64,000 bases of DNA from Streptomyces sp. NBS 14/10 (GTDB taxonomy: Bacteria; Actinomycetota; Actinomycetes; Streptomycetales; Streptomycetaceae). The notes under the pieces are model-generated. The model did no database searches and was not told the origin of the DNA. It saw only the letters and a list, made by a program, of their open reading frames with translations. Positions 1 through 64,000 of this stretch are shown in pieces. The translations under genes and the position numbers were made by a program. The DNA is taken from contig NZ_NCSM01000011.1 of the NCBI RefSeq assembly GCF_002224125.1, forward strand, positions 396,585 to 460,584, in the 5' to 3' direction. Numbering within the stretch: position 1 is the first letter of the stretch; every line of letters begins with the position of its first letter.

Positions 1-1164
1 GAAGCCGCCCTCCGGGCGCCTGCCCGCGGAGAGGTGTCCCCCGACCGCGGTGGCACGTTCACGCATCCCGATCAGACCGTAACCGGGCGGACGGTCCGCC
101 GCCGCGGACGCGGTCGGTGCCGTACGGGCGCCTCCTCCGTCGTCGGCGACGGTGATGGTCACGCGATCGCGGTTCCAGGCGAGGCGTACCCGGGCACTAC
201 CGGTACCGGCGTGCTTGGTCACGTTGGTCAGGGCCTCCTGGACGATGCGGTAGGCGGTGAGGTCCACCCCCGGCGGCAGCGGCCTGGCCGTGCCCTCCTG
301 GTGCACCGACACCTCCAGACCCGCGCGGCGGAAGGACTCGAGGAGCGTGGGAAGCCGGGCCAGCCCGGGCGCCGGTTCGCCGGTCGCGGCCGCGTCCCCG
401 GACTGACGCAGCAGACCGACGGTGGCCCGCAGTTCGTCGAGCGCGTGGCCGGTGGTCTCGACGAGTTCCTTCAGGCTTTTGCGGGTCTGCTCCGGGCGGG
501 CGTCGAAGAGGTGGGCGGCGACCGTGGCCTGCGCGTTGGCCAGGGTGATCTGATGGGCCACGAGGTCGTGCAACTCCCGGGCGATGCGCACCCGTTCCTC
601 GGACACTCTCCGGCGCGCCTCGCTGTCCCGGCTCTGCTCGGCCCGCCGGGCCCGCTCCTCGACGGCCGCCAGGTAGGCCCGTCGGTTCTGCGCCGAGTGC
701 CCGAGTACGCCGGCCACCAGCGGGAACGCCGCCACCGCTCCCACCCTGCTCGCGTCCTTCCACGAGAGGGCCCCGAACAAGGGGGCGGAGGCGACCAGCA
801 GCGCCGCGGAGGTGAGCGACACCGCGCTCGCCGCGTGCCGTTCGGTGCGCGCGGTGAGCGAGTAGGCGGTGATCACGGCGGGGGCCACGATGAGCGGGCT
901 CAGCAGGAGACCCAAAGGCGGCACCAGCATGCCGCTCGCGGTCGTGACCGCCATGGCGGCCAGGGGCGCCCGGTGCCGCACCGGCAGCACGGCACAGGAC
1001 ACCACGGCGATGAAGTAGGCGGCGGCAGGCGGCGGTGACAGCGTCCTGCCGTCGTCCCCCAGCACGCCGCCGAGCAGACAGAGCGCGAACGCCGTCGCCG
1101 TGACCGCTGCCTCCCGCCACCACGCGCCGCGCGGTCGCGGGCCACCACCACCCGTATTCGTCAT
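1..1164 (-). CDS. Two-component sensor histidine kinase, HisKA_3 type (3' end outside window)
   Basis: Sensor kinase of the NarL/DesK-like class, which autophosphorylates a histidine and passes the phosphate to a LuxR-type regulator. The frame is open for 388 codons from ATG at 1164 to the window edge, so the C-terminus is missing. Residues about 20-140 form several hydrophobic membrane segments. The dimerisation/phosphoacceptor box reads ARELHDLVAHQ with His at about residue 199. The ATPase part shows the N-box (YRIVQEALTNVTKHA), the DDG box and GLIGMRERA. Only 7 bp separate it from the stop of the upstream MMPL gene at 1172, so the two are probably co-transcribed. The partner response regulator is not in the window and probably lies just beyond the left edge. 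The family is clear; the signal is unknown. Confidence 0.9.
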   Translation of the reverse strand, partial: MTNTGGGGPRPRGAWWREAAVTATAFALCLLGGVLGDDGRTLSPPPAAAYFIAVVSCAVLPVRHRAPLAAMAVTTASGMLVPPLGLLLSPLIVAPAVITAYSLTARTERHAASAVSLTSAALLVASAPLFGALSWKDASRVGAVAAFPLVAGVLGHSAQNRRAYLAAVEERARRAEQSRDSEARRRVSEERVRIARELHDLVAHQITLANAQATVAAHLFDARPEQTRKSLKELVETTGHALDELRATVGLLRQSGDAAATGEPAPGLARLPTLLESFRRAGLEVSVHQEGTARPLPPGVDLTAYRIVQEALTNVTKHAGTGSARVRLAWNRDRVTITVADDGGGARTAPTASAAADRPPGYGLIGMRERATAVGGHLSAGRRPEGGF

Positions 1165-1171
1165 GGCCGGA

Positions 1172-3460
1172 TCAGTGCCGGTGCCGGCCGACGGGGAGCC
1201 GCGGCACCGCCGCGTCCAACTCGGCCGCGGGGGCCGGGACATGCCTGCTCAGTTCCTCGCCCTCGATATCCACATTCGGCAGCACACGGTTCAGGATAGG
1301 GGGCAGCCACCAGGCCCGGTGGCCGAGCAGTGCCAGGACCGCGGGTGCGATCGCCATCCGGACCACGAAGGCGTCGAAGGCGACGGCGGCGGCCAGGCCG
1401 ACGCCCATCGTCTGGATGGTCGGGCTGCTCATCCCGATGAATCCGGCGAACACGCTGATCATGATGATCGCCGCCGCGGCCACCACACGTCCGCTGTGCC
1501 GGAAACCGCTGACGATTGCCTCGCCGGGGGACGCGCCATGGACGTACGCCTCCCGCATCCGGGTGAGGAGGAAGACCTCGTAATCCATGGCGAGGCCGAA
1601 CACTATGCCGATGATGAGAATCGGCATCAGCGACATGACCGGTCCGGTCTGTTCGATGCCGATCAGGTCTGCCGCCCAGCCCCACTGGAAGACGGCGACG
1701 AGGACGCCGAAGGCGGCACCCACCGACAGCAGGAAGCCGAGCGCGGCCTTGACCGGGACCAGGACCGAGCGGAAGACCACCATCAGCAGGAGCACCGCCA
1801 GGCCGATGACCACGGTCAGATAGGGGATGAGGGCGTCGGACATGGCTTCGGAGATGTCGATGTTCATCGCGGTGGTGCCGGTCACCAGGATGTCGGCGCC
1901 CGTGTCGGCCTCGACGCCGGAGACCGCGCTCCGGATCGCGTGCACCAGGTCCTTGGTCTCGCCGCTGTTCGGCGCGGTCCGCGGGACGGCGGTGAGGACG
2001 GCCGTGTCCTTGCCTCGGCTGAGCACCGGATCACCGACCGACGCGACCCCGTCCACTCCCCGTACGGTCTTGGCGACCAGGTCCGTGGTGGCCCGGGTGT
2101 CCCCAGACCCCGAAGACGCCGATGTGTCCACGACCACGGTCAACGGGCCGTTGAAGCCGGGGCCGAAGCCTTCTGACAGCAGGTCGTACGCGCGGCGCTC
2201 GGTGGTCTCCACCGACTTGGACTCGTCTCCGGGCAGCCCGAGTTCGAGGCTCAGCGCCGGTACGGCGACGGCGCCGAGACCGAGTCCGGCGATCAGCAGC
2301 ACGGCCGCCGGCCGGCGCAGCACGAACCGCGCCCAGCGGGTGCCGAGCCCGGGCCGGCCGGCCGCGGTGGGCACCGGGTGCGGGCGCTCGCTTCCCAGGC
2401 GCTCGTGTCCCGGGCGCTCGCTTCCCGGCCGGGTGGCCTTGCGGACGGCGCGGGACAGCACCCGTCGACCGAAGAAGCCGAACAGCGCGGGGACCAGGGT
2501 CAGTGCGACGAGTACGGCAAGGGCCACGGCCCCCGCGCCGCCCATGCCCATCTTGGTGAGTTCGGGGATTCCGACGACCCCCAGCCCGACCAGGGCGATG
2601 AAGACGGTCGCGCCGGCGAAGACGACGGCGGATCCGGCCGTGCCCACCGCCCGCCCGGCGGCCTCCTCCGGCTCGCTGCCCTGGGCGCGTTCGTCGCGGA
2701 AGCGGGAGGTGATGAAGAGTGCGTAGTCGATGCCGACCGCAAGCCCCAGCATCAGCGCCAGGATGGCGACGGTGGACGTCAGGCCCAGCGGCACGGCCAG
2801 CGCGGAGACCAGGCCGAAGGCGATGGCCACGCCCACGAAGGCGGTCAGCAGCGACAATCCGGCCGCGACCAGCGACCCGAGGGCGAGGACCAGCACCACC
2901 GCCGCCACCGCCACGCCGATGATCTCCGTCGTACCGCCCGGTTCCTCTTCCGAGTCCAGGGCCGAGCCGCCGATCTCCACGGTCAGCCCCGCGTCCCGGG
3001 CCTGACTCGCGGCGTCCTCGAGGGCGCTCTTCGTCGGCTCGGCCAAGTCGACGGCGTCCGCGGTGTAGGTGATCGTGGAGTAGGCGATGGTGCCGTCCTC
3101 GCTGACCGCGCCGGTCTCATAGGGGTCGGTGGTCGACGCGACCTGAGCACCCCCGTCCAGCGAGCCGAGCGTGTCCTCGACGGCCGCCTTGTTCTCCCTG
3201 GCCGTCACCCGCTGCCCGTCCGGGGCCCGGAACACCAAGCGGGCCTCGGCGCCTTGGGAGTTGCTCTGAGGGAAGCGCTCGTCCAGCAGGTCGAACGCCT
3301 TCTGCGACTCGGTGCCGGGCATGGAGAGGTCCTCGTCCTTCCCCTCCGGCGCCACGGCGGCGGCGACGACGGCCAGCACCAGGACACCCAGCCACACACC
3401 ACCCACGAGCCGGCGGCGCCGGAAGGCCCACCGTCCGATCCGGTAAAGAAATGTCGCCAC
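1172..3460 (-). CDS. MMPL/RND-family membrane transporter
   Basis: Integral membrane protein of the MMPL group of RND transporters, which export lipids, drugs or siderophore-like molecules using the proton gradient. The GTG at 3460 is chosen because GGAG lies about 10 bases upstream, giving a 762-residue protein that begins at the first cytoplasmic basic stretch (YRIGRWAFRRRRLVGG). The architecture is the usual duplicated one: TM1, a large extracytoplasmic loop (about 40-165), five TMs (about 175-340), a cytoplasmic linker, TM7, a second loop and a second TM block (about 530-720). The linker contains a short repeated Gly-Ser-Glu-Arg-Pro motif. It is followed after 7 bp by a sensor kinase gene, so it may be regulated by, or act with, that system. 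The cargo cannot be told from sequence. Confidence 0.9.
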   Translation of the reverse strand: MATFLYRIGRWAFRRRRLVGGVWLGVLVLAVVAAAVAPEGKDEDLSMPGTESQKAFDLLDERFPQSNSQGAEARLVFRAPDGQRVTARENKAAVEDTLGSLDGGAQVASTTDPYETGAVSEDGTIAYSTITYTADAVDLAEPTKSALEDAASQARDAGLTVEIGGSALDSEEEPGGTTEIIGVAVAAVVLVLALGSLVAAGLSLLTAFVGVAIAFGLVSALAVPLGLTSTVAILALMLGLAVGIDYALFITSRFRDERAQGSEPEEAAGRAVGTAGSAVVFAGATVFIALVGLGVVGIPELTKMGMGGAGAVALAVLVALTLVPALFGFFGRRVLSRAVRKATRPGSERPGHERLGSERPHPVPTAAGRPGLGTRWARFVLRRPAAVLLIAGLGLGAVAVPALSLELGLPGDESKSVETTERRAYDLLSEGFGPGFNGPLTVVVDTSASSGSGDTRATTDLVAKTVRGVDGVASVGDPVLSRGKDTAVLTAVPRTAPNSGETKDLVHAIRSAVSGVEADTGADILVTGTTAMNIDISEAMSDALIPYLTVVIGLAVLLLMVVFRSVLVPVKAALGFLLSVGAAFGVLVAVFQWGWAADLIGIEQTGPVMSLMPILIIGIVFGLAMDYEVFLLTRMREAYVHGASPGEAIVSGFRHSGRVVAAAAIIMISVFAGFIGMSSPTIQTMGVGLAAAVAFDAFVVRMAIAPAVLALLGHRAWWLPPILNRVLPNVDIEGEELSRHVPAPAAELDAAVPRLPVGRHRH

Positions 3461-3657
3461 CTGTTGATCACTCCAGACACCGCTAGGCAAGGGGGAAACG
3501 CGCGGGATTCGCGCGCCTCCAACCCTTCCCTCCGGCGCCCCGCCGGACATCGTCTCTGGCCGCCGTCTTCCCCTGGTGCACCCGGACCAGCCACTCCCCT
3601 GTCCTGGTGCCTACGCACTACAGGCCGACTCGGGCCGGGGCAGTTGGCCTGGAGCGG

Positions 3658-6600
3658 TCAGCGCACCGTCAGGCGCCGCAGGCGCGACACCGCCGCATGC
3701 GCCGAACCGTCGACCTCGAGGCTGACGTAGCGGGCCGTCTCGGCGGCGGTCAGCCGGCGCACGCGGCCCCGGCCGGTGAGGGTCCCGGCGTCCCGGTAGG
3801 TGATGCCGTCCGTGCTGAAGCCGGCTTTCGCGCCCGGCGCCGCGCCCGCCGTCCACTCGGTCTCCACCAGGCGGACCGGGCGGGCCGCGCCGAGGTCCAC
3901 GACCATGCGGCCGCGCGTGCCCGGCTGCCACGCCGTGCCGGCGTCGCCGTCCACCGCCGCCGCGGGGTCGGACATGCCCTCCGGCAGCGGACTCGTGGGG
4001 AAGACGGTCCTGCCGAGGGCCAGATCGTCGTACGGGTGGGCGGCCGCGCCGGCCAGGACGACGGTGATCGTCCGGCCCGCTCTGACGACGGCGACCCTGC
4101 TGCGCCCCTGGGCCCGGACGCGCAGGGTGCAGGAGGCCCCGGACAGGCGCACGGTCGCGCCGTCGACGACCTCGGCCCGCAGGCCCGACGGCAGGCGTCG
4201 GCTCGTGAGCGGGGTGAGCGTGAAGCGCGGGGCAAGCACGACCGCCGTGGCGGCGGGCAGCGCGGCCTCGAAGAACGTGCCGTCGGCGGTCAGCGTCTGC
4301 GTACCCTCGAAGACCACCGTGTCCGTGCCGGTGCTCGGGATCGTGATCCGCGTCCTGACGGGCTCGCCGGAGAGGTTGAACAGGGTCAGGTGCCCGTCCG
4401 TCAGCGTCGTGCGCACCTCGGTGGCCTCCGCCGTGGGGGCGGTCCCCCGGGCGGTCGCGCGCAGGTTCCCGGCCGACGCGGCGGGGAAGCCCTCGACGAG
4501 GAGAGGTGCCGCCGGGCCGTCGCCGAGGACGATCGTGTCGTCGTAGACGCCGATCGGGTTCCGGCCGTCACGTACCACGAGTCCGGCGCGTCCCTCGACG
4601 TCGAGCCAGCCGCCGCGGCTGCTCACCGCCGGCCTCGGCCCGGTCGCCAGGTCCCTCCAGTCCCGGCCGTCCATGGAACCCTGGATGCGGTAGGCGCGGC
4701 CGGCCGCCGATTCCCAGCGCAGGGTGACCCGGTCGATCCGGCGCTCGGCGCCGAGGTCGACGGCCAGCCAGCTGTCGGCGCGCGGACGGTCGGCCCTCGA
4801 CACCGCCCAGCGGGTGGCCGCGTCGCCGTCGACCGCGAGCGGCGCGCCCTTCCCGGCGTCGGCCGACGAGGCGGTGGCGGGCCCGCCGCGCGCGAGGTCC
4901 GCGCCCTGGGCGCCGTCGCGCACTTCGAAGGCGTACAGGGAGTACCCGTAGGCCGGGTCGGGCCGTACGCCGAGCATGCGGACGTGGCGCACCGTCGTGG
5001 GTGTGAAGCCGAGGTCGTCGACGCGTCCGGCGGGTGTGCCGGTGGAGGTGTCGCGGGCGCGGACGGTCGCCTCGCCCTCCTCGAAGCGGTAGGTGCGCGC
5101 ACCGTCGAGCCCCGGCATGCCGGGCATCGTCAGGTTGTGCACCTCGAGGTGGCCCTCCGCGTCGGCGGTGCCGCTGCTCGCGTAGACGACGGCGCCCGTC
5201 GGGAGCGTCGCGAACCCGGCCCAGCCGCCGTCGAGGCGCAGGAGCGTCGCGCTGCCGTCGAAGCCGTCGCGCAGCGACTCGTACACGCGCACGGTACGGC
5301 CCTGGACCTTCGCGGCGGTGGCGGGCAGGAACATCGGGGTCGCGCCGCTGAGCCGGAACAGCCAGTCGTCGTGGCCCGGCTGCCAGGCGAACTTCACGAA
5401 CCCGGGCTTCGTCACGGCACCGGCCCACGCGGCCCGCGACTGGTGCGACACCAGTCCGGGGCCGGTCCCGAAGTCCGTGACACCGGAGGCCCGCGCGAAC
5501 AGTTCCTCGCGCGACAGCGCCTCGACGGGCCGCCCGGACGCCGCCGCCCACACGTGCAGCAGGTAGCTGATCGCGATCTCGGCTCGTGCCTCCGGCTCGT
5601 ACTTCGGCTCCCCCGAGAACTTCGCCATCCGGTGCTCGGGCGGGTACTGCTGGTACGCCTCCAGCCGCGCCGCCAGCTCCTGCTCCGCGCGTGCCGCGGC
5701 CTGGTCGCGCATCACCTGGGAGAGGAAGGCGAGTGGGATGACGTCCCTGCCGTAGAGGTGTTCGCGGTCGTTGACCATCGGCATCAGCGGTTCGCCCGCG
5801 TCGCTCATGACGCCCAGCAGCGTGCGCCACAGCGGCTGGGCGTTCGGCTGCCGCTCGAGGACCTGCGGGAGGGGGCGTCCGGCGGCCAGGAAGTGCGCGG
5901 CGTTGCGGCCGGAGGTGCGCCACAGCTCCTCTTGGTAGTGCGGGCCGAAGGAGCCGTGGTTCTCGACGATGAAGGTGTCGTACAGGTTGCGGGCGGTGTT
6001 CTCGGAGACGGCGACGCCGTCCACGCGGGCGGGGTTGGCGAGGTCGGCGGGCGGCAGCCCCGCCTCGTTGCGCGACCAGATGCCGTACCAGGTGGCCCAG
6101 TCGGCGGCGCGGCGGTCGTCGTGGGCCCATGCGAGCGCCGGTGCGAGGGTCTGCGCGTACAGGCCCATCTCTTCCAGCTTGGTGTCGCCGATGTGTCCGC
6201 CGCTCAGGCCGTTCGGTGTCCAGTCGCCCGAGGCGGGGTCGTCGCCGCTGCCCAAGGACACGGTGTAGGCGGCCTGTTCGCGGGCGATGGTCTCGACGTT
6301 CTGCCGCGTCGCGGTGTCGAGGTCGTTCCACAGCAGCCGGGCGGCGAGGACGAAGTACGACTGGAAGGTGGTGTCGAAGAAGAGCGTGCGGCCCCATTCG
6401 CTGCCGCCGGTGAGCCGGTTCGACGCGGCGAAATGACGGATGGTGGCGAGCGTGCGCCGCGTGAGGGTTTCCCGGTCGATGCCCGCGCGCGCCGCGTCGT
6501 AGGTGCCGTGGGTGAGCAGGACCGCGTTGCCGAGGACCACGGCGAACCCGAAGTCCTTGGCCCGGTAGTGGCCCTGGGCCTCGTCCCACTGCGTCTCGGA

Positions 6601-6804
6601 CCACCGGGTGTGGTCCAGGAGCACCCGCAGATAGGTGGCCGCGACGGCGTCGGGCGGTGTGTCCGTACGGCCGTGCGCCGCGTGGGCGTACGCCGCGTGG
6701 GCGCTCACGGCTCCGGTGAGCGGGGGCAGGGCGGCCAGCGCGCCCGTGAGACCGGCGAGGTGCAGAAAGCGGCGGCGGTCGAGTGGCTGGGACTGGTGCG
6801 ACAC
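3658..6804 (-). CDS. Tat-secreted multidomain protein with discoidin-type domains, probable polysaccharide-active enzyme
   Basis: A 1048-residue exported protein. The N-terminus carries a Tat signal (DRRRFLHLAGL then a hydrophobic stretch ending near AHA). Residues about 50-460 are helical with conserved aromatic/acidic patches (ENHGSFGPHYQEELW), like the alpha/alpha-toroid of polysaccharide lyases or heparinase II/III-like enzymes. About 470-590 are beta-rich. About 600-740 and 950-1048 look like F5/8 type C (discoidin/CBM32) sugar-binding folds, each with an AVDGDA-T-W motif. The GTG start at 6804 has GAGG nine bases upstream. A 12-bp LacI-type palindrome lies just upstream, which fits sugar-inducible expression. 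I do not recognise the exact enzyme family, and no catalytic residue can be assigned with confidence. Confidence 0.75.
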   Translation of the reverse strand: MSHQSQPLDRRRFLHLAGLTGALAALPPLTGAVSAHAAYAHAAHGRTDTPPDAVAATYLRVLLDHTRWSETQWDEAQGHYRAKDFGFAVVLGNAVLLTHGTYDAARAGIDRETLTRRTLATIRHFAASNRLTGGSEWGRTLFFDTTFQSYFVLAARLLWNDLDTATRQNVETIAREQAAYTVSLGSGDDPASGDWTPNGLSGGHIGDTKLEEMGLYAQTLAPALAWAHDDRRAADWATWYGIWSRNEAGLPPADLANPARVDGVAVSENTARNLYDTFIVENHGSFGPHYQEELWRTSGRNAAHFLAAGRPLPQVLERQPNAQPLWRTLLGVMSDAGEPLMPMVNDREHLYGRDVIPLAFLSQVMRDQAAARAEQELAARLEAYQQYPPEHRMAKFSGEPKYEPEARAEIAISYLLHVWAAASGRPVEALSREELFARASGVTDFGTGPGLVSHQSRAAWAGAVTKPGFVKFAWQPGHDDWLFRLSGATPMFLPATAAKVQGRTVRVYESLRDGFDGSATLLRLDGGWAGFATLPTGAVVYASSGTADAEGHLEVHNLTMPGMPGLDGARTYRFEEGEATVRARDTSTGTPAGRVDDLGFTPTTVRHVRMLGVRPDPAYGYSLYAFEVRDGAQGADLARGGPATASSADAGKGAPLAVDGDAATRWAVSRADRPRADSWLAVDLGAERRIDRVTLRWESAAGRAYRIQGSMDGRDWRDLATGPRPAVSSRGGWLDVEGRAGLVVRDGRNPIGVYDDTIVLGDGPAAPLLVEGFPAASAGNLRATARGTAPTAEATEVRTTLTDGHLTLFNLSGEPVRTRITIPSTGTDTVVFEGTQTLTADGTFFEAALPAATAVVLAPRFTLTPLTSRRLPSGLRAEVVDGATVRLSGASCTLRVRAQGRSRVAVVRAGRTITVVLAGAAAHPYDDLALGRTVFPTSPLPEGMSDPAAAVDGDAGTAWQPGTRGRMVVDLGAARPVRLVETEWTAGAAPGAKAGFSTDGITYRDAGTLTGRGRVRRLTAAETARYVSLEVDGSAHAAVSRLRRLTVR

Positions 6805-6825
6805 GGAACGACACCTCGGAGACTA

Positions 6826-6837
6826 GACAACGTTGTC
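6826..6837. promoter_or_regulatory. Putative LacI-family operator (GACAACGTTGTC)
   Basis: A perfect 12-bp palindrome with a central CG lies 22 bp upstream of the start codon of the Tat-secreted enzyme. Size, symmetry and central CpG are typical of LacI/GalR-family operators. The position, between promoter and ribosome site, would suit repression. No LacI gene is in the window, so the regulator must be encoded elsewhere. Confidence 0.6.
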
Positions 6838-6963
6838 AGAGCAGGGATGCCGCATATTCTTCGACGGTCCAGGTCCGCGCGTCAACGGGTGTGACGTCAG
6901 CACTCGTCGACCGGTGGGGGCGGGGCCGCCCACCGGCCGCGCCGGGGGTCGTGCGCAATGGCG

Positions 6964-8013
6964 TCAGACGGCGACGAGTTCCAGACCGAAGTAACCGCCA
7001 CCCACGGGGTACGTCTTCGACCGGCGCCACCCCGAGGCCGCGAAGAGGGCGTCGAATTCGTCCAGATCGCGTTCCATGCCGTTCGTCGTGGCGAGCATGG
7101 CCATGTCCGACAGGGTGGCCAGGTCTGGCCGGCCGATCTCGCCGACGACCATCTCGACGACCAGCGCGCGTCCCCCCTCGTTCATGGCGGACCTGCAGCG
7201 GCGCAGGATGGTCGTGCATTTGGCGTCGTCCCAGTCGTGCAGGATCGTCTTCACCAGGTAGAGGTCCGCCGGGGGAACCTCCACGAAGAAATCGCCCGCC
7301 ACCGCGGAGAAGCGGCCCGACAGACCGCGCTTCTCGGCCTCGCCGCGTGCGCTCTCGACGGCGTGGGGCAAGTCGAGGACCTGCCCCGTCAGCTGGGGGT
7401 CGGCCTCCATCAGCGCCAGGACGAAATCGCCATTCGAACCGCCGACATCGACAACGGTGGACACCCCGGCGGTGGAGACGGCGGCCACGGCGCCCTGTGT
7501 CACCAGGCCGGACAGGTCCCCCATCGCCTGAGCGAAGAGAGCCGCTTCCGCAGCGTTCTCCGGCTTCGCGTAGTACTCGAAAATGTCCATCCCCAGCGCC
7601 TTCTCGGTCTGGTTCCCCCCTTCCCGCACAGCCTCGGGGAAGAGCGCCCAGGACTGCCAGAGCGCCTGGCCGGTCTGGGCCAGCACCAGGGAGCGCATGG
7701 AGCCGGGGACCTCTGAACGCAGCAGCCGGCCTCGACCGGTGAGACCGAAACGGTAGTCCCCCTCATGGCTCAACATGCCCATCGACGAGGCCGCGCGCAT
7801 CAGACGGTACGTGGCCTGCGGATGACTGCCCTCGCGCTCGGCCACCTCCTCGGCCGTCATGGCCCCGCCGGAGAGGTGATCGGCTATGCGCAGCGCCGCC
7901 AAGCCCCTCAGGACCTGGGCCCGGACCAAGCCGATCAGCAGGTCGAAGACAGCGGCAGCATCGGCTGCGGGGTCGCTCGACGCGACGTCAGTGCCGCCAT
8001 TCACGTCAGACAT
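6964..8013 (-). CDS. SAM-dependent O-methyltransferase (plant-type Methyltransf_2 family)
   Basis: A 349-residue methyltransferase of the caffeate/acetylserotonin/polyketide O-methyltransferase family. The N-terminal part is a winged-helix dimerisation domain (about 20-100). The SAM site reads VVDVGGSNGDF. The family's catalytic signature ILHDWDD supplies the general-base His. ATG 8013 is preferred over an upstream ATG at 8040 because GAAGGG stands about 11 bases before it and nothing useful precedes the other. It is divergent from the AraC regulator and sits at the left end of the NRPS cluster, so methylation of a hydroxyl on the peptide or a precursor is a reasonable inference. It could also be unrelated to the peptide. 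Confidence 0.88.
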   Translation of the reverse strand: MSDVNGGTDVASSDPAADAAAVFDLLIGLVRAQVLRGLAALRIADHLSGGAMTAEEVAEREGSHPQATYRLMRAASSMGMLSHEGDYRFGLTGRGRLLRSEVPGSMRSLVLAQTGQALWQSWALFPEAVREGGNQTEKALGMDIFEYYAKPENAAEAALFAQAMGDLSGLVTQGAVAAVSTAGVSTVVDVGGSNGDFVLALMEADPQLTGQVLDLPHAVESARGEAEKRGLSGRFSAVAGDFFVEVPPADLYLVKTILHDWDDAKCTTILRRCRSAMNEGGRALVVEMVVGEIGRPDLATLSDMAMLATTNGMERDLDEFDALFAASGWRRSKTYPVGGGYFGLELVAV

Positions 8014-8115
8014 AAAGGCCAAACCCTTCAGACTCTCCATGGGGCGGACAGCGCGACATCGTCCGCGTCACTCACCTTAGGGAGATCGCCACGGCGTGCG
8101 CTTGTACCTCAGTGT

Positions 8116-8136
8116 CACTCTGATGGAACGTGAGTG
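8116..8136. promoter_or_regulatory. Weak inverted repeat in the O-methyltransferase/AraC divergent region
   Basis: Arms CACTC and GAGTG are separated by 11 bases in the 192-bp region between the divergent methyltransferase (start 8013) and AraC-type regulator (start 8206). It could be an operator for either gene. The arms are short and could arise by chance, so this is only a candidate. Confidence 0.25.
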
Positions 8137-8205
8137 CCGGGAGGCGTACGCCGTGGTGGAATGAGGCCGCGAGGGTGTAGGCCGTTGGCAAGGCGAGGCG
8201 TTGAA

Positions 8206-9243
8206 ATGAGCGACATTGGACACACCGAGCCGCGGATCGGCGGACCAGGGAGGAACTTCTACGTTGATGTAACGGCTCCGAGTACCGCGCGGGACGGCTT
8301 CGACGTCTTCCGGCGCGAATGGGAGTCGCAGATCGGAGAGGCGCTCCCCCTGCCGCCTCTGGAACCGCTCGGATCGGATGGTTTCCGGGTCAGTGTCCGC
8401 GCGTCCAAGGTGCACGACACGGTGATCGCGGGCCTCTACGGTGAGTCGATGGCCGGCGGTACCCGGGGCGCCTCCCACCACCTCGACGACCGAGTCCTGG
8501 TGCATGTGATGGAGCGTGGCGCATGGCGCTTCGTCCGTCCGCGCAACCGGGGTGAGACCTCCATACCGGCGGGGCAGTTCATCGTGCGGCACAACGGCCC
8601 TCCGGCGCGGTTCGAGGTGGAACCGCGCACGACGGCGAAAATACTGATCCTGCCGGCCTCACAACTCAGGCCGCTGATCCGGGACCGGGCAACCGTCGGG
8701 CCGGCCGACTTACCCGAACTACGTCTGCTCACGGCGTACGCCAAAATCGTCGAGGCGAACCTCGACGATCTCACCGCTGTCGGTGTGCGAGCCGCCCGCA
8801 ACTCTCTGATCGAACTGGTCAAAGGGGTGCTGATGCAGGCGTTCGACGACACCGAGCCCCTGCTGGCCCCCGCGTTGGCCCAAGCGGCCAGGGACATCGT
8901 GGACAGCCGCCTCACCGATCCCGATCTCTCCCCCGCGGCCCTGGCCCGCGAACTCAAGGTCTCCGTACGGACGCTGCACCGGGCCTTCGCCGAGGCCGAG
9001 GAATCGGTGACCGCGTATATCCGACGCAGGCGGCTGGAGCAGGCCCGGCTCGAACTGGCGGCGCCGGCCGGCCGGCCGAGCGTTTCAGAGCTCGCCGCGC
9101 ATTGGCACTTCGCCGACAGCAGCCACTTCATCCGTGCCTTCAAGAAGGAGTACGGCCGGACACCCGCCGAATACGCACGCTCGAGTCAGGATCTGTCCCT
9201 GGGGCGCAGTACCGGGCGAGCGCGTCGGCCGTTGTCCAGGTGA
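8206..9243 (+). CDS. AraC-family transcriptional regulator
   Basis: A 345-residue regulator. Residues about 30-200 form a cupin-like AraC-binding sensor domain of the AraC_binding_2 type, and about 235-335 contain the two helix-turn-helix motifs, including the second-helix signature [28 protein letters not shown] 8206 is chosen over an upstream in-frame start because GAGG lies seven bases before it. The last 18 codons run past the normal end of the family and overlap the 3' end of the convergent NRPS gene by 58 bp. It is the only regulator inside the NRPS cluster and so the likely pathway-specific activator, by position only. Confidence 0.88.
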
Positions 9244-12200
9244 GGCGCCAGTTCGGCGGCTGTGGGGGCCTCGAAGACGGTCTGCAGGTCAAGGCTGGTC
9301 CCAAACCGCGCGCGGACGCGGTTGACCAGGAGCATGGCGAGCAGTGAGTGCCCGCCCAGCTCGAAGAAACTGTCGTCCCGGCTGACAGCGGGTACCCCCA
9401 GGATATCGGCGAAGAGCTTGCACAGGGCTTCTTCCCGGGCGCTGCGGGGGTGTTGTGAGGTCGAGGCGGCCGCGTGGCCGGGGGCGGGCAGCGCGGCACG
9501 GTCCAGCTTGGCGTTGATGGTCAGCGGCAGTGCCTCCAGCTGCACGAAGGCCGACGGCACCATGTACGTGGGCAGGCGCTCGGCGAGCCGGTCGGCGAGC
9601 GCGGCCGTGTCCAGTGCGGCGTCGGTGTCCGATGTCACGTAGGCGACGAGTCGTTTGTCGCCCGGCCGGTCCTCGCGCAGTGTCACCACGGCACTCCGTA
9701 CTCCGGGCAGGGCCGTCAGGGTGGCTTCGATCTCTCCCGGCTCGATCCGGAAGCCGCGGAGCTTGACCTGGTCGTCGGCACGGCCCAGGTAGAGCAGGTC
9801 GCCGTCGGCCGTCCAGCGGACCATGTCACCGCTCCGGTACATCCGTTCCCCGGCCGCGCCGAACGGGCACGCGACGAAGCGGGTGGCCGTGAGTCCCGCG
9901 CGTCCGACGTATCCCCGGGTCACGCCCGGGCCCGCGAGATACAGCTCGCCGTCCACGCCGGGCGGCACCGGCCGCAGGGCATCGTCCAGGACGTATGCCT
10001 GGGTGCCGGCGATGGGTCCGCCGATGGTGACGGAGCGGCCCGGGGCCAGGAATGCGCCGGTGGATCCCACGGTGACCTCGGTCGGCCCGTAGAGATTGAA
10101 CAACGGGTTGTCGACGGACCAGAGGTCAGCCACCACCTGCGGGACCACCTCGGACCCGGTGACGATCGTCGTTCCGGCCGGCACGGCGGCCGAGGGCAGC
10201 ACGGACAGCAGCGTCGGCGAGATCCACACATGCGTCGCGCCGTGGGCGGGCGTACTGCCGTGCTCGGCCTCGGCGAGTGCCTCGGGCCGGATGAACCGGA
10301 GCCTCGCGCCGGTGAGCAGGGCCATGCCGATCTCCCACACGGACGCGTCGAAGCCGATCGAGGCCAACTGAAGCACCACGCTCTGCGGGCCGACTCCCAA
10401 GGCGGATGTGTGTGTGCTGATCAGCCTGGCGATCCCGGTGTGCGGGACCGCGACGCCCTTGGGCATCCCCGTGGAACCGGAGGTGTAGATCACGTACGCC
10501 GTGGAGGCGATCCGCAGCGGACCGAGCCGGTCGTCGTCGCTCACCTCGGTGTCGGGGAAGCCCGCCAGGTCGAGACCGCCCAGCACGGTGGTTTCGATGT
10601 CCGCGTCACCGAGCCGCGCGGGGTCGTCCACCAGCGCCATCGTGGCCGCGGTGTCCGCCAGCATGAAGGCCATGCGCGCCGGGGGATACGCCGGGTCGAT
10701 CGGCAGGTACACCCCGCCCGCGGTGAGCACCGCCAGCATGGCCACCAGGAGGCCGGGGCCGCGCTCCGCCGACACGGCGACGGGGACCTCGGGCCCCACT
10801 CCGCGCCCGATCAGACAGCGGGCCAGCCGGTTGACGCTCGCGCTCAGCTCGGCGTACGTGAGTCCCCCGGCGCCGTCCTCGACGGCGATGGCGCCCGGCC
10901 GCTGCCGCACCTGCTGCTCGAACAGGCCGGGGATGGTCGCCGGCTCGACCTCGGTGCCATGGCCCCATTCGGCGAGGATCCGCTTCCTCTCGTCGGGGAG
11001 GAGCACCTGGTAGGTGCTGAGCCGGGCGTCGGGGGCGGCCGTTGCCTGTTCCAGCAGCTGGACCAGCCGCCGGGCCAGGCTGAGCGCGGTCGCGGGGTCG
11101 TAGAGGTCCGTCGCGTATCCGAGGCTCAGCCTGAGCTCGGAGCCCCCGGAGCCGCGGCGCTCGCTGAACTCGAATTCGAGGTCGAACTTCGCGACGTCCA
11201 GGGGCGCCGGGCCGGGCTCGCAGCGAAGGCCGGGCAACTCGAGGGCGGCGCTGGTGGCATCGGTCCAGACAAGTGCGGTCTGGAAGAGGGGGTTGCGTGA
11301 CGGGGAGCGTGTCGGCTGGAGCTCTTCCACGAGCCGGTCGAAGGGAAACTGCTGGTGTTCGAAGGCGGCCAGATCGGTCGCGCGGACCCGGGCGAGCAGA
11401 TCGGAGAAGGCCGGGTCGCCGCTGGTGTCGGTGCGCAGGACCACGGTGTTGAGGAAATAGCCGACGAGGTCGTGCAGGGCGTGGTCGGGGCGTGCCGCGA
11501 CGACGGCGCCCAGCGGGATATCGGTGCCGGCGCCCAGCTGGGTGAAGAGGGCGGCCAGGGCGGCCTGGGCCACCATGAAGGGGGTGACCCCGTGGGTCCG
11601 GGCCAGCTGTCGCAGCCGCTGGTCCAGTGCCTGGTCGACCGGCAGTTCGACCAGGCCGCCGCGGCGGGAGGCGCGGGCCGGGCGGGGCCGGTCGGCGGGC
11701 AGCGTCAGCTCCTCGGGCAGACCGGCCAGGGCCGTACGCCAGTAGTCGAGCTGGTGGCTCTGCGCACCGGCCGGATCGCCGGCGTCCCCGAGCGCGTCCT
11801 CGTACCAGAGCGCGTAGTCCGCGTACTGGACGGGCAGCGGCTCCCAGCCGGGGGCCTCACCCCGGGTACGGGCCGCGTAGGCACGGGCCAGATCGGCGGT
11901 CAGCGGTCGCATGGACCAGGCGTCGATGGCGATGTGGTGGACGGTCAGGACGAGGGTGGAGTCCTGTGGGCCGGTGGCGATCAGTTCGGCGTGCAGCGGA
12001 AGGTCGGTGGACAGGTCGATGACATGGGCGCAGGCTCGGGCGATGGCCTGCTCCGCCTGCTCGGCCGTGGTGTCGGTGAACCGCGGCCGCGGCCGGGCCC
12101 GGTCGGCGGGAACGACGATCTGAACGGGCGCCCCGTCGCGTTCGGCATAGAGCGTACGCAGCGCCTCATGCCGCGCCGTGAGGTCGGCCAGTGCCGCGGT

Positions 12201-15200
12201 CAGTGCGTCGCGGTCCACCGGCCCCTGGATCCGGGTGACCATCGGGACATTGTGCGTCGCGTCGAGGCCGTGCAGCTGATGCAGGAACCACAGGCCACGC
12301 TGGACGGGGGCCAACGGCAGCACCTCGGGGCGCGGCACGACCGCCACCACCCCCGGTGGTGTCCGGTCGGCCGACTCCTCGGCGAGGCGCGGGGCCAGTT
12401 GGGCGACGGTCGGCGCTTCGAACAGGGTGCGCACCTTCAGCCGGACGCCGAACCGGACCCGGATGCGGTTGATCAGGCGGATGGCGAGCAGGGAATGACC
12501 GCCCAGGTCGAAGAAGCTGTCGTCGGGGCCGACCCGGGTCATGCCCAGCACCTCGGCGAACATCGCGCCCAGCGTCCGTTCTGGCTCGCCCAGGGCCGCC
12601 GCCCCATCGGGGCCGGGGACGTGCGCCGGGGACGTCGGAAGGGCCTTGCGGTCCAGCTTGCCGTTCGGCGTGAGCGGCAGGGCGTCGAGGGCGATGACGG
12701 CGGACGGGACCATGTACTCGGGAAGCGCCGACCGGACGTGATCGCGGAGCTCGGTGGCGTTCGGCACCCGGCCCGGCGCGGGCACCACATACGCCAGCAG
12801 CCGCTGTTCACGGGCCACCACGACGGTGCGGGCCACCGACTCGTGCAGGCCCAGGACCGCCTCGATCTCGCCGGGCTCGATCCGGAAGCCGTGCACCTTG
12901 ACCTGGTCGTCCACCCGGCCCAGGAACTCCAGCACGCCGTCCCGGGTCCGTCGGCCCAGGTCACCGGTGCGGTACATACGGGCGCCCGAGCCGTCGCCGT
13001 ACGGGTCGGCCACGAACCGCCCCGCGGTCAGGCCGGGGCCGGCCAGATAGCCATGGGCCAGCTGTGCGCCCGCGAGGTAGAGCTCCCCCACCGCGCCCGG
13101 GGGCACCGGCCGCAGGGCCGTGTCCAGGACGTAGACCCGGGTGTTCCAGACCGGGCGGCCGATGGGGACCGGTTCCACGCCGGGGATGACCTGGGCGGCC
13201 GTCACATCGACCGATGCCTCGGTCGGGCCGTAGAGGTTGTGCAGCTCGGCGGTCGGCAGGACCTGGTGGAAGCGTCCGGCGAGCGACGCGGGCAGGGCCT
13301 CGCCGCTGCAGATGACGCGCCGCAGAGTGGTGCACCCGACCGCTGACGGCTCTGCCTCGAGCGCGTCCAGAAACGCTTCGAGCATCGACGGCACGAAGTG
13401 CGCCGTGGTGATCCCCTCGGACTCGATGAGCTCGGAGAGATAGGCCGGGTCGCGGTGGCCGTCGGGCTCGGCCACGACCAGCGTGGCCCCGGTGATCAGC
13501 GGCAGGAAGAACTCCCACACCGACACGTCGAAGCTCGCGGAGGTCTTCTGGAGCACGCGGTCGGCGGCGCTCAGCCCGTACTCGTCCCGCATCCACAGCA
13601 GTCGGTTGACTATGCCCGCGTGCGGCACGACCACACCCTTGGGGCGGCCGGTGGAGCCCGATGTGTAGATCACGTACGCCGGCAGGCTCGGAGCGTACGC
13701 CTTCGGCAACTCACCGGGCGGGCCGTCCGGCGCCGCCCCGTCCAGGATGAGGACCGGACGGGCGTCGTCCAGCATGAAGGCGGTCCGCTCGGCCGGATAC
13801 CGGGTGTCCAGCGGCAGATAGGCCGCCCCGGTACGGTGCACCGCGAGCAGCGTCGCCACCAGTTCCACCGAGCGCGGCAGCGCGACCGCCACCGTCTCCC
13901 CCGGCCCCGCGCCTTTCCCGGCGAGCACCCGCGCCAGCCGCTCCACCCGTGCGTCCAGGTCCGCGTACGTCAGCCGCTCATCCCGGAAGACCAGCGCGGT
14001 CGCGTCGGGTGTCCGCGCCACCTGCGCCCGGAACAGCTCCGGAAGGGTGGTGGACGGCACCTCGTGGGCCGTGTCGTTCCACCCGTCCACGGCCCACGCG
14101 CGCTCGTCCGCGACCAGCACGTCCAGTCGGCCCACCGGCTGTTCCGGGTCCGCCGCCACTTGCTCAAGCAGGCGGACCAGTCGCTGTGCGAGCGATTCGG
14201 CCGTGTGCGGGTCGAAGAGATCGCGACGGTAGGCGATCCGGCCGTGAAGGCGGCCGTCGGGCCCCTGTTCGGCGAGATCGAAGGCGAGATCGAAGGCGAG
14301 GTCGAACCGGAGGTCGTACGCGTCCCGGAGGTCGTACGCGTCCCGGAGGTCGTACGCGTCCCGGAGGTCGTACGCGTCCGCCGCGAGTGGGCCCACCATC
14401 ACCTGGCAGAGCGGATGCTGTGCTGGATCGAACGGCAGGTCCTGGTGCTCGTGGGCGGTCAGGAGCGTGGCATGGACCTGGGTGAGAAGGTCGTCGAAGC
14501 CGATGTCCCCGGAGAGGTCGATGCGCAGTACCAGGGTGTTCGCGAAGCGGCCGATCAGGTCCCGCGGCTCTCCGTGGGGTCGGCCGGAGACCGGTATGCC
14601 GAGCGGGATGTCGTCGCCCGCGCCGACCCGGTGCAGCAGGGCGGCGACGGCTGCCTGCGCCACCGTCGACATGCTGATGCCTCGGCCGAGGGCCGATTCG
14701 CGCAGCGCCCGCGCCGCTTCCGCGCCGACCGTGAAGTCCACGGTGGCGGCCTGTCGGCCGGGCACCTGCCCCCGAGGCCGGTCGACGGGCAACCTCAGCT
14801 CCTCGGGCAGGCCGACCAACTGATCTGCCCAGTAGTCGCGTTGCCGATCTCCCAGCCGCTCGAGCCGGTTGGCCGTCTCGGTCACGTGATCGGCGTAACG
14901 GGGCGCAGGGCCCCACTGTGGCGCCCTGCCACCCGTGCGCGCCGTGTAGGCGGTGTCGAAATCCCTGAGCAGCGGGCGTACGGACCAGGCGTCGATGGCG
15001 ATGTGGTGGACGGTCAGGACGAGGGTGGAGTCCTGTGGGCCGGTGGCGATGAGTTCGGCGTGCAGCGGAAGGTCGGTGGACAGGTCGATGACGTGGGCGC
15101 AGGCTCGGGCGATGGCCTGCTCCGCCTGCTCGGCCGTGGTGTCGGTGAACCGCGGCCGCGGCCGGGCCCGGTCGGCGGGAACGACGATCTGAACGGGCGC

Positions 15201-15449
15201 CCCGTCGCGTTCGGCATAGAGCGTACGCAGCGCCTCATGCCGCGCCGTGAGGTCCGTCAGCGCGGCGGTGAGCGCCTCCTGGTCCACCACGCCCGGGATC
15301 CGGGTCACCATCGGGACATTGTGCTTCCCATCGGGGCCGTGCAGCTGATACCGGGACCACGGGCCACGCTGCGCCGGGGACAAAGGCAGCACTTCAGGGC
15401 GAGATGCCGTTGACGCCGCGGGACCATGTGAGGACTTCTTTTCGGGCAT
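9186..15449 (-). CDS. Non-ribosomal peptide synthetase, two modules (C-A-T-C-A-T)
   Basis: About 2087 residues: C1 (20-440), A1 (455-955), T1 (phosphopantetheine Ser about 986), C2 (1075-1500), A2 (1520-2005), T2 (Ser about 2035). Both C domains keep the HHxxxD motif but read HHIAIDA, with Ala for the usual Gly, and C1's first motif is altered (SPAQRGPW). Aligning by eye to the ten GrsA pocket positions, A1 reads DVWHISLVDK, essentially the serine code, and A2 reads DAWWITLVGK, which I cannot assign. There is no epimerisation or thioesterase domain, so the chain must pass on in trans. ATG 15449 is chosen for AGG nine bases upstream; ATG 15455 is possible. The gene carries two in-frame minisatellites in C1 and a near-identical 273-bp stretch shared by C1 and C2. 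Confidence 0.93.
11913..12185 (-). repeat. 273-bp near-identical repeat, copy in NRPS1 C2
   Basis: This stretch, coding the C-domain segment from the [11 protein letters not shown] region through HHIAIDAWS, matches 14982-15254 with only two base differences that I can find, while the flanking C-domain sequence diverges quickly. The sharp edges suggest recent gene conversion or duplication between the two C domains. Confidence 0.9.
14271..14306 (-). repeat. 12-bp tandem repeat, 3 copies, inside NRPS1 C1
   Basis: Three copies of GGCGAGATCGAA (the third with one change) encode Phe-Asp-Leu-Ala three times in a row. It adjoins a second, 18-bp array two bases away. Both keep the reading frame. Confidence 0.92.
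14309..14380 (-). repeat. 18-bp tandem repeat, 4 copies, inside NRPS1 C1
   Basis: Four head-to-tail copies of GGAGGTCGTACGCGTCCC, the last differing in one base. They encode the hexapeptide AYDLRD four times (about residues 357-380), where C domains normally have one short strand entering the second subdomain. Copies are contiguous with no spacers, so this is a minisatellite and not a CRISPR. It adds about 18-24 residues to the domain. Confidence 0.95.
14982..15254 (-). repeat. 273-bp near-identical repeat, copy in NRPS1 C1
   Basis: Partner of 11913-12185, two mismatches over 273 bp. The encoded segment includes the catalytic HHxxxD region, so both C domains have the same active-site surroundings even though the rest of each domain differs. 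Confidence 0.9.
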
Positions 15450-15593
15450 TACCATCGACCTGCCAATCTTCGCTCACACTATGGCGTCAACCACTGGGGT
15501 CCGCAGCTTAATTGTGCTCCGTGGCACGTCGGCCGAGGATGCCGTCTGTGATGTTTACGGAATCGCGGGGCACTCGAAAGGGATATATCGCAA

Positions 15594-16628
15594 ATGAATG
15601 ATTTCGAACCTCGCCTGATAGAGGCGCTGCAACCGGTGCGCCACTTCTTCCTGGCGCAGGCGATCGAGTTCGGCCTGACCTCCGGGCTGCTGGACGAACT
15701 GGCTGCCGACCGGACGACAGCCGACCGATCACCGGCGAATGTGGCGAAACGGTTGAGCATGGACCCCGACCGCCTCCTCGGCCTCCTGCGCTACTTCGCG
15801 GCCGAGGGCATCGTGCGCGATCCCGAGACCTCCCCGCGGCTGACGCACAAGGGGGAGGAGGCGCGTCGGTTCCGGCCGTGGTACGAGCTGCTGATCGGCG
15901 GGTATTCCGCGACCCTTGGGGAACTGCCGGCCGTCATGGCCGACCCGAGGGCGTATGCGGGACGTAACGGCGGCATGGTGGGCCTGGGCAGCTGCGGGAT
16001 CAGCCGCCACGATGCCATACCTCTGGTACGGCGCCTGCTGGCGCTGCTGCCGGAAGAGCCCGCGGTCGTGGTCGATCTCGGCTGCGGGGACGGCTCGTTC
16101 CTGCTCGAAATCCGCGCGGACGGGGGCCGGGGAATCGGCATCGACCCGGACGCGAGCAGTATCGCGCGCGCCCGTGCGCTCTCCCGTGAACAAGGACGCG
16201 GGGCGGAGATGACGTTCGATGTGTCCACGGCTCAGGATTTCCTGTCCCGCAAACTCGATCTGCCGCACCGCTCGGTCTGCTTCATCACGGCGTTTTCCCT
16301 TCAGGAAGTACTGGAACAGCGCGACCGCGGGGCAGTGGTCGACCTTGTGCGCTCCGCGCTCGAGCAGGCGCCGGAGTCCTATCTGATTGTTGTGGAGGTC
16401 GACCATCGGCCTACCGACCCCGCTGTCATGAGGCATGGCCTGGGGCTGGCCTACTACAATCCCTATTACCTGTTGCACCAGGTGACGGAGCAGCGGCTCG
16501 AGACCACCGAATTCTGGCGGGACCTCTTCGCCGAAGCGGGTGGCTCGGTCGTCGAATGTCTGACCACTGACCCGGAGGTCGACTCGACCGGCCTTGAACT
16601 CGGCTTCCTTGTCCGGAAGGCCGGTTAG
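15594..16628 (+). CDS. SAM-dependent methyltransferase, resembles 2-ketoarginine (alpha-keto acid C-) methyltransferases
   Basis: A 344-residue class I methyltransferase. Residues about 1-100 are a helical winged-helix cap, and the SAM-binding motif VVDLGCGDGSF lies at about 156-166 with the acidic strand end GIGIDPD. The segment GGMVGLGSCGISRHDAIPLVRRLL before the SAM motif reminds me of the MrsA/MppJ group, which methylates the beta carbon of alpha-keto acids such as 2-ketoarginine; this is from memory, not from an alignment. The neighbours are a PLP aminotransferase and an arginine-dependent amidinotransferase, so beta-methylation of a guanidino keto acid is an attractive inference. Its stop overlaps the convergent aminotransferase stop by 4 bp. 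AAGGGA precedes the ATG. Confidence 0.8.
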   Translation: MNDFEPRLIEALQPVRHFFLAQAIEFGLTSGLLDELAADRTTADRSPANVAKRLSMDPDRLLGLLRYFAAEGIVRDPETSPRLTHKGEEARRFRPWYELLIGGYSATLGELPAVMADPRAYAGRNGGMVGLGSCGISRHDAIPLVRRLLALLPEEPAVVVDLGCGDGSFLLEIRADGGRGIGIDPDASSIARARALSREQGRGAEMTFDVSTAQDFLSRKLDLPHRSVCFITAFSLQEVLEQRDRGAVVDLVRSALEQAPESYLIVVEVDHRPTDPAVMRHGLGLAYYNPYYLLHQVTEQRLETTEFWRDLFAEAGGSVVECLTTDPEVDSTGLELGFLVRKAG

Positions 16629-17794
16629 GTCCGCTGCCGGACTTCCCAAGCGGCCATGGCCCGGTCGAGCAGTGCGAGACCTTCCTGGATCATCCGGGGT
16701 GCCAGGCCGGTGGGAAAGCGAATGAATCCCGGGATCACCGGAGCGTAGTTCTCCGATGTCGTGAGCACGAGCCGGTATTCGTCGAGAGCGAAGTCGGCGA
16801 AAGCCTCGACATCGGCCATCCCGAGGTCCATCCAGAGCTGGGTGCCACCGTTCGGCAGCGGGGCGTCAAGGAGGTGATGACCGGCCGCGCCGCACCGTAC
16901 GGCGTCGCGGCCGGCCCGAACCCCGTCGACCAGCGCGGCATTTCCATGGCCGATGACCACCGCCGCGAGCTGCTGCGCCCGACTGTTGATCGAAACGGCC
17001 TCCCACTCCAGACGGGGGACGATTCGGCCGACCGTCTCTTCATGCCCGGTGATCCAGCCGATCCGGTCGCCGGGCCGTCCGTAGTTTTTCGACATGGAGT
17101 TCACCACGACCAGGTCGGGCCTGCCGACCGCCAGATCGACGGGAGCAGCGCAGAATTCCCGCCCGAAGGAGAAGGAATCGTAGACGGCGTCGTAGACCAC
17201 CAGGACGTCGTGCGCGTCCGCGAACTTGCTCAGGAAACGCGGATACCCGGCCGCCGCCGTGGCTCCTGTGGGGTTGTGCGGGAAATTGACGTACAGGACC
17301 GTGGGCTCGCCGCACATGGGGGCGAGCACGTCCCAGTCCTCCGCCGACCCCGTGAGCGCAGCCGTCTCGACCGCCAGCCCTGCCGCCAGCATCGCGTCGT
17401 GCACTCCGCGGAACACCGGAGCCTGGCAGACCGCCTTCCGGTATCCCCTGGCGACGCCGTCCCGGAACACAAGCCCCAGAGCGTGCATTCCGCCGGCACT
17501 GACGACGATGTTCGACGGATGTACGGCCGCGCTTCCGGACATCTCGCGCTCGCGCCGGGCTATGGCCTCGCGCAGGACCGGCAGCCCCTGCGAAGGCGCG
17601 TAGAAGTACGGAGCGTCGTCGGAATCCGGAGAAGCCGTACGGGATTCCGGCCGCTTCCCCTCCGGCCAGCAGGGAACGTTCTCCACAAGAACCGACCATG
17701 GTTCGTCGGGCCGCGACTCGGCGATCGCCAGCCGGCGCTGCAGGGCGGACACAGCCGGTGTTGCGAGGTTCTTTTCGATGAACTCCGATCGCAT
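16625..17794 (-). CDS. PLP-dependent fold-type I aminotransferase
   Basis: A 389-residue class I/II aminotransferase-fold enzyme. The motifs visible are NPTG (Asn174), the Asp of VVYDAVY (Asp202, with Tyr205) and the Schiff-base lysine in NSMSKNYGRPGDR (Lys236), with a C-terminal arginine in GFIRFP. The ATG at 17794 overlaps the amidinotransferase stop as TGATG, so the two are translationally coupled. Related secondary-metabolism enzymes include arginine transaminases (MrsB-like), the arginine oxidase MppP and capreomycidine synthase VioD. I cannot tell which chemistry applies. With the ketoarginine-type methyltransferase next door, interconversion of arginine (or another guanidino acid) and its keto acid is the simplest reading. 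Confidence 0.85.
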   Translation of the reverse strand: MRSEFIEKNLATPAVSALQRRLAIAESRPDEPWSVLVENVPCWPEGKRPESRTASPDSDDAPYFYAPSQGLPVLREAIARREREMSGSAAVHPSNIVVSAGGMHALGLVFRDGVARGYRKAVCQAPVFRGVHDAMLAAGLAVETAALTGSAEDWDVLAPMCGEPTVLYVNFPHNPTGATAAAGYPRFLSKFADAHDVLVVYDAVYDSFSFGREFCAAPVDLAVGRPDLVVVNSMSKNYGRPGDRIGWITGHEETVGRIVPRLEWEAVSINSRAQQLAAVVIGHGNAALVDGVRAGRDAVRCGAAGHHLLDAPLPNGGTQLWMDLGMADVEAFADFALDEYRLVLTTSENYAPVIPGFIRFPTGLAPRMIQEGLALLDRAMAAWEVRQRT

Positions 17795-18846
17795 CAGCGG
17801 TACGTCTCCAGTGTTCCGGTTCTGCGGATGTCGAGGGAGACGCAGTGGAACGATCCGCCCAGGGTGCGCGCGTGGGTGAGGCGCATCGGAAGGACGTTGA
17901 TCCCGTGCTTCTCCAGAGCGCGGAGAAGCGCGGGCTGGCGCTCGTCCGCCACCACCAGATCCTCCCTGATGACCAGGAGGTTCATGCCGACCCAGGGGGA
18001 ACCGTAGGGGTACTCCCCCGCATACTCGGTCTCGGTCATTTCGGGGCACCAGAGATGGTCCCAGCCGCGGAGGTAGTCCGGCATGTTGTTGTCGTTGACG
18101 CGCTCAGGATTGAGGAGTACGAGTCCGGGCCGGAGCGGGACGATGGTGGTGTCGATATGGGTTCCGGTGTAGATGTCACGGCAGGGATGAACCGTGTAGG
18201 TGTCCCCCAGCGCCGACTGGAGCCATTTCCAGCCCAGTTCGTTTCCGCTGTCCGACACCAGATACAGCAGATCGGTCCCGCAGCGCATCACGTTGGCCGC
18301 GTCGAATGCCGGTTCCAGGTTTCCGAGCCGCCGTCCGGGCTCCGCGTCCATGTCGTACATGTCGTCGCCGAGCCGTGGCTTCGGCGCCGATATCCAGCGC
18401 GCTCCGCTTTCAAAGAACTCCAGCAGCATGTTCTTGTAGGCGAAGGGTTCCAGGAATCTCGACCGAAGAACCATGGGGGTCTCGATGACGGTTCTGCCCA
18501 CGGTCAGAAAGACATCGCGCGGGCAGTAGTCGTAGAAGCCGTCGGTCTGCCAGTCCGGGGTGGCGAGCTTCGCCGCGTGATCGCGGGCCTCGGGCCGCCG
18601 GACCTTCACGCCGATTTTCGTGAGCTCATCGCAGAGCATGGACAACTCATGCTCGGTCTCCTCGACAATATGGCGCGCATACGGACCGGAAGGGATTTTG
18701 TCTACCGTGCCGTATTCCGGGTACTCCAGAGTGAACAGGCCCTTGTCGGGGATCGGTACGCGGGCGCCGGTCGCGGTGCCGATGATGACTTCTTCGAGCG
18801 GATCCCACTCGTTGTGCACATCGACCAGACTAAACGGATTTGTCAC
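17794..18846 (-). CDS. Arginine-dependent amidinotransferase (AGAT/StrB family)
   Basis: A 350-residue enzyme that moves the amidino group of arginine to an amine acceptor, releasing ornithine. Family marks are clear: N-terminal HNEWDPLEEVIIG, YCPRDVF, the GTHIDTT histidine motif, and the nucleophilic cysteine near the C-terminus in GGSFHC (about Cys335). The GTG at 18846 is chosen because GGGGAGGGG stands six bases upstream; earlier in-frame starts have no ribosome site and would add an atypical tail. It heads a coupled operon with the aminotransferase, and its promoter region is shared with the divergent MFS/NRPS operon. The acceptor is unknown; glycine, beta-alanine or a diamino acid are possible. 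Presence in an NRPS cluster implies a guanidino building block. Confidence 0.92.
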   Translation of the reverse strand: MTNPFSLVDVHNEWDPLEEVIIGTATGARVPIPDKGLFTLEYPEYGTVDKIPSGPYARHIVEETEHELSMLCDELTKIGVKVRRPEARDHAAKLATPDWQTDGFYDYCPRDVFLTVGRTVIETPMVLRSRFLEPFAYKNMLLEFFESGARWISAPKPRLGDDMYDMDAEPGRRLGNLEPAFDAANVMRCGTDLLYLVSDSGNELGWKWLQSALGDTYTVHPCRDIYTGTHIDTTIVPLRPGLVLLNPERVNDNNMPDYLRGWDHLWCPEMTETEYAGEYPYGSPWVGMNLLVIREDLVVADERQPALLRALEKHGINVLPMRLTHARTLGGSFHCVSLDIRRTGTLETYR

Positions 18847-18994
18847 GGCAAACCCCTCCCCGTCGCCCGCATACGCCGTCATGACTGCGGGCAATCTAGG
18901 AGATTCCGCGGCCCGGCGACAAGCCTTGCACATTTGATCTCGGCCCTGAAATCATGGCCGAATTATTTTGGGCGGTGGCAAGCGGGGGCAGGGC

Positions 18995-20227
18995 ATGGCG
19001 TCGGCTGAAGCGGGTGAGACGACCGCGGGTTTGCGTCCGCTGCGCAGGAACTGGCGGTTTCAGCTGCTGTGGGGAGGTGCCGCGGCATCGCTGCTCGGCT
19101 CCCGCATGTCCACCACCGCGTATCCGCTCCTGTTGCTGGCGATGACCGGATCGACGTTCGCCGCCGGAGCGTTCAGCGGAGTGCAGCTTCTGACGCAGGT
19201 GCTCTTCGGGATCCACGCGGGCACTGTCGCGGACCGTCACGACCGCAGGGTGGTCCTCATCGTGGCCGACGGGCTGCGCTTCCTGGCGTCCCTGACCGTC
19301 CCCCTCGCCCTCGCGATGGACCGGCTGACCCTCACCCACATCCTGCTGGTCGCGGTGGTGGTCGGCGCCACCATGGCGTACGCGTTTCCGGTCCGGACGC
19401 TCGCGATTCGCTCGGTCGTGCCCAAGGCGCAGCTGCGGCAGGCACTCGCCCAGGACGGCTTGCGGACCAACGGTACGGGGCTACTGGGGCCGCCGCTGGC
19501 GGGATTCCTCTTCGGGATCGGCCGTTCGGCTCCGTTCATCGGCGCGACTGTCGGCTCGCTGCTCTCGTTCGGCGCGGCCTGCGCGGTCCCGTTCGACGGC
19601 AAGGCGGAGACGAGCGGGGGGAAGGCGCGCGGCGGAGCCCTGGAGGGAATCCTCTTCCTGGCCCGGAGCCCGCTGCTGCGGGCCACGGTGGGCATCACCT
19701 TCGCGCTCTATCTGGTCTGTTCCGCCACGGTGCTGTCGTGCCTGGTGCTCCTGCAGCGCGAGGGGGTCGGCAGCGCCGGCATCGGCCTCGCCCTGTCCGG
19801 CGAGGCGGTGGGCGGGATCGTCGGGGTGCTCTTCGTCAGCCGGCTGCACCGGCTGATGGGCCCCGGGAAGCTGCTGATCGCCGCGTCCTGGCTCTATGTG
19901 CCGCCGCTCCTGGTGCTGCCGCTGTCCAGCAGCCCGGTCCTGGTCTTCTTCGTACTCGCGGTGATGCTGCTCAGCGACCCGTCGCTCGATGTGATGACCG
20001 ATGTGCTGATCTTCCAACAGGTCCCCGACGAGCTGAGGGGCCGGGTCATGGCCGCGACCTTCATGCTCTTCACCCTGGGAATGCCCGCCGGGACGCTCGG
20101 CAGCGGCCTGCTGCTCGACTTCCTGTCGCCCGGCGCCATGTTCACACTGCTCGCGGCGGTACTGGCGGTCGCTCTGGTACCCCTCACCCTCAACCGCACA
20201 CTGTGGGAGTCCGGATGGCCGGCCTGA
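18995..20227 (+). CDS. MFS transporter, probable peptide exporter
   Basis: About 410 residues with roughly twelve hydrophobic segments and the motif-A-like loop [10 protein letters not shown] between TM2 and TM3. It belongs to the MFS_3/enterobactin-exporter-like group often found in siderophore and NRPS clusters. ATG 18995 follows a GGGGGCAGGG stretch; an in-frame TTG at 18968 is less likely. Its last codons overlap the start of the next NRPS gene by 13 bp (ATG at 20215), so the exporter and the terminating synthetase should be made together. The intergenic 18847-18994 must hold divergent promoters for this operon and for the amidinotransferase. Confidence 0.88.
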
Positions 20228-23200
20228 TTCCGCTGTCCTTCGCCCAGCAGCGCCTGTGGCTCATCGACCGGCTGGAAGGGCCCAGCCCGGTCTACAACGT
20301 CCCCTTGGCGCTGCGATTCTCCGGGGCCGTGAACCATGCCGCCCTGGAGGCCGCCCTGCGGGATGTGGTGGTCCGCCACGAGAGTCTGCGCACGGTGTTC
20401 ACCGAGACGGAGGGGGTGGCGCACCAGGACATCCTCGATCCGGAGGCGCTGAGCGTGCCGTACGAGGTGGGTGAGACGGATGAGGCGGCGCTCGCCCATG
20501 ACCTCGAGGAGTTCGGGGCGCGCCCCTTCGACCTGGCGCGCGAGCTGCCCGTCCGCGCTCGGCTGTTGCTACTGGCACCGGAGGAATCGGTACTGGCGCT
20601 GGTGATTCACCACACCGCCTGCGACGGCTGGTCCATCGGCCCGCTCTTCCGTGACCTCGGGACCGCGTACCGGGCGCGGTGCCGGGCGGACGGCCGCGCA
20701 CCGCAGTGGGAACCGCTGCCGGTCCAGTACGCGGACTACTCCCTCTGGCAGCGGGAGATGCTGGGGGACGAGGACGACCCGGACAGCGAGGTGTCCCGCC
20801 AGTCCGCCTTCTGGTCCGCCGAACTCATCGGCCTGCCCGAGCAGTTGTCGCTGCCCGCCGACCGGGCCCGTCCGGCCGTGAGCGACTTCCGTGGTGGGGC
20901 CGTACCGATCGAGGTGGGCGCCGAGGCCCACCGCGGACTGACCCGGTTGGCACGGGACGCGCGGGCCAGCTCCTTCATGGTGGTCCAGGCCGCGCTGGCG
21001 CTGCTGCTGACCAGGCTCGGGGCCGGCACCGACATCCCGATCGGCACCGTGACGGCGGGCCGCGACGAGGTGGCGCTGGAGGAACTGGTCGGCTTCTTCG
21101 CCAACACTCTGGTCCTGCGCACCGACACCTCCGGCAACCCCACCTTCCGGGAGTTGCTGGAGCGGGTGCGGAGCAGGACCCTGAAGGCGTACGCACACGG
21201 CGAGCTTCCGTTCGAACGAGTCGTGGAACTCATCAGCCCCGAGCGGTCCCTGGCCAGGCATCCGCTCTTCCAGGTGATGCTGGTCTTCGAACCCGAGGGT
21301 GATGCCGTCCCCGAACTGCCGGGGTTGCGCGTCGGCCTCGAAGAGGTGGACACGCGAAGCGCCAAGTTCGATCTGACCGTCAGTCTGAGGGAGCGATTCG
21401 GCGGCGACGGTGAACCGGTCGGCCTGTCAGGGGAACTCCGTTATCGCACCGATCTGTTCGACCATGGGACGGCCGAGCGTATGGCCGCCCGTCTGGTACG
21501 GATCCTGGCCGCCGCCGCACGGAATCCGGAGCTTCCCGTCGGACGCGTCGATATCCTCGACGCCGCCGAGCGGCACCATGTGCTGACCGAGTGGAACGAC
21601 ACCGGCCTGGACGCACCCGCCCCGAGCCTGCCCGCGCTCTTCTCGGCCCAGGCCGCCCGGACGCCGGCCGCACCGGCCGTGTCCGACGGCGGCCTGGTGC
21701 TCACGTACGCGGAGCTGGACGCGCGGGCCAACCGGCTGGCACAGCTGCTGGCCGCCCGCGGAATCGGCCCGGAGAAGCTGGTCGCGGTCGCCCTGCCCCG
21801 TTCGGCGCAGGCCGTTATCGCGCTGCTGGCCGTCCTCAAGGCAGGGGGCGGCTACCTTCCGCTGGACCCCGGCTATCCGGTGGAACGGCTCGGCGCCATG
21901 CTCCGTGACGCCCGGCCGGAGCTGGTCCTCACCACGGCACCGGCCGACCCGACGACCGAGCCCGCCATCCCCCGGCTGTGCCTCGACAGCTCGCCGGTCC
22001 AGACCGAGCTGGAGAGCCGGCCCGCCACCGATCCGGCCGTGCGGACACATCCCGGTCATCCGGTCTATGTCATTTACACCTCAGGATCGACAGGCCGTCC
22101 CAAGGGTGTCATCGTCACCCACGGAGCTCTGGCCGACTACCTGGCCTGGGCGCGCCGGGCCTACCCGGCGACCGCCGGTACGGTTCTGCTCCATACGTCG
22201 CTCTCGTTCGATCTGACGGTCACCGCCCTGTGGACGCCGCTGACGGTCGGCGGCTGCCTGGTCACGGCTTCGATCCCGGAGCCGGCCGAGATGGCGGAGC
22301 CGGCCGGTATGGAGTTCACCTTCGTGAAGGCCACACCGAGTCATCTGCCGCTGCTGGCCGAGGCATCCGGCATCTGCTCGCCCACCGGTCAGCTGCTGCT
22401 CGCAGGCGAAGCCCTCACCGCCGAGGCGCTTCACAGATGGCGCCGCCGGCACCCGGACATGACCGTGCACAACGTGTACGGACCGACGGAGACCACGGTC
22501 AGCTGCGCCGACTTCCCCGTGGAGCCCGGTGCCGAGCTCCCGCCCGGAACGGTGCCCATCGGCCGTCCCCTGGCCAACACCCGGATCTACGTGCTGGATT
22601 CCGCGCTGGCCCCGGTGCCGCCCGGTGTCGTGGGCGAACTGTACGTCGCGGGCTCGGGCCTGGCCCGGGGATATCTGGGCCGGCCGGGCCTGTCGGCCGA
22701 GCGGTTCGTCGCGTGCCCTTTCGGAGCCCCGGGCGAGCGGATGTACCGCACCGGCGATCTCGCACGGTGGCGGCCGACCGGGGTGCTGGAGTTCATGGGG
22801 CGGGCCGATCAGCAGGTCAAGGTCCGCGGCTTCCGTATCGAACCCGGCGAGATCGAGACCGTACTGGCCGCCGACCCGGTCGTGGGACAGGTCTCGGTGG
22901 TGGCTCGGGAGGACAGGTGGGGAGACCAGCGGCTGGTCGCGTACGTGGTGCCCGCCGAGGGCGGGACACCCGAGAGCGTGGACGGCTCGGCCGTACGCGA
23001 GCGGGCGCGGCGACTGCTGCCGGAGTACATGGTGCCCGCCGTCGTGGTGCCGCTCCCGGCGCTGCCGCTGACGCCGAACGGCAAGCTCGACCGTGCCGCC
23101 CTGCCCGCGCCGCGGCCCAGCGCCGGGAAGTCGTGCCGGGGACCGGGCACGCCGGTCGAAGAGGTCTTGTGCGAGCTGTTCGCGGAAGCTCTCGGCGCCG

Positions 23201-24096
23201 AGGGGATCGGCGCCGACGAGGGGTTCTTCGAACTGGGCGGCCACTCGCTGCTCGCCGCCCGGCTGGTCGGCCGGATCGCGGCCCGGCTGGGCGTGGAGGT
23301 GCGGCTGCGGGACCTGTTCGAGGCGCCTACGGTCGCCGAACTCGCCAGCCGTCTGGGCCGGGTCGGCGAGCGCGACGGGGCGGCCTTCGACGTCCTTCTG
23401 CGGCTTGGGGCGGGCGGTTCGGGCACCCCGCTGTTCTGTGTGCATCCGGGTGGTGGCATCAGCTGGTGCTACACCGGGCTGATCCGCCATCTGCCACCGG
23501 ATCTGCCGGTGTACGGACTACAGTCCCGGGCGTTGTCGCCCGAGGCGACGCGCCCCGCGACCATCGAGGAGATGGCGCGCGACTACCGCGAGCAGATCGT
23601 CTCAGTGCAGCCCGTCGGCCCGTACCGGCTGCTCGGCTGGTCCTTCGGCGGCCTCGTCGCGCATGCCGTCGCCGTACAGCTCCAAGAGGCGGGCGAAGAG
23701 GTGCGGTTCCTCGGCATGCTGGACAGCTATCCGGAGTTCCATGACGACGGCGACCGGCTTCCCCGGTGGGGGGAGGACGGCGCGGTGGAACTTCTCCACG
23801 AGGCGATCGGTGGACTCGACGGGCTCGCGGCGGACGAGATGCCGCGGGTGCTGGCCGCCCTGAGGCATCATCGTGCGCTGTGGCGGGGTTACCTACCCCT
23901 GCGTTACCGGGGAGATCTCCTCTTCTTCACCGCCGCCCTGGACCGGCCCGAGCTCCGGGACGCGGTCAGGGAGTGGACCCCTTTCATCGAGGGGACGATC
24001 GAGGAGATCTCCGTCGAGTGCGCTCATCCGGCGATGCTGTCCCCCGGACCGTCGACCGTGATCGGAAGAGCGCTGGCAGCCGCGCTCTCCCCCTGA
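20215..24096 (+). CDS. Non-ribosomal peptide synthetase, terminating module (C-A-T-TE)
   Basis: A 1293-residue single module. C (5-430) has an intact HHTACDGWS with His132/His133. A (450-950) has a good A3 core ([11 protein letters not shown]) and pocket residues that I read as DLTKLAVVSK; DLTK is the hallmark of aspartate/asparagine-type pockets, though the second half is not a standard match. T has its Ser at about 1011 (GGHSLL). The C-terminal type I thioesterase (1065-1290) has the nucleophile Ser at about 1143 in GWSFGG. This should be the last module, releasing or cyclising the chain. ATG 20215 overlaps the MFS stop. Its 3' end overlaps the convergent third NRPS by 73 bp. Confidence 0.94.
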
Positions 24097-27000
24097 CCTG
24101 CCCGGCCCACGAGGTCCACAGATCCGTCGCCGCGCAGTCGGGCCCGGGCGCCGGTGCGGTACATCCGCCCGCCGGGCGGCCCGTACGGATCGGCCACAAA
24201 GCGCTCCGCGGTGCGGGCCGGTCGTCCCGGGTAGCCACGGGCAGGCCCCGGACCGGGCAGGTACAGCTCGCCGACGACGCCGGGCGGCACCCGCCGCCCG
24301 GCTCCGTCCAGTACGTAGGCCGGAGGCCGGTCGGCACTCGGGTAGGTGTCCGAGACTTGCCCGGCCGAGACCTGCCCGGCCGAACGGCGGGACGTGACGG
24401 TCACGCGGCCGCCCCGCAGCAACTGCCCCCACCATTCCCATACGGTGAAGTCGAAGTCGTCGCCGAACCCGGGACAGGCATCGGCACCGGTCCCGGTGAT
24501 CACACGCAGCACGTCCTGGTGGGAGAGGACGGCCCCCAGGGGTTCGCCATGCGCGCTCGCGGCCCGGACCACGCAGGCGGCGCCGGTGGGCTGTGGAGCC
24601 GGTGTGCGGAGGTCCGGCGGGGTGGCCGGTCCTGGTTCGCCGATGACCAGTGTGGGCAGGTCGGCGGGGAGGAACCAGGCATGGGCACGATCCGTGACGG
24701 TCAGGACGGGCGGGCAGTCGGTCGGCAGCAGTTCCAGACGCTCGTCCGGCGTGCCGGGGTCGAGCGGAAGACAGCAGCCTCCGGCTCTGAGTACGGCGAG
24801 CGTCGCGATCACCAGGTGGGCCGAGCGCGGCAGCGCCACCGCCACGGTCAGCTCCGGCCCCACCCCCGCCTCCCGCAGCATCAGCGCCATCTGGTCCACC
24901 CGCTCACCGAGTTCGGCGTACGTGAGCTCGGTGGCGCCGTACACCACCGCGATCCGGTCGGGTGTGCGCCGGACCTGGGCGTCGAAGAGGGAGATGACGG
25001 TCTGCCCGTCGACGGTCTGCCCGTCGGCGATCGGCGGTGGCGAGCACTCCGCGCCGGTCGGCGGTGCCGCGAGCGGGCGGGTGGCGGAGAGGGGCAGGTC
25101 GGACAGGCGGGTGTCCGGAGCTGCCGCCACGCTGTGCAGCAGCGTGCGCCACAAGGAGGTGATCCGCTCAGCGGTGTCCGCGTCGAAGAGTTCGGTGCGG
25201 TACGAGAGCACGCCCTGGAGCCCGGAGCCGGTCTCCCAGAGCTGCATGCCGAGGTCGAACTGTGAGGTGCTGACGTCGAACGGTACGGGCTCCACCGTGA
25301 GTCCGGTCAGTTCGGCCGTCTCCGGGGCGTTGTTCTGCAGTACGAAGAGCACCTGGGCCAGCGGATTGTGCCATGGGCTCCGGTCCGGGTTCAGCTCCTC
25401 GACGATCTTCTCGAACGGCACGTCCTGGTGCGCATAGCCGTCCAGCGCCACTCGCCGTACCTGGTCCAGCAAGGATCGGAAGGTGGGATTCCCGGAAAGG
25501 TCGGCGCGCAGCGCCAGGGTGTTGACGAAGAAGCCCACGAGACGGTCGAGTTCGGTACGGCCCCGGGCAGCGGTCGGCACGGCCACCACGATGTCGTCCT
25601 GACCGCTGAGCCTGCCCATCAGGCAGTGGAAGGCCGCGAGCAGGGTGATGAACACCGTGGCGCTGCCGGCCTGGCTGACGGCGCGGATCCCGTCCAGAAC
25701 ATCTGCCGGGACGCGGAATTCCACCACCCGTCCCGCCGAACTGCCGGCAGCCTCGCGAGGCCGGTCGAAGGGCAGCTCGATGGCCGTCGGCGCGCTGGCC
25801 AGCCTTTCCTTCCAGTAGTCCAGTTGGTGTGCGAGAACCCCCTCCCGCAGCCAGTCGCGCTGCCACACCGCGTAGTCGGCGTAGCTCACCGGCAGCTCGG
25901 CCAGGCCCGCCCGCTCCTGGTGACCCCCGGCCGCGTAGAGGGCGGCCAGGTCCTCGAAGAAGACGCTGCCGGACCAGCCGTCGGTGACCAGGTGGTGCAT
26001 GGTCAGCAGCAGGATGTGCTCGTCGGCGGCCAGACGCAGCAGCTCCGTCCGCATGAGCGGTCCCCGGACCAGGTCGAAGGGGCGCATGGCCTCCTCGCCG
26101 ACCAGCCGCTCGGCCTCGCGCGTCCGCTCTTGCTCCCCCAGCCCGCTGAGGTCGGTGAGACCCAGCTCCCAGGACGGCGCGGGCCGGATCACCTGCCACG
26201 GCTCGCCGTCATCGGAACCGAAGACCGTACGCAGCACCTCGTGGCGTTCGGCCATCGCCTCCAGACTCCGCCGCAGCGCCTCCCGGTCGAGGGCGCCGCG
26301 CAGCCGCAGCGGAGAGGCGATGTTGTAGGCCGGGCTGCCCGGCTCCAACTGGTCGATGAACCACAGGCGTCGCTGGGCGAACGACAGCGGGAGCCGCTGT
26401 CCAACAACCCGGGGCAGGGGCACGATCGGCGGCGTCGTCGGTGTGCCGGACCGCAGCGACGCCTCGGCCCGTTCGGCGAGGCCCGCGATCGTCGGGCTCT
26501 CGTAGATCGCGCGAACCGGGAGCTCGGCGCCCAGATCGGTGCGGATCCGGGCGAGCACCTGGGTGGCCAGGAGTGAATGGCCGCCGATGGAGAAAAAGTT
26601 GTCGTGCACGCCGATGCCGCCGAGCCCGATGACAGCGCTCCAGATGCCCCCGATGATCTCCTCGGTCGGGGTGCGTGGCTCCGCGCCGCCGCCGACCTGG
26701 GCGGAGAGCTCCTGTTCGGGGCTCGGCAGCCCTCGGCGGTTGAGCTTTCCGTTGGAGTTGAGCGGCATGCTCTCCAGCAGCACGATCGCTGAAGGGATCA
26801 TGAAGCCCGGCAGCCGCCCACGCAGGTGATCGCGCAGCCGGGCCCGGGTCTCCCGCTCCCATGTGGGCCGTGTTTCGCCCGAAGTCGGCCACCGTCCGGC
26901 GGCGACCGACGCATAGGCCACCAGATGCCGGTCCCCAGGGGCCTTGTCGTGCACGATGACCAGGACGTCCTCGACATCCGGGTGGCCGCGCAGGGCTTCC

Positions 27001-29684
27001 CCGACCTCCCCCAGCTCGACCCGGAAGCCACGGACCTTCACCTGGTGGTCGGACCGGCCGACGATCTCGATCGTGCCGTCGGGGCGGTACCGGGTCAGAT
27101 CACCGCTGCGGTAGAGCCGTGCCCCGGGGACCCCGCTGAACGGGTCCGGAACGAAACGGGTCGCGGTCAGATCCGTCCGGCCGAAGTAGCCGCGGCCGAC
27201 CCCGTCTCCCCCGACATAGAGCTCACCCGCGACTCCGGGCGGGACCGGCTGCAGTGCGCTGTTGAGGATGTAGATCCGGCTGCCCGGCAGCGGGCGGCCG
27301 ACCGGGAGTGCGCCGTCGGGGTCGTCGCCGGGGTGGCCCTCGGCGAAGTGGGTGTTGTCGATGGTGGACTCGGTGAGACCGTAGGTCCCGGCCATCACGG
27401 TCCCCGGGTGGCACAGCCGCCGCGCGCGCTCGAAGTCGCGTACGTACCAGACATCGCCACCCGCCATGAGGAAGTCCAGGAACTCCAGCGACTCCCCGCT
27501 CGCCTCGACATGGTCCAGGAACACCCGCAGCAGCGGCGGTACGAACTCCGCGCTGTTGACGTCTTCCTGGATCATCAGGTCCAGCAGCTCCGGTGGCGAC
27601 AGCGAGACCTCGCGCGGGCACACCACCAGCGTGGCGCCGGTGAACAGCGCGCGCATGGTGTCGCCCATGAACATGTCGAAGGAGAAGCTCGCCATCTGCA
27701 CATGAGCCCTCAGTCGCCGGCTCAGGTCGTAGCGCTTCTCGAACGAGTGGAAGTAGTTGACGAAGTTCGCGTGCGTGAGCATCGCGCACTTGGGGGTTCC
27801 GGTCGAGCCCGAGGTGTAGAGCATGCCCGCGAGATTCGACGGGAGCACGCCGCTGACCGGCGGGAGCGTCGGCTGTGACCGTATCTCCGCGTCGTCCCTG
27901 TCCACCAGGAGGACGGGTACGGCGTCGGCTCCGGTCAGGGCCGCTGCCGTGGTGGCGTCGGAGATCAGCAGCGAGGCCCTGGAGTCCGACAGCATGAACG
28001 CCAGGCGCTCCGCCGGGTAGTCCGGGTCCAGCGGGATGAAGGTGCCCCCCGCCTTGAACACCGCGAGAAGGGCGACCAGAGTCGCGGCCGAGCGCTCCAG
28101 GCAGATGCCGACGCCGGTTTCGGGCCCGACCCCTCGGGAGCGCAGGGCGTGCGCCATCTGGTTGGCGCGCTCGTCCAGTTGCCGGTAGGTGAGGCGCTGA
28201 TCCCGCCACACCACCGCGAGGGCTTCCGGCGTACGGCGGACCTGCTCCTCGAAGAGGGTGTGCAGACACCGGGGCTCACCGCGCTCCGAGCCGGTCTCGT
28301 TCCAGCCGGTCAGGATCTGCTCGCGTTCCGCCGGGAGGAGCAGGCGCAGCGCGCTGACCGGCCGGTCGGGGTTGGCCAGGGCGTCTTCGAGCAGCTGCCG
28401 CAGGTGTCCGGCCATGCGCCGGATCGTGGCGGGCTCGAACAGGTCGGTGCTGTATTCCAGCTCGCAGACCAGCCGCTCCCCCAGATGCCTTACCCCCAGG
28501 GTGAGATCGAACCTGGCCGAGGTGCGCGGCAGGTCGATGCGCTCCACCGCGAGCCGGGCGAATTCCGGTGCTTCCTCTGCTTCCTCTGCTTCCTCGCGCC
28601 CTTCCGACGCGCGGAACAGCACCTGGAACAGTGGGGTGGAACTCGGATCACGTTCCGGCTGAAGGATTCTGATCAGCTCTTCGAATGGCACGTCGCCGTG
28701 CACCCGGGCTTCCCGCACCGCCGCGTCCACCCGGCGGACGACCTCGCCGAATCCGGGCTCGAGCCGGGCGCCGGAAAGGTCGCTGCGGAGCACCACCGTG
28801 TTGGCGAAGTGCCCGATCGCGCTGTCCGGTTCGCCCTGCGGCCGGTTGGGCAGAATCGTGCCCACCGCAATGTCCCGCTGGTCGCAGTAGCGAGCAAGCA
28901 GGGTCTTGAACGCCGCGAGGACCGTGGTTGCCACGGTGGTCCCCCGGCTGTCGCTGAAGCCGGTCAGCCGGGCCGTCAACTCCCGGCCGAGCTCAAAGCT
29001 TTGGGCTGCCCCGCGTCCGCTCCGTACGGCGGGCCGCCGTTTGTCGCAGGGCAGCCGCAGCATCGCGGGCACGCCGTCGAGCCGCTTGCGCCAGTACTCC
29101 AGCGAGGCGGCGTACGACCGGCCGCGCTGCTCGCGGGCGTAGTCGGCGTACCGCGGGGAGGGCGTGGGCAGCACGGGGGGCCTGCCGTCCAGGAACGCCG
29201 CGTAGACCTGCCCGAGCTCGCGAAGCAGCACCTCCATGGACGCGCTGTCAAGGACGATCTGGTGCGCGGTGACGGCCAGCGCGTGGTCCGCGCCGGACAG
29301 GCGCACCAGCCGCAACCGGATCAGCGGCCCCGACGCAAGATCGAAGGGGGCGTCGGCCTCCTCGCTCAACAGCCGCTCCGTCTCGGATTCCCGCCGGTCT
29401 TCCGGGAGCGCGCCGAGATCGGTGAACGACAGCGGAAGGTCCGCGCTCTCGGCCTGTACGCACACCGGTACGCCGGCCCTGTCGGGGAAGCGGGCCCGGA
29501 GCGTGTCGTGGCGCCGCGCGATCTCGCCGAAGGCCCGACGCAGCGCCTCGATATCCAGGTCCCCCCGGATGCGCAGGGCGACAGCGACGCTGTAGACCGA
29601 GTTGCCCGGCCGCAGTCTGTCGAGGAACCAGAGCTGCTCCTGTCCGAAGGACAGCGGCAGATCGTGCGGGGCTGAGTCGGCCAT
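24024..29684 (-). CDS. Non-ribosomal peptide synthetase, C*-A-T-C plus truncated degenerate A domain
   Basis: 1886 residues. C1 (5-430) has a broken active site: HHxxxDG is replaced by HQIVLDS (His141, Gln142), so the catalytic second histidine is gone. A1 (450-1000) is intact in outline (GSTGTPKC with Cys for Gly) and its pocket reads DMGELATIDK, close to ornithine-type codes with acidic Glu278, so a basic residue is likely. T1 has Ser about 1037. C2 (1085-1515) is normal (His1230/His1231, Asp1235). The last domain (1530-1886) is an A domain that lost its A3 Gly/Ser-rich loop, the segment between A4 and A6 that carries most pocket residues, and everything after A8, including the catalytic Lys and any T domain. 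GGTGAGG precedes ATG 29684. Confidence 0.93.
24352..24381 (-). repeat. 15-bp tandem duplication in the degenerate A domain of NRPS3
   Basis: Two head-to-tail copies of a GAGACYTGCCCGGCC unit encode Ala-Gly-Gln-Val-Ser twice. It lies exactly where the A5/pocket segment is missing, so it may mark the deletion junction. Confidence 0.85.
24996..25025 (-). repeat. 15-bp tandem duplication in the C2-A* linker of NRPS3
   Basis: Two identical copies of GACGGTCTGCCCGTC encode Asp-Gly-Gln-Thr-Val twice in the linker before the degenerate A domain. The frame is kept. Confidence 0.85.
28570..28596 (-). repeat. 9-bp tandem repeat in C1 of NRPS3
   Basis: Three copies of GCTTCCTCT (last base changed in the third) encode Glu-Glu-Ala three times, in the same C-domain area as the minisatellite of the first NRPS gene. 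Confidence 0.8.
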
Positions 29685-29816
29685 AACCTCACCAGGAACC
29701 GATGGAGCACTGCCAAGGCGATGAGATTAGCGGATCATCAGCCAGCCGGATCACGACATCAGCTGGGTAGTGGATGTCGGCGCCGGTTGTCACAGGCGTG
29801 GTCTAGCCTCCGAAAT

Positions 29817-30611
29817 ATGGACCTGGACCTGGCGGGACGACGGGCGATGGTGACGGGGAGCAGCGGAGGCATCGGCGCCGCAGTGGCCCAGCGGCTGGTC
29901 GATGAGGGGTGCGCCGTATTGGTGCACGGTCGCGATCCTGACCGTGTCGGCGGGGTCGCGGCACGGCTTCGTGCCGCTGGCGGGGTGGTGGACGTCGTGC
30001 TGGGGGACCTTGCTGATGATGATGCCGCCGGGACGGTGGCCGAGCAGGCCTTCGAGTGGGGCGTGGAGATACTGGTCAACAACGCCGGCCCGTTCGCCGA
30101 GCACGACTGGGAAACGGCGGAGCCGGCGGCGTGGTTGAACGCGATCAACGGGAATGTCGTATCCGCCGTGCGGATGATCCAGGCCCTGGTGCCTCGGATG
30201 CGCGAGCGCGGGTGGGGGCGGGTGGTCAATGTGGGAAGCCGGGCCGCGACGACTCCGTTGCCGAACATGGTCGAGTATTCGGCGGCGAAGGCGGCGGTGG
30301 TCAACATGACGACCAGCCTGGCCCAGCATCTGGCCGGATCCGGCATCACCGCGAACACGGTGAGCCCCGGTGTCATCGTTACGGACGGCATGCGGCAGAT
30401 GTTCGAAGCCGGAGCGGCTGCACGGGGCTGGCCAGGGCAATGGACGGAGTTGGAGCCGCTGGTGGTGGCCGAGTACGCCCCGAACCCGACGGGCAGGCTC
30501 GGCACCGCGGAAGATATCGCGGCAGCGGTCGCGTTTCTCGCCAGCCCGCTGGCCGGCTACATCAACGGCATCAACCTGCGCGTCGACGGGGGCATCACGT
30601 CGGTGCCGTAG
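29817..30611 (+). CDS. SDR-family NAD(P)-dependent oxidoreductase
   Basis: A 264-residue classical short-chain dehydrogenase: TGSSGGIG cofactor loop, NNAG, the catalytic Ser of NVGSR, and YSAAK with Tyr154/Lys158. The C-terminus GGITSVP is typical of the FabG-like group. ATG 29817 is the start where homology begins; no strong ribosome site precedes it, so a leaderless or weakly translated message is possible. It is divergent from the third NRPS gene across 132 bp and ends at a terminator shared with the convergent glucanase gene. It may be the right-hand edge of the NRPS cluster (keto-group reduction) or an unrelated gene. Confidence 0.88.
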   Translation: MDLDLAGRRAMVTGSSGGIGAAVAQRLVDEGCAVLVHGRDPDRVGGVAARLRAAGGVVDVVLGDLADDDAAGTVAEQAFEWGVEILVNNAGPFAEHDWETAEPAAWLNAINGNVVSAVRMIQALVPRMRERGWGRVVNVGSRAATTPLPNMVEYSAAKAAVVNMTTSLAQHLAGSGITANTVSPGVIVTDGMRQMFEAGAAARGWPGQWTELEPLVVAEYAPNPTGRLGTAEDIAAAVAFLASPLAGYINGINLRVDGGITSVP

Positions 30612-30696
30612 TGGCCTCGTCGGGCAACTTCTCGCCCCCGTGACGTGTGCCTTCGCTGTACCGCGACCGCGCACGCTCCGCCGGGGTACGACGACG

Positions 30697-30726
30697 CGGG
30701 GCCTCCCTCCTTGGCGAGAGGCCCCG
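30697..30726. terminator. Bidirectional hairpin terminator
   Basis: A perfect 9-bp stem (CGGGGCCTC / GAGGCCCCG) with a 12-base loop lies between the convergent SDR and GH87 genes. There is no long T tract, as usual in high-GC actinobacteria. The position fits ending both transcripts. Confidence 0.8.
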
Positions 30727-30749
30727 TGCCGTTCGGTGCTGTTCGCGGT

Positions 30750-33700
30750 CTACTCGACGTTGATCTCGAACGTGCTGGTCGTGTTGCGGATGTCCTGGGC
30801 GTTGCCGCTCATCCGCAGGTTGCGGAAGGTGGCTTCGCCGACGGCGGGGCCCTGACCGGGTTCCGGGAGTTCGTTGGCCCAGATGCCGAACCCGGACTTG
30901 GCGTCGAGCGCGTCTCCGCTCTTCTTGGAGTTGGTGATGGAGATATCGGTGAAGATCGTGTCCTTCACCGGGAACTGCGGCTGACCGCCGACGTAGTTGG
31001 TCTGGAACATCACGCCTCCGTAGGTGGAGTCGTCGATGTCGACGTCGTTGACGCGGATGCCCTGGAAGACCTTGGAGGCGGAGAACGCCCAGATGGCCGG
31101 GAAGACCTGCGAGCCCCAGAAATGGCCGCCCGTCCTCTCCAGGGAGACGTTCTCGATCGTCGTGGGGTCGGTCCCGAAGCCGTTCATCGGGTAGCCGAAG
31201 TCCAGCGAGGAGATCGTGATGCCGGAGTAGACCAGGGTGTCGGCGACGCGGATGTTACGGAAGGTGTTGTTGTAGCCGCCGTAGACGGCGATTCCGGCGG
31301 CCCGCCAGGTGAGTGTGGACGTCAGGTTCTCGTAGAGGTTGTTCTTCTCGTCGGCTCCGCCCGCGTCGATCGCCGAGAAGAGGGCGAAGCTGTCGTCGCC
31401 CGTGGCCCGGGCGTCGTTGTTGACGACGTGGTTGTCCGTGGAGCCGTTCGTCATGTTGATGCCGTCGGCGAACATGTCCCGGATGCGGGAGTTCTGGATG
31501 GTCATGTAGTCGGTGTTGGCGCCCCAGTAGAGGCACACCATGTGCTCGACCCAGATGTTGTCGATGGTGATGTCGGAGACGCCTGCGAAGTCGAACACCT
31601 TGCCCGGGCCGTCGATGCGGGACGTGTAGTTGCCGAAGTAGGCGAATCCGGCGAACGTCGAGCCCTTGGCGGTGGCGTCGGCCCGGAAGCCGATGTCGGT
31701 GTTCTCCTGCGAGGAGGGCGCGTGGAAGCGGGTGAACCACGGTCCGGCTCCGACGACCTTGACCGCCTTGCCGTAGACCTGGAACTTGCTGGAGGTCTCG
31801 TAGTCTCCGGCGGGCAGGTAGACGCCGACGAGCTTGCCCGTCGTGTCCATGCGCACCTTGTCGAGCGCGTTCTGCACGTCCTGGTGCGAGAAGCCGGCCG
31901 GGACCGCGTAGCCGGCCGGGTCCGGGTTCGAGGCCGCGGTCGCCTGCTCGGTGTTGATGAAGTCGATGGCGTAGGTGGAGGTGTTGGCCGCGTCCTTCTG
32001 GAGCCGGATCTTGGAACCGGCCGGAACGGTCCTGCCGAGCAGCAGGTTCGCCTCGTCGTAGATGTGGCGGGGCGCACCGGAGCCGGGCGAGTTGCCGGGT
32101 GCGGTCTCGTTCCCGTACAGCCAGGCGTACTTCGAGGTCAGATCGATCGCTTTGAGGAACTGGCCGTCCACGTAGACGTTCAGCGTGGTGTTGGTGCCGT
32201 CGGGGATGGAGAAGCGGGTCACCAGGGTGTTGGTGGCCGCGCGGGTGGTCCACTCGACGTACTGGCCGGTCGCGCCGAGGGTGACCGCCTTGCGGCCGCC
32301 GGCCTCGCCGGCGATGTCGCCGATGGTCCGGTTCGGGCCGACGACCTTGGCTCCGCCGCCGACCGTGCCGTCCTCGGCCTCGTACATGTCGTACGGCATG
32401 TCCGCGCCGCGGCCGACGAACAGGGGCTCCGTGGTGGTGTTGTTGGCCCGTTTGACCGGCAGTTCGTTGGCGTCGTCGGCGATGACGGTCTTGACGGTGT
32501 ACTTGCCGTTGACGGCCGTCCACGAACCGAGGCTGACGGGTGCGGTCGTCTGACCGGCCGCGATGGCGCCGCTGTAGGAGCCGGTCAGGGTCTTGACGGT
32601 GGCGCCCTTGGAGTCCTGGATCGTCAGCGTCACGTCGTGGGCCCCCGAGGCCGAGGCCGTCGTGCCCTGGTTCTTGATCGCGACGGTGAATTTGACGTCG
32701 TCACCGGCCGACGCGCTGGACGGGGCCCATGAGACCGGTGCGGCGACCAGGTCGGAGCTGGAGACCGGCTTGACGACAAGGGCGTCGGAGCGGGTGAAGA
32801 CGTTGTTCGCCTCGTTCTGTTCGATGACCTTGTTCGACGGGTCCACCGCGGCGCCGACCGCGTAACTGCCCGCGTCCCGGGTGCCGATGCTCGCGGTGAC
32901 CGTCTTCGACTCGCCGGCCGCGAGGGCCGGGACGTCCGCCGTGGCGGCCTTCGTACCGCCGAGCGTAAAGTTCAGGTCGGTGGCCTTCGACGCCTTGGTG
33001 CCGCTGTTGGTGACGGTGGCCGAGAGGCTGACGGCGTCCGTCTCCAGCGGGGCGGCGGGCGTGTTCGTGATGCCGGTGACCTTGAGGTCCGGGTTGGCGG
33101 CCGGGGTGCCGATCACCTGGAATTCGGCGACCTGCGCGCCCGGGGCGCCGGAGTTGGCGGTGAACCTCAGCTGGATGTCCGCGGCCGCGCCGGAGACCGG
33201 GATGGTCACGGTGTTGCCACTGGACGGGTTGAAGGTGTAGTCCTTCGCCGCCACGAGGCCGGTGAAGGCCGTCGCGTCCTGGTCGCGGCCGAGCACCTGG
33301 ATGTTCTGGGTGCGCGTGGACCAAGCCGCGTCCGGGTTGAGCTTGACGACGACCTGGCCGAGGTCGGCGTTGGCGCCCAGCTTGGTGGTGAGGGTGGCCG
33401 GGTAGGCGCCGCCCGCGCTCTCCCAGTAGGTGCTGGTCTGGCCGTCGTTGGCGTTGGCTGCGACGTAGGTGAAGGTGTACGAGGATGCCTCGATGGGCTT
33501 GCCCTGGCCGAGGTCGGAGTCGGACCCGGAACCGGGCCGGGTGACGCTGTTGCTCGCCACCGACACGTTCCCGGCAGCGTCCTTCGCCTTCACGTAGTAG
33601 GTGACCGTCGCCGCGGCCGACGGGGTGTCGGTGTACGTCGTGACGTCGCCCACCACGGACTTGACGAGTTCGCCACCCGCGAAGATGTCGTAGCCGGTGA

Positions 33701-35027
33701 CCTTGACGTTGTCGGTCGACGCCTGCCAGGTGAGTTTCACGTCGTTGCCGGACTGCGTGTAGGCGAGGTTGCCGGGCGCCGTGGGGGCCTGGGTGTCGCC
33801 GCTCGTCCCCTTGCGGGTGACGCTGTTGCTGTTGGGCGAGACGTTGCCCGCGGCGTCCTTGGCCCGGACGTAGTACGTGATGTCGCTGTCGGCCGGCTGG
33901 ATGTCCGTGTACGTCAGGACGTTCCCGGCGACGCTCGCCCGCAGCTGTCCGCCCGCGTAGACGTCGTAGCCGGTCACGCCGGTGTCGTCGGTGGCCGCGT
34001 TCCAGGTCAGCTTGATCTGGCCGGTGGCCGGCTCGGTGTAGCTCAGGTTCGTCGGCGCGGTGGGTGCCTGGGTGTCACCGGTGGCCGGTCCGTAGACCTC
34101 GAGCTCGGACAACTGACCTGCGGGCCAGCCGGTGTTGGCGGTGATCAGCGCGCGCACATAGCGCGTCGTGGTGGTGTCGAAGCCGATGGTCGCCGACTGG
34201 TCGTCGCCGCTGTCGTCCTCGAAGGTATATGCCTTCGAGGACGTCAGGTCGGTGAAGTTCTGGTTGTCCGTCGAGCCCTGGATCTTGAGCGTCTGACTGC
34301 GGCTCGGCCAGCCGCTGGGCAGCCGCAGGGTCACCTGGTTCACCTTGACCGACGATCCGAGGTCGACCTGGAGCCACTGGGGAAAGGCGTTGTTCTTGCT
34401 CTCCCAGTAGGTGGCCCGGTTGCCGTCACCGGCGTTGGCCGCCCCGTAGACGTCGGCGTGCCCGCTCTCGGTGAACGTCTTGCCCAGGGCGAGGTTGGGG
34501 GTCGCGGCGGCGGCCGTGTGGACCTGCATCTCGCCGAGCTGGGCGGTGGAGGCGACCGAGTTCTTACTGAAGTCGGCGCGCACGTACCGGGCGAGGGTCG
34601 CGGGGAAGGAGATCTTGACCGTGTTGCCGTTGCCGGGGCTGAAGACGTACTGCGCCGACGACTTGAGCGTGGCGAAGCTCTTGCCGTCGGCACTGCCCTG
34701 GAGGGCCAGCGTCTGCTTGCGGGTCTGCCAGTCGGCGGGCAGGCGCAGTACGACCTGGCGGACGCGCTCGGTCCGGCCGAGGTCGGTCTGCACCCACTGG
34801 GCGGACTTCTTTCCGGCCTGCCAGTAGGTGTCGGCGTCGCCGTCGGCGACATTGGCGGCCGAGTGGGCGCCGAGGGCGCTGCCGGACTTGGCCGGGGCGT
34901 CCGCGGCGGCGCCCGGACCGCCGGCCGCCTGCGCGCCGACGGTGGGCAGGCCTAGCACCATGACAGTGGAGGCGAGGGCAGCGGTTGCCGCGCGCCGTCT
35001 CCAGGATCTCGGGTTGGGTCGAATCAT
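30750..35027 (-). CDS. Secreted GH87-type alpha-1,3-glucanase/mycodextranase, multidomain
   Basis: A 1425-residue exported hydrolase predicted to cut alpha-1,3-glucan, for example of fungal walls. Order: signal peptide (1-35), two F5/8 C-like domains (45-315), two fibronectin III domains (320-495), a third F5/8 C-like domain (505-645), two CARDB-like domains (650-870), a CBM35-like domain beginning YDMYEAEDGTVGG (880-1010) and a right-handed beta-helix (1030-1425). The helix holds ADG with Asp1188 and GDD with Asp1211/Asp1212. This D-x22-DD spacing is the same as the three catalytic aspartates that I recall for GH87 enzymes (1067/1090/1091). ATG 35027 overlaps the stop of the upstream dehydrogenase gene (ATGA), so the pair is coupled. 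Confidence 0.87.
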   Translation of the reverse strand: MIRPNPRSWRRRAATAALASTVMVLGLPTVGAQAAGGPGAAADAPAKSGSALGAHSAANVADGDADTYWQAGKKSAQWVQTDLGRTERVRQVVLRLPADWQTRKQTLALQGSADGKSFATLKSSAQYVFSPGNGNTVKISFPATLARYVRADFSKNSVASTAQLGEMQVHTAAAATPNLALGKTFTESGHADVYGAANAGDGNRATYWESKNNAFPQWLQVDLGSSVKVNQVTLRLPSGWPSRSQTLKIQGSTDNQNFTDLTSSKAYTFEDDSGDDQSATIGFDTTTTRYVRALITANTGWPAGQLSELEVYGPATGDTQAPTAPTNLSYTEPATGQIKLTWNAATDDTGVTGYDVYAGGQLRASVAGNVLTYTDIQPADSDITYYVRAKDAAGNVSPNSNSVTRKGTSGDTQAPTAPGNLAYTQSGNDVKLTWQASTDNVKVTGYDIFAGGELVKSVVGDVTTYTDTPSAAATVTYYVKAKDAAGNVSVASNSVTRPGSGSDSDLGQGKPIEASSYTFTYVAANANDGQTSTYWESAGGAYPATLTTKLGANADLGQVVVKLNPDAAWSTRTQNIQVLGRDQDATAFTGLVAAKDYTFNPSSGNTVTIPVSGAAADIQLRFTANSGAPGAQVAEFQVIGTPAANPDLKVTGITNTPAAPLETDAVSLSATVTNSGTKASKATDLNFTLGGTKAATADVPALAAGESKTVTASIGTRDAGSYAVGAAVDPSNKVIEQNEANNVFTRSDALVVKPVSSSDLVAAPVSWAPSSASAGDDVKFTVAIKNQGTTASASGAHDVTLTIQDSKGATVKTLTGSYSGAIAAGQTTAPVSLGSWTAVNGKYTVKTVIADDANELPVKRANNTTTEPLFVGRGADMPYDMYEAEDGTVGGGAKVVGPNRTIGDIAGEAGGRKAVTLGATGQYVEWTTRAATNTLVTRFSIPDGTNTTLNVYVDGQFLKAIDLTSKYAWLYGNETAPGNSPGSGAPRHIYDEANLLLGRTVPAGSKIRLQKDAANTSTYAIDFINTEQATAASNPDPAGYAVPAGFSHQDVQNALDKVRMDTTGKLVGVYLPAGDYETSSKFQVYGKAVKVVGAGPWFTRFHAPSSQENTDIGFRADATAKGSTFAGFAYFGNYTSRIDGPGKVFDFAGVSDITIDNIWVEHMVCLYWGANTDYMTIQNSRIRDMFADGINMTNGSTDNHVVNNDARATGDDSFALFSAIDAGGADEKNNLYENLTSTLTWRAAGIAVYGGYNNTFRNIRVADTLVYSGITISSLDFGYPMNGFGTDPTTIENVSLERTGGHFWGSQVFPAIWAFSASKVFQGIRVNDVDIDDSTYGGVMFQTNYVGGQPQFPVKDTIFTDISITNSKKSGDALDAKSGFGIWANELPEPGQGPAVGEATFRNLRMSGNAQDIRNTTSTFEINVE

Positions 35028-36664
35028 GCGGAGTCACTCCCTGCGGAGGTTCGCGCGCGCCGGAGGGGCGGCGGGGACGGCTCTTTCCTGGGCAGAGCGG
35101 TGGTGCGGTACGTCACCGTCACGGTGTCCACGTCGAAGAGCGAGCCCGATCCGCCACGGAACGTCAGATACAGCGGGCTCGCCCCGGCGTTCACGTCGGT
35201 GGCCACCGTCGTGAAGGTCTCCCAGCCGCCCGTGCCCGGGACGGTGACCGAGCCCAGGACCGGTCCCGTGGCGGAGCCGGCCCGTATGTCGATCGTGCCG
35301 CCCGCGCCGGCCGAGGAGACACGGGCGCTGAAGCGCGCGGCCCCGGCGGTCGGCACCGTGGAGTAGCCCGCCCAGTCGCCGTTGTCGATATAGCCCAGGG
35401 TCTGCCCGCCGCTCGCCGGGGCGTGGCTCGCGATCTGCACGCCCGAGCCGGATTCGGAGCCGGTGCCGAACTCCGGCGGGGAGCCGGCGTCGCCGCCGTA
35501 ACGGATCCAGCTGGGCTTGGCGGCGGGCAGCTTGGGGAGTCCGGTGTTACGGAACGAGTTGTTCGCCGGTCCGCCCGCGCAGTCGTACTTGGCACCCGAC
35601 GGGCCGCTGGGGAAGGTGTACTCGGTGTAGGTCTCGGTGGTGGTGTTCGTCCCCGTGCAGTACGGCCAGCCGAAGTTGCCCGGGCCGGTGGTCCGGTCGA
35701 ACTCGACCTGGCCGCTGGGGCCGCGGTTGCTGTCCGTGGAGCCCGCGTCCGGGCCGTAGTCGCCGAGGTAGACGGTGCCGGTGGGCTTGTCGACGGACGT
35801 CCGGAACGGGTTGCGGAAGCCCATCGCGTAGATCTCCGGGCGGGTGTTCGCGGTGCCGGGCGCGAAGAGGTTGCCGGACGGGATGGTGTAGCCGCCGGCC
35901 GCGGTGGGCTTGATCCGCAGCAGCTTGCCGCGCAGGTCGTTGGTGTTGCCGGCGGACCGCTGGGCGTCGAACTGGGGGTTTCTGTCGGTGCGTTCGTCGA
36001 GCGGGGCGTAGCCGCTGGATTCGAAGGGGTTGGTGTCGTCCCCGGTGGTCAGGTAGAGGCTGCCGTCCTTGTCGAAGTCGATGTCGCCGCCGACGTGGCA
36101 GCACTGCCCGCGGTCGTTGGCCACCTCCAGGGCCACCTTCTCGCTGCCCGGGTCGAGGGTGCCGTCGGACTTGAGCGTGAAGCGGGAGAGTTTGAGATGG
36201 CCCTTCGAGCGCTCGAAGTCGGCGGCGGTGCCGGTGGTCGGGGCGTCACCCGCCGGCGTGGCGAGCTTGGGCGAGTAGTACACCCACACGTATCGGTTGG
36301 TGGCGAAGCCCGGGTCGGCGGCGATGCCCTGCAGCCCCTCCTCGTCGTGGGTGTAGACGTCGAGCTTGCCCGCCACCTTGGTGTTGCCGACGGCGTCGGT
36401 GATGCGGACCGTGCCGTCGCGGGCGGTGTGCAGCACCGATCGGTCCGGCAGCACCGTCAGGGACATCGGCTCGCCCAACTCGCCCGGGCCGGTGGCGAGC
36501 TGGACCTGCTGGTAGTCGCTCGGTGGTATCGCCGCGGGGGCCGACCGCGGGGCGGGGGCGGCCGAGGCCGGGACCGCCGCGGCGGTGACACCGCCGAGCA
36601 GCAAGGCCAGCACGCAGGTGAAGGGGCGTAAGACGTGGCGTACGGCATGCGGGCGTGGGGGCAT
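35024..36664 (-). CDS. Secreted PQQ-dependent sugar dehydrogenase-like protein with CBM6
   Basis: 546 residues: signal peptide (1-35), a six-bladed glucose/sorbosone dehydrogenase propeller (about 45-400; conserved GLQGIAADPGF, CCHVGGDIDFDKDGSLYLTTGDD and GFRNPFR), then a CBM6-like sugar-binding domain (about 405-520). In the many Streptomyces relatives I know, an N-terminal ThuA domain and a longer propeller end with more linker are present. Here the propeller passes straight from PPEFG into a Ser/Gly-rich stretch and the CBM, so the last blade looks shortened. It is the first gene of a coupled pair with the GH87 glucanase, which suggests joint action on the same glucan or its products. Confidence 0.82.
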   Translation of the reverse strand: MPPRPHAVRHVLRPFTCVLALLLGGVTAAAVPASAAPAPRSAPAAIPPSDYQQVQLATGPGELGEPMSLTVLPDRSVLHTARDGTVRITDAVGNTKVAGKLDVYTHDEEGLQGIAADPGFATNRYVWVYYSPKLATPAGDAPTTGTAADFERSKGHLKLSRFTLKSDGTLDPGSEKVALEVANDRGQCCHVGGDIDFDKDGSLYLTTGDDTNPFESSGYAPLDERTDRNPQFDAQRSAGNTNDLRGKLLRIKPTAAGGYTIPSGNLFAPGTANTRPEIYAMGFRNPFRTSVDKPTGTVYLGDYGPDAGSTDSNRGPSGQVEFDRTTGPGNFGWPYCTGTNTTTETYTEYTFPSGPSGAKYDCAGGPANNSFRNTGLPKLPAAKPSWIRYGGDAGSPPEFGTGSESGSGVQIASHAPASGGQTLGYIDNGDWAGYSTVPTAGAARFSARVSSAGAGGTIDIRAGSATGPVLGSVTVPGTGGWETFTTVATDVNAGASPLYLTFRGGSGSLFDVDTVTVTYRTTALPRKEPSPPPLRRARTSAGSDSA

Positions 36665-36784
36665 GGAGCTTCCTGACCTGCTGATGGAATGTCAGGCATG
36701 GGGCTCTGCGGAGGAATTGCGTGATCCTGCCAACAAATTTCAGCAGGGATCGATATTTTGCAGGGTGTAGGCATGTTTCAGATT

Positions 36785-36790
36785 TGTCAA
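36785..36790 (-). promoter_or_regulatory. Candidate -35 box (TTGACA) upstream of the dehydrogenase/glucanase operon
   Basis: The 212-bp region 36665-36876 upstream of the operon is distinctly more AT-rich than its surroundings, and a perfect TTGACA reads toward the operon here. No convincing -10 box follows at 17 bases, so only the general promoter location is supported. Confidence 0.3.
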
Positions 36791-36876
36791 GCACGCATCA
36801 CAATGCTGTTACCGGCGGCATGATCAGACAGCGGCGGAGTCTCCGGCTGTGTGGACCGGATCGCCGGCGCCACCCG

Positions 36877-37719
36877 CTATCGCCAGGGCGATCCAGCCCC
36901 GAAGGGGGGCGTGCCACCGGCCGAAGGGTGGGCGTGCGCGGCGTGCAGGATCGTGGCGGCGCCGCGGATCGCGGCGGTGTGCGGTGCGGGGACCGCCCGC
37001 AGCGGCGCGTGCAGGCCGCCGATGAGCCGGCGGGTGAGGTCGGGGCGCAGTGCGCCGCCGCCGGCCAGGAGGGCGCCCCGGCTCAGGGCTTCGGCGGTGA
37101 AGGACGTACGGTCCTGTCGGAGCATTGAGGTGATCATGGCGGTGATGGCCTCGCTGATCTCCGCCGTGGTGCCGGCGCCGGAGAGGTCGGTGGTGCCCAG
37201 GGCGGTGCGGCGGGCGTCGAAGACGAGGCCGTCGACGAGGAGGACCACTTCGGTGAGGTGGGCGCCGACGTCCACCACGAGCAGCGGCAGGGTGAGGTCG
37301 GCGGCCGCGGCCAGGGCGATGGCGCGTGCGGTGGGGACGGTCAGAACCGCGCGCGGGCGCAGCACCTCCACGGCGGTGCGGGCACGTTCCCGGTAGCCGG
37401 GGCCGTCCAGCACGGGCGTGGTGACCACCACCAGCGGGCGGGTGAGGCGGGGCAGACGGTGGCCGAGCAGCCGGTCGAGCATCCGGGCCGTTCCCGGTAC
37501 GTCGACGATGGCGCCGCGCCGGATCGGGTGGACGGCCCCGGGGAAGGTGACGGTGGGTACGTCGAGGATCAGTCCGCGGCCGGCCATCCAGGCGCGGGTA
37601 CGGGCGCTGCCCAGGTCGAGGGCGAGGCCGCAGCACTGCCGGCACAGCGGCCAGGGCTGGTGCCGGTGCCGGTGCCGGTACCAGGCGGGGGCATCGGCCC
37701 TGCGGCGGATGTCGGTCAT
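36877..37719 (-). CDS. MreB-like actin/Hsp70-fold ATPase-like protein
   Basis: 280 residues with the actin-fold signatures in order: phosphate-1 LALDLGSARTRAW (about 32-44), phosphate-2 LLVVDVGAHLTEVVLL, and the adenosine motif LLAGGGALRPDLT. It is shorter than true MreB (about 340) and has a Cys/His-rich N-terminus (WPLCRQCC) that MreB lacks. Canonical Streptomyces mreB lies with mreC/mreD, which are absent here, so this is a divergent paralogue. Its ATG (37719) overlaps the stop of the upstream DksA-type gene as ATGA, giving translational coupling. A filament-forming or regulatory role is possible; nothing in the sequence proves ATPase activity. Confidence 0.75.
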   Translation of the reverse strand: MTDIRRRADAPAWYRHRHRHQPWPLCRQCCGLALDLGSARTRAWMAGRGLILDVPTVTFPGAVHPIRRGAIVDVPGTARMLDRLLGHRLPRLTRPLVVVTTPVLDGPGYRERARTAVEVLRPRAVLTVPTARAIALAAAADLTLPLLVVDVGAHLTEVVLLVDGLVFDARRTALGTTDLSGAGTTAEISEAITAMITSMLRQDRTSFTAEALSRGALLAGGGALRPDLTRRLIGGLHAPLRAVPAPHTAAIRGAATILHAAHAHPSAGGTPPFGAGSPWR

Positions 37720-38093
37720 CGTCCGGCCTCCCGTACCTGCTGGCACCGTGCGCAGTAACGGGCCTGCGGAACGATCATCAGGCGTTCGCGTTCGACGGGG
37801 CGCCGGCACAGGTGGCAGCTGCCGTAGCGGCCCTCGGCGATGCGTTGCAGCGCCGCCTCCACGTCGGCGAGGACCATGCACGCGGAGGCGGCGAGTTTCC
37901 CCCGCACTTCGGCCTGTGCCGCGGAGCGGCACAGGAGCGGGTCCGCGGCGTGGGGCGCCGCGGCTATCTGCCGCAGCTGCTCCTGGCGGAACAGGCGCTG
38001 TTCGCGCAGGTTCTCCCGCAGCGCGGCGAGGTCCTCGGGCGACAGGTGCGGCGACAGATGCGCGGCACGGTTGCCGATGGTCTGGTGGTTCAC
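37716..38093 (-). CDS. DksA/TraR-type C4 zinc-finger protein
   Basis: 125 residues. The N-terminal half is a predicted coiled coil (PEDLAALRENLREQRLFRQEQLRQ), and the C-terminus carries the C4 finger CHLCRRPVE...YCARC. Such proteins bind the RNA polymerase secondary channel or act as small redox/zinc proteins. GTG 38093 is chosen for AAGGGG seven bases upstream; the adjoining GTG 38096 is equally in frame. It lies 52 bp downstream of a second DksA-type gene and is coupled to the MreB-like gene, so the three form one minus-strand operon. Confidence 0.82.
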   Translation of the reverse strand: MNHQTIGNRAAHLSPHLSPEDLAALRENLREQRLFRQEQLRQIAAAPHAADPLLCRSAAQAEVRGKLAASACMVLADVEAALQRIAEGRYGSCHLCRRPVERERLMIVPQARYCARCQQVREAGR

Positions 38094-38145
38094 CACTTCA
38101 CCCCTTTGAGCAGGGCGGAGACGAAGGCGGGTGGGACGGGGCCGG

Positions 38146-38475
38146 TCAGACGGCGGCGCGGCGCTGGCAGGCGACGCAGTGCCGGGTGTAGGGGAGGATC
38201 TCCAGACGTTCGGCGGGGACGGGTTTGGCACAGCCCTGGCAGGTGCCGTAGGAGCCGTCGTCGACGCGGGCGAACGCCTCGTCGATCTCGGTGAGGACCC
38301 GCCGGATCGCCTCCGCCTGCGCGGACATCAGATGGTCGTCCGTGCTCTGTCCGGTCTCGTCGAGGGCGCGCAGCTGGGCCAGGCGGCTGTTGCGGGCGTG
38401 TTCAAGGCGCTGGCGGGCTTCGTGAGCGGTCAGCCGGCCGGGGCGGGGATCGCTCTGGGTGGTGTCGAGCGGCAC
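38146..38475 (-). CDS. DksA/TraR-type C4 zinc-finger protein (first of a pair)
   Basis: 109 residues from GTG 38475, which has AAGGA seven bases upstream. A coiled-coil N-terminal half (HEARQRLEHARNSRLAQLRAL) is followed by a segment with acidic tip residues (EIDEAFARVDDGSYGTC) and the C4 finger CQGCAKPV...HCVACQ. This is the classic TraR/DksA layout seen in actinobacteria. It opens the operon DksA-DksA-MreB-like. Its leader begins directly after an array of nine 8-bp repeats, which may control expression by slippage or protein binding. Confidence 0.85.
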   Translation of the reverse strand: MPLDTTQSDPRPGRLTAHEARQRLEHARNSRLAQLRALDETGQSTDDHLMSAQAEAIRRVLTEIDEAFARVDDGSYGTCQGCAKPVPAERLEILPYTRHCVACQRRAAV

Positions 38476-38490
38476 GATGATGTCCTTCCC

Positions 38491-38562
38491 GGAAGCGTGG
38501 AAACGCAGAAACGCAGATACGCGCAAGCGCGGAAGCGTGGAAACGTGGAAGCGTAGAAGGGC
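38491..38562. repeat. Octamer tandem repeat, nine units (consensus GGAARCGY)
   Basis: Nine contiguous 8-bp units, among them GGAAGCGT, GGAAACGC, AGAAACGC, GGAAGCGT, GGAAACGT and GGAAGCGT, with a consensus of about GGAARCGY. They lie in the 466-bp divergent gap 38476-38941, immediately upstream of the ribosome site of the first DksA-type gene. They are AG-rich on the plus strand. Between this array and the 14-bp repeats at 38862 I see no gene. Confidence 0.85.
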
Positions 38563-38861
38563 GCTGCGCGCGGCAGCGGCCGCCCGGTTCCGCCGGCCGC
38601 GGTCTCCACGACCGCGGCACGGGCCGAGCCGGGCGGCTCGGTCACCTTCGACTCTGCTCGACCCGGCGCCGGAAGCCCATCGGGCGCGGACCCCATTTGC
38701 CCGGGACAGCGGTGACCACGAGGCGATGGCGGGGAACGGCGGATGGGTACCCGGTGGCCTCGGATATGGGTGGTGTGCCCCATCGACCGCGCGCGGTGCG
38801 GGAGGCAGGCTGGGGCGGGATCGGTCGCGACCAGTCGCGGCAGCTCCGCCAGGGGTGCGAT

Positions 38862-38903
38862 GACCGACAGCGGATATCCGACAGCGGATGACCGACAGTA
38901 GAG
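38862..38903. repeat. Three 14-bp direct repeats upstream of the sensor kinase
   Basis: GACCGACAGCGGAT, ATCCGACAGCGGAT and GACCGACAGTAGAG follow each other without spacers, ending 38 bp before the GTG of the kinase gene. Phased direct repeats in a two-component promoter often bind the cognate response regulator, so autoregulation is a fair inference. Confidence 0.75.
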
Positions 38904-38941
38904 GTGATCACAGTCGGGTCGCAGAAGGAGGAGTTTCCGCG

Positions 38942-39904
38942 GTGTCGCTGTTCTGGCGGATCTTCGGGCTCAACGCCCTGGTGCTCGGCACCGCCACGGC
39001 CCTGCTGCTGTGGGCGCCGGTGACCGTCTCCGTGCCGGTGGTGCTGACCGAGGCGGTCATCCTGGTCGGCGGTCTCGCCGTCATGCTGGTCGCCAACGGC
39101 ACCCTGCTGCGCTGGGGCCTGGCCCCGCTGGACCGGCTGACCAGGCTGATGACCACCGTCGACCTGCTGCGCCCCGGCCAGCGGCTGCCGGTGCCCGGCG
39201 CCGGTGGCGGCAGCGAGGTGACCGAGCTGATCCGCACCTTCAACGCCATGCTCGACCGGCTGGAGCACGAACGCGCCACGTCCAGCGCCCGGGTGCTGCT
39301 GGCCCAGGAGGCGGAACGCCGCCGGATCGCCCAAGAGCTGCACGACGAGGTCGGACAGAGCATGACCGCGATCCTGCTGGTGCTCAAGCGCGCCGCGGAC
39401 GACGCCCCCCAGCCGCTGCGCGAGGACCTCCAGCAGGCGCAGGAGATCACCCGGGAGAGCCTGGACGAGGTCCGCCGCCTAGTGCGCCGCCTGCGACCCG
39501 GTGTCCTGGACGACCTGGGCCTGATCAGTGCGCTGACCTCGCTCACGCAGGACTTCGCCACCCACACCGGGCTGCGGGTCGTACGCCGCCTCGACGCCGA
39601 TCTGCCCGCCCTCGACCAGGAGAGCGAGCTCGTCCTGTACCGGGTGGCGCAGGAGAGCCTGACCAATGTGGCCCGCCATGCGGACGCGCATCGGGCCGAG
39701 GTGAGCCTGTACCGCGCGGGTGAGGCGGTGGTGCTGGAGGTCGCCGACGACGGCCGCGGTATCGAGGCCGCCTGCGAAGGCGCCGGGATCCGCGGTATGC
39801 GCGAACGGGCCCTGCTCGCCGGGGCCACCCTGGACATCACCTCGACACCCGGCACCGGCACCCGGATCCGCCTGATCACCCCCGTCCCCAGGAAGCAGTC
39901 CTGA
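38942..39904 (+). CDS. NarL-type sensor histidine kinase (HAMP + HisKA_3)
   Basis: 320 residues from GTG 38942, which has AGGAGG ten bases upstream. Two N-terminal transmembrane helices (about 5-60) have almost no extracytoplasmic loop between them, then a HAMP linker (about 60-120), the phosphoacceptor motif QELHDEVGQ with His at about 134, and an HATPase domain (LYRVAQESLTNVARHADAH, DDGRG, GIRGMRERA). With so little outside the membrane, the signal is probably sensed in or under the membrane. The response regulator follows 2 bp after the stop. Confidence 0.92.
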   Translation: MSLFWRIFGLNALVLGTATALLLWAPVTVSVPVVLTEAVILVGGLAVMLVANGTLLRWGLAPLDRLTRLMTTVDLLRPGQRLPVPGAGGGSEVTELIRTFNAMLDRLEHERATSSARVLLAQEAERRRIAQELHDEVGQSMTAILLVLKRAADDAPQPLREDLQQAQEITRESLDEVRRLVRRLRPGVLDDLGLISALTSLTQDFATHTGLRVVRRLDADLPALDQESELVLYRVAQESLTNVARHADAHRAEVSLYRAGEAVVLEVADDGRGIEAACEGAGIRGMRERALLAGATLDITSTPGTGTRIRLITPVPRKQS

Positions 39905-39906
39905 CC

Positions 39907-40629
39907 ATGCACGATCCGACCTCGTCCGAACCCACCACGGCCCCGGCACCCGCTCCCACAGCCGCCGCTTCCACGGCCGCGACGCCGATCCGCATCCTGC
40001 TCGCCGACGACCACGCCCTGGTACGCCGCGGTGTGCGGCTGATCCTCGACCGGGAACCCGATCTGGAGGTCGTCGCCGAGGCCGGGGACGGCGCCGAGGC
40101 CATCGAGGCGGCCCGGAACGAGGAGATCGACCTGGCCATCCTCGACATCGCCATGCCGCGCCTGACCGGTTTGCAGGCCGCCCGTGAGCTGGTGGTGCTC
40201 AAACCGGGCCTGCGCATCCTGATGCTGACGATGCACGACAACGAGCAGTACCTCTTCCAGGCGCTCAAGGCCGGGGCCTGCGGCTATGTGCTGAAATCCG
40301 TCGCCGACCGCGATCTGATCACCGCCTGCCGGGCCGCGATGCGCAACGAGCCGTTCCTCTACCCCGGCGCCGTCACCGCCCTCATCCGCAATTACCTGGA
40401 CCGCGTCCGGCACGGCGAGGAAAACCCCGACCAGTTCCTCACCCCTCGCGAGGAGGAAGTCCTCAAACTCGTCGCCGAGGGGCACTCCTCCAAGGAGATC
40501 GCCGAGATCCTGTTCATCAGCGTCAAGACCGTGCACCGCCACCGGGCCAACCTCCTGCACAAACTCGGTCTGCACGACCGGCTGGAGCTGACCCGCTACG
40601 CCATCCGCGCGGGTCTCGTCGAACCCTGA
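39907..40629 (+). CDS. NarL/FixJ-family response regulator
   Basis: 240 residues. The receiver domain (about 25-145) has the acidic pair DD near its start, phosphoacceptor Asp80 in AILDIAMPR and the conserved Lys in YVLKS. The C-terminal LuxR-type HTH (about 175-235) reads LTPREEEVLKLVAEGHSSKEIAEILFISVKTVHRHRANL in outline. An Ala/Pro/Thr-rich N-terminal extension of some 25 residues precedes the receiver. It is operonic with the kinase. Likely targets are the flanking DksA/MreB-like and SecDF genes, by position only. Confidence 0.93.
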   Translation: MHDPTSSEPTTAPAPAPTAAASTAATPIRILLADDHALVRRGVRLILDREPDLEVVAEAGDGAEAIEAARNEEIDLAILDIAMPRLTGLQAARELVVLKPGLRILMLTMHDNEQYLFQALKAGACGYVLKSVADRDLITACRAAMRNEPFLYPGAVTALIRNYLDRVRHGEENPDQFLTPREEEVLKLVAEGHSSKEIAEILFISVKTVHRHRANLLHKLGLHDRLELTRYAIRAGLVEP

Positions 40630-40709
40630 CACCCGCCCTTCCGACACCGGGGCACCCCGTGTCGAGCACCCAGCAGGAAGTCGAACGCCCAGCAGGAAAG
40701 GGACGGTGC

Positions 40710-41162
40710 ATGCGCCCAGCAACCCGCACCGTCCCGACGACCGGTCGTCACGGGCTCAGCCAGGTCCTCCGGCTCCGCCGGCTCGCGGGGACGCTCGTCG
40801 CGCTCCTCACCGTCCTGCTGGCGCTGGTGCCCGCGGATACCGCGCGCGCCGCTTTTGGGCCGGTGCCCGCCCCCGCCCCGGCGGCCACGCACGCCGAACG
40901 CCCGCACGCCGAGCACCCGGACACCGGACCCCGCGCGGACGACCCGGTTGCCGCCGGCTGCGCGGCCCAGGCCCGCGTCCGGCACGACCGCCCTTGCGAC
41001 CGTCCGTACCCCCCGGATCACCACGCCACCGACCCCCGCGGTACGGATACCGGCCCGGCCGTCGGTATCCGCGATTCGGCGCCTTCCGCGTGCGCACCCC
41101 TCACTTCCGGCCGATCGCACCACCTGCGCGGCCGGGCGCCTCCGGCGCCTTCCGGTACCTGA
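40710..41162 (+). CDS. Small secreted protein, unknown function
   Basis: 150 residues from ATG 40710, with AGGGACGG upstream. A basic N-terminus and a strong hydrophobic core end in ADTARA, a good signal-peptidase site at about residue 47. The mature part is rich in Pro, Ala, His and Arg and has several Cys, with no recognised domain. It sits 80 bp after the response regulator and 69 bp before secDF. Composition in the second half is poor evidence for a real protein, so the true end may differ. Confidence 0.5.
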   Translation: MRPATRTVPTTGRHGLSQVLRLRRLAGTLVALLTVLLALVPADTARAAFGPVPAPAPAATHAERPHAEHPDTGPRADDPVAAGCAAQARVRHDRPCDRPYPPDHHATDPRGTDTGPAVGIRDSAPSACAPLTSGRSHHLRGRAPPAPSGT

Positions 41163-41231
41163 CGCACCCCATCACCCTTTTCTCCGTCGCGGCCGCGCGA
41201 GCCGCCGCCGCGACGTGCCTGCCGGAGGCTC

Positions 41232-43577
41232 GTGTTGAAACGCCGGAACAACCAGAACAAGCGGAACAGCAGCCGGAACAAGCGCAACAGCCGGAACACG
41301 CGGCACAAGTCCCTGCGCGCGCGTGCGCTGATCGCCCTCGCCGTGATCGCCGGATCGCTGGCCATCGCCCTCACCGTGCCGGTCCGCCTCGGCCTCGACC
41401 TGCGTGGCGGCACCCAGATCATGCTGGAAACCCGCTCCACCCCCACCACCGAAGCCGACGCCGCGGCGACCGACCGCACCGTGGAGGTGCTCCGCGGCCG
41501 TATCGACGCGCTCGGCGTGGCCGAGCCGACCGTCGTCCGCTCCGGAGACCACCGCATCCTCGTCGAGCTGCCCGGTGTGCATGACCCCAAGAAGGCCGCC
41601 GATGTGCTGGGCCGCACCGCGCAGCTCACCGTCCACGCGGTCCTCGGCCCGGCCGGGACCTCCGACGGCGCCACCGCCACGCCGCCCGCTGATCCGGCCG
41701 ATCCGGCCGATCCGGCCAAGGAACGTGTGCTGCCGGACGAGTCCGGACAGCCCCTGCGGCTGCGAGCCGCCGACCTGACCGGACGGGACGTAGAAGGCGC
41801 CGACGCCCGATTCGACCAGCAGGGCGGTGCCGGATGGCATGTCACCGTCGACTTCACCAAGACCGGTCAGGACCGGTGGAAGCAGGTCACCGCGCGGGCC
41901 GCGTGCCATTCGGCCGGCGATCCGCAGCGCCGGGTCGCCATCGTTCTCGACAACAAGATCATCTCTTCGCCGCAGGTCGACCCCTCCGTGGCATGCGAGG
42001 CCGGTATCCCGGGCGGCACCACCCGGATCACCGGCTCCTTCGACGACACCGAAGCCCGCGAACTGGCCCTGCTCATCTCCGGCGGCGCCCTGCCCGTACC
42101 CGTCGAGACCGTCGAACAGCGCACCGTCGGCGCCACGCTCGGCGACGCGGCCATCGAGGCCGCGGCCTGGGCCGCCGCCATCGGCACCGCGCTGACCGCG
42201 CTGTTCATCATCGCCGTCTACCGGCTCATGGGTCTGCTCGCGACCGCGGCCCTGGTCTGCTACGGCCTCATCTCGTACGCCGCCCTGGCCGCGCTCGGCG
42301 CCACCCTGACCCTGCCGGGCCTCGCCGGGTTCGTCCTGGCGATCGGCATGGCCGTGGACGCCAACGTCCTGGTCTTCGAACGGGCCCGCGAAGAGTACGC
42401 GGCCCGCAGCCGCCCCACCCCGCGCTCGGCCCTGACGGCCGGGTTCCGCGGTGCCCTCAGCGCGATCGCCGACTCCAACATCACCACGCTGATCGCCGCG
42501 GGCCTCCTGTTCGGCTTCGCCTCCGGTCCGGTACGCGGCTTCGGTATCACCCTCGGCATCGGCGTCCTCGCCTCGATGGTCAGCGCCCTGGTGATCAGCC
42601 GGGTGCTCGCCGAATACGCGGTCAACCGCCCCACGGCCAACCGCCGCCCTCGTATCACCGGCATCGCGAGCACCGGATGGGTACGCGACCGGCTGCTGCG
42701 CCGCGATCCGTTCCTGATGCGCCGTCCGCGCCGCTGGCTGGCCGCCTCCGCCGTCCTCCTCGCCGTGGCCGCCTCGGGCATCCTCGCCCGCGGCCTGGAC
42801 TTCGGCATCGAGTTCACCGGCGGCCGGCTGATCGAGTACGCGACCAACACCCCCGTCGACCCCGACCGGGTCCGCACCGCACTCACCGACGCAGGATTCC
42901 CCCGCGCGGTCGTGCAGTCCTCCGGCGACACCGGGCTCACGGTGCGCGCCGAGCAACTGACCAACGCCGAAGAGACCACCGTCACCGAAACCATCGGCGG
43001 CCTCGGCAGCGGGGCGAAGAAGATCCGCGACGAGCTGATCGGCCCCAGCATGGGCGACGAACTGCGCCGCAACGCCCTCATCGCCCTCTCCCTCGCGCTG
43101 GGCGCCCAACTGCTGTATCTCGCGGTCCGGTTTCGCTGGATCTTCGGGACCGCGGCCGTCGCCGCGCTCGTCCACGACGTCGTGGTCCTCATCGGTGTCT
43201 TCGCCTGGCTCGGCAAGCCGATCGACGGGATCTTCCTGGCCGCCCTGCTGACCGTCATCGGCTACTCGGTCAACGACTCCGTCGTCGTCTTCGACCGCGT
43301 CCGCGAACTGCTGGCCCGCGACCGCATCACACCGCTTCCCCGCCTGACGAACCAGGCGATCCTGCAAACCCTGCCCCGGACCGTCAACACCGGTATGGGC
43401 GCGGCACTCATCCTCACCGCGCTCGCCGTCCTCGCCGACGACACCCTCACCGACTTCGCCCTCGCCCTGCTCATCGGCCTGGCGGTCGGCACCTACTCCT
43501 CCGTCTTCATCGCCGCCTCACTCACCATCGAGCTGCGTCCGCACCGGAGTGCGCCGCCTCGCCGCCGCGCCAGGTGA
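41232..43577 (+). CDS. secDF: SecD-SecF fusion, protein translocase accessory subunit
   Basis: 781 residues, with the SecD half (1-about 470) and the SecF half (about 480-781) in one chain. SecD marks: GLDLRGGTQIMLE, the long periplasmic P1 region with an IDALGVAEPTVV segment, GGTTRITGSF, then six TMs with the conserved GFVLAIGMAVDANVLVFER. SecF marks: DFGIEFTGGRLIEY and the TM4 motif VIGYSVNDSVVVFDRVRE. An unusual Asn/Arg/Lys-rich N-terminal tail (about 28 residues) precedes TM1, and a 9-bp triplication encodes Asp-Pro-Ala repeats at about 155-165. Actinobacteria normally have separate secD and secF beside ruvABC; this fused copy is a paralogue. The GTG 41232 start follows GGAGG closely; TTG 41235 is also possible. 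Confidence 0.93.
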   Translation: MLKRRNNQNKRNSSRNKRNSRNTRHKSLRARALIALAVIAGSLAIALTVPVRLGLDLRGGTQIMLETRSTPTTEADAAATDRTVEVLRGRIDALGVAEPTVVRSGDHRILVELPGVHDPKKAADVLGRTAQLTVHAVLGPAGTSDGATATPPADPADPADPAKERVLPDESGQPLRLRAADLTGRDVEGADARFDQQGGAGWHVTVDFTKTGQDRWKQVTARAACHSAGDPQRRVAIVLDNKIISSPQVDPSVACEAGIPGGTTRITGSFDDTEARELALLISGGALPVPVETVEQRTVGATLGDAAIEAAAWAAAIGTALTALFIIAVYRLMGLLATAALVCYGLISYAALAALGATLTLPGLAGFVLAIGMAVDANVLVFERAREEYAARSRPTPRSALTAGFRGALSAIADSNITTLIAAGLLFGFASGPVRGFGITLGIGVLASMVSALVISRVLAEYAVNRPTANRRPRITGIASTGWVRDRLLRRDPFLMRRPRRWLAASAVLLAVAASGILARGLDFGIEFTGGRLIEYATNTPVDPDRVRTALTDAGFPRAVVQSSGDTGLTVRAEQLTNAEETTVTETIGGLGSGAKKIRDELIGPSMGDELRRNALIALSLALGAQLLYLAVRFRWIFGTAAVAALVHDVVVLIGVFAWLGKPIDGIFLAALLTVIGYSVNDSVVVFDRVRELLARDRITPLPRLTNQAILQTLPRTVNTGMGAALILTALAVLADDTLTDFALALLIGLAVGTYSSVFIAASLTIELRPHRSAPPRRRAR

Positions 43578-43596
43578 TTACCTTTCATTGAGAGGC

Positions 43597-43686
43597 ATCC
43601 CGGGGCATGGCCGCAGAGGACTTCCCCGACTCGTCCGCCGATGTGCTGGGCGGCGCCCAGCGGCCGGCCATGGCCTGCCCCGGGAT
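43597..43686. repeat. Inverted repeat flanking the secDF 3' end
   Basis: ATCCCGGGGCA at 43597-43607 and its reverse complement at 43676-43686 enclose 68 bases. The loop itself holds the smaller hairpin at 43645-43661. Confidence 0.6.
43645..43661. terminator. Hairpin terminator after secDF
   Basis: GCTGGGC-GGC-GCCCAGC is a perfect 7-bp GC-rich stem with a 3-base loop, 68 bp after the secDF stop and nested in a larger inverted repeat. It is likely to end the secDF transcript. No T tract follows. Confidence 0.65.
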
Positions 43687-43710
43687 CCGGGTTTCGGACC
43701 GCCAGGGGGC

Positions 43711-43890
43711 TCAGGCGTGACCTTCGCTCTCCTCGAGGGCGCTGATGGCGGTTGCGGTGAGGCTGTGCGTGATGTGGTCGCGCATGAGCTGGGCGGCCTC
43801 GACGGCCTGGCGGTTGACGATGAGCTCGACCAGTTGGTGGTGTTCATCGAGGTCGCGGGTGCGGGGCTCGTCTCCGGGCGGCAGTTCGAG
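43711..43890 (-). pseudogene. Remnant of a GntR/FCD-family regulator (C-terminus only)
   Basis: About 59 residues ending at the TCA (stop complement) at 43711 match the last helices of an FCD ligand-binding domain: LPPGDEPRTRDLDEHHQLVELI, then RQAVEAAQLMRDHITHSL. The DNA-binding domain and most of the sensor domain are missing and no start is available, so this is a dead fragment. It lies head to head with a dctA remnant, as an intact regulator-transporter pair would. Confidence 0.7.
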
Positions 43891-43904
43891 GCCGAGGCGA
43901 GGGG

Positions 43905-44192
43905 ATGACGATGCCGACCACGGGCCGGCCGACGCCGATCGTGCTCGCCAGCACCGTCACCGCGGTCGGCCACATTCCCCTGGCCGCCCTCTCCCTGATC
44001 GTCGGTATCGACCGCCTGCTCAACGAGGGCCGGGTCTTCATCAACGTCCTGGGCAACGCCGTCGCCACCATCGTGATCGGAAAATGGGAGAACGACTTCG
44101 ACGCCGCCCAGGCCCACGCGGTCCTTCACCCCGGCAGCACACCGCCGCCGTCCGCTGACGCCGACACGGCCAAGGTCGGCGCCGACACCTGA
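43905..44192 (+). pseudogene. Remnant of a DctA-type dicarboxylate:cation symporter (C-terminus only)
   Basis: About 85 residues align with the C-terminal end of DctA/GltP carriers: IVLASTVTAVGHIPLAALSLIVGIDRLLNEGR followed by the highly conserved NVLGNAVATIVIGKWEND. Roughly 350 upstream residues with most membrane helices and the substrate site are gone. An ATG at 43905 would allow a 95-residue product, but it could not work as a carrier. Confidence 0.8.
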
Positions 44193-44283
44193 CCAGCCCC
44201 CAGGACCCAGGCCCCAGGCCTGGAGGACGACGCCGGGGAGCTCCCTGGGCGCCCGCCCGTCGTACGGCCGACGGAGCCGACGG

Positions 44284-44550
44284 TCAGAGGAGTCCGAGGA
44301 GCTTGTCGGTGAACTCGGCGGTGGTCGCGGCACCGCCCAGGTCGCGGGTGCGGACATCGGTCTTGGCGAGGACCGAGGCGATCGCGTCCGTGATGTCCTT
44401 CGCGGCGGCGGGGTGGCCGAGGTGATCGAGCATCATGGCCGCCGACCAGATCGCGCCCAGAGGGTTGGCAATGCCCTGGCCCGCGATGTCGGGGGCGGAG
44501 CCGTGCACCGGCTCGAACATCGAGGGGAACTCCCGCTCGGGGTTATCTGC
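44284..44550 (-). pseudogene. Remnant of a tartrate/D-malate (isopropylmalate-type) dehydrogenase
   Basis: About 88 residues match the C-terminal cofactor-binding part of the beta-decarboxylating dehydrogenase family: [17 protein letters not shown], then [20 protein letters not shown]. The N-terminal 260 residues with the catalytic Tyr/Lys and metal site are missing; upstream sequence in this frame (to 44850) has no family likeness. Together with the GntR and dctA remnants it marks a deleted dicarboxylate-use locus. I see no other gene in 44551-44846. Confidence 0.8.
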
Positions 44551-44846
44551 GGACACCGGCCTGCCGCCCTCCGCCATCGGCAATTCCCGCAGCGGAGTGG
44601 AGGCCAAGGTTTCGAGTGTCCGCCGCGGCTCGTTCTCCAGTACTGCGCCGTCCTGAACGACCCGGTCGGACTGCGAAGGCGGCTTCGACGGCCACCCAGC
44701 GGATATGGAGGCGGCCGATCTCCCCGGTGATCGACCTAGTTGGCCCGGTGAGCCCTGGTTGCGTGCGGCGCTCTCGGCCAGCGCTGTGGTCGCTGTAGTC
44801 CCGGCCGGTGGTGGCGGTCGTCCGCGGGTCGCCTCGTCGCGCGCGC

Positions 44847-45779
44847 TCACCGCGCGGTGACGCCCGTGGTGGCGACGTCTGGTCTGTGTCGCCTGGTCAC
44901 GGCCAGGAGTTCAGCAGCGGGGCCGGCCAGGGGGCGTTCCGATGCCCATACGGCGCGCAGGACACGGTGCAGTTTGATGCCCTCGACCTCGACCGCTATC
45001 AGGCGGCGGTCGGCGAGGTCGGTTCGCACGGCGAGTTCGCTGATCACTGCAGGGCCGGTCCCGGCTATCACGGCGTTTCGTACGGCCGTCGCCGACCCCA
45101 GCTCCAGCAGGGGCCGAGGCTCGGCCGCCCCCGCCCGGCGCAGCGCCTGGTCCAGGGTTTCGCGTGTGCCCGATCCTTGTTCACGGAGAACCAGCGGCGC
45201 GGCGGCAAGCTCGGCGACGCCCAGCGGGCGACGGCGGCGCGCCCAGGGGTGCCCCGGCGCCACCACTACGAGCAGCCGGTCATAAGCGACCCGCCGAGCG
45301 GGCAATCCGGCTGGGGCCTGCGGTGACTCGATGAAACCGACATCCACCGCTCCACTGCGCAGCAGCTCGGGGACGTGCTCGCTGTTGGTCACCTGGAGGC
45401 CCACGTACAGCTCCGGCCGCATCCGACGCAGTTCGCCGAGCCAACCCGGCACCAAGTACTCGGCCACAGTCATGCTCGCCGCGACCCGCAGCTCGGCGTC
45501 CCGCTTGGTGCGCAACGCCTCCGCGCCGGTGAGCAGGCCGTCCAAGTCCTGGAGAACCTGCTGGGCCCAGCCCGCCACGGCCCGACCCGCATCGGTGAGC
45601 TGTGATCCGCGCCGCGTCCGCTCCACCAGCACCAGGCCGAGCCTGCGCTCCAGTGTGGACAGCCGTTTGCTGGCCGACGGCTGCGCATGACCGAGCTGCG
45701 CCGCGGCCCTGCTCAGACTCCCCACGTCTCCGACAAGGACGAGCAGGCGCAGCGATTCCAGATCCGGCAACTGGCTCAT
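44847..45779 (-). CDS. LysR-family transcriptional regulator
   Basis: 310 residues: winged HTH at 1-65 ([28 protein letters not shown]) and a periplasmic-binding-like effector domain at 90-295. It is divergent from a YeiH-type exporter gene across 227 bp that hold two matched inverted repeats, the standard LysR arrangement. It most resembles the CysB/CbbR/YeiE-like group that controls sulfur or sulfite genes in other bacteria, but the effector cannot be assigned. Confidence 0.92.
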
Positions 45780-45811
45780 AGCTCCAGGGTATGGCTCAGC
45801 TCCGACCAGCA

Positions 45812-45832
45812 GTCATACCGCTTGGCTATGAC
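45812..45832. promoter_or_regulatory. LysR operator candidate 1 (21-bp inverted repeat)
   Basis: Arms GTCATA and TATGAC surround CCGCTTGGC. It contains ATA-N9-TAT, the T-N11-A form bound by LysR proteins. A second site of the same shape begins exactly 120 bp further on, and both lie between the divergent lysR and yeiH-type genes. Confidence 0.75.
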
Positions 45833-45931
45833 CTTCTCGTGATCTCCGTACGACAACCCCGGCTGTGGTCGCACCGCTGGGTGTCGGCGAAGAGGCCAGG
45901 CTGGTGCACTGGCCACGTAGCCAGCCGCTCT

Positions 45932-45952
45932 GTCATGCCGTCGGGGTATGAC
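45932..45952. promoter_or_regulatory. LysR operator candidate 2 (21-bp inverted repeat)
   Basis: Arms GTCATG and TATGAC with a CCGTCGGGG centre. It shares the GTCATRCCG left part and TATGAC right part with site 1. It lies 55-75 bp before the exporter ATG, a typical activation-site distance. Confidence 0.75.
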
Positions 45953-46006
45953 GTGCCCATTTGTTGGCCGGTACCGCGCTCCGCGCAGCACGATGACGAT
46001 CAGGTC

Positions 46007-47026
46007 ATGATCAAACCAGGACACGTTGTCGGGCGTTCCACAGACGCTGCCGGGCCAGTTCGTTCACTGCTCCCGGGGCTGCTCGTGGCGGCTGTCGGCA
46101 CGGCTGCCGCGTTCTCTCTCAACAAGCTGGTGCCCGCGGTAAGCGCGCTTACCGTCGCGGTGGTGCTCGGGGTCGCCGTGGGAGGCCGCCTTCCGGCGAA
46201 GACCCGGGAAGGTCTGGGCTGGGCGACGAAGAAGTTTCTGCGGCTCGGCGTCGTTCTGCTCGGCCTCCAGCTGGGGCTCGGCGAGGTCTTCGGGCTCGGC
46301 GCGGGCAAGGTGCTGGCGGTCGTGGTCACCGTGCTCGTGGCCTTCTTCGGAACACTCCTGCTCGGTCGGCTGATCCGAGTGCCGAAGGGGCTCGCGCTGA
46401 TGGTGGCGACAGGATTCTCCATCTGCGGGGCGTCGGCGATCGCGGCGATGGACAGTGTCGCCGAAACCGACAAAGAGGACGTGGCGACCGCTGTCACTCT
46501 CGTGACCCTTTACGGAAGCGCCGCGATTGTGCTCGTACCGTTCCTCGGCCAGGCGCTGGGAATGAGTCCCCAGCAGGTCGGGTTCTGGGCAGGGCTTTCC
46601 GTTCATGAAGTCGCCCAGGTGGTTGCGGCCGCGTCACCGGCAGGCGCCGGGGCGGTTGCCATCGCTGTCGTCATCAAGCTGACCAGGGTCGTCCTGCTCG
46701 CCCCGATGGTCGCCGGCGTCAGCATCGTTGAGCGCCGACAAGGCGGGGCGTCGACCGGGAAACGCCCGGCGATCGTTCCGCTGTTCGTCCTCGGTTTCCT
46801 GGTGATGATGCTGGTTCGCAGCAGCGGTGTCGTGCCGTCGCCCGCGCTGTCCGTGGCCAAAGTCGTCACCACGCTGCTCTTCACCGCCGCGCTGTTCGGT
46901 CTGGGCAGCGGCGTCAAGATCGGTGCACTGCTTCGCGCGGGAAGGCGAGGTCTTGCCCTGGGGGCTTTGTCCACGCTTCTCGTCGCGGTTGTCGGCTACG
47001 GCGCGCTGACCGTCGTCGGTGTCTGA
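46007..47026 (+). CDS. YeiH/UPF0324-family membrane protein, putative sulfate/sulfite exporter
   Basis: 339 residues, with around ten hydrophobic segments. Family marks are the early PAVSALTVAVVLGVAVGG, the central GFSICGASAIAAM and the GLSVHEVAQVVAA motif of UPF0324 proteins. Relatives are annotated as putative sulfate exporters and are usually divergent from a LysR gene, as here. ATG 46007 follows CAGGTC; an upstream in-frame extension has no membrane character and includes the operator region, so it is rejected. Substrate unproven. Confidence 0.9.
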   Translation: MIKPGHVVGRSTDAAGPVRSLLPGLLVAAVGTAAAFSLNKLVPAVSALTVAVVLGVAVGGRLPAKTREGLGWATKKFLRLGVVLLGLQLGLGEVFGLGAGKVLAVVVTVLVAFFGTLLLGRLIRVPKGLALMVATGFSICGASAIAAMDSVAETDKEDVATAVTLVTLYGSAAIVLVPFLGQALGMSPQQVGFWAGLSVHEVAQVVAAASPAGAGAVAIAVVIKLTRVVLLAPMVAGVSIVERRQGGASTGKRPAIVPLFVLGFLVMMLVRSSGVVPSPALSVAKVVTTLLFTAALFGLGSGVKIGALLRAGRRGLALGALSTLLVAVVGYGALTVVGV

Positions 47027-47115
47027 GATCAGAGTCGGCGCGCGGCGGCCACTCGCCGTCCGGAGCCTCCGCATGTCTCCTGGGACACCGACGTTCCCAT
47101 CGCTCTGCCGACAGC

Positions 47116-48546
47116 TCACATGTTGATCATGTGGCCGGCCAGGCCGTGTACGGCTTCCTTGACGGCCTCGCTGAGGGTGGGGTGGGCGTGCACATTGCGG
47201 GCGACCTCATGCACGGTGAGATCCCACTGTTGAGCCAGAGTCAGCTCCGGCAACAGCTCGGTGACATCCGGACCGATCATATGGCCGCCGATGAGCTCGC
47301 CATGCGTGGCATCGCTGATGAGTTTGACAAAGCCGGTCGTGTCACCGAGACCGTGGGACTTGCCGTTCGCGGTGAACGGGAACTTGGCGACCCTGACGTC
47401 GTAGCCGAGATCGCGGGCCTGGTCCTCGGTGTAGCCGAAGCTGGCGATCTGGGGCTGGCAGAAGGTGGCCCGCGGGATCATCGCGTAGTCGAGTTCCATG
47501 GTCTCGGCGCCGGCGATCGTCTCGGCGGCGATGACGCCCATGGCCTCGGCGGTGTGCGCGAGCATCAGCTTGGCGGTGACGTCGCCAATGGCGTAGAAGT
47601 GCGGGACGGAGGTGCGACAGCGGCCATCGACGTCGATCGCGCCGCGCTCGGTGAGCTTCACGCCCGTGTTCTCCAGGCCGTATCCGGTGATGTTCGGTGC
47701 GAAGCCGATGGCTTGGAGTACCTTGTCGGCCTCGAGTATCTGTTGCGCACCGTCCTTGCCCGTGACGGTGACGCGGACCTGAGCGCCGGACTCATCGATG
47801 GCGTCGACGCGAGTGGAGGTCAGGACGTCGATGCCCAGCTTGCGGTATTGGCGGGCCAGTTCGGCCGAGACCTCCGCGTCCTCCAGGGGTGCCATGCGGT
47901 CGAGGAATTCGACGATCGTGACCTTCACTCCGTAGTGGTGCAGCACGTAGGCGAACTCGATACCGATGGCGCCGGCGCCGGCGATGATGATCGACTGCGG
48001 GAGGTCATCGGCGAGGATCTGTTCCTCGAAGGTCACCACGCGTGCGCTGCGTGTGGTGCCGGGCAGCAGTTTGGGGGTGGCGCCGGTGGCGATGACGCAG
48101 TGCTCGAAGCCGATGGTCCGGGTGTTACCGTCGGGGCCGGTGACCTGGAGGGTGTGTGGGTCGAGGAAGGTGCCGCGGCCGTCCACTTCGGTGATCTTGT
48201 TCTTCTTCATCAGGTAGTGGACGCCTCTGACCCGGCCATCGGCGACCTTGCGGCTCCGGCGGAAGGCCTCGCCGTAGTCGAAGGAGACGTGGCCGTCGAC
48301 CTTGATGCCGAAGGTCTTCGCCTCACGGGTGAAGATGTGGGCCAGCTCCGCATTGCGCAGCAGTGCCTTGGTCGGGATGCAGCCCACGTTCAGGCAGACG
48401 CCACCCCAGTACTTCTCCTCGACGACTGCGACGCGCTGACCCAGTTGGGCGGCGCGGACGGCGGCGACGTAGCCACCGGGCCCGGCTCCGAGTACGACAA
48501 CATCGAATCGCTCGTCCTGCTCGACCACGGATTGTTCCTCTTCCAT
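47116..48546 (-). CDS. lpdA: Dihydrolipoyl dehydrogenase
   Basis: 476 residues: FAD-binding [17 protein letters not shown] (about 20-36), the redox disulfide [13 protein letters not shown] (about 47-59), an NAD-binding domain ([13 protein letters not shown]), the second FAD motif [17 protein letters not shown], and the interface His-Glu pair near the C-terminus (HAHPTLSEA). It re-oxidises dihydrolipoamide in 2-oxoacid dehydrogenase or glycine-cleavage complexes, or serves as a free disulfide reductase. No E1/E2 gene is nearby, so this is probably a stand-alone copy. The N-terminus [12 protein letters not shown] is acidic, and the ATG lacks a clear ribosome site. Confidence 0.94.
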
Positions 48547-48621
48547 CGGTTCAACTGCAGTTCGGTTATGGACTGCCCACCCTGTCGGATTGTATGGGCG
48601 GGGCCGTGGCTCAATGCCTTC

Positions 48622-48945
48622 TCAGTTGGCGCGCCCAGGGGCAGGAGCGGTTACTGGGCCGCGGCTGCCAGCGCGCAGTGCGGCCGCGATCATGGTGGTC
48701 TCCGCCAGTTCCTCCTGGGTCGCGCCCTCGGCGTGCGCGGCCTTGGTGTGCGCCCCGATGCAGTAGACGCACTGCGTCGTCAGTGCCACGGCCACGGCCA
48801 TGAGCTCGGTGTACTTGCGCGGGATGACCTTCCCGGCTCCGGACAGGACCTCCTGGTCGAAGGCCATGAGGGCATTGAACGCCGCCGGGGCGCCGGCGCG
48901 GAGGTTCTTGGCGTACTGATGGTCGTTGTGGTCGTGGTAGGTCAC
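48622..48945 (-). CDS. Carboxymuconolactone decarboxylase-family (AhpD-like) protein
   Basis: 107 residues from GTG 48945 with AGGAG five bases upstream. The redox motif CVYCIGAH is the AhpD signature (CxxC-x2-H), so a peroxidase or disulfide role is more likely than decarboxylation. It follows an SDR gene by 83 bp on the same strand and is probably the last gene of the ABM-SDR-CMD unit controlled by the neighbouring LysR. Confidence 0.9.
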   Translation of the reverse strand: MTYHDHNDHQYAKNLRAGAPAAFNALMAFDQEVLSGAGKVIPRKYTELMAVAVALTTQCVYCIGAHTKAAHAEGATQEELAETTMIAAALRAGSRGPVTAPAPGRAN

Positions 48946-49028
48946 GCGTGCTCCTGTGGGGTGGGGACGGGACGGTGTCCCCGGGCGCCGCCGCCCGGGG
49001 ACTGTGTGCGAGGCGGGGCGGGAGCAGG

Positions 49029-49811
49029 TCAGTTGCGTCCGGCCATGACGCCGCCGTCGATGTCCCAGACGGCGCCGGTGACCCAGTCGGTCTGGTCCGA
49101 CAGGAGGAAGGTGACGGTGGCGGCGATGTCGTCGGGCGTGCCGGTCCGGCCGAGGGGGTGGAAGTCGTTGAAGCCGTCGAGGGTGGAGTCGACGTCCGCC
49201 TTGGGGATGAACTCCTCGTAGATGGGGGTGCGTACGACGGCGGGGGCGACCGCGTTGACCCGGATGCCGTGCGAGGCGAGTTCCATCGCGAGGTGTTGGG
49301 TGAGGGAGTGCAGCCCGGCCTTGGCCATCGAGTACGCCGACGAGGGCGTGGCGGCGATGGCCTGGTGTGCCCACATCGAGCCGATATTGACGATCGACCC
49401 CTTCGCGCCACGCTCGGTCATGTTGGCCACGACGGTCTGGGTGAGGAAGAAGAAGGCCCGGTTGATGGCCTGGTAGCGGTCGTAGTCCGCGGGGGTGTGC
49501 TCCAGGAAGGGCTTCGGGGCGAAGACACCGGCCGCGTTGACGAGGAGGGTGGTGTCGGCGTGGTCCTCGGTGAGGACGGTGCGCAGGCGGTCGAGGGCCG
49601 CGGGGTCGGTCAGGTCGGCCGCGAGGCCGACGGCGTTGCCGTGGGTGGACAGGGCGGCTGCCGCCTCGTCGGCGTTGGCCTGGGTGCGGCCGGTGACGAC
49701 GGCGGTGCCGCCGGCGTCGAGGACGTGGCGGGCGACGGCGTAGCCCATGCCGCTGGTGCCGCCGATGACGACGACCTTCTGGCCGGAGAAGTCGAGGGGG
49801 GTGCTGGACAT
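49029..49811 (-). CDS. SDR-family oxidoreductase
   Basis: 260 residues with the variant cofactor loop GGTSGMG, NAAG, Ser145, Tyr160 and Lys164 (YSMAK) and the C-terminal GGVMAGRN. The Asp-Leu motif AADLTDP and GRTQ suggest NADP use. AGGAG precedes the ATG closely. It probably reduces a carbonyl or quinone-type substrate; specificity cannot be read. It lies between the DinB remnant upstream and the CMD gene downstream. Confidence 0.92.
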   Translation of the reverse strand: MSSTPLDFSGQKVVVIGGTSGMGYAVARHVLDAGGTAVVTGRTQANADEAAAALSTHGNAVGLAADLTDPAALDRLRTVLTEDHADTTLLVNAAGVFAPKPFLEHTPADYDRYQAINRAFFFLTQTVVANMTERGAKGSIVNIGSMWAHQAIAATPSSAYSMAKAGLHSLTQHLAMELASHGIRVNAVAPAVVRTPIYEEFIPKADVDSTLDGFNDFHPLGRTGTPDDIAATVTFLLSDQTDWVTGAVWDIDGGVMAGRN

Positions 49812-49872
49812 GTGGTGCTCCTGTTTCAGGCGGGTTGCCCGGACGAGGGGAAGGGGGTGTCCGGTGTGGTGG

Positions 49873-49962
49873 TCAGGCGTGGGGGTTGATTACGAGATAG
49901 CCGTCGACGCGGCTGAGTCGGTCCGAGGCGGGGTCGGCCGGGAGCGCGTGGCCGAGGTGGCA
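49873..49962 (-). pseudogene. C-terminal remnant of a DinB-family gene
   Basis: The last 28 residues of this frame (LGHALPADPASDRLSRVDGY then LVINPHA) match the C-terminus of the intact DinB-type protein at 54069-54602 (LGHALPTDPDSDHVRRIDGY then LVLHPYV). Nothing upstream resembles the family. It is a vestige of a second copy, left between SDR and ABM genes. Confidence 0.75.
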
Positions 49963-50103
49963 ACGACGGTCAACGGGGGCCTCCCGCCGCAGTAGCCTCG
50001 GCTTCGTCATCGCCACCCGCCACCCGCCACCGCCACCGGTGACAGCGTCCCGGCGGCCGGACCGCGCCACCGCGGCGAGGCGCGTGAGGCCCGTGTCGAG
50101 GGT

Positions 50104-50385
50104 TCAGACGGTGTCGTAGAGGCGGACCTCGGGTGCCGCCTTCAGCAGCGGGGAGAGGCCACCGACCACATCGCGGGTGAACAGGTCGCTCTCCAGGTAC
50201 GCCTTCGCGTCGGCCACGGTCCGGAAGCCGTGGAGGACCTGGACGTCCTCGTCGCGGACGAGGAGTTCCTTGCTGGTGGCGCCAGGGACGGTGGCCAGGA
50301 ACGGCTGCTTGTACTTCTCGTACACATCCGCGGCTGCGACGCGGTTGGCCGGGTCCACCTGCAGGGTGATCTCAAGATATGCCAT
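50104..50385 (-). CDS. Antibiotic biosynthesis monooxygenase (ABM)-fold protein
   Basis: 93 residues of the dimeric alpha/beta barrel type (YLEITLQVDPANR; VLHGFRTVADAKAYLESDLF). Members oxidise anthrone/quinol-type compounds without cofactors or bind haem; many are small detoxification proteins. It is the first gene of the minus-strand arm of the LysR-centred set. An ATA-N9-TAT box stands about 115 bp upstream. Confidence 0.85.
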   Translation of the reverse strand: MAYLEITLQVDPANRVAAADVYEKYKQPFLATVPGATSKELLVRDEDVQVLHGFRTVADAKAYLESDLFTRDVVGGLSPLLKAAPEVRLYDTV

Positions 50386-50498
50386 GGTTATGCCTCACTC
50401 GGTCGGCGCGGATTGAGCGGCGCGATTGGCACCGCGACGTGCCTGCCAAATTAGGCGTTCTTCATGAGGGTCGGTAGAGGGTCCTGTTGAATCAAGCT

Positions 50499-50513
50499 AT
50501 AAGTGGTGCGTAT
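50499..50513. promoter_or_regulatory. ATA-N9-TAT box upstream of the ABM gene
   Basis: ATA-AGTGGTGCG-TAT, preceded by GAATCAAGCT. The matching box at 51503-51517 is preceded by GATTCAGC, so the two regions share flanks as well as the half-sites. Likely binding site for the LysR protein encoded between them. Confidence 0.5.
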
Positions 50514-50515
50514 GG

Positions 50516-51424
50516 CTAGTGGCGGGCGGCCGCGAGGCTGTCAGCAAGGCGGAGCAGGTCCACGCTGAGCGGGGAATCGGCGCTCCAGACCGCTTCGAAG
50601 GAGATCTGCACCTCGCGACCCTCGTCCATCAGGGGCCGGTGGGGCACGTCGGGCGAGGTGAGCTTGGAGCGGGGGACCATGGCCGAGCCCAGACCCAGTT
50701 TGGTCCAGTCCTCCAGGACCCGGTAGCTGGCGGCTTCGCCGGGATAGGTGCGCAGGGGCATCTCGTGTGTCTGGAAGAGCTGTGTGGTGAAGGTGGTCAG
50801 GCCGCAGGTGTCCGGCACGAGGATGAAACACTCCTTGCTGACTTCTTCGAGTTCGAGCGGAGTCGCCTCTGTCGCCTCCGTCCCCTCTGCGGAATCGGGG
50901 CTGACGACGACGATCGGCTCGACGTCGATGACCCGGTGCTCAAAGCGGGGCATCGCGGTGACGGCCGGGATCAGAATGATGTCGAGCCGGCCGGCCAGCA
51001 GACATTCCCGCAGGTCCTGCATGTTCGCCTCGCTCAGCACGAGATCGCGGGGTACGGGAAGGTCGCGCACCTTGCTGAACGCCCGGGCGACCAGATGCGA
51101 GCCGATCAGGGGCGAGAGTCCCATGCGGATCTTCTGCTCTGCGGGTTCGGTCAGCCGCCTGGCCTCCGCCGCGACCGCGTCGAGCGCAACCAGGGCGCGC
51201 TCGATCAGCGGGAGGATCCGGGTGCCGAAGGCGGTCTGGGTGACCCCGCGCGGAGACCGGTCGAACAACTTCTCACCAAGGCGCTCCTCCAGTTTGGCGA
51301 TCCCGTTGGACAGGGCGGGCTGGGTAACGCCGTAAGCCCGTGCGGCGGCACTGAACGACTTGGTCTCGGCGACCGCCTGCGCGTAGCGGAGACCTTCGAG
51401 ATTCAGGCGATCTGTCATAGCCAT
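50516..51424 (-). CDS. LysR-family transcriptional regulator
   Basis: 302 residues: HTH at 8-66 (FSAAARAYGVTQPALSNGIAKLEERLG) and an effector-binding domain at 95-295 close to the OxyR/CynR-like group. It is divergent from the zinc alcohol dehydrogenase gene and located between two oxidoreductase operons whose upstream regions carry the same box. Control of both arms in response to a reactive compound is a reasonable inference. Confidence 0.92.
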   Translation of the reverse strand: MAMTDRLNLEGLRYAQAVAETKSFSAAARAYGVTQPALSNGIAKLEERLGEKLFDRSPRGVTQTAFGTRILPLIERALVALDAVAAEARRLTEPAEQKIRMGLSPLIGSHLVARAFSKVRDLPVPRDLVLSEANMQDLRECLLAGRLDIILIPAVTAMPRFEHRVIDVEPIVVVSPDSAEGTEATEATPLELEEVSKECFILVPDTCGLTTFTTQLFQTHEMPLRTYPGEAASYRVLEDWTKLGLGSAMVPRSKLTSPDVPHRPLMDEGREVQISFEAVWSADSPLSVDLLRLADSLAAARH

Positions 51425-51502
51425 GCGCTATCTCTCCATTCATCGATGTCCCCTACCGGGCCTGTTTCCCTCCACCTACGGTGGAGTCTCTGCTGATTCA
51501 GC

Positions 51503-51517
51503 ATAACCAGCAGCTAT
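51503..51517. promoter_or_regulatory. ATA-N9-TAT box upstream of the alcohol dehydrogenase gene
   Basis: ATA-ACCAGCAGC-TAT, 33 bp before the ATG at 51550, in the 125-bp region divergent to the LysR gene. Matches the box upstream of the ABM gene in half-sites, spacing and flank. Confidence 0.55.
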
Positions 51518-51549
51518 ATGCATCGTCGTGTTCGGAATGGAAGAGCACC

Positions 51550-52590
51550 ATGTCAGACACCGCAGTGGCCATGGTCGTGGCCGAGCCCCGAGGCCCTGTT
51601 CACCCTTCCGTGGCCGAGACGCCCTCGCCGACGGGCAGGTGGGTTCGTGTGTCCGTCACGGCGAGCGGCGTGTGCAACGCCGATATCGGAACGGCCGCGG
51701 CCACCGGCGCCGGTACGTCCTTCCCGGTGACCCCGGGGCACGAGGTCGCCGGTGTCATCGCCGAGCTGGGCGACCAGGTGGAGGGCTGGGCGGTCGGGGA
51801 CCGCGTGGCCGTCGGCTGGTTCGGCGGCAGCTGCGGGCACTGCGCGTACTGCCGGGCGGGCGACGTCGTCCACTGCCCCGAACGCAAGGTGCCCGGCCTG
51901 TCGTACCCGGGCGGCTGGGCCCAGAGCATCACCGTGCCCGCCGACGCGCTCGCGCGCATCCCCGACGAGCTCAACCTGTTCGACGCCGCCCCGTTCGGCT
52001 GCGCGGGCGTGACGACCTTCAACGCCGTACGTAAGGCCGGCACGCGCGCGGACGGACGCGTCGCCGTGTTCGGGATCGGCGGACTGGGCCACCTCGCCGT
52101 TCAGTTCGCGGCGAAGCTCGGCTACGAGACCATCGCCATCGCCCGGGGCGGCGACCGCGAGAAGCTTGCCCGCGACCTCGGCGCACACCACTACATCGAC
52201 AGCGACGCCCAGGCACCCGGAACCGCCCTGAAGGACCTCGGCGGCGCCGACCTCATCGTCTACACCGCCTCCTCCACCACCCCCGTGGACGAACTGCTCA
52301 CCGGGCTGAACGTGCGCGGGCAGCTCACCCTCGTCGGCGTCGACGCGGGATCCGTGACCGTTCCGGCGGCCCAGCTCGTCATGAACGGCCACACCCTCAC
52401 CGGACACCTGACCGGCAGCGCGGGCGAGACGGAAGAGGCGATGCGGTTCGCCGTCACGAACGGCGTACGGCCCATGATCGAGCGCATGCCGCTTGAGCAG
52501 GCCGGCGAAGCCGTGACCCGGCTGCGCTCCGGGGCTCCCCGCTTCCGCATCGTCCTGGACACCGGGCGCCCGGCAACCGACGGCCAGTAA
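51550..52590 (+). CDS. Zinc-dependent alcohol dehydrogenase (MDR family)
   Basis: 346 residues. Catalytic zinc ligands are visible as Cys in GVCNADIG, His-Glu in GHEVAGVI and the later FGCAG region; the structural zinc loop is CGHCAYCRAGDVVHC. The nucleotide site reads GIGGLGHLAVQFA. The sequence is of the AdhP/propanol-preferring type. ATG 51550 is used because the family begins here; an upstream in-frame ATG at 51481 overlaps the operator region. First gene of the plus-strand arm. Confidence 0.93.
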   Translation: MSDTAVAMVVAEPRGPVHPSVAETPSPTGRWVRVSVTASGVCNADIGTAAATGAGTSFPVTPGHEVAGVIAELGDQVEGWAVGDRVAVGWFGGSCGHCAYCRAGDVVHCPERKVPGLSYPGGWAQSITVPADALARIPDELNLFDAAPFGCAGVTTFNAVRKAGTRADGRVAVFGIGGLGHLAVQFAAKLGYETIAIARGGDREKLARDLGAHHYIDSDAQAPGTALKDLGGADLIVYTASSTTPVDELLTGLNVRGQLTLVGVDAGSVTVPAAQLVMNGHTLTGHLTGSAGETEEAMRFAVTNGVRPMIERMPLEQAGEAVTRLRSGAPRFRIVLDTGRPATDGQ

Positions 52591-52742
52591 CCACAACCTT
52601 CCGGCCGCTCCGCGCCGCCGCCATGGCCCGGAGTGGCCGCCTCTCCTGCGTTGATGCCACCGACTCGGCACACCACAGAAGCCGGACGCCGAAACACCAC
52701 CGGCAACGGCGGGGTCCGGCCTGATCAAAAAGGAAGCCACAC

Positions 52743-53846
52743 ATGTCCCACCAGGACAGCCACAACGTGATCGTGGTCGGCGCCGGCGCCTCCGGACTGG
52801 CCGCGGCCACCGCTCTGCACGCCGCCGGTCTCAACACGGTCTGTCTGGAGGCTCGCGACCGCATCGGCGGACGCCTGCTATCTGCCCCCACATCGCACCC
52901 CGAGCGGGCCCTCGACCTGGGCGCCACATGGTTCTGGGACGGCGAGGAGCGCGTGCGGACCCTGGCCGTACGCAGTGGCATCGAGATCTTCGACCAGCAC
53001 CTCGCCGGCGACACCGTCCTGCAGGAGACCACCGGCACACGCCGCTTTGCAGGCAACCTGATCGACGCGCCCTCCCGCCGTTTCGCCGCCGGATCCCAGA
53101 GCCTCGCCACCGTCCTCGCCGCCACCCTGCCCACCGATTCCCTGCGGCTGAACACGCCCGTCACCGCCATCCGCCCGCACGGCCAGGGCGGCCTTGCCGT
53201 GCTCACCCCGGCCGGAACCCTGCACGCCGAGCACATCATCCTGGCCGTCCCCCCGGCCCTGACGCTGGAGCGCATCGACTTCGGCGACGCGCTTCCCGCC
53301 GACCTCGTACGCCTCGCCCGGTCCACCCCGGTCTGGATGGGGGCCGTCGCCAAGGTCGTCGCCCAGTACCCCTCCGCCTTCTGGCGGGAGGCCGGGCTGG
53401 CCGGTGCGGCGGTCAGCAGGACCGGCCCACTCCAGGAGATCCACGACATGTCGGGGCCCGACGGCCGACCTGCCGCGCTCTTCGGGTTCGCGCACGCGCG
53501 CACCGTCGGCCCGGGCTTCGAAGAGGCCGTCACCGCACAGCTCGCGCGGCTCTTCGGCCCGGCCGCGGCCACCCCCGATGTCCTGTACGTGCAGAACTGG
53601 AGCACCGAGCGGTGGACGTCCCCGTCCACCGTGCAGCGCCTTTCCGACTACTCGCTCTTCGGCCACCCCCTCTATCAGCGGCCGGCGCTGGACGGCCGTC
53701 TGCACTGGGCGTCGACCGAGACGGCGACCGACCACGCCGGACACATCGAAGGCGCCCTCGCTGCCGGAGAGCGAGCAGCGCAGGCCGTACTGGCGGCGCT
53801 CGGCGCCCCGAACACCTTGGTCCGGCCCGAAGTGGCATGCAACTGA
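52743..53846 (+). CDS. Flavin-containing amine oxidase (FAD-dependent)
   Basis: 367 residues: N-terminal FAD site VVGAGASGLAAATALHAAG with EARDRIGGR, and the C-terminal flavin-contact region HWASTETATDHAGHIEGALAAGERAA. It is shorter than typical monoamine oxidases (about 450) but keeps both ends. No flavin-linking cysteine motif is seen, so FAD is probably non-covalent. It should oxidise an amine to aldehyde/imine with H2O2 release, which would fit the alcohol dehydrogenase just upstream. The following 222 bp up to the DinB gene hold no gene that I recognise. Confidence 0.9.
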   Translation: MSHQDSHNVIVVGAGASGLAAATALHAAGLNTVCLEARDRIGGRLLSAPTSHPERALDLGATWFWDGEERVRTLAVRSGIEIFDQHLAGDTVLQETTGTRRFAGNLIDAPSRRFAAGSQSLATVLAATLPTDSLRLNTPVTAIRPHGQGGLAVLTPAGTLHAEHIILAVPPALTLERIDFGDALPADLVRLARSTPVWMGAVAKVVAQYPSAFWREAGLAGAAVSRTGPLQEIHDMSGPDGRPAALFGFAHARTVGPGFEEAVTAQLARLFGPAAATPDVLYVQNWSTERWTSPSTVQRLSDYSLFGHPLYQRPALDGRLHWASTETATDHAGHIEGALAAGERAAQAVLAALGAPNTLVRPEVACN

Positions 53847-54068
53847 GCGGTGCGAGCAACATGGCGGCGGCCGATCGACCCCGGAACCCCCTCGACGACG
53901 CGTTCGGCCACTACTGCGCCGGCAGGCCGTCCTGCGACCAGGTCCGGCCGCAAGGCCCGTACACCACCGTCGCCTTCGGAAACCCGCACACCGCCACCCC
54001 GAGTGGCGCGACCGTCCGACGGCCGACAGGTGAGGCCTCACCCCCGCCGGTTACTTCAAGGAGGAGTC

Positions 54069-54602
54069 ATGTACGAACTGGAAGCGCTGCTGCGTGAATA
54101 CGACCGCGCCCGCGGCTACACCGACGAGCTGTGGCAGGACCTGACTCCGGACGAGGTGATCTGGCGTCCGCGCGAGGACTTCAGTGCCATCGGATGGCAT
54201 CTCGGCCACCAGGCCCACGTCGCCCACTTCATGATCCGCAATCTCACCGCGGCCGAGCCCAGTCCCGATCCCGCTCTGGACTCCCTGATGGACTCCGCGT
54301 TGCCGGAACAGTTCCGGGGCGCGCTGCCGACGGTGCGTCGGCTCACCGCCTTCAGGGAGACCGTCGCCGAGCGGGTGCACGCCCGCATCGGCGACATCGC
54401 GGCCGGGAAGGTGAGTGCCCCCACACAGATGACCATTGTCGGGACACAGCTGCTGACCGCGCTCATCAATCATGAGTACCAGCACGACCAGTGGATCGGC
54501 GAAGTCCGTTCCGAGCACCTCGGGCATGCACTGCCTACCGATCCGGACTCCGACCATGTCCGCCGTATCGACGGCTACCTCGTCCTGCACCCCTACGTGT
54601 GA
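54069..54602 (+). CDS. DinB-family (DinB/YfiT four-helix) protein
   Basis: 177 residues from ATG 54069 with GGAGGAG just upstream. Metal-binding histidines of the DinB_2 fold are visible as WHLGHQAHVAHF near 50-60 and NHEYQHDQWIGE near 140. Such proteins are often thiol-dependent S-transferases or metalloenzymes of unknown substrate. A C-terminal remnant of a second copy lies at 49873-49962. Confidence 0.85.
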   Translation: MYELEALLREYDRARGYTDELWQDLTPDEVIWRPREDFSAIGWHLGHQAHVAHFMIRNLTAAEPSPDPALDSLMDSALPEQFRGALPTVRRLTAFRETVAERVHARIGDIAAGKVSAPTQMTIVGTQLLTALINHEYQHDQWIGEVRSEHLGHALPTDPDSDHVRRIDGYLVLHPYV

Positions 54603-54749
54603 CGCGCGGCGTGCGACCGGCGGCCTGGCCGTGACCGGGTGTGACGTGAGGTGGTGTCAGTTCTCATGCCGTCCCCTTCTGCCCCCGCCCCTCGTGTCCG
54701 CCGGCGCAGCCGCCTCGACCAATTGATATCCCAGAAGGAGTGCCGGCAC

Positions 54750-56075
54750 GTGACCGCATCACAGGACATACGCGCGGAGCCATGGCAGACCGGGGCGCAG
54801 GTGCGCGCCGCGCAGAAGCGCGCGGTACGGACCCTGGCCGCGGCACAGATCGTCGGCGGGGTCGGTGTCGGCGTATCGGTGTCGATCGGTTCGTTGCTGG
54901 CCGAGTCGGTCGCCCAGAGCGAGACCTACGCCGGATTGGCTCGCACGGCCACGACGGCGGGCGCCGCCGCGGTCGGTGTGCCTCTTGCCCTCCTCGCGCA
55001 ACGGCGAGGGCGCCGGTTCTCCCTGAGCGCCGGATGGCTCGCGGCCGCTCTCGGCGGAGTCCTGCTCGTGGGCTCGGCGGTAAGCAGATCAATACCCCTG
55101 CTCATCGTGGGGATGCTGCTCTTCGGCATCGGGAACGCGACGAACCAGCAGAGCCGCTACGCGGCCGCCGACCTGGCCGCGCCGCACCGCCGGGCCCAGG
55201 CTCTGTCCATCGTGGTGTGGTCGACGACCATCGGTTCGGTGATCGGGCCCAACCTCGCCGATCCCGGTGCCGGCGTGGCATCGGTTCTGCACCTCCCTCG
55301 GCTGGCCGGCGCGTTCGTCCTGGCCACCGTCTGCATGGCGCTGGCATCGGTACTGCTGTGGGTCTGGCTCCGCCCTGACCCGCTCCTGCTGGCCCGGCAG
55401 CACCAGGACGCTGACAAGCAACCGGAAAGCGGCTCGAGTTCCCGGGCGGCACAAGTCGAGGCCGCAAAAGAGGCGGGGCAGTCGCAGACCGGCACGCTGC
55501 GCGCGGGCCTGCGTCATCTTCGCCACGCCCCGCGGGCGGCCTTCGCGTTCGTGACCATTGTGGTGGCGCACACGGTCATGGGGGCCATCATGACGATGAC
55601 TCCCGTCAGCATGTCCGAGGACGGCGCGAACCTCACCATCGTCGGCGTCACCATAAGCGGCCATCTGCTGGGCATGTACGCGTTCTCGCCCATCGTCGGC
55701 TGGCTCGCCGACCGGATCGGTCATCTGCCGACCGCGGTGGCCGGGCAGGCCATTTTCATCGCGTCCGCGCTGCTGTCGGGGCTGAGCCACGGCTCGGTCG
55801 GCATAGTGATGGCGGGACTGTTCCTCTTGGGGCTGGGCTGGTCGTTCAGCCTGGTGGCCGGCTCAGCGATGCTCGGCGAGGCCACGCCCGCGGCTCTCCG
55901 GCCCGGAGTGCAGGGCACCACGGACACCGCGATGAACGTCGTCGCAGCGGTGGGCGCCGGCCTGGCCGGGCCCCTCATGGACTGGATTGGCTTCGGCGGG
56001 CTGAACGCCGTCGCCGCGGCCTTCGTCCTGCCCGTAATCGTCTTCTGGATCTTCCTCTGCCGTCGGCCGGTCTGA
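54750..56075 (+). CDS. MFS transporter
   Basis: 441 residues with twelve predicted membrane segments, a long cytoplasmic loop in the middle (about 215-265, rich in Gln/Lys/Glu) and a motif-A-like loop LLAQRRGRRFSL. GTG 54750 has GAAGGAG nine bases upstream. Last gene of the plus-strand arm, likely exporting the compound handled by the dehydrogenase/oxidase genes. Its 3' end overlaps the read-through tail of the convergent YbaK remnant. Confidence 0.9.
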   Translation: MTASQDIRAEPWQTGAQVRAAQKRAVRTLAAAQIVGGVGVGVSVSIGSLLAESVAQSETYAGLARTATTAGAAAVGVPLALLAQRRGRRFSLSAGWLAAALGGVLLVGSAVSRSIPLLIVGMLLFGIGNATNQQSRYAAADLAAPHRRAQALSIVVWSTTIGSVIGPNLADPGAGVASVLHLPRLAGAFVLATVCMALASVLLWVWLRPDPLLLARQHQDADKQPESGSSSRAAQVEAAKEAGQSQTGTLRAGLRHLRHAPRAAFAFVTIVVAHTVMGAIMTMTPVSMSEDGANLTIVGVTISGHLLGMYAFSPIVGWLADRIGHLPTAVAGQAIFIASALLSGLSHGSVGIVMAGLFLLGLGWSFSLVAGSAMLGEATPAALRPGVQGTTDTAMNVVAAVGAGLAGPLMDWIGFGGLNAVAAAFVLPVIVFWIFLCRRPV

Positions 56076-56462
56076 TACCGCAACCGCGTCTGGGACGACA
56101 CTTGGTACGGGTGCTTGGGCGCCGACGTCGTCGGGGGTGGCGATGCGTTCGATCCGCGGGTGGGCGAGCCGGGCGTAGTCGCCGCCGGAGATGACGGCGG
56201 AGCGGTCGAGGCGGGCGGCGTTGAAGTAGAGCTGTGGCCGGGTGACGATCTCGGGGTCGGCGACGAGTTCGAGATCGGGATCGAACGCGAAGGGGAGGAC
56301 CGTGCCGGGGACGGCGTGGGCCAGTCGTTCGGCGGTCGCCGCGTCGCTGAATCCGACGTAGCGGGCGTCGAACAGCCGGCGGACGGCGTCCATGAGCCGA
56401 TAGGGGGTCTGAGTGGTGTCGAACAGGTTGATCAGACGCTGGTAGGTGTCGGGGTGGGGCAC
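55863..56462 (-). pseudogene. YbaK/ProX-type aminoacyl-tRNA deacylase, internally deleted and without native stop
   Basis: The frame starts at GTG 56462 (PHPDTYQRLINLFDTTQTPYRLMD) and then jumps directly to AVRRLFDARYVGFSD, skipping the roughly 58 residues that normally hold the conserved MRG...AAKCIV core with the catalytic lysine. The rest (GTVLPFAFDPDLEL, LYFNAARLDRSAV, HPRIERIAT) is normal to about 56136. The native stop is missing and the frame reads on 91 codons antisense to the MFS gene, to 55863. Normal relatives are about 160-170 residues. It overlaps the EamA stop by 31 bp. Confidence 0.75.
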
Positions 56463-57427
56463 GTGCTGTCCTCTTCCACGGTTTTGGCGGTTTTGGCGGT
56501 TTCGGCGGTGGCGGTGCGATGGGTGCGTTCGATGGCCTGGCCCCAGTACGTTCCGGCGATCATGAGCACGGCGCCGAGGGAGGCCCACACGGTGAGCCGT
56601 TCGCCGCCGAAACTGATCCCGATCGCGACGGCCCAGATCGGTTCGGTGCCCAGCAGCAGGCTGGCCCGGCTGGCAGAGGTACGTTGCACGGCCCAGGTCT
56701 GGGCGAGGAAGGCGAACACGCTGCAGAACAGGGCGAGATAGATCAGCTGCGACCATGTGGTGGCGCTGCTGTGGGCAAGGTCGGGCATATGCATGAGGGC
56801 GGGCACCAGGAACAACGCCGAGCCGACGACGGTCTGCGCGGTCGTCAGGTGGAGCGGGTCCATGGGGTGGCGGGCGGTGAGCCGTCCGACGAGCGCTACG
56901 TGCCCGGCCCGTACCACCGCGGCGGCGAGCACCAGGGCGTCGCCGAGCCGTAGCGCGTGCAGTCCGCCGCTGGAGGTGAGCAGTCCGACGGCCAGCACGC
57001 ACAGACCGGCGGCGACGAAGAACGTCCAGGGCAGCCTGCGGCTGCTCGCGGTCCGATCCAGGAACGGCGTCAGCACAATGGTCAGGCTGATGATCAACCC
57101 GGCGTTCGCGGCGCTGGTGTACGCGACCCCGTAGGTCTCCAGTACCAGAATGGCTGCCTGCGTAACCCCCAGCAGCGACCCGGCTCGGACCTCCGCGCGG
57201 GTCCAGCGGCGCGCCCGGCGGCAGGAGGCGACCAAAGCTCCGCACGCGAGCGCGGAGATCGCGTACCGGGCGAACAGCACGGTGGTAACCGGGAGCGCGC
57301 CGGTGGCCGTCTTGGCCGCCAGGTAGCTGGAACCCCAGACCAGCGCGATCAGGAACAGCACTACATCGGTACGACGTGCAACGGGCATATGCCCACGCTG
57401 CACCATCATGATGTTGAAGACAATCAC
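56432..57427 (-). CDS. EamA-family (DMT) transporter
   Basis: 331 residues with ten hydrophobic segments and two EamA repeats (LVWGSSYLAAKTATG in the first; LLGTEPIWAVAIGISFGGERLT in the second). Members export amino acids or metabolites. It is divergent from a LysR gene with a 41-bp gap that contains a 20-bp inverted repeat touching this start codon. The C-terminal tail has a short Ala-Thr-Lys repeat (ATAETAKTAKT). Confidence 0.9.
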   Translation of the reverse strand: MIVFNIMMVQRGHMPVARRTDVVLFLIALVWGSSYLAAKTATGALPVTTVLFARYAISALACGALVASCRRARRWTRAEVRAGSLLGVTQAAILVLETYGVAYTSAANAGLIISLTIVLTPFLDRTASSRRLPWTFFVAAGLCVLAVGLLTSSGGLHALRLGDALVLAAAVVRAGHVALVGRLTARHPMDPLHLTTAQTVVGSALFLVPALMHMPDLAHSSATTWSQLIYLALFCSVFAFLAQTWAVQRTSASRASLLLGTEPIWAVAIGISFGGERLTVWASLGAVLMIAGTYWGQAIERTHRTATAETAKTAKTVEEDSTCPTPTPTSV

Positions 57428-57447
57428 CAGCTTCTAAAGCAAAGCTG
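57428..57447. promoter_or_regulatory. LysR operator candidate (CAGCTT-N8-AAGCTG)
   Basis: A 20-bp inverted repeat with perfect 6-bp arms occupies half of the 41-bp gap between the EamA and LysR start codons. Its position next to the EamA start means that binding would affect both divergent promoters. Confidence 0.65.
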
Positions 57448-57468
57448 TAGCAGCCCTACACTGTCGGC

Positions 57469-58392
57469 ATGGATGAGCGGCAACTTCAGATCCTGCGGGA
57501 ACTTGGAGAGCTGGGCAGTGTCAGTGCGGTCGCCAAGGCACTGCATGTGACGCCTTCCGCCATCTCCCAGCAGTTGCGCCTGTTGCAGCGCTCGATCCCC
57601 GTCCCGCTCACCGAGCGCGCCGGGCGCCGGGTGGTGCTGACCGAAGCCGGGCAAGCCCTGGCCCGCGCGGCCATCGAGGTGGAGACGGCCCTGGCCCGGG
57701 CGCGACACACCATCGCCGACTTCGCCGAACAGCCCGACGGCGACGTCTCGCTGGCGGCGTTCCACAGCGCGGCCTCCGTGTTCTTCCCCCTGCTGCTGCG
57801 CAGCCTCGCCGGGCCGGGGCACCCACGACTGGCTCTCGCCGACGAAGATGTCGCCCAGGACCGCTTCCCCGCCCTCACCCGTGAGTACGACCTCGTTCTC
57901 GCCCACCGCCTCGACCACGGCCCGCCCTGGCCACGCACCGTCACCGCCGGCACCCTGCTGCGAGAGCCGCTCGATGTCGCCCTGCCGGCCGGCCACCCGC
58001 TGGCCTCCAAGTCGCTGCTCATGCCACATGACGTGGCCGACCAGCCCTGGATCACCGTCCACGACGGCTTCCCACTCATGTCCACCATCGAAGCCATCGC
58101 CAGTGTCGCCAACCGCCGCCTCGACATCGCCCACCGCATCAACGAATTCGCCGTGGTCGCCGAGGCCGTAGCGGCCGGCGGCGGCCTGGCGCTGATGCCA
58201 CGCTGGACAGCCCGCGAGCACCCGAACCTCGTCCTGCGGCCGCTGGGCGCAGTCCACGCCCGACGCCACATCGACGTCCTCCACCGACCGGAACGCACCG
58301 CACGACGGGCCGTACGAACCGTCCTCGCCGAGTTGCACCGCGCCGCCGCAGAGATCCAAAGCCAGGACACCCACGCGTCTGAGCGCGCTTGA
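57469..58392 (+). CDS. LysR-family transcriptional regulator
   Basis: 307 residues: HTH at 1-62 (SVSAVAKALHVTPSAISQQLRLLQRS) and an effector domain at 90-290. Close to the group that controls EamA-type exporters in Streptomyces. Probably regulates the divergent EamA gene through the inverted repeat at 57428-57447. Confidence 0.92.
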   Translation: MDERQLQILRELGELGSVSAVAKALHVTPSAISQQLRLLQRSIPVPLTERAGRRVVLTEAGQALARAAIEVETALARARHTIADFAEQPDGDVSLAAFHSAASVFFPLLLRSLAGPGHPRLALADEDVAQDRFPALTREYDLVLAHRLDHGPPWPRTVTAGTLLREPLDVALPAGHPLASKSLLMPHDVADQPWITVHDGFPLMSTIEAIASVANRRLDIAHRINEFAVVAEAVAAGGGLALMPRWTAREHPNLVLRPLGAVHARRHIDVLHRPERTARRAVRTVLAELHRAAAEIQSQDTHASERA

Positions 58393-58444
58393 CCGTGGCG
58401 GCGGCCAGAAAGACACAGCGTGCGGGGAGCGCACCTGGAACGAG

Positions 58445-58463
58445 CGTCAATTACAAGTTGACG
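58445..58463. promoter_or_regulatory. Operator candidate 1, CGTCAA-N7-TTGACG
   Basis: 19-bp inverted repeat with perfect 6-bp arms. Its reverse complement is nearly the same as the second site at 58473-58491; the two start 28 bp apart. Both lie directly upstream of the Clp-N/HTH gene. Confidence 0.75.
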
Positions 58464-58472
58464 CCGACCCAT

Positions 58473-58491
58473 CGTCAACTTACGATTGACG
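58473..58491. promoter_or_regulatory. Operator candidate 2, CGTCAA-N7-TTGACG
   Basis: Second 19-bp site, ending one base before the ATG at 58493, so there is no room for a normal ribosome site. Occupation would block transcription start or translation of a leaderless message. Both suggest autoregulation by the HTH domain of the gene product. Confidence 0.75.
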
Positions 58492-58492
58492 C

Positions 58493-59197
58493 ATGAGCCC
58501 ACTCGACATCAGCCTCGCTGACCTGATCGCCCGTCTCGATGAGGAACTTTTCGACGCCGACGAACTGGCCCGCATCAGTGAGGCGCGACTTCGTGCCCAG
58601 ACCCTGTCCGACCTCGGTGACCAGCTCATCGACCACTACGTCAGCAAGGCCAAGCGGACCGGCGCCTCGTGGACCGAGATCGGCGACGCCATCGGGGTGT
58701 CCAAACAGGCCGCCCAGCAACGCCACAAGCCCGCCGCATTTGACCGGTTCACCAACCTGAACCGGCACAGCATCGTGCTGGCACAGGAGGCCGCCCGAAC
58801 CCACAAGCACGACTTCATCGGCACCGAACACATCCTGCTCGGCCTGCTCGGCGAACCGCAGGGCCTGGCGTACGAGGTGCTGATGGCGAAAACCGAGTCG
58901 GAGCAACGCATCCGCGGCGCGATCGCGGAAGCGATGCCGCCGGCCGGACAGAAGGCGCTGCGAGGTCATATCCCGTTCCGGCCGGAGTGCAAGGAGGCCA
59001 TCGAGCAGGCACACCGCGCGTCGGCCGATCTCGGCCACGACTGGGTCGGCACGGAGCACACGCTGCTGGGCCTGATCCGCGCCGAGGAGAGCCCCGCCGC
59101 GCAGATCCTGCGCAACCTCGGCTTCACGTCAGACGAGTTGCACGAGACGGTCAAGACCGAGATCGCCAAACGACTCGCCGTGCGCGACAAGGAGTAA
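58493..59197 (+). CDS. Clp N-terminal-domain protein fused to a helix-turn-helix
   Basis: 234 residues. Residues about 30-80 contain a predicted HTH (SWTEIGDAIGVSKQAAQQR). Residues about 90-155 and 165-230 are the two Clp-N repeats (HDFIGTEHILLGLL and HDWVGTEHTLLGLI). There are no AAA+ domains, so this is not a chaperone. The likely role is a regulator that uses Clp-N repeats to sense substrate or adaptor proteins and the HTH to bind DNA. The twin inverted repeats at the start codon are the obvious target. Confidence 0.85.
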   Translation: MSPLDISLADLIARLDEELFDADELARISEARLRAQTLSDLGDQLIDHYVSKAKRTGASWTEIGDAIGVSKQAAQQRHKPAAFDRFTNLNRHSIVLAQEAARTHKHDFIGTEHILLGLLGEPQGLAYEVLMAKTESEQRIRGAIAEAMPPAGQKALRGHIPFRPECKEAIEQAHRASADLGHDWVGTEHTLLGLIRAEESPAAQILRNLGFTSDELHETVKTEIAKRLAVRDKE

Positions 59198-59286
59198 CGA
59201 AACGAGCCGCCGCCGCGCAGGACCGAACCGATATCCCGCCGCAGGTCAGGCAGCGCGCCTGCTCGCCCGTGATCAGCTCTGTTCGG

Positions 59287-59973
59287 TCAGGCGATGGGGT
59301 CGCCGACGGCCCCGCCGGTGGCCATACGGATTGCGTGGGCGAAGCGCACGGCAGCGGCCTTCACCTCGGTCAGTTCCGTGGAGTCGGCGCCGGTTCCGAC
59401 ACCGGCGCCGGCGAGGAAGGCGACGCCGATCTGCTCGTCCAGCACCCGCACCACCGCGGCGGTGGCCGCGGCGTGCAGCCGCACCTCCAGATCACCTGCC
59501 GGGCGCCCCAGCCGGTCACCGATGATCACGCGCATCTGCTGTTCGGTCTGATCGCAGGCCATCAGCCAGGCCGTGCGCAGCGCCGGTTCGGTGTCGGCGA
59601 GCCGGATCATCTTCATCGCCAGCATTTCATCGGCCAGATCGACCGGCCGCGTCTCGTACTGGAGCCGGACCAGTTCCCCCGCCAGGTGGTCTTCGAGGGA
59701 CCTGTCCTTCGGCCAGCTGTGCAGCACGCTCATCAAGGTGACGACGCCCTGCATGACGATCGGCTCAGCGCATGCTTCCTTGCTGCGGAAGTGACGCCAG
59801 ATGGTGCGCGTGGACAGCCCCACCGCATCGGCGATCTGGTCGCCGCTGGTCGCGGCCACGCCCTGCTTCCAGAACAGGCGTGCCGCCTCCCGGGAGATCT
59901 CCAGCCGCAGCCGCGTACGCCGCCGCTCGCTCATCCCTCCCACAGGGCGATTCTCCGTCGCCATAACATTCAT
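59287..59973 (-). CDS. TetR-family transcriptional regulator
   Basis: 228 residues from ATG 59973, preceded by an AGGAGAAGG stretch. N-terminal HTH (RLEISREAARLFWKQGVAATSGDQIADAVGLSTRTIWRHFRSKEA), then a helical ligand domain. It lies 81 bp downstream of a lipoprotein gene on the same strand. No clear palindrome is seen nearby, so its target is unknown. Confidence 0.9.
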   Translation of the reverse strand: MNVMATENRPVGGMSERRRTRLRLEISREAARLFWKQGVAATSGDQIADAVGLSTRTIWRHFRSKEACAEPIVMQGVVTLMSVLHSWPKDRSLEDHLAGELVRLQYETRPVDLADEMLAMKMIRLADTEPALRTAWLMACDQTEQQMRVIIGDRLGRPAGDLEVRLHAAATAAVVRVLDEQIGVAFLAGAGVGTGADSTELTEVKAAAVRFAHAIRMATGGAVGDPIA

Positions 59974-60054
59974 CAACCCTTCTCCTTCTCCGTCCACAAG
60001 CGGCATGACGTCGCCAAGTGAGCCGATGCGCGGCGGTGCGCGGCGGCGGTGGTG

Positions 60055-60684
60055 TTACCAGCTGAGGGCGTTGTCCATCGACTGCTGCCAGTACGTGACG
60101 CCCAGGGAGTCATCCACGTAGACGCCCTCGGCGGGCAGAGACGGGTGAGCGACCCAGGAGGTGTTCTCCCCGGCGCGGTCCTGGAAGGTGATGGCGAGGG
60201 ACTTCACGGTGTGGCCGTTCGTGCCACTGCCGTCGGTGGCCGACAGGTTCACGGCCGCGTAGCCGGACTCGTCCGGCGCGAGCGTGACGACGGCCTGCGG
60301 CTTGGAGTCCTCGTTGACCCGCGGCACCGACTGGGCCTCGCCGAAGCGGGCAGCCGGGTAGCCGTAGAGGTCGCAGGGGGCGCTGCCGGTGTTGGTGACC
60401 GTGAGCAGCATGTGGTTCACCGGGCGATTCACCGGGGACGCAACCGTCTTGATGCTGGAACTCTTGCAGGCGACGACCTTGTTGCCACTCGCGCCGGCAC
60501 CGCCGGGCTTCGCACCCTTACCGGAGGATGAGCCGGACAAGGAGCCGGTCGAGGAGCCACCTGCCGACGGGCCCTCGTCGGACTCACCCGATCCGTCGCC
60601 GCACGCGGTCAGGGAGAGAGCGGCGATCGCGACGGCCGCGGTGGCGGTCAGCAGGCGGGTACGGGTGTCCCGGACACTGGACAT
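60055..60684 (-). CDS. DUF4232-family secreted lipoprotein
   Basis: 209 residues: lipoprotein signal with lipobox LTAC (Cys at 28), a Ser/Gly-rich linker (30-70), then a DUF4232 domain (about 72-209) with its NTGSAPCDLYGYP motif and paired cysteines. Cell-surface anchored; function of the family unknown. The 230 bp between its start and the permease remnant (60685-60914) hold nothing that I recognise. Confidence 0.85.
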   Translation of the reverse strand: MSSVRDTRTRLLTATAAVAIAALSLTACGDGSGESDEGPSAGGSSTGSLSGSSSGKGAKPGGAGASGNKVVACKSSSIKTVASPVNRPVNHMLLTVTNTGSAPCDLYGYPAARFGEAQSVPRVNEDSKPQAVVTLAPDESGYAAVNLSATDGSGTNGHTVKSLAITFQDRAGENTSWVAHPSLPAEGVYVDDSLGVTYWQQSMDNALSW

Positions 60685-60914
60685 GTGGGTGGTGGGCCCT
60701 TCCGTGGTGCATGGGGGGTGCTGGATGACCGGAGTCTGTTCGGTGATCCATCCCAGCCGCTACGAAGGACCGGCAATTGGATACGCTGGGACGGAAAGCG
60801 GGCCTTGACCAGCAGCGATCCAGGCAGCCTGGAATGCGGGAATGGGACGCGCCGGGCCACGTGGGACGTGGCGAGGAACGGTGTCAGGGTCGATTGAGCT
60901 GGTCGTGGAGCGGA

Positions 60915-61915
60915 TTACGCGGTGCTCAGCGCCTCGGTAGGTGCCAGGCGGGCGGCACGTACGGAGGGGTACACCCCAGCCAGGACGCCGATGGCTGTCG
61001 CCCCGCCCGTGCCCATGGCGATGGCGGTCAGCGGGATCACCGGCGGCCAGCCCTGATACGTCACGTAGGCGACCGTGGCCAGAGCGCCCATGACTGTTCC
61101 TGCCACACCGCCGAGCAACGAGAGCACCACGGATTCGGTCATGAACTGGCCTCGAATCTGCCTGCGGTTGGCTCCCAGCGCACGCCTGAGACCGATCTCG
61201 CTGCGCCGTTCGAGGACGGAGATGTACATGGTGTTGGCGACTCCGATGCCGCCAACCAGCAGTGCCACCCCCGACAGCCCCAGGAAGAGAGCCGAGAACG
61301 TGCTGTCCGCCGCACGCTTGGCGGCCAAAGCATCGGATGGCCGACTGACCTGTACCAGCCCGGGGAGCTGCGGGTACACGGTGGCGGGGAGGACGTCGGC
61401 CACGGCCTCCATGGCGTCTTCATCGGCCCGCACATAGACGACGGTGGGGTGTCCGTCGAAGGCCAGCTCCTGTTTCGCCGTCTGCCAGCCCACCAGTACG
61501 GAGCGGTCGAGGTCCTCGGCAAGTGGTACCGGGTCGAGGATGCCGATGACGCTGAACCACGTCTGATCGATGATGACCTGCGGGGCCTGCTGACCCGGAA
61601 CGATACGGGGAATACCGAGCCGGGCGGCGGCCTGGTGGCCGAGCACGACAGTGGGCAGCCGGTCAGTGGACAGGCTCAGGAAGCGGCCCGATCTCACCCG
61701 GCCGTTCACGGTGGGAAGCAGGTCGTTCCGGCTGGCGAGAACGCTGAGCCCGAGTCCGTCATTGGGGTCTGTCCGGTCGGAGCGCCGGACGATCGCATGT
61801 GTGTTGGCGACGGCGCTCGTGCGGCTCACCGGGCCGATCCTGGCAGCCATCTTCGCGGCTTCCGGTGGCAGCAGCACAGGGGGCTTCTGGTTGGGCTGTG
61901 GCTGGGCCCATAGCA
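60915..61915 (-). pseudogene. 5'-truncated MacB/FtsX-type ABC transporter permease
   Basis: From about 61915 the frame matches MacB-type permeases: the end of the extracytoplasmic domain (LPPEAAKMAARIGPV, TVNGRVRSGRF), then three C-terminal membrane helices with GIGVANTMYISVLERRSEIGLRRALGA and the final ARLAPTEALSTA. The first TM and roughly 50-80 N-terminal residues are missing. The frame remains open upstream to 62195, but that part is antisense to the kinase gene and shows no family likeness. No ATPase gene follows. Confidence 0.75.
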
Positions 61916-62093
61916 GGACAGCCATCCCCTGGCGGACTCGGCTGCCGGCCAGAACCGTCCCTTCCAGCCTCCGCACAAGGCGACCGCGGTCGTCGACCCG
62001 CTGGCCGTCGACCCTCTGGCTGCCGACCCGGAGCTGAGCAAGGCTACGGCCACGGATGGCGGCTCGGGGACGGAGCGGATCGACCCCCGGGCC

Positions 62094-63527
62094 GTGGGCC
62101 CGTTCAGGCTGTCCGAGGAGGACAGTGAACGGCTGAAGGTCATCGCTAACCGGGTGGTCATCTGCTTGCGCTCGTTCGACGGCGTCCAAGCCCACGTTCA
62201 GACGATGCCCAGTGGGCGGCCGAGAGTGGTGGTGCCGACCCCGGGCGGTGTGCCCGCCCTCGGTGACCAGCGCTGCCCCACCAGCGTGCTCGCCGATCCG
62301 ACACCGCAGGAAGCCAAAGCCCTGGCGTCGCTCACCACGCTCGTCAGCTCATGCCTCACCCGCCGGCAAACGGACGGTGTGACCCTGGCCCTCGACGGCA
62401 GCTGGGATCCACGAACCCGCCACGCGCCCCTGGCCGCGACAGTCTCCTCATGCCTGACGACAAGCCGCAGTCAGCAACTGGCGCCGTACGTCGCACCCGC
62501 CGCCCTGATGTACGTCGGCAGCCCCGGACGTACGGCAACGACATTCTTCGACCTCTCCCCCGCGAACAGGCTCCGCATCACCGGCTGGTCCGCGGCCGTG
62601 CTCGTGATGACCGTGGCCGTGACCACCTTGGCGGGCATCCGCCTGGTGAAGCCGCTCAGAGCACTCACCGACGCGGCCAAGCGCATGGAAGTCGGCGAGT
62701 TGTCCACACGTGTGCCGGTACGGGGCGGCGATGAGATCGCGAGGCTGTCGACCGCCTTCAACGCGATGTCGCAACGCCGCGAACAACTGGAAGGAGTACG
62801 CCGGGACATGACCAACGACATCGCACATGAGCTGCGCACCCCGGTGAGCAACATCCGGGGCTGGCTCGAGGCGGTCGAGGACGGCATCGCACGTCCCGAC
62901 CCCGATCTGGTGACCTCCCTGCTGGGGCAGTCGCGCCAACTGCAGCACATCATCGACGACCTCCGGGATCTATCGGCGGCCGAGGCCGGCGAGCTTCGTC
63001 TGGCTCCGGAGCCCGTACAGGTCTCCGAACTGCTGTCGGCCACCGCCATGGCCAACCAGGCCACCGCCGCGGCAGCAGGTGTCACCGTCACCGTGGCGGC
63101 CACCCCCACCGTGGCGGACAGCGAAGCCATCCTGGTCATGGCTGATCCCGTACGGGCCCGGCAGATGGTGGGCAACCTCGTGTCGAACGCCATTCGCCAC
63201 ACACCTGCGGGAGGATCCGTCACCCTGAGCGCCCGTGCCGATCCCGAGACCGTTGAGATCGACGTGGCGGACACCGGAACCGGGATCTCAGCCGATGAGT
63301 TGCCGCATGTCTTCGACCGGTTCTGGCGCGCGGAGAAGTCCCGCGGCAGGCAGAGCGGCGGAAGCGGCCTCGGGCTGGCCATCGTGCGCCGCCTGACCGA
63401 AGCGCACGAGGGAACCGTCACCGCGGTCAGCACTCCGAACGTCGGATCAACCTTCACGCTCCGCCTGCCGCGCCACTCAAGCGCCACAGAACCCGGACCG
63501 CGAGACCTCGGCCACGATCTGCCATGA
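62094..63527 (+). pseudogene. 5'-truncated HAMP/HisKA sensor histidine kinase
   Basis: Residues counted from GTG 62094: end of an extracytoplasmic sensor region (1-155), TM2 (165-185, ITGWSAAVLVMTVAVTTLAG), HAMP (185-235), phosphoacceptor His at about 245 in DIAHELRTP, and HATPase motifs (NLVSNAIRH, DTGTGI, GGSGLGLAIV). The first membrane helix and the start are absent: the frame is open back to a stop at 61911 but has no membrane segment or ribosome site. No response regulator accompanies it. A cytoplasmically mis-placed product could still be made, so loss of function is probable but not certain. Confidence 0.7.
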
Positions 63528-63553
63528 CCAGCCATGACGAGTCATGGCCAGCG

Positions 63554-64000
63554 TTACGGCCGGGGCTTGTTCGCGGGCTTGTCCGCGAAGACCCACCGGT
63601 TGCCCGCCAGCGCGTCGCCCGGCTCGGGCAGCGGGCCGCGTCCGTGCCGGCGGGTGAAGTCGAAGGGTGTGTGGACCGATGTGGACCAGCCCTTGCCCGC
63701 CAGATCACCTGCGGAGTCGGGCCGCGGCTCGCCATCGAACAGGTTGAGCAGATCGATGCCGATCTGGTGTTTCGTCGAGGTGTAGAGCGGGCTGTCGCTG
63801 AACTCCAGTAAGTCCTTCTCGAGCTTGGCCTCGTACGCCAGGGCGCTTCCCCCCGTGCTCAACCGGTCCACCGTGTCGATGAGGTACGTCTCGGCGGCGC
63901 CTGGCAGGTAGAACAGCAACCCCTCGGCCAGCCAGACGCTCGGTGCGGCCGCGTCGAAGCCGGCGTCGGTCAGCGCTCCGACCCAGTCGGCGCGCAGATC
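63554..64000 (-). CDS. LCM/TIGR00027-type SAM-dependent methyltransferase (5' end outside window)
   Basis: The last 148 residues of a leucine carboxyl methyltransferase-like protein, reading from the right edge: DLRADWVGALTDAGFD, then PSVWLAEGLLFYLPGAAE, the hallmark of the class I SAM-dependent TIGR00027 family common in mycobacteria and Streptomyces. The SAM-binding motif lies beyond the window. Substrate unknown. The stop lies 26 bp after the kinase remnant. Confidence 0.85.
   Translation of the reverse strand, partial: DLRADWVGALTDAGFDAAAPSVWLAEGLLFYLPGAAETYLIDTVDRLSTGGSALAYEAKLEKDLLEFSDSPLYTSTKHQIGIDLLNLFDGEPRPDSAGDLAGKGWSTSVHTPFDFTRRHGRGPLPEPGDALAGNRWVFADKPANKPRP

Follow-up and report, generated by a model that had tools for sequence, protein, structure and literature searches.

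The window analysed here, a 64,000-nt stretch of the Streptomyces sp. NBS 14/10 genome, contains an NRPS cluster with the following genes.

9186..15455, minus strand: NRPS1, C-A-T-C-A-T, first C degenerate (Pfam, alignment, dN/dS)
15594..16628, plus strand: 2-ketoarginine methyltransferase (TIGR04543; 485 bits, cut-off 425)
16625..18049, minus strand: beta-methylarginine aminotransferase (TIGR04544; 538 bits, cut-off 350)
17794..18933, minus strand: amidinotransferase like inosamine-phosphate amidinotransferase (PDB 1bwd, 1.1e-163)
18968..20227, plus strand: MFS exporter (Pfam)
20212..24096, plus strand: NRPS4, C-A-T-TE, convergent with NRPS3 (Pfam)
24024..29684, minus strand: NRPS3, C1-A1-T1-C2-A*, 1886 aa (single open frame and Pfam domains)

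The methyltransferase, aminotransferase, amidinotransferase and exporter genes all lie between NRPS1 and NRPS4, and the true start of the aminotransferase is probably downstream of the start of its ORF. The enzymes matching TIGR04543 and TIGR04544 stand beside the amidinotransferase, within window positions 15594-18933. In S. milbemycinicus, which carries an orthologous cluster, locus L094 lacks window 3850-9180, a segment of the left flank, and the SDR, O-methyltransferase and AraC genes have no match in the three loci tried. Since the flanks differ in this way, the cluster core spans approximately 9186-29684.

The open frame of NRPS3 is divided as follows.

28335..29684, minus strand: C1, with HQIVLDS (29244-29264) at the HHxxxDG position
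26730..28262, minus strand: A1, complete (Pfam)
26460..26672, minus strand: T1, residues 1005-1075, sole carrier of NRPS3 (PP-binding 1013-1072; motif IGGHSL at 26588)
25080..26390, minus strand: C2, motif MHHLVTDG intact, HH being residues 1230/1231 (Pfam, motif, dN/dS 0.36)
24099..24998, minus strand: A*, a gutted adenylation remnant (alignment to intact M. noduli A2, dN/dS 0.41, neutral simulation)
24350..24379, no strand: 15-bp tandem duplication, private to the window strain (copies 24350-24364 and 24365-24379, 93% identical)
24027..24098, minus strand: 24-residue tail, antisense of the 3′ end of the NRPS4 thioesterase (NRPS4 stop ends at 24096)

Pfam assigns to NRPS3 two Condensation and two AMP-binding stretches, while PP-binding and the A C-terminal domain occur once each, both in module 1, with no second AMP-binding_C match. 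Pfam and the open frame, read over the whole of NRPS3, agree that no T domain lies behind A*, where there is a stop codon instead. The preliminary description was right on this point, and also in describing C2 as a normal condensation domain with histidines at 1230 and 1231, for which Pfam and the motif concur. The C2 motif reads MHHLVTDG in all four copies of NRPS3 (window, P0006, P0007 and S. milbemycinicus). C1 reads HQIVLDS in place of HHxxxDG in the same four copies, and HHIVFDG in Micromonospora noduli; by this motif, C1 is probably a catalytically dead leading C domain.

The 324-residue A* piece matches the Pfam AMP-binding profile at 2e-33 in two stretches, the better of which covers profile positions 1-239 of 384. 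We read its motifs against the intact A2 of M. noduli P0045, the nearest such relative found, to which A* is 54% identical over 298 columns in the position behind C2. The alignment thus points to a remnant that descends from an A domain and follows a C domain. The labels A1-A10 are applied to A* in their usual sense, with YTSGSTGxPKG as the consensus of the A3 loop.

In the alignment to M. noduli A2, the A1-A2 region, the 10-residue A4 and A6 are retained in A*. A3, previously described as missing, is present at full length, with 20 residues standing against 20, and is mutated: the 11-residue phosphate-binding loop keeps its position, with its catalytic residues replaced. The aspartate of A7 (YRTGD) is also replaced, the motif reading YRTGA in three copies and YRTGH in P0007, and A8 breaks off after GRA, with the rest of A8 to A10 and the C-terminal subdomain absent. 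Hence the earlier report of A1-A2, A4 and A6-A8 patches holds for A1-A2, A4 and A6, and has to be amended for A7 and A8; the earlier statement that nothing remains beyond A8 agrees with the end of homology at GRA. There are two internal deletions, both found in all four copies, and with them the A4-A5 pocket is lost. One removes the segment between A4 and A6, including A5, as had been noted, and the other, an addition to that account, removes approximately 10 residues directly before A4. Judged by the known role of each A-domain motif, A* should not adenylate, and is predicted to be incapable of ATP-dependent amino acid activation.

Two further features concern the origin of this shape. The 15-bp duplication at the pocket, to which the preliminary description drew attention, is real, but does not mark the lesion: it is absent from all three orthologues, which share the same gap, and is therefore a small private in-frame change. 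In addition, the A* homology runs as far as 24099, 2 bp from where the convergent NRPS4 finishes with its stop codon (24096), so that the last 24 residues of NRPS3 are essentially the antisense of the NRPS4 thioesterase end. From this arrangement, the NRPS3 gene was probably cut at the point where it joined NRPS4. An AlphaFold model has a mean pLDDT of 79, with weak stretches within A*; because 47 of the 49 input sequences contain an A3 motif, its A-like shape is partly expected.

A search for orthologous clusters, as had been proposed, recovered the same A*, with the same gaps, the same frame and the same end, in Streptomyces NPDC059679 (P0006, 1884 aa), NPDC005970 (P0007, 1865 aa) and S. milbemycinicus NRRL 5739. 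P0006 and P0007 represent 13 and 5 member sequences, respectively, and it is the representatives that were read; the S. milbemycinicus copy is available as DNA, spread over two contigs (L029 and L031). A* is 94.5% (P0006), 87.4% (P0007) and 91.5% (S. milbemycinicus) identical to the window copy, and there are small indels among the copies at the deletion point. The seven core genes of S. milbemycinicus can be aligned in frame almost from end to end; NRPS3 is the gene split over the two contigs, the amidinotransferase reaches the edge of its locus, and the adjoining NRPS4 is complete both there and in the window. A recent private deletion or a frame error, either of which had been named beforehand as refuting, is contradicted by the likeness of the four copies.

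On these sequences A* is conserved, but narrowly. In a DNA search at 1e-60, no match came from any of the 391 other genomes drawn from the genus, and the cluster is rare by this measure. In a set of 100 genomes that includes the strain's own, the matches listed elsewhere are short partial stretches, and a search of viral_contigs returned no relative. A scan of genome_contigs gave at least 65 loci; of the three read individually, L029 and L031 carry the orthologue and L030 an intact relative. The latter, M. noduli P0045, has the order C-A-T-C-A-T-C and is the closest relative found in which the second A is intact; it is 53% (C1), 62% (A1), 66% (T1), 61% (C2) and 54% (A2) identical to NRPS3. Neither the protein searches nor a motif-distance screen revealed further carrier-less C-A* proteins that would make up a wider family. 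The first protein search scored the 7967 candidates sharing most words, of which 6216 passed and 120 were listed as matches; in the second, all 5776 were scored and 1890 passed, and among the 120 matches listed the full query is covered only by P0005 (the window copy), P0006 and P0007. The motif-distance screen, which is limited to A domains with an A4 matching a single pattern, gave 7 matches among 334 proteins, 4 of them NRPS3 copies (P0001, P0005, P0006 and P0007). The other candidates, P0027, P0171 and P0196, proved on reading of their sequences to be chance matches.

S. milbemycinicus is the single orthologue with DNA, and dN/dS was calculated with bootstrap intervals between it and the window. 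A* has a dN/dS of 0.41 (0.22-0.73), against 0.33 for C1, 0.30 for A1, 0.36 for C2, and 0.32, 0.31 and 0.52 for the C, A and TE domains of NRPS4. For the N half of A* the value is 0.33 (0.15-0.71) and for the C half 0.51 (0.22-1.09), the latter not clearly below 1 by itself. The linker (2.6) and the NRPS3 tail (1.8) are unconstrained, with wide intervals. In 2000 neutral simulations of A*, based on fourfold-degenerate sites of NRPS3 and NRPS1, the median dN/dS was 1.35 (95% range 0.89-2.16) and no run fell to 0.41 or below; furthermore, 46.5% of the runs gained a stop codon. A* is under purifying selection in this one genome pair. As orthologues carry the same A* and dN/dS is low, A* is neither an error nor the product of recent decay.

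Comparison with outgroup domains gives a different rate on the older branch. From a random sample of at most 240 of 608 A domains or of 530 C domains, the 60 most similar were kept, and for each we asked whether the NRPS3 domain or its M. noduli counterpart is the less identical. A* is the less identical in 60/60, i.e. accelerated; C2 is so in 24/60, i.e. not accelerated; C1 in 38/60; and A1 in 56/60, with a smaller gap than for A*. The second-position GC of A* is also raised (0.58 vs 0.47-0.49). We read this history as loss of catalytic constraint on the older branch, after which a new constraint, structural in kind, has kept A* in place.

The remainder of the cluster bears on where C2 could find an acceptor. 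One simple pattern detects four carrier-like motifs in the core at 9186-29684, two in NRPS1, one in T1 of NRPS3 and one in NRPS4; all four are accounted for, so none remains to serve C2 in cis. In NRPS1, the motif of the first C is HHIAIDA. Part of the C6-C7 stretch of this domain is missing from P0125 and from the window copy but kept in P0126, and its dN/dS is 0.58 (0.38-0.89) versus 0.30 for the second C of NRPS1. Since it retains HHIAID, this domain may still be active. This leaves three well-preserved C domains beside four complete A-T units, which is the number needed for a tetrapeptide begun by NRPS3.

Partial or dead A domains have been described in other NRPS systems. In the closest published precedent found, module 13 of glidonin GdnB has the order C13-A*-T13-TE, and C13 condenses a free amine, putrescine; folding is reported to require both A* and T13, and T13 is also essential in vivo (PMC10587159). 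Like NRPS3, it has a partial, non-activating A* behind a C domain, and so offers a precedent both for a role of A* and for a free-amine acceptor. However, the glidonin A* consists of the C-terminal subdomain only and is followed by T and TE (PMC10587159), whereas the A* of NRPS3 is an N-terminal core with nothing behind it. The kutzneride A*, as recounted in PMC10587159, is likewise a dead A* that an NRPS line of actinomycete type has retained; it is described as non-functional yet critical for a stand-alone A to load Glu, and our scan of the core genes revealed no stand-alone A. In fungal SidD/Nps6, the dA of module 2 is truncated, lacks approximately 290 N-terminal residues and is inactive in a module still at work, but there a T follows and is loaded by A1 (PMC10192304), while behind the A* of NRPS3 there is no T to load. 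Albicidin-type A domains, which are also present but non-functional, are complemented in trans by a separate A-T unit (PMC8949500, a review); no such unit turned up in our scan of the core genes. M. noduli differs in having A2 and T2 complete, and in its neighbour genes (P450, VioC-like oxygenase and DpgC-like).

With glidonin, kutzneride and SidD published, the proposal that a conserved A* would be a new NRPS architecture can apply at most to the version without T. A partial A* after a C domain is already known; the new element is the absence of a carrier behind A*. We found no C-A* end without T in the literature, and nothing on this particular cluster, in searches whose reach excluded most subscription papers.

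We consider it about evenly balanced whether A* is a non-adenylating structural remnant retained to hold C2, with C2 using an outside acceptor, either a carrier of NRPS1 or a free amine. The ancestor of NRPS3 would have been built like the C-A-T-C-A-T-C protein of M. noduli, with A* as the leftover of its second A. The 3′ part of that domain would have been lost where NRPS3 now meets the convergent 3′ end of NRPS4, together with the two internal pieces. NRPS3 would act as the initiating subunit, with C1 dead and T1 loaded by A1, and C2 would couple the T1-bound residue to an acceptor not present in cis. The likeliest acceptor would be the first carrier to be loaded in NRPS1, a subunit with a degenerate first C, and a free amine would be the alternative; the last residue would then be added by NRPS4 and the product released by the NRPS4 TE. 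A* would be retained as the folded partner that C2 requires behind it, forming a C-A platform or stabilising the subunit's end. We infer the structural role, the activity of C2, its acceptor, the C2-A* contact and the order NRPS3-NRPS1-NRPS4. In favour of this reading, A* is accelerated while C2 is not, and the C2 motif is intact in every copy; against it, A1 of NRPS3 also evolves faster than its M. noduli counterpart, and the T13 that glidonin required in vivo has no counterpart behind A*. Moreover, since the dead C1 is conserved too, conservation of C2 is no proof of catalysis.

Other readings share some of this evidence. C2 might couple the T1 residue to an amine in solution, either free methylarginine produced by the cluster or a polyamine, with A* stabilising C2. 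The absence of a carrier behind C2, the methylarginine enzymes and amidinotransferase encoded in the cluster, and the use of putrescine by glidonin C13-A*-T13 would all fit such a release step (PMC10587159). Yet NRPS4 carries its own TE, so that two ends would exist, and glidonin needed T13 in vivo (PMC10587159), and we regard this outcome as unlikely. We judge it improbable to a similar degree that C2-A* is skipped altogether, in which case T1 would deliver its residue directly to NRPS4 or to the first C of NRPS1, with C2-A* an inert tail that serves protein stability only. C2 has no cis carrier, and the dead C1, kept at a dN/dS of 0.33, shows that inert domains can be kept; but the C2 motif is unchanged in four copies, C2 is not accelerated, and the NRPS1 first C that would have to take over is degenerate.

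Slow or neutral decay, in which the module is broken and the open frame and similarity are carried over from a recent common ancestor, would account for the acceleration of A* on the older branch, its raised second-position GC and the small indels at its deletion point. It sits poorly with a dN/dS that no neutral run reached, with the stops gained in nearly half of those runs, and with an identical frame and end in all copies, and we hold it to be very unlikely; recent decay is set aside on the orthologues and the simulation. The evidence favours the scaffold reading over decay, and the choice offered earlier between an inactivated cluster and a scaffold or docking element is moved towards the latter by the shared A* and the purifying selection in one pair. 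Short-read assemblies of NRPS genes can collapse, and a sequencing or assembly error might in that way conceal a normal A-T. Four copies with identical gaps and end, beside an NRPS4 that is complete in the window and in S. milbemycinicus, rule this out, leaving it a negligible probability.

More generally, and only tentatively, the carrier-less C-A* end could be a kept functional NRPS unit, in which a dead N-terminal A core serves as platform for a terminal C that condenses onto another subunit's carrier (or a free amine), the first C of the receiving subunit degenerating. If so, a condensation domain would work between proteins without a module of its own. It is easy to dismiss dead or partial A domains as annotation noise or decay, but the remnant described here has a defined shape that selection maintains in related strains. 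It makes testable whether a C domain needs an A core purely as a structural base, a question with a bearing on the choice of sites for cutting and joining NRPS proteins. The locus also marks a cluster whose gene content suggests a methylarginine peptide as its predicted product.

In S. milbemycinicus (L094, L029), approximately 7.5 kb of other DNA replaces the SDR region (window 29738-30693), and part of it matches window 63575-64000. Within NRPS1, the first C contains a private repeat run at window 14271-14378, in which DAYDLR occurs four times and is followed by FDLA copies, with a single DAYDL at this site in two orthologues. Between the two C domains of NRPS1, window 14982-15254 and 11913-12185 are nearly identical in DNA, with runs of 161, 69 and 41 bp that match exactly, a pattern suggestive of recent gene conversion.
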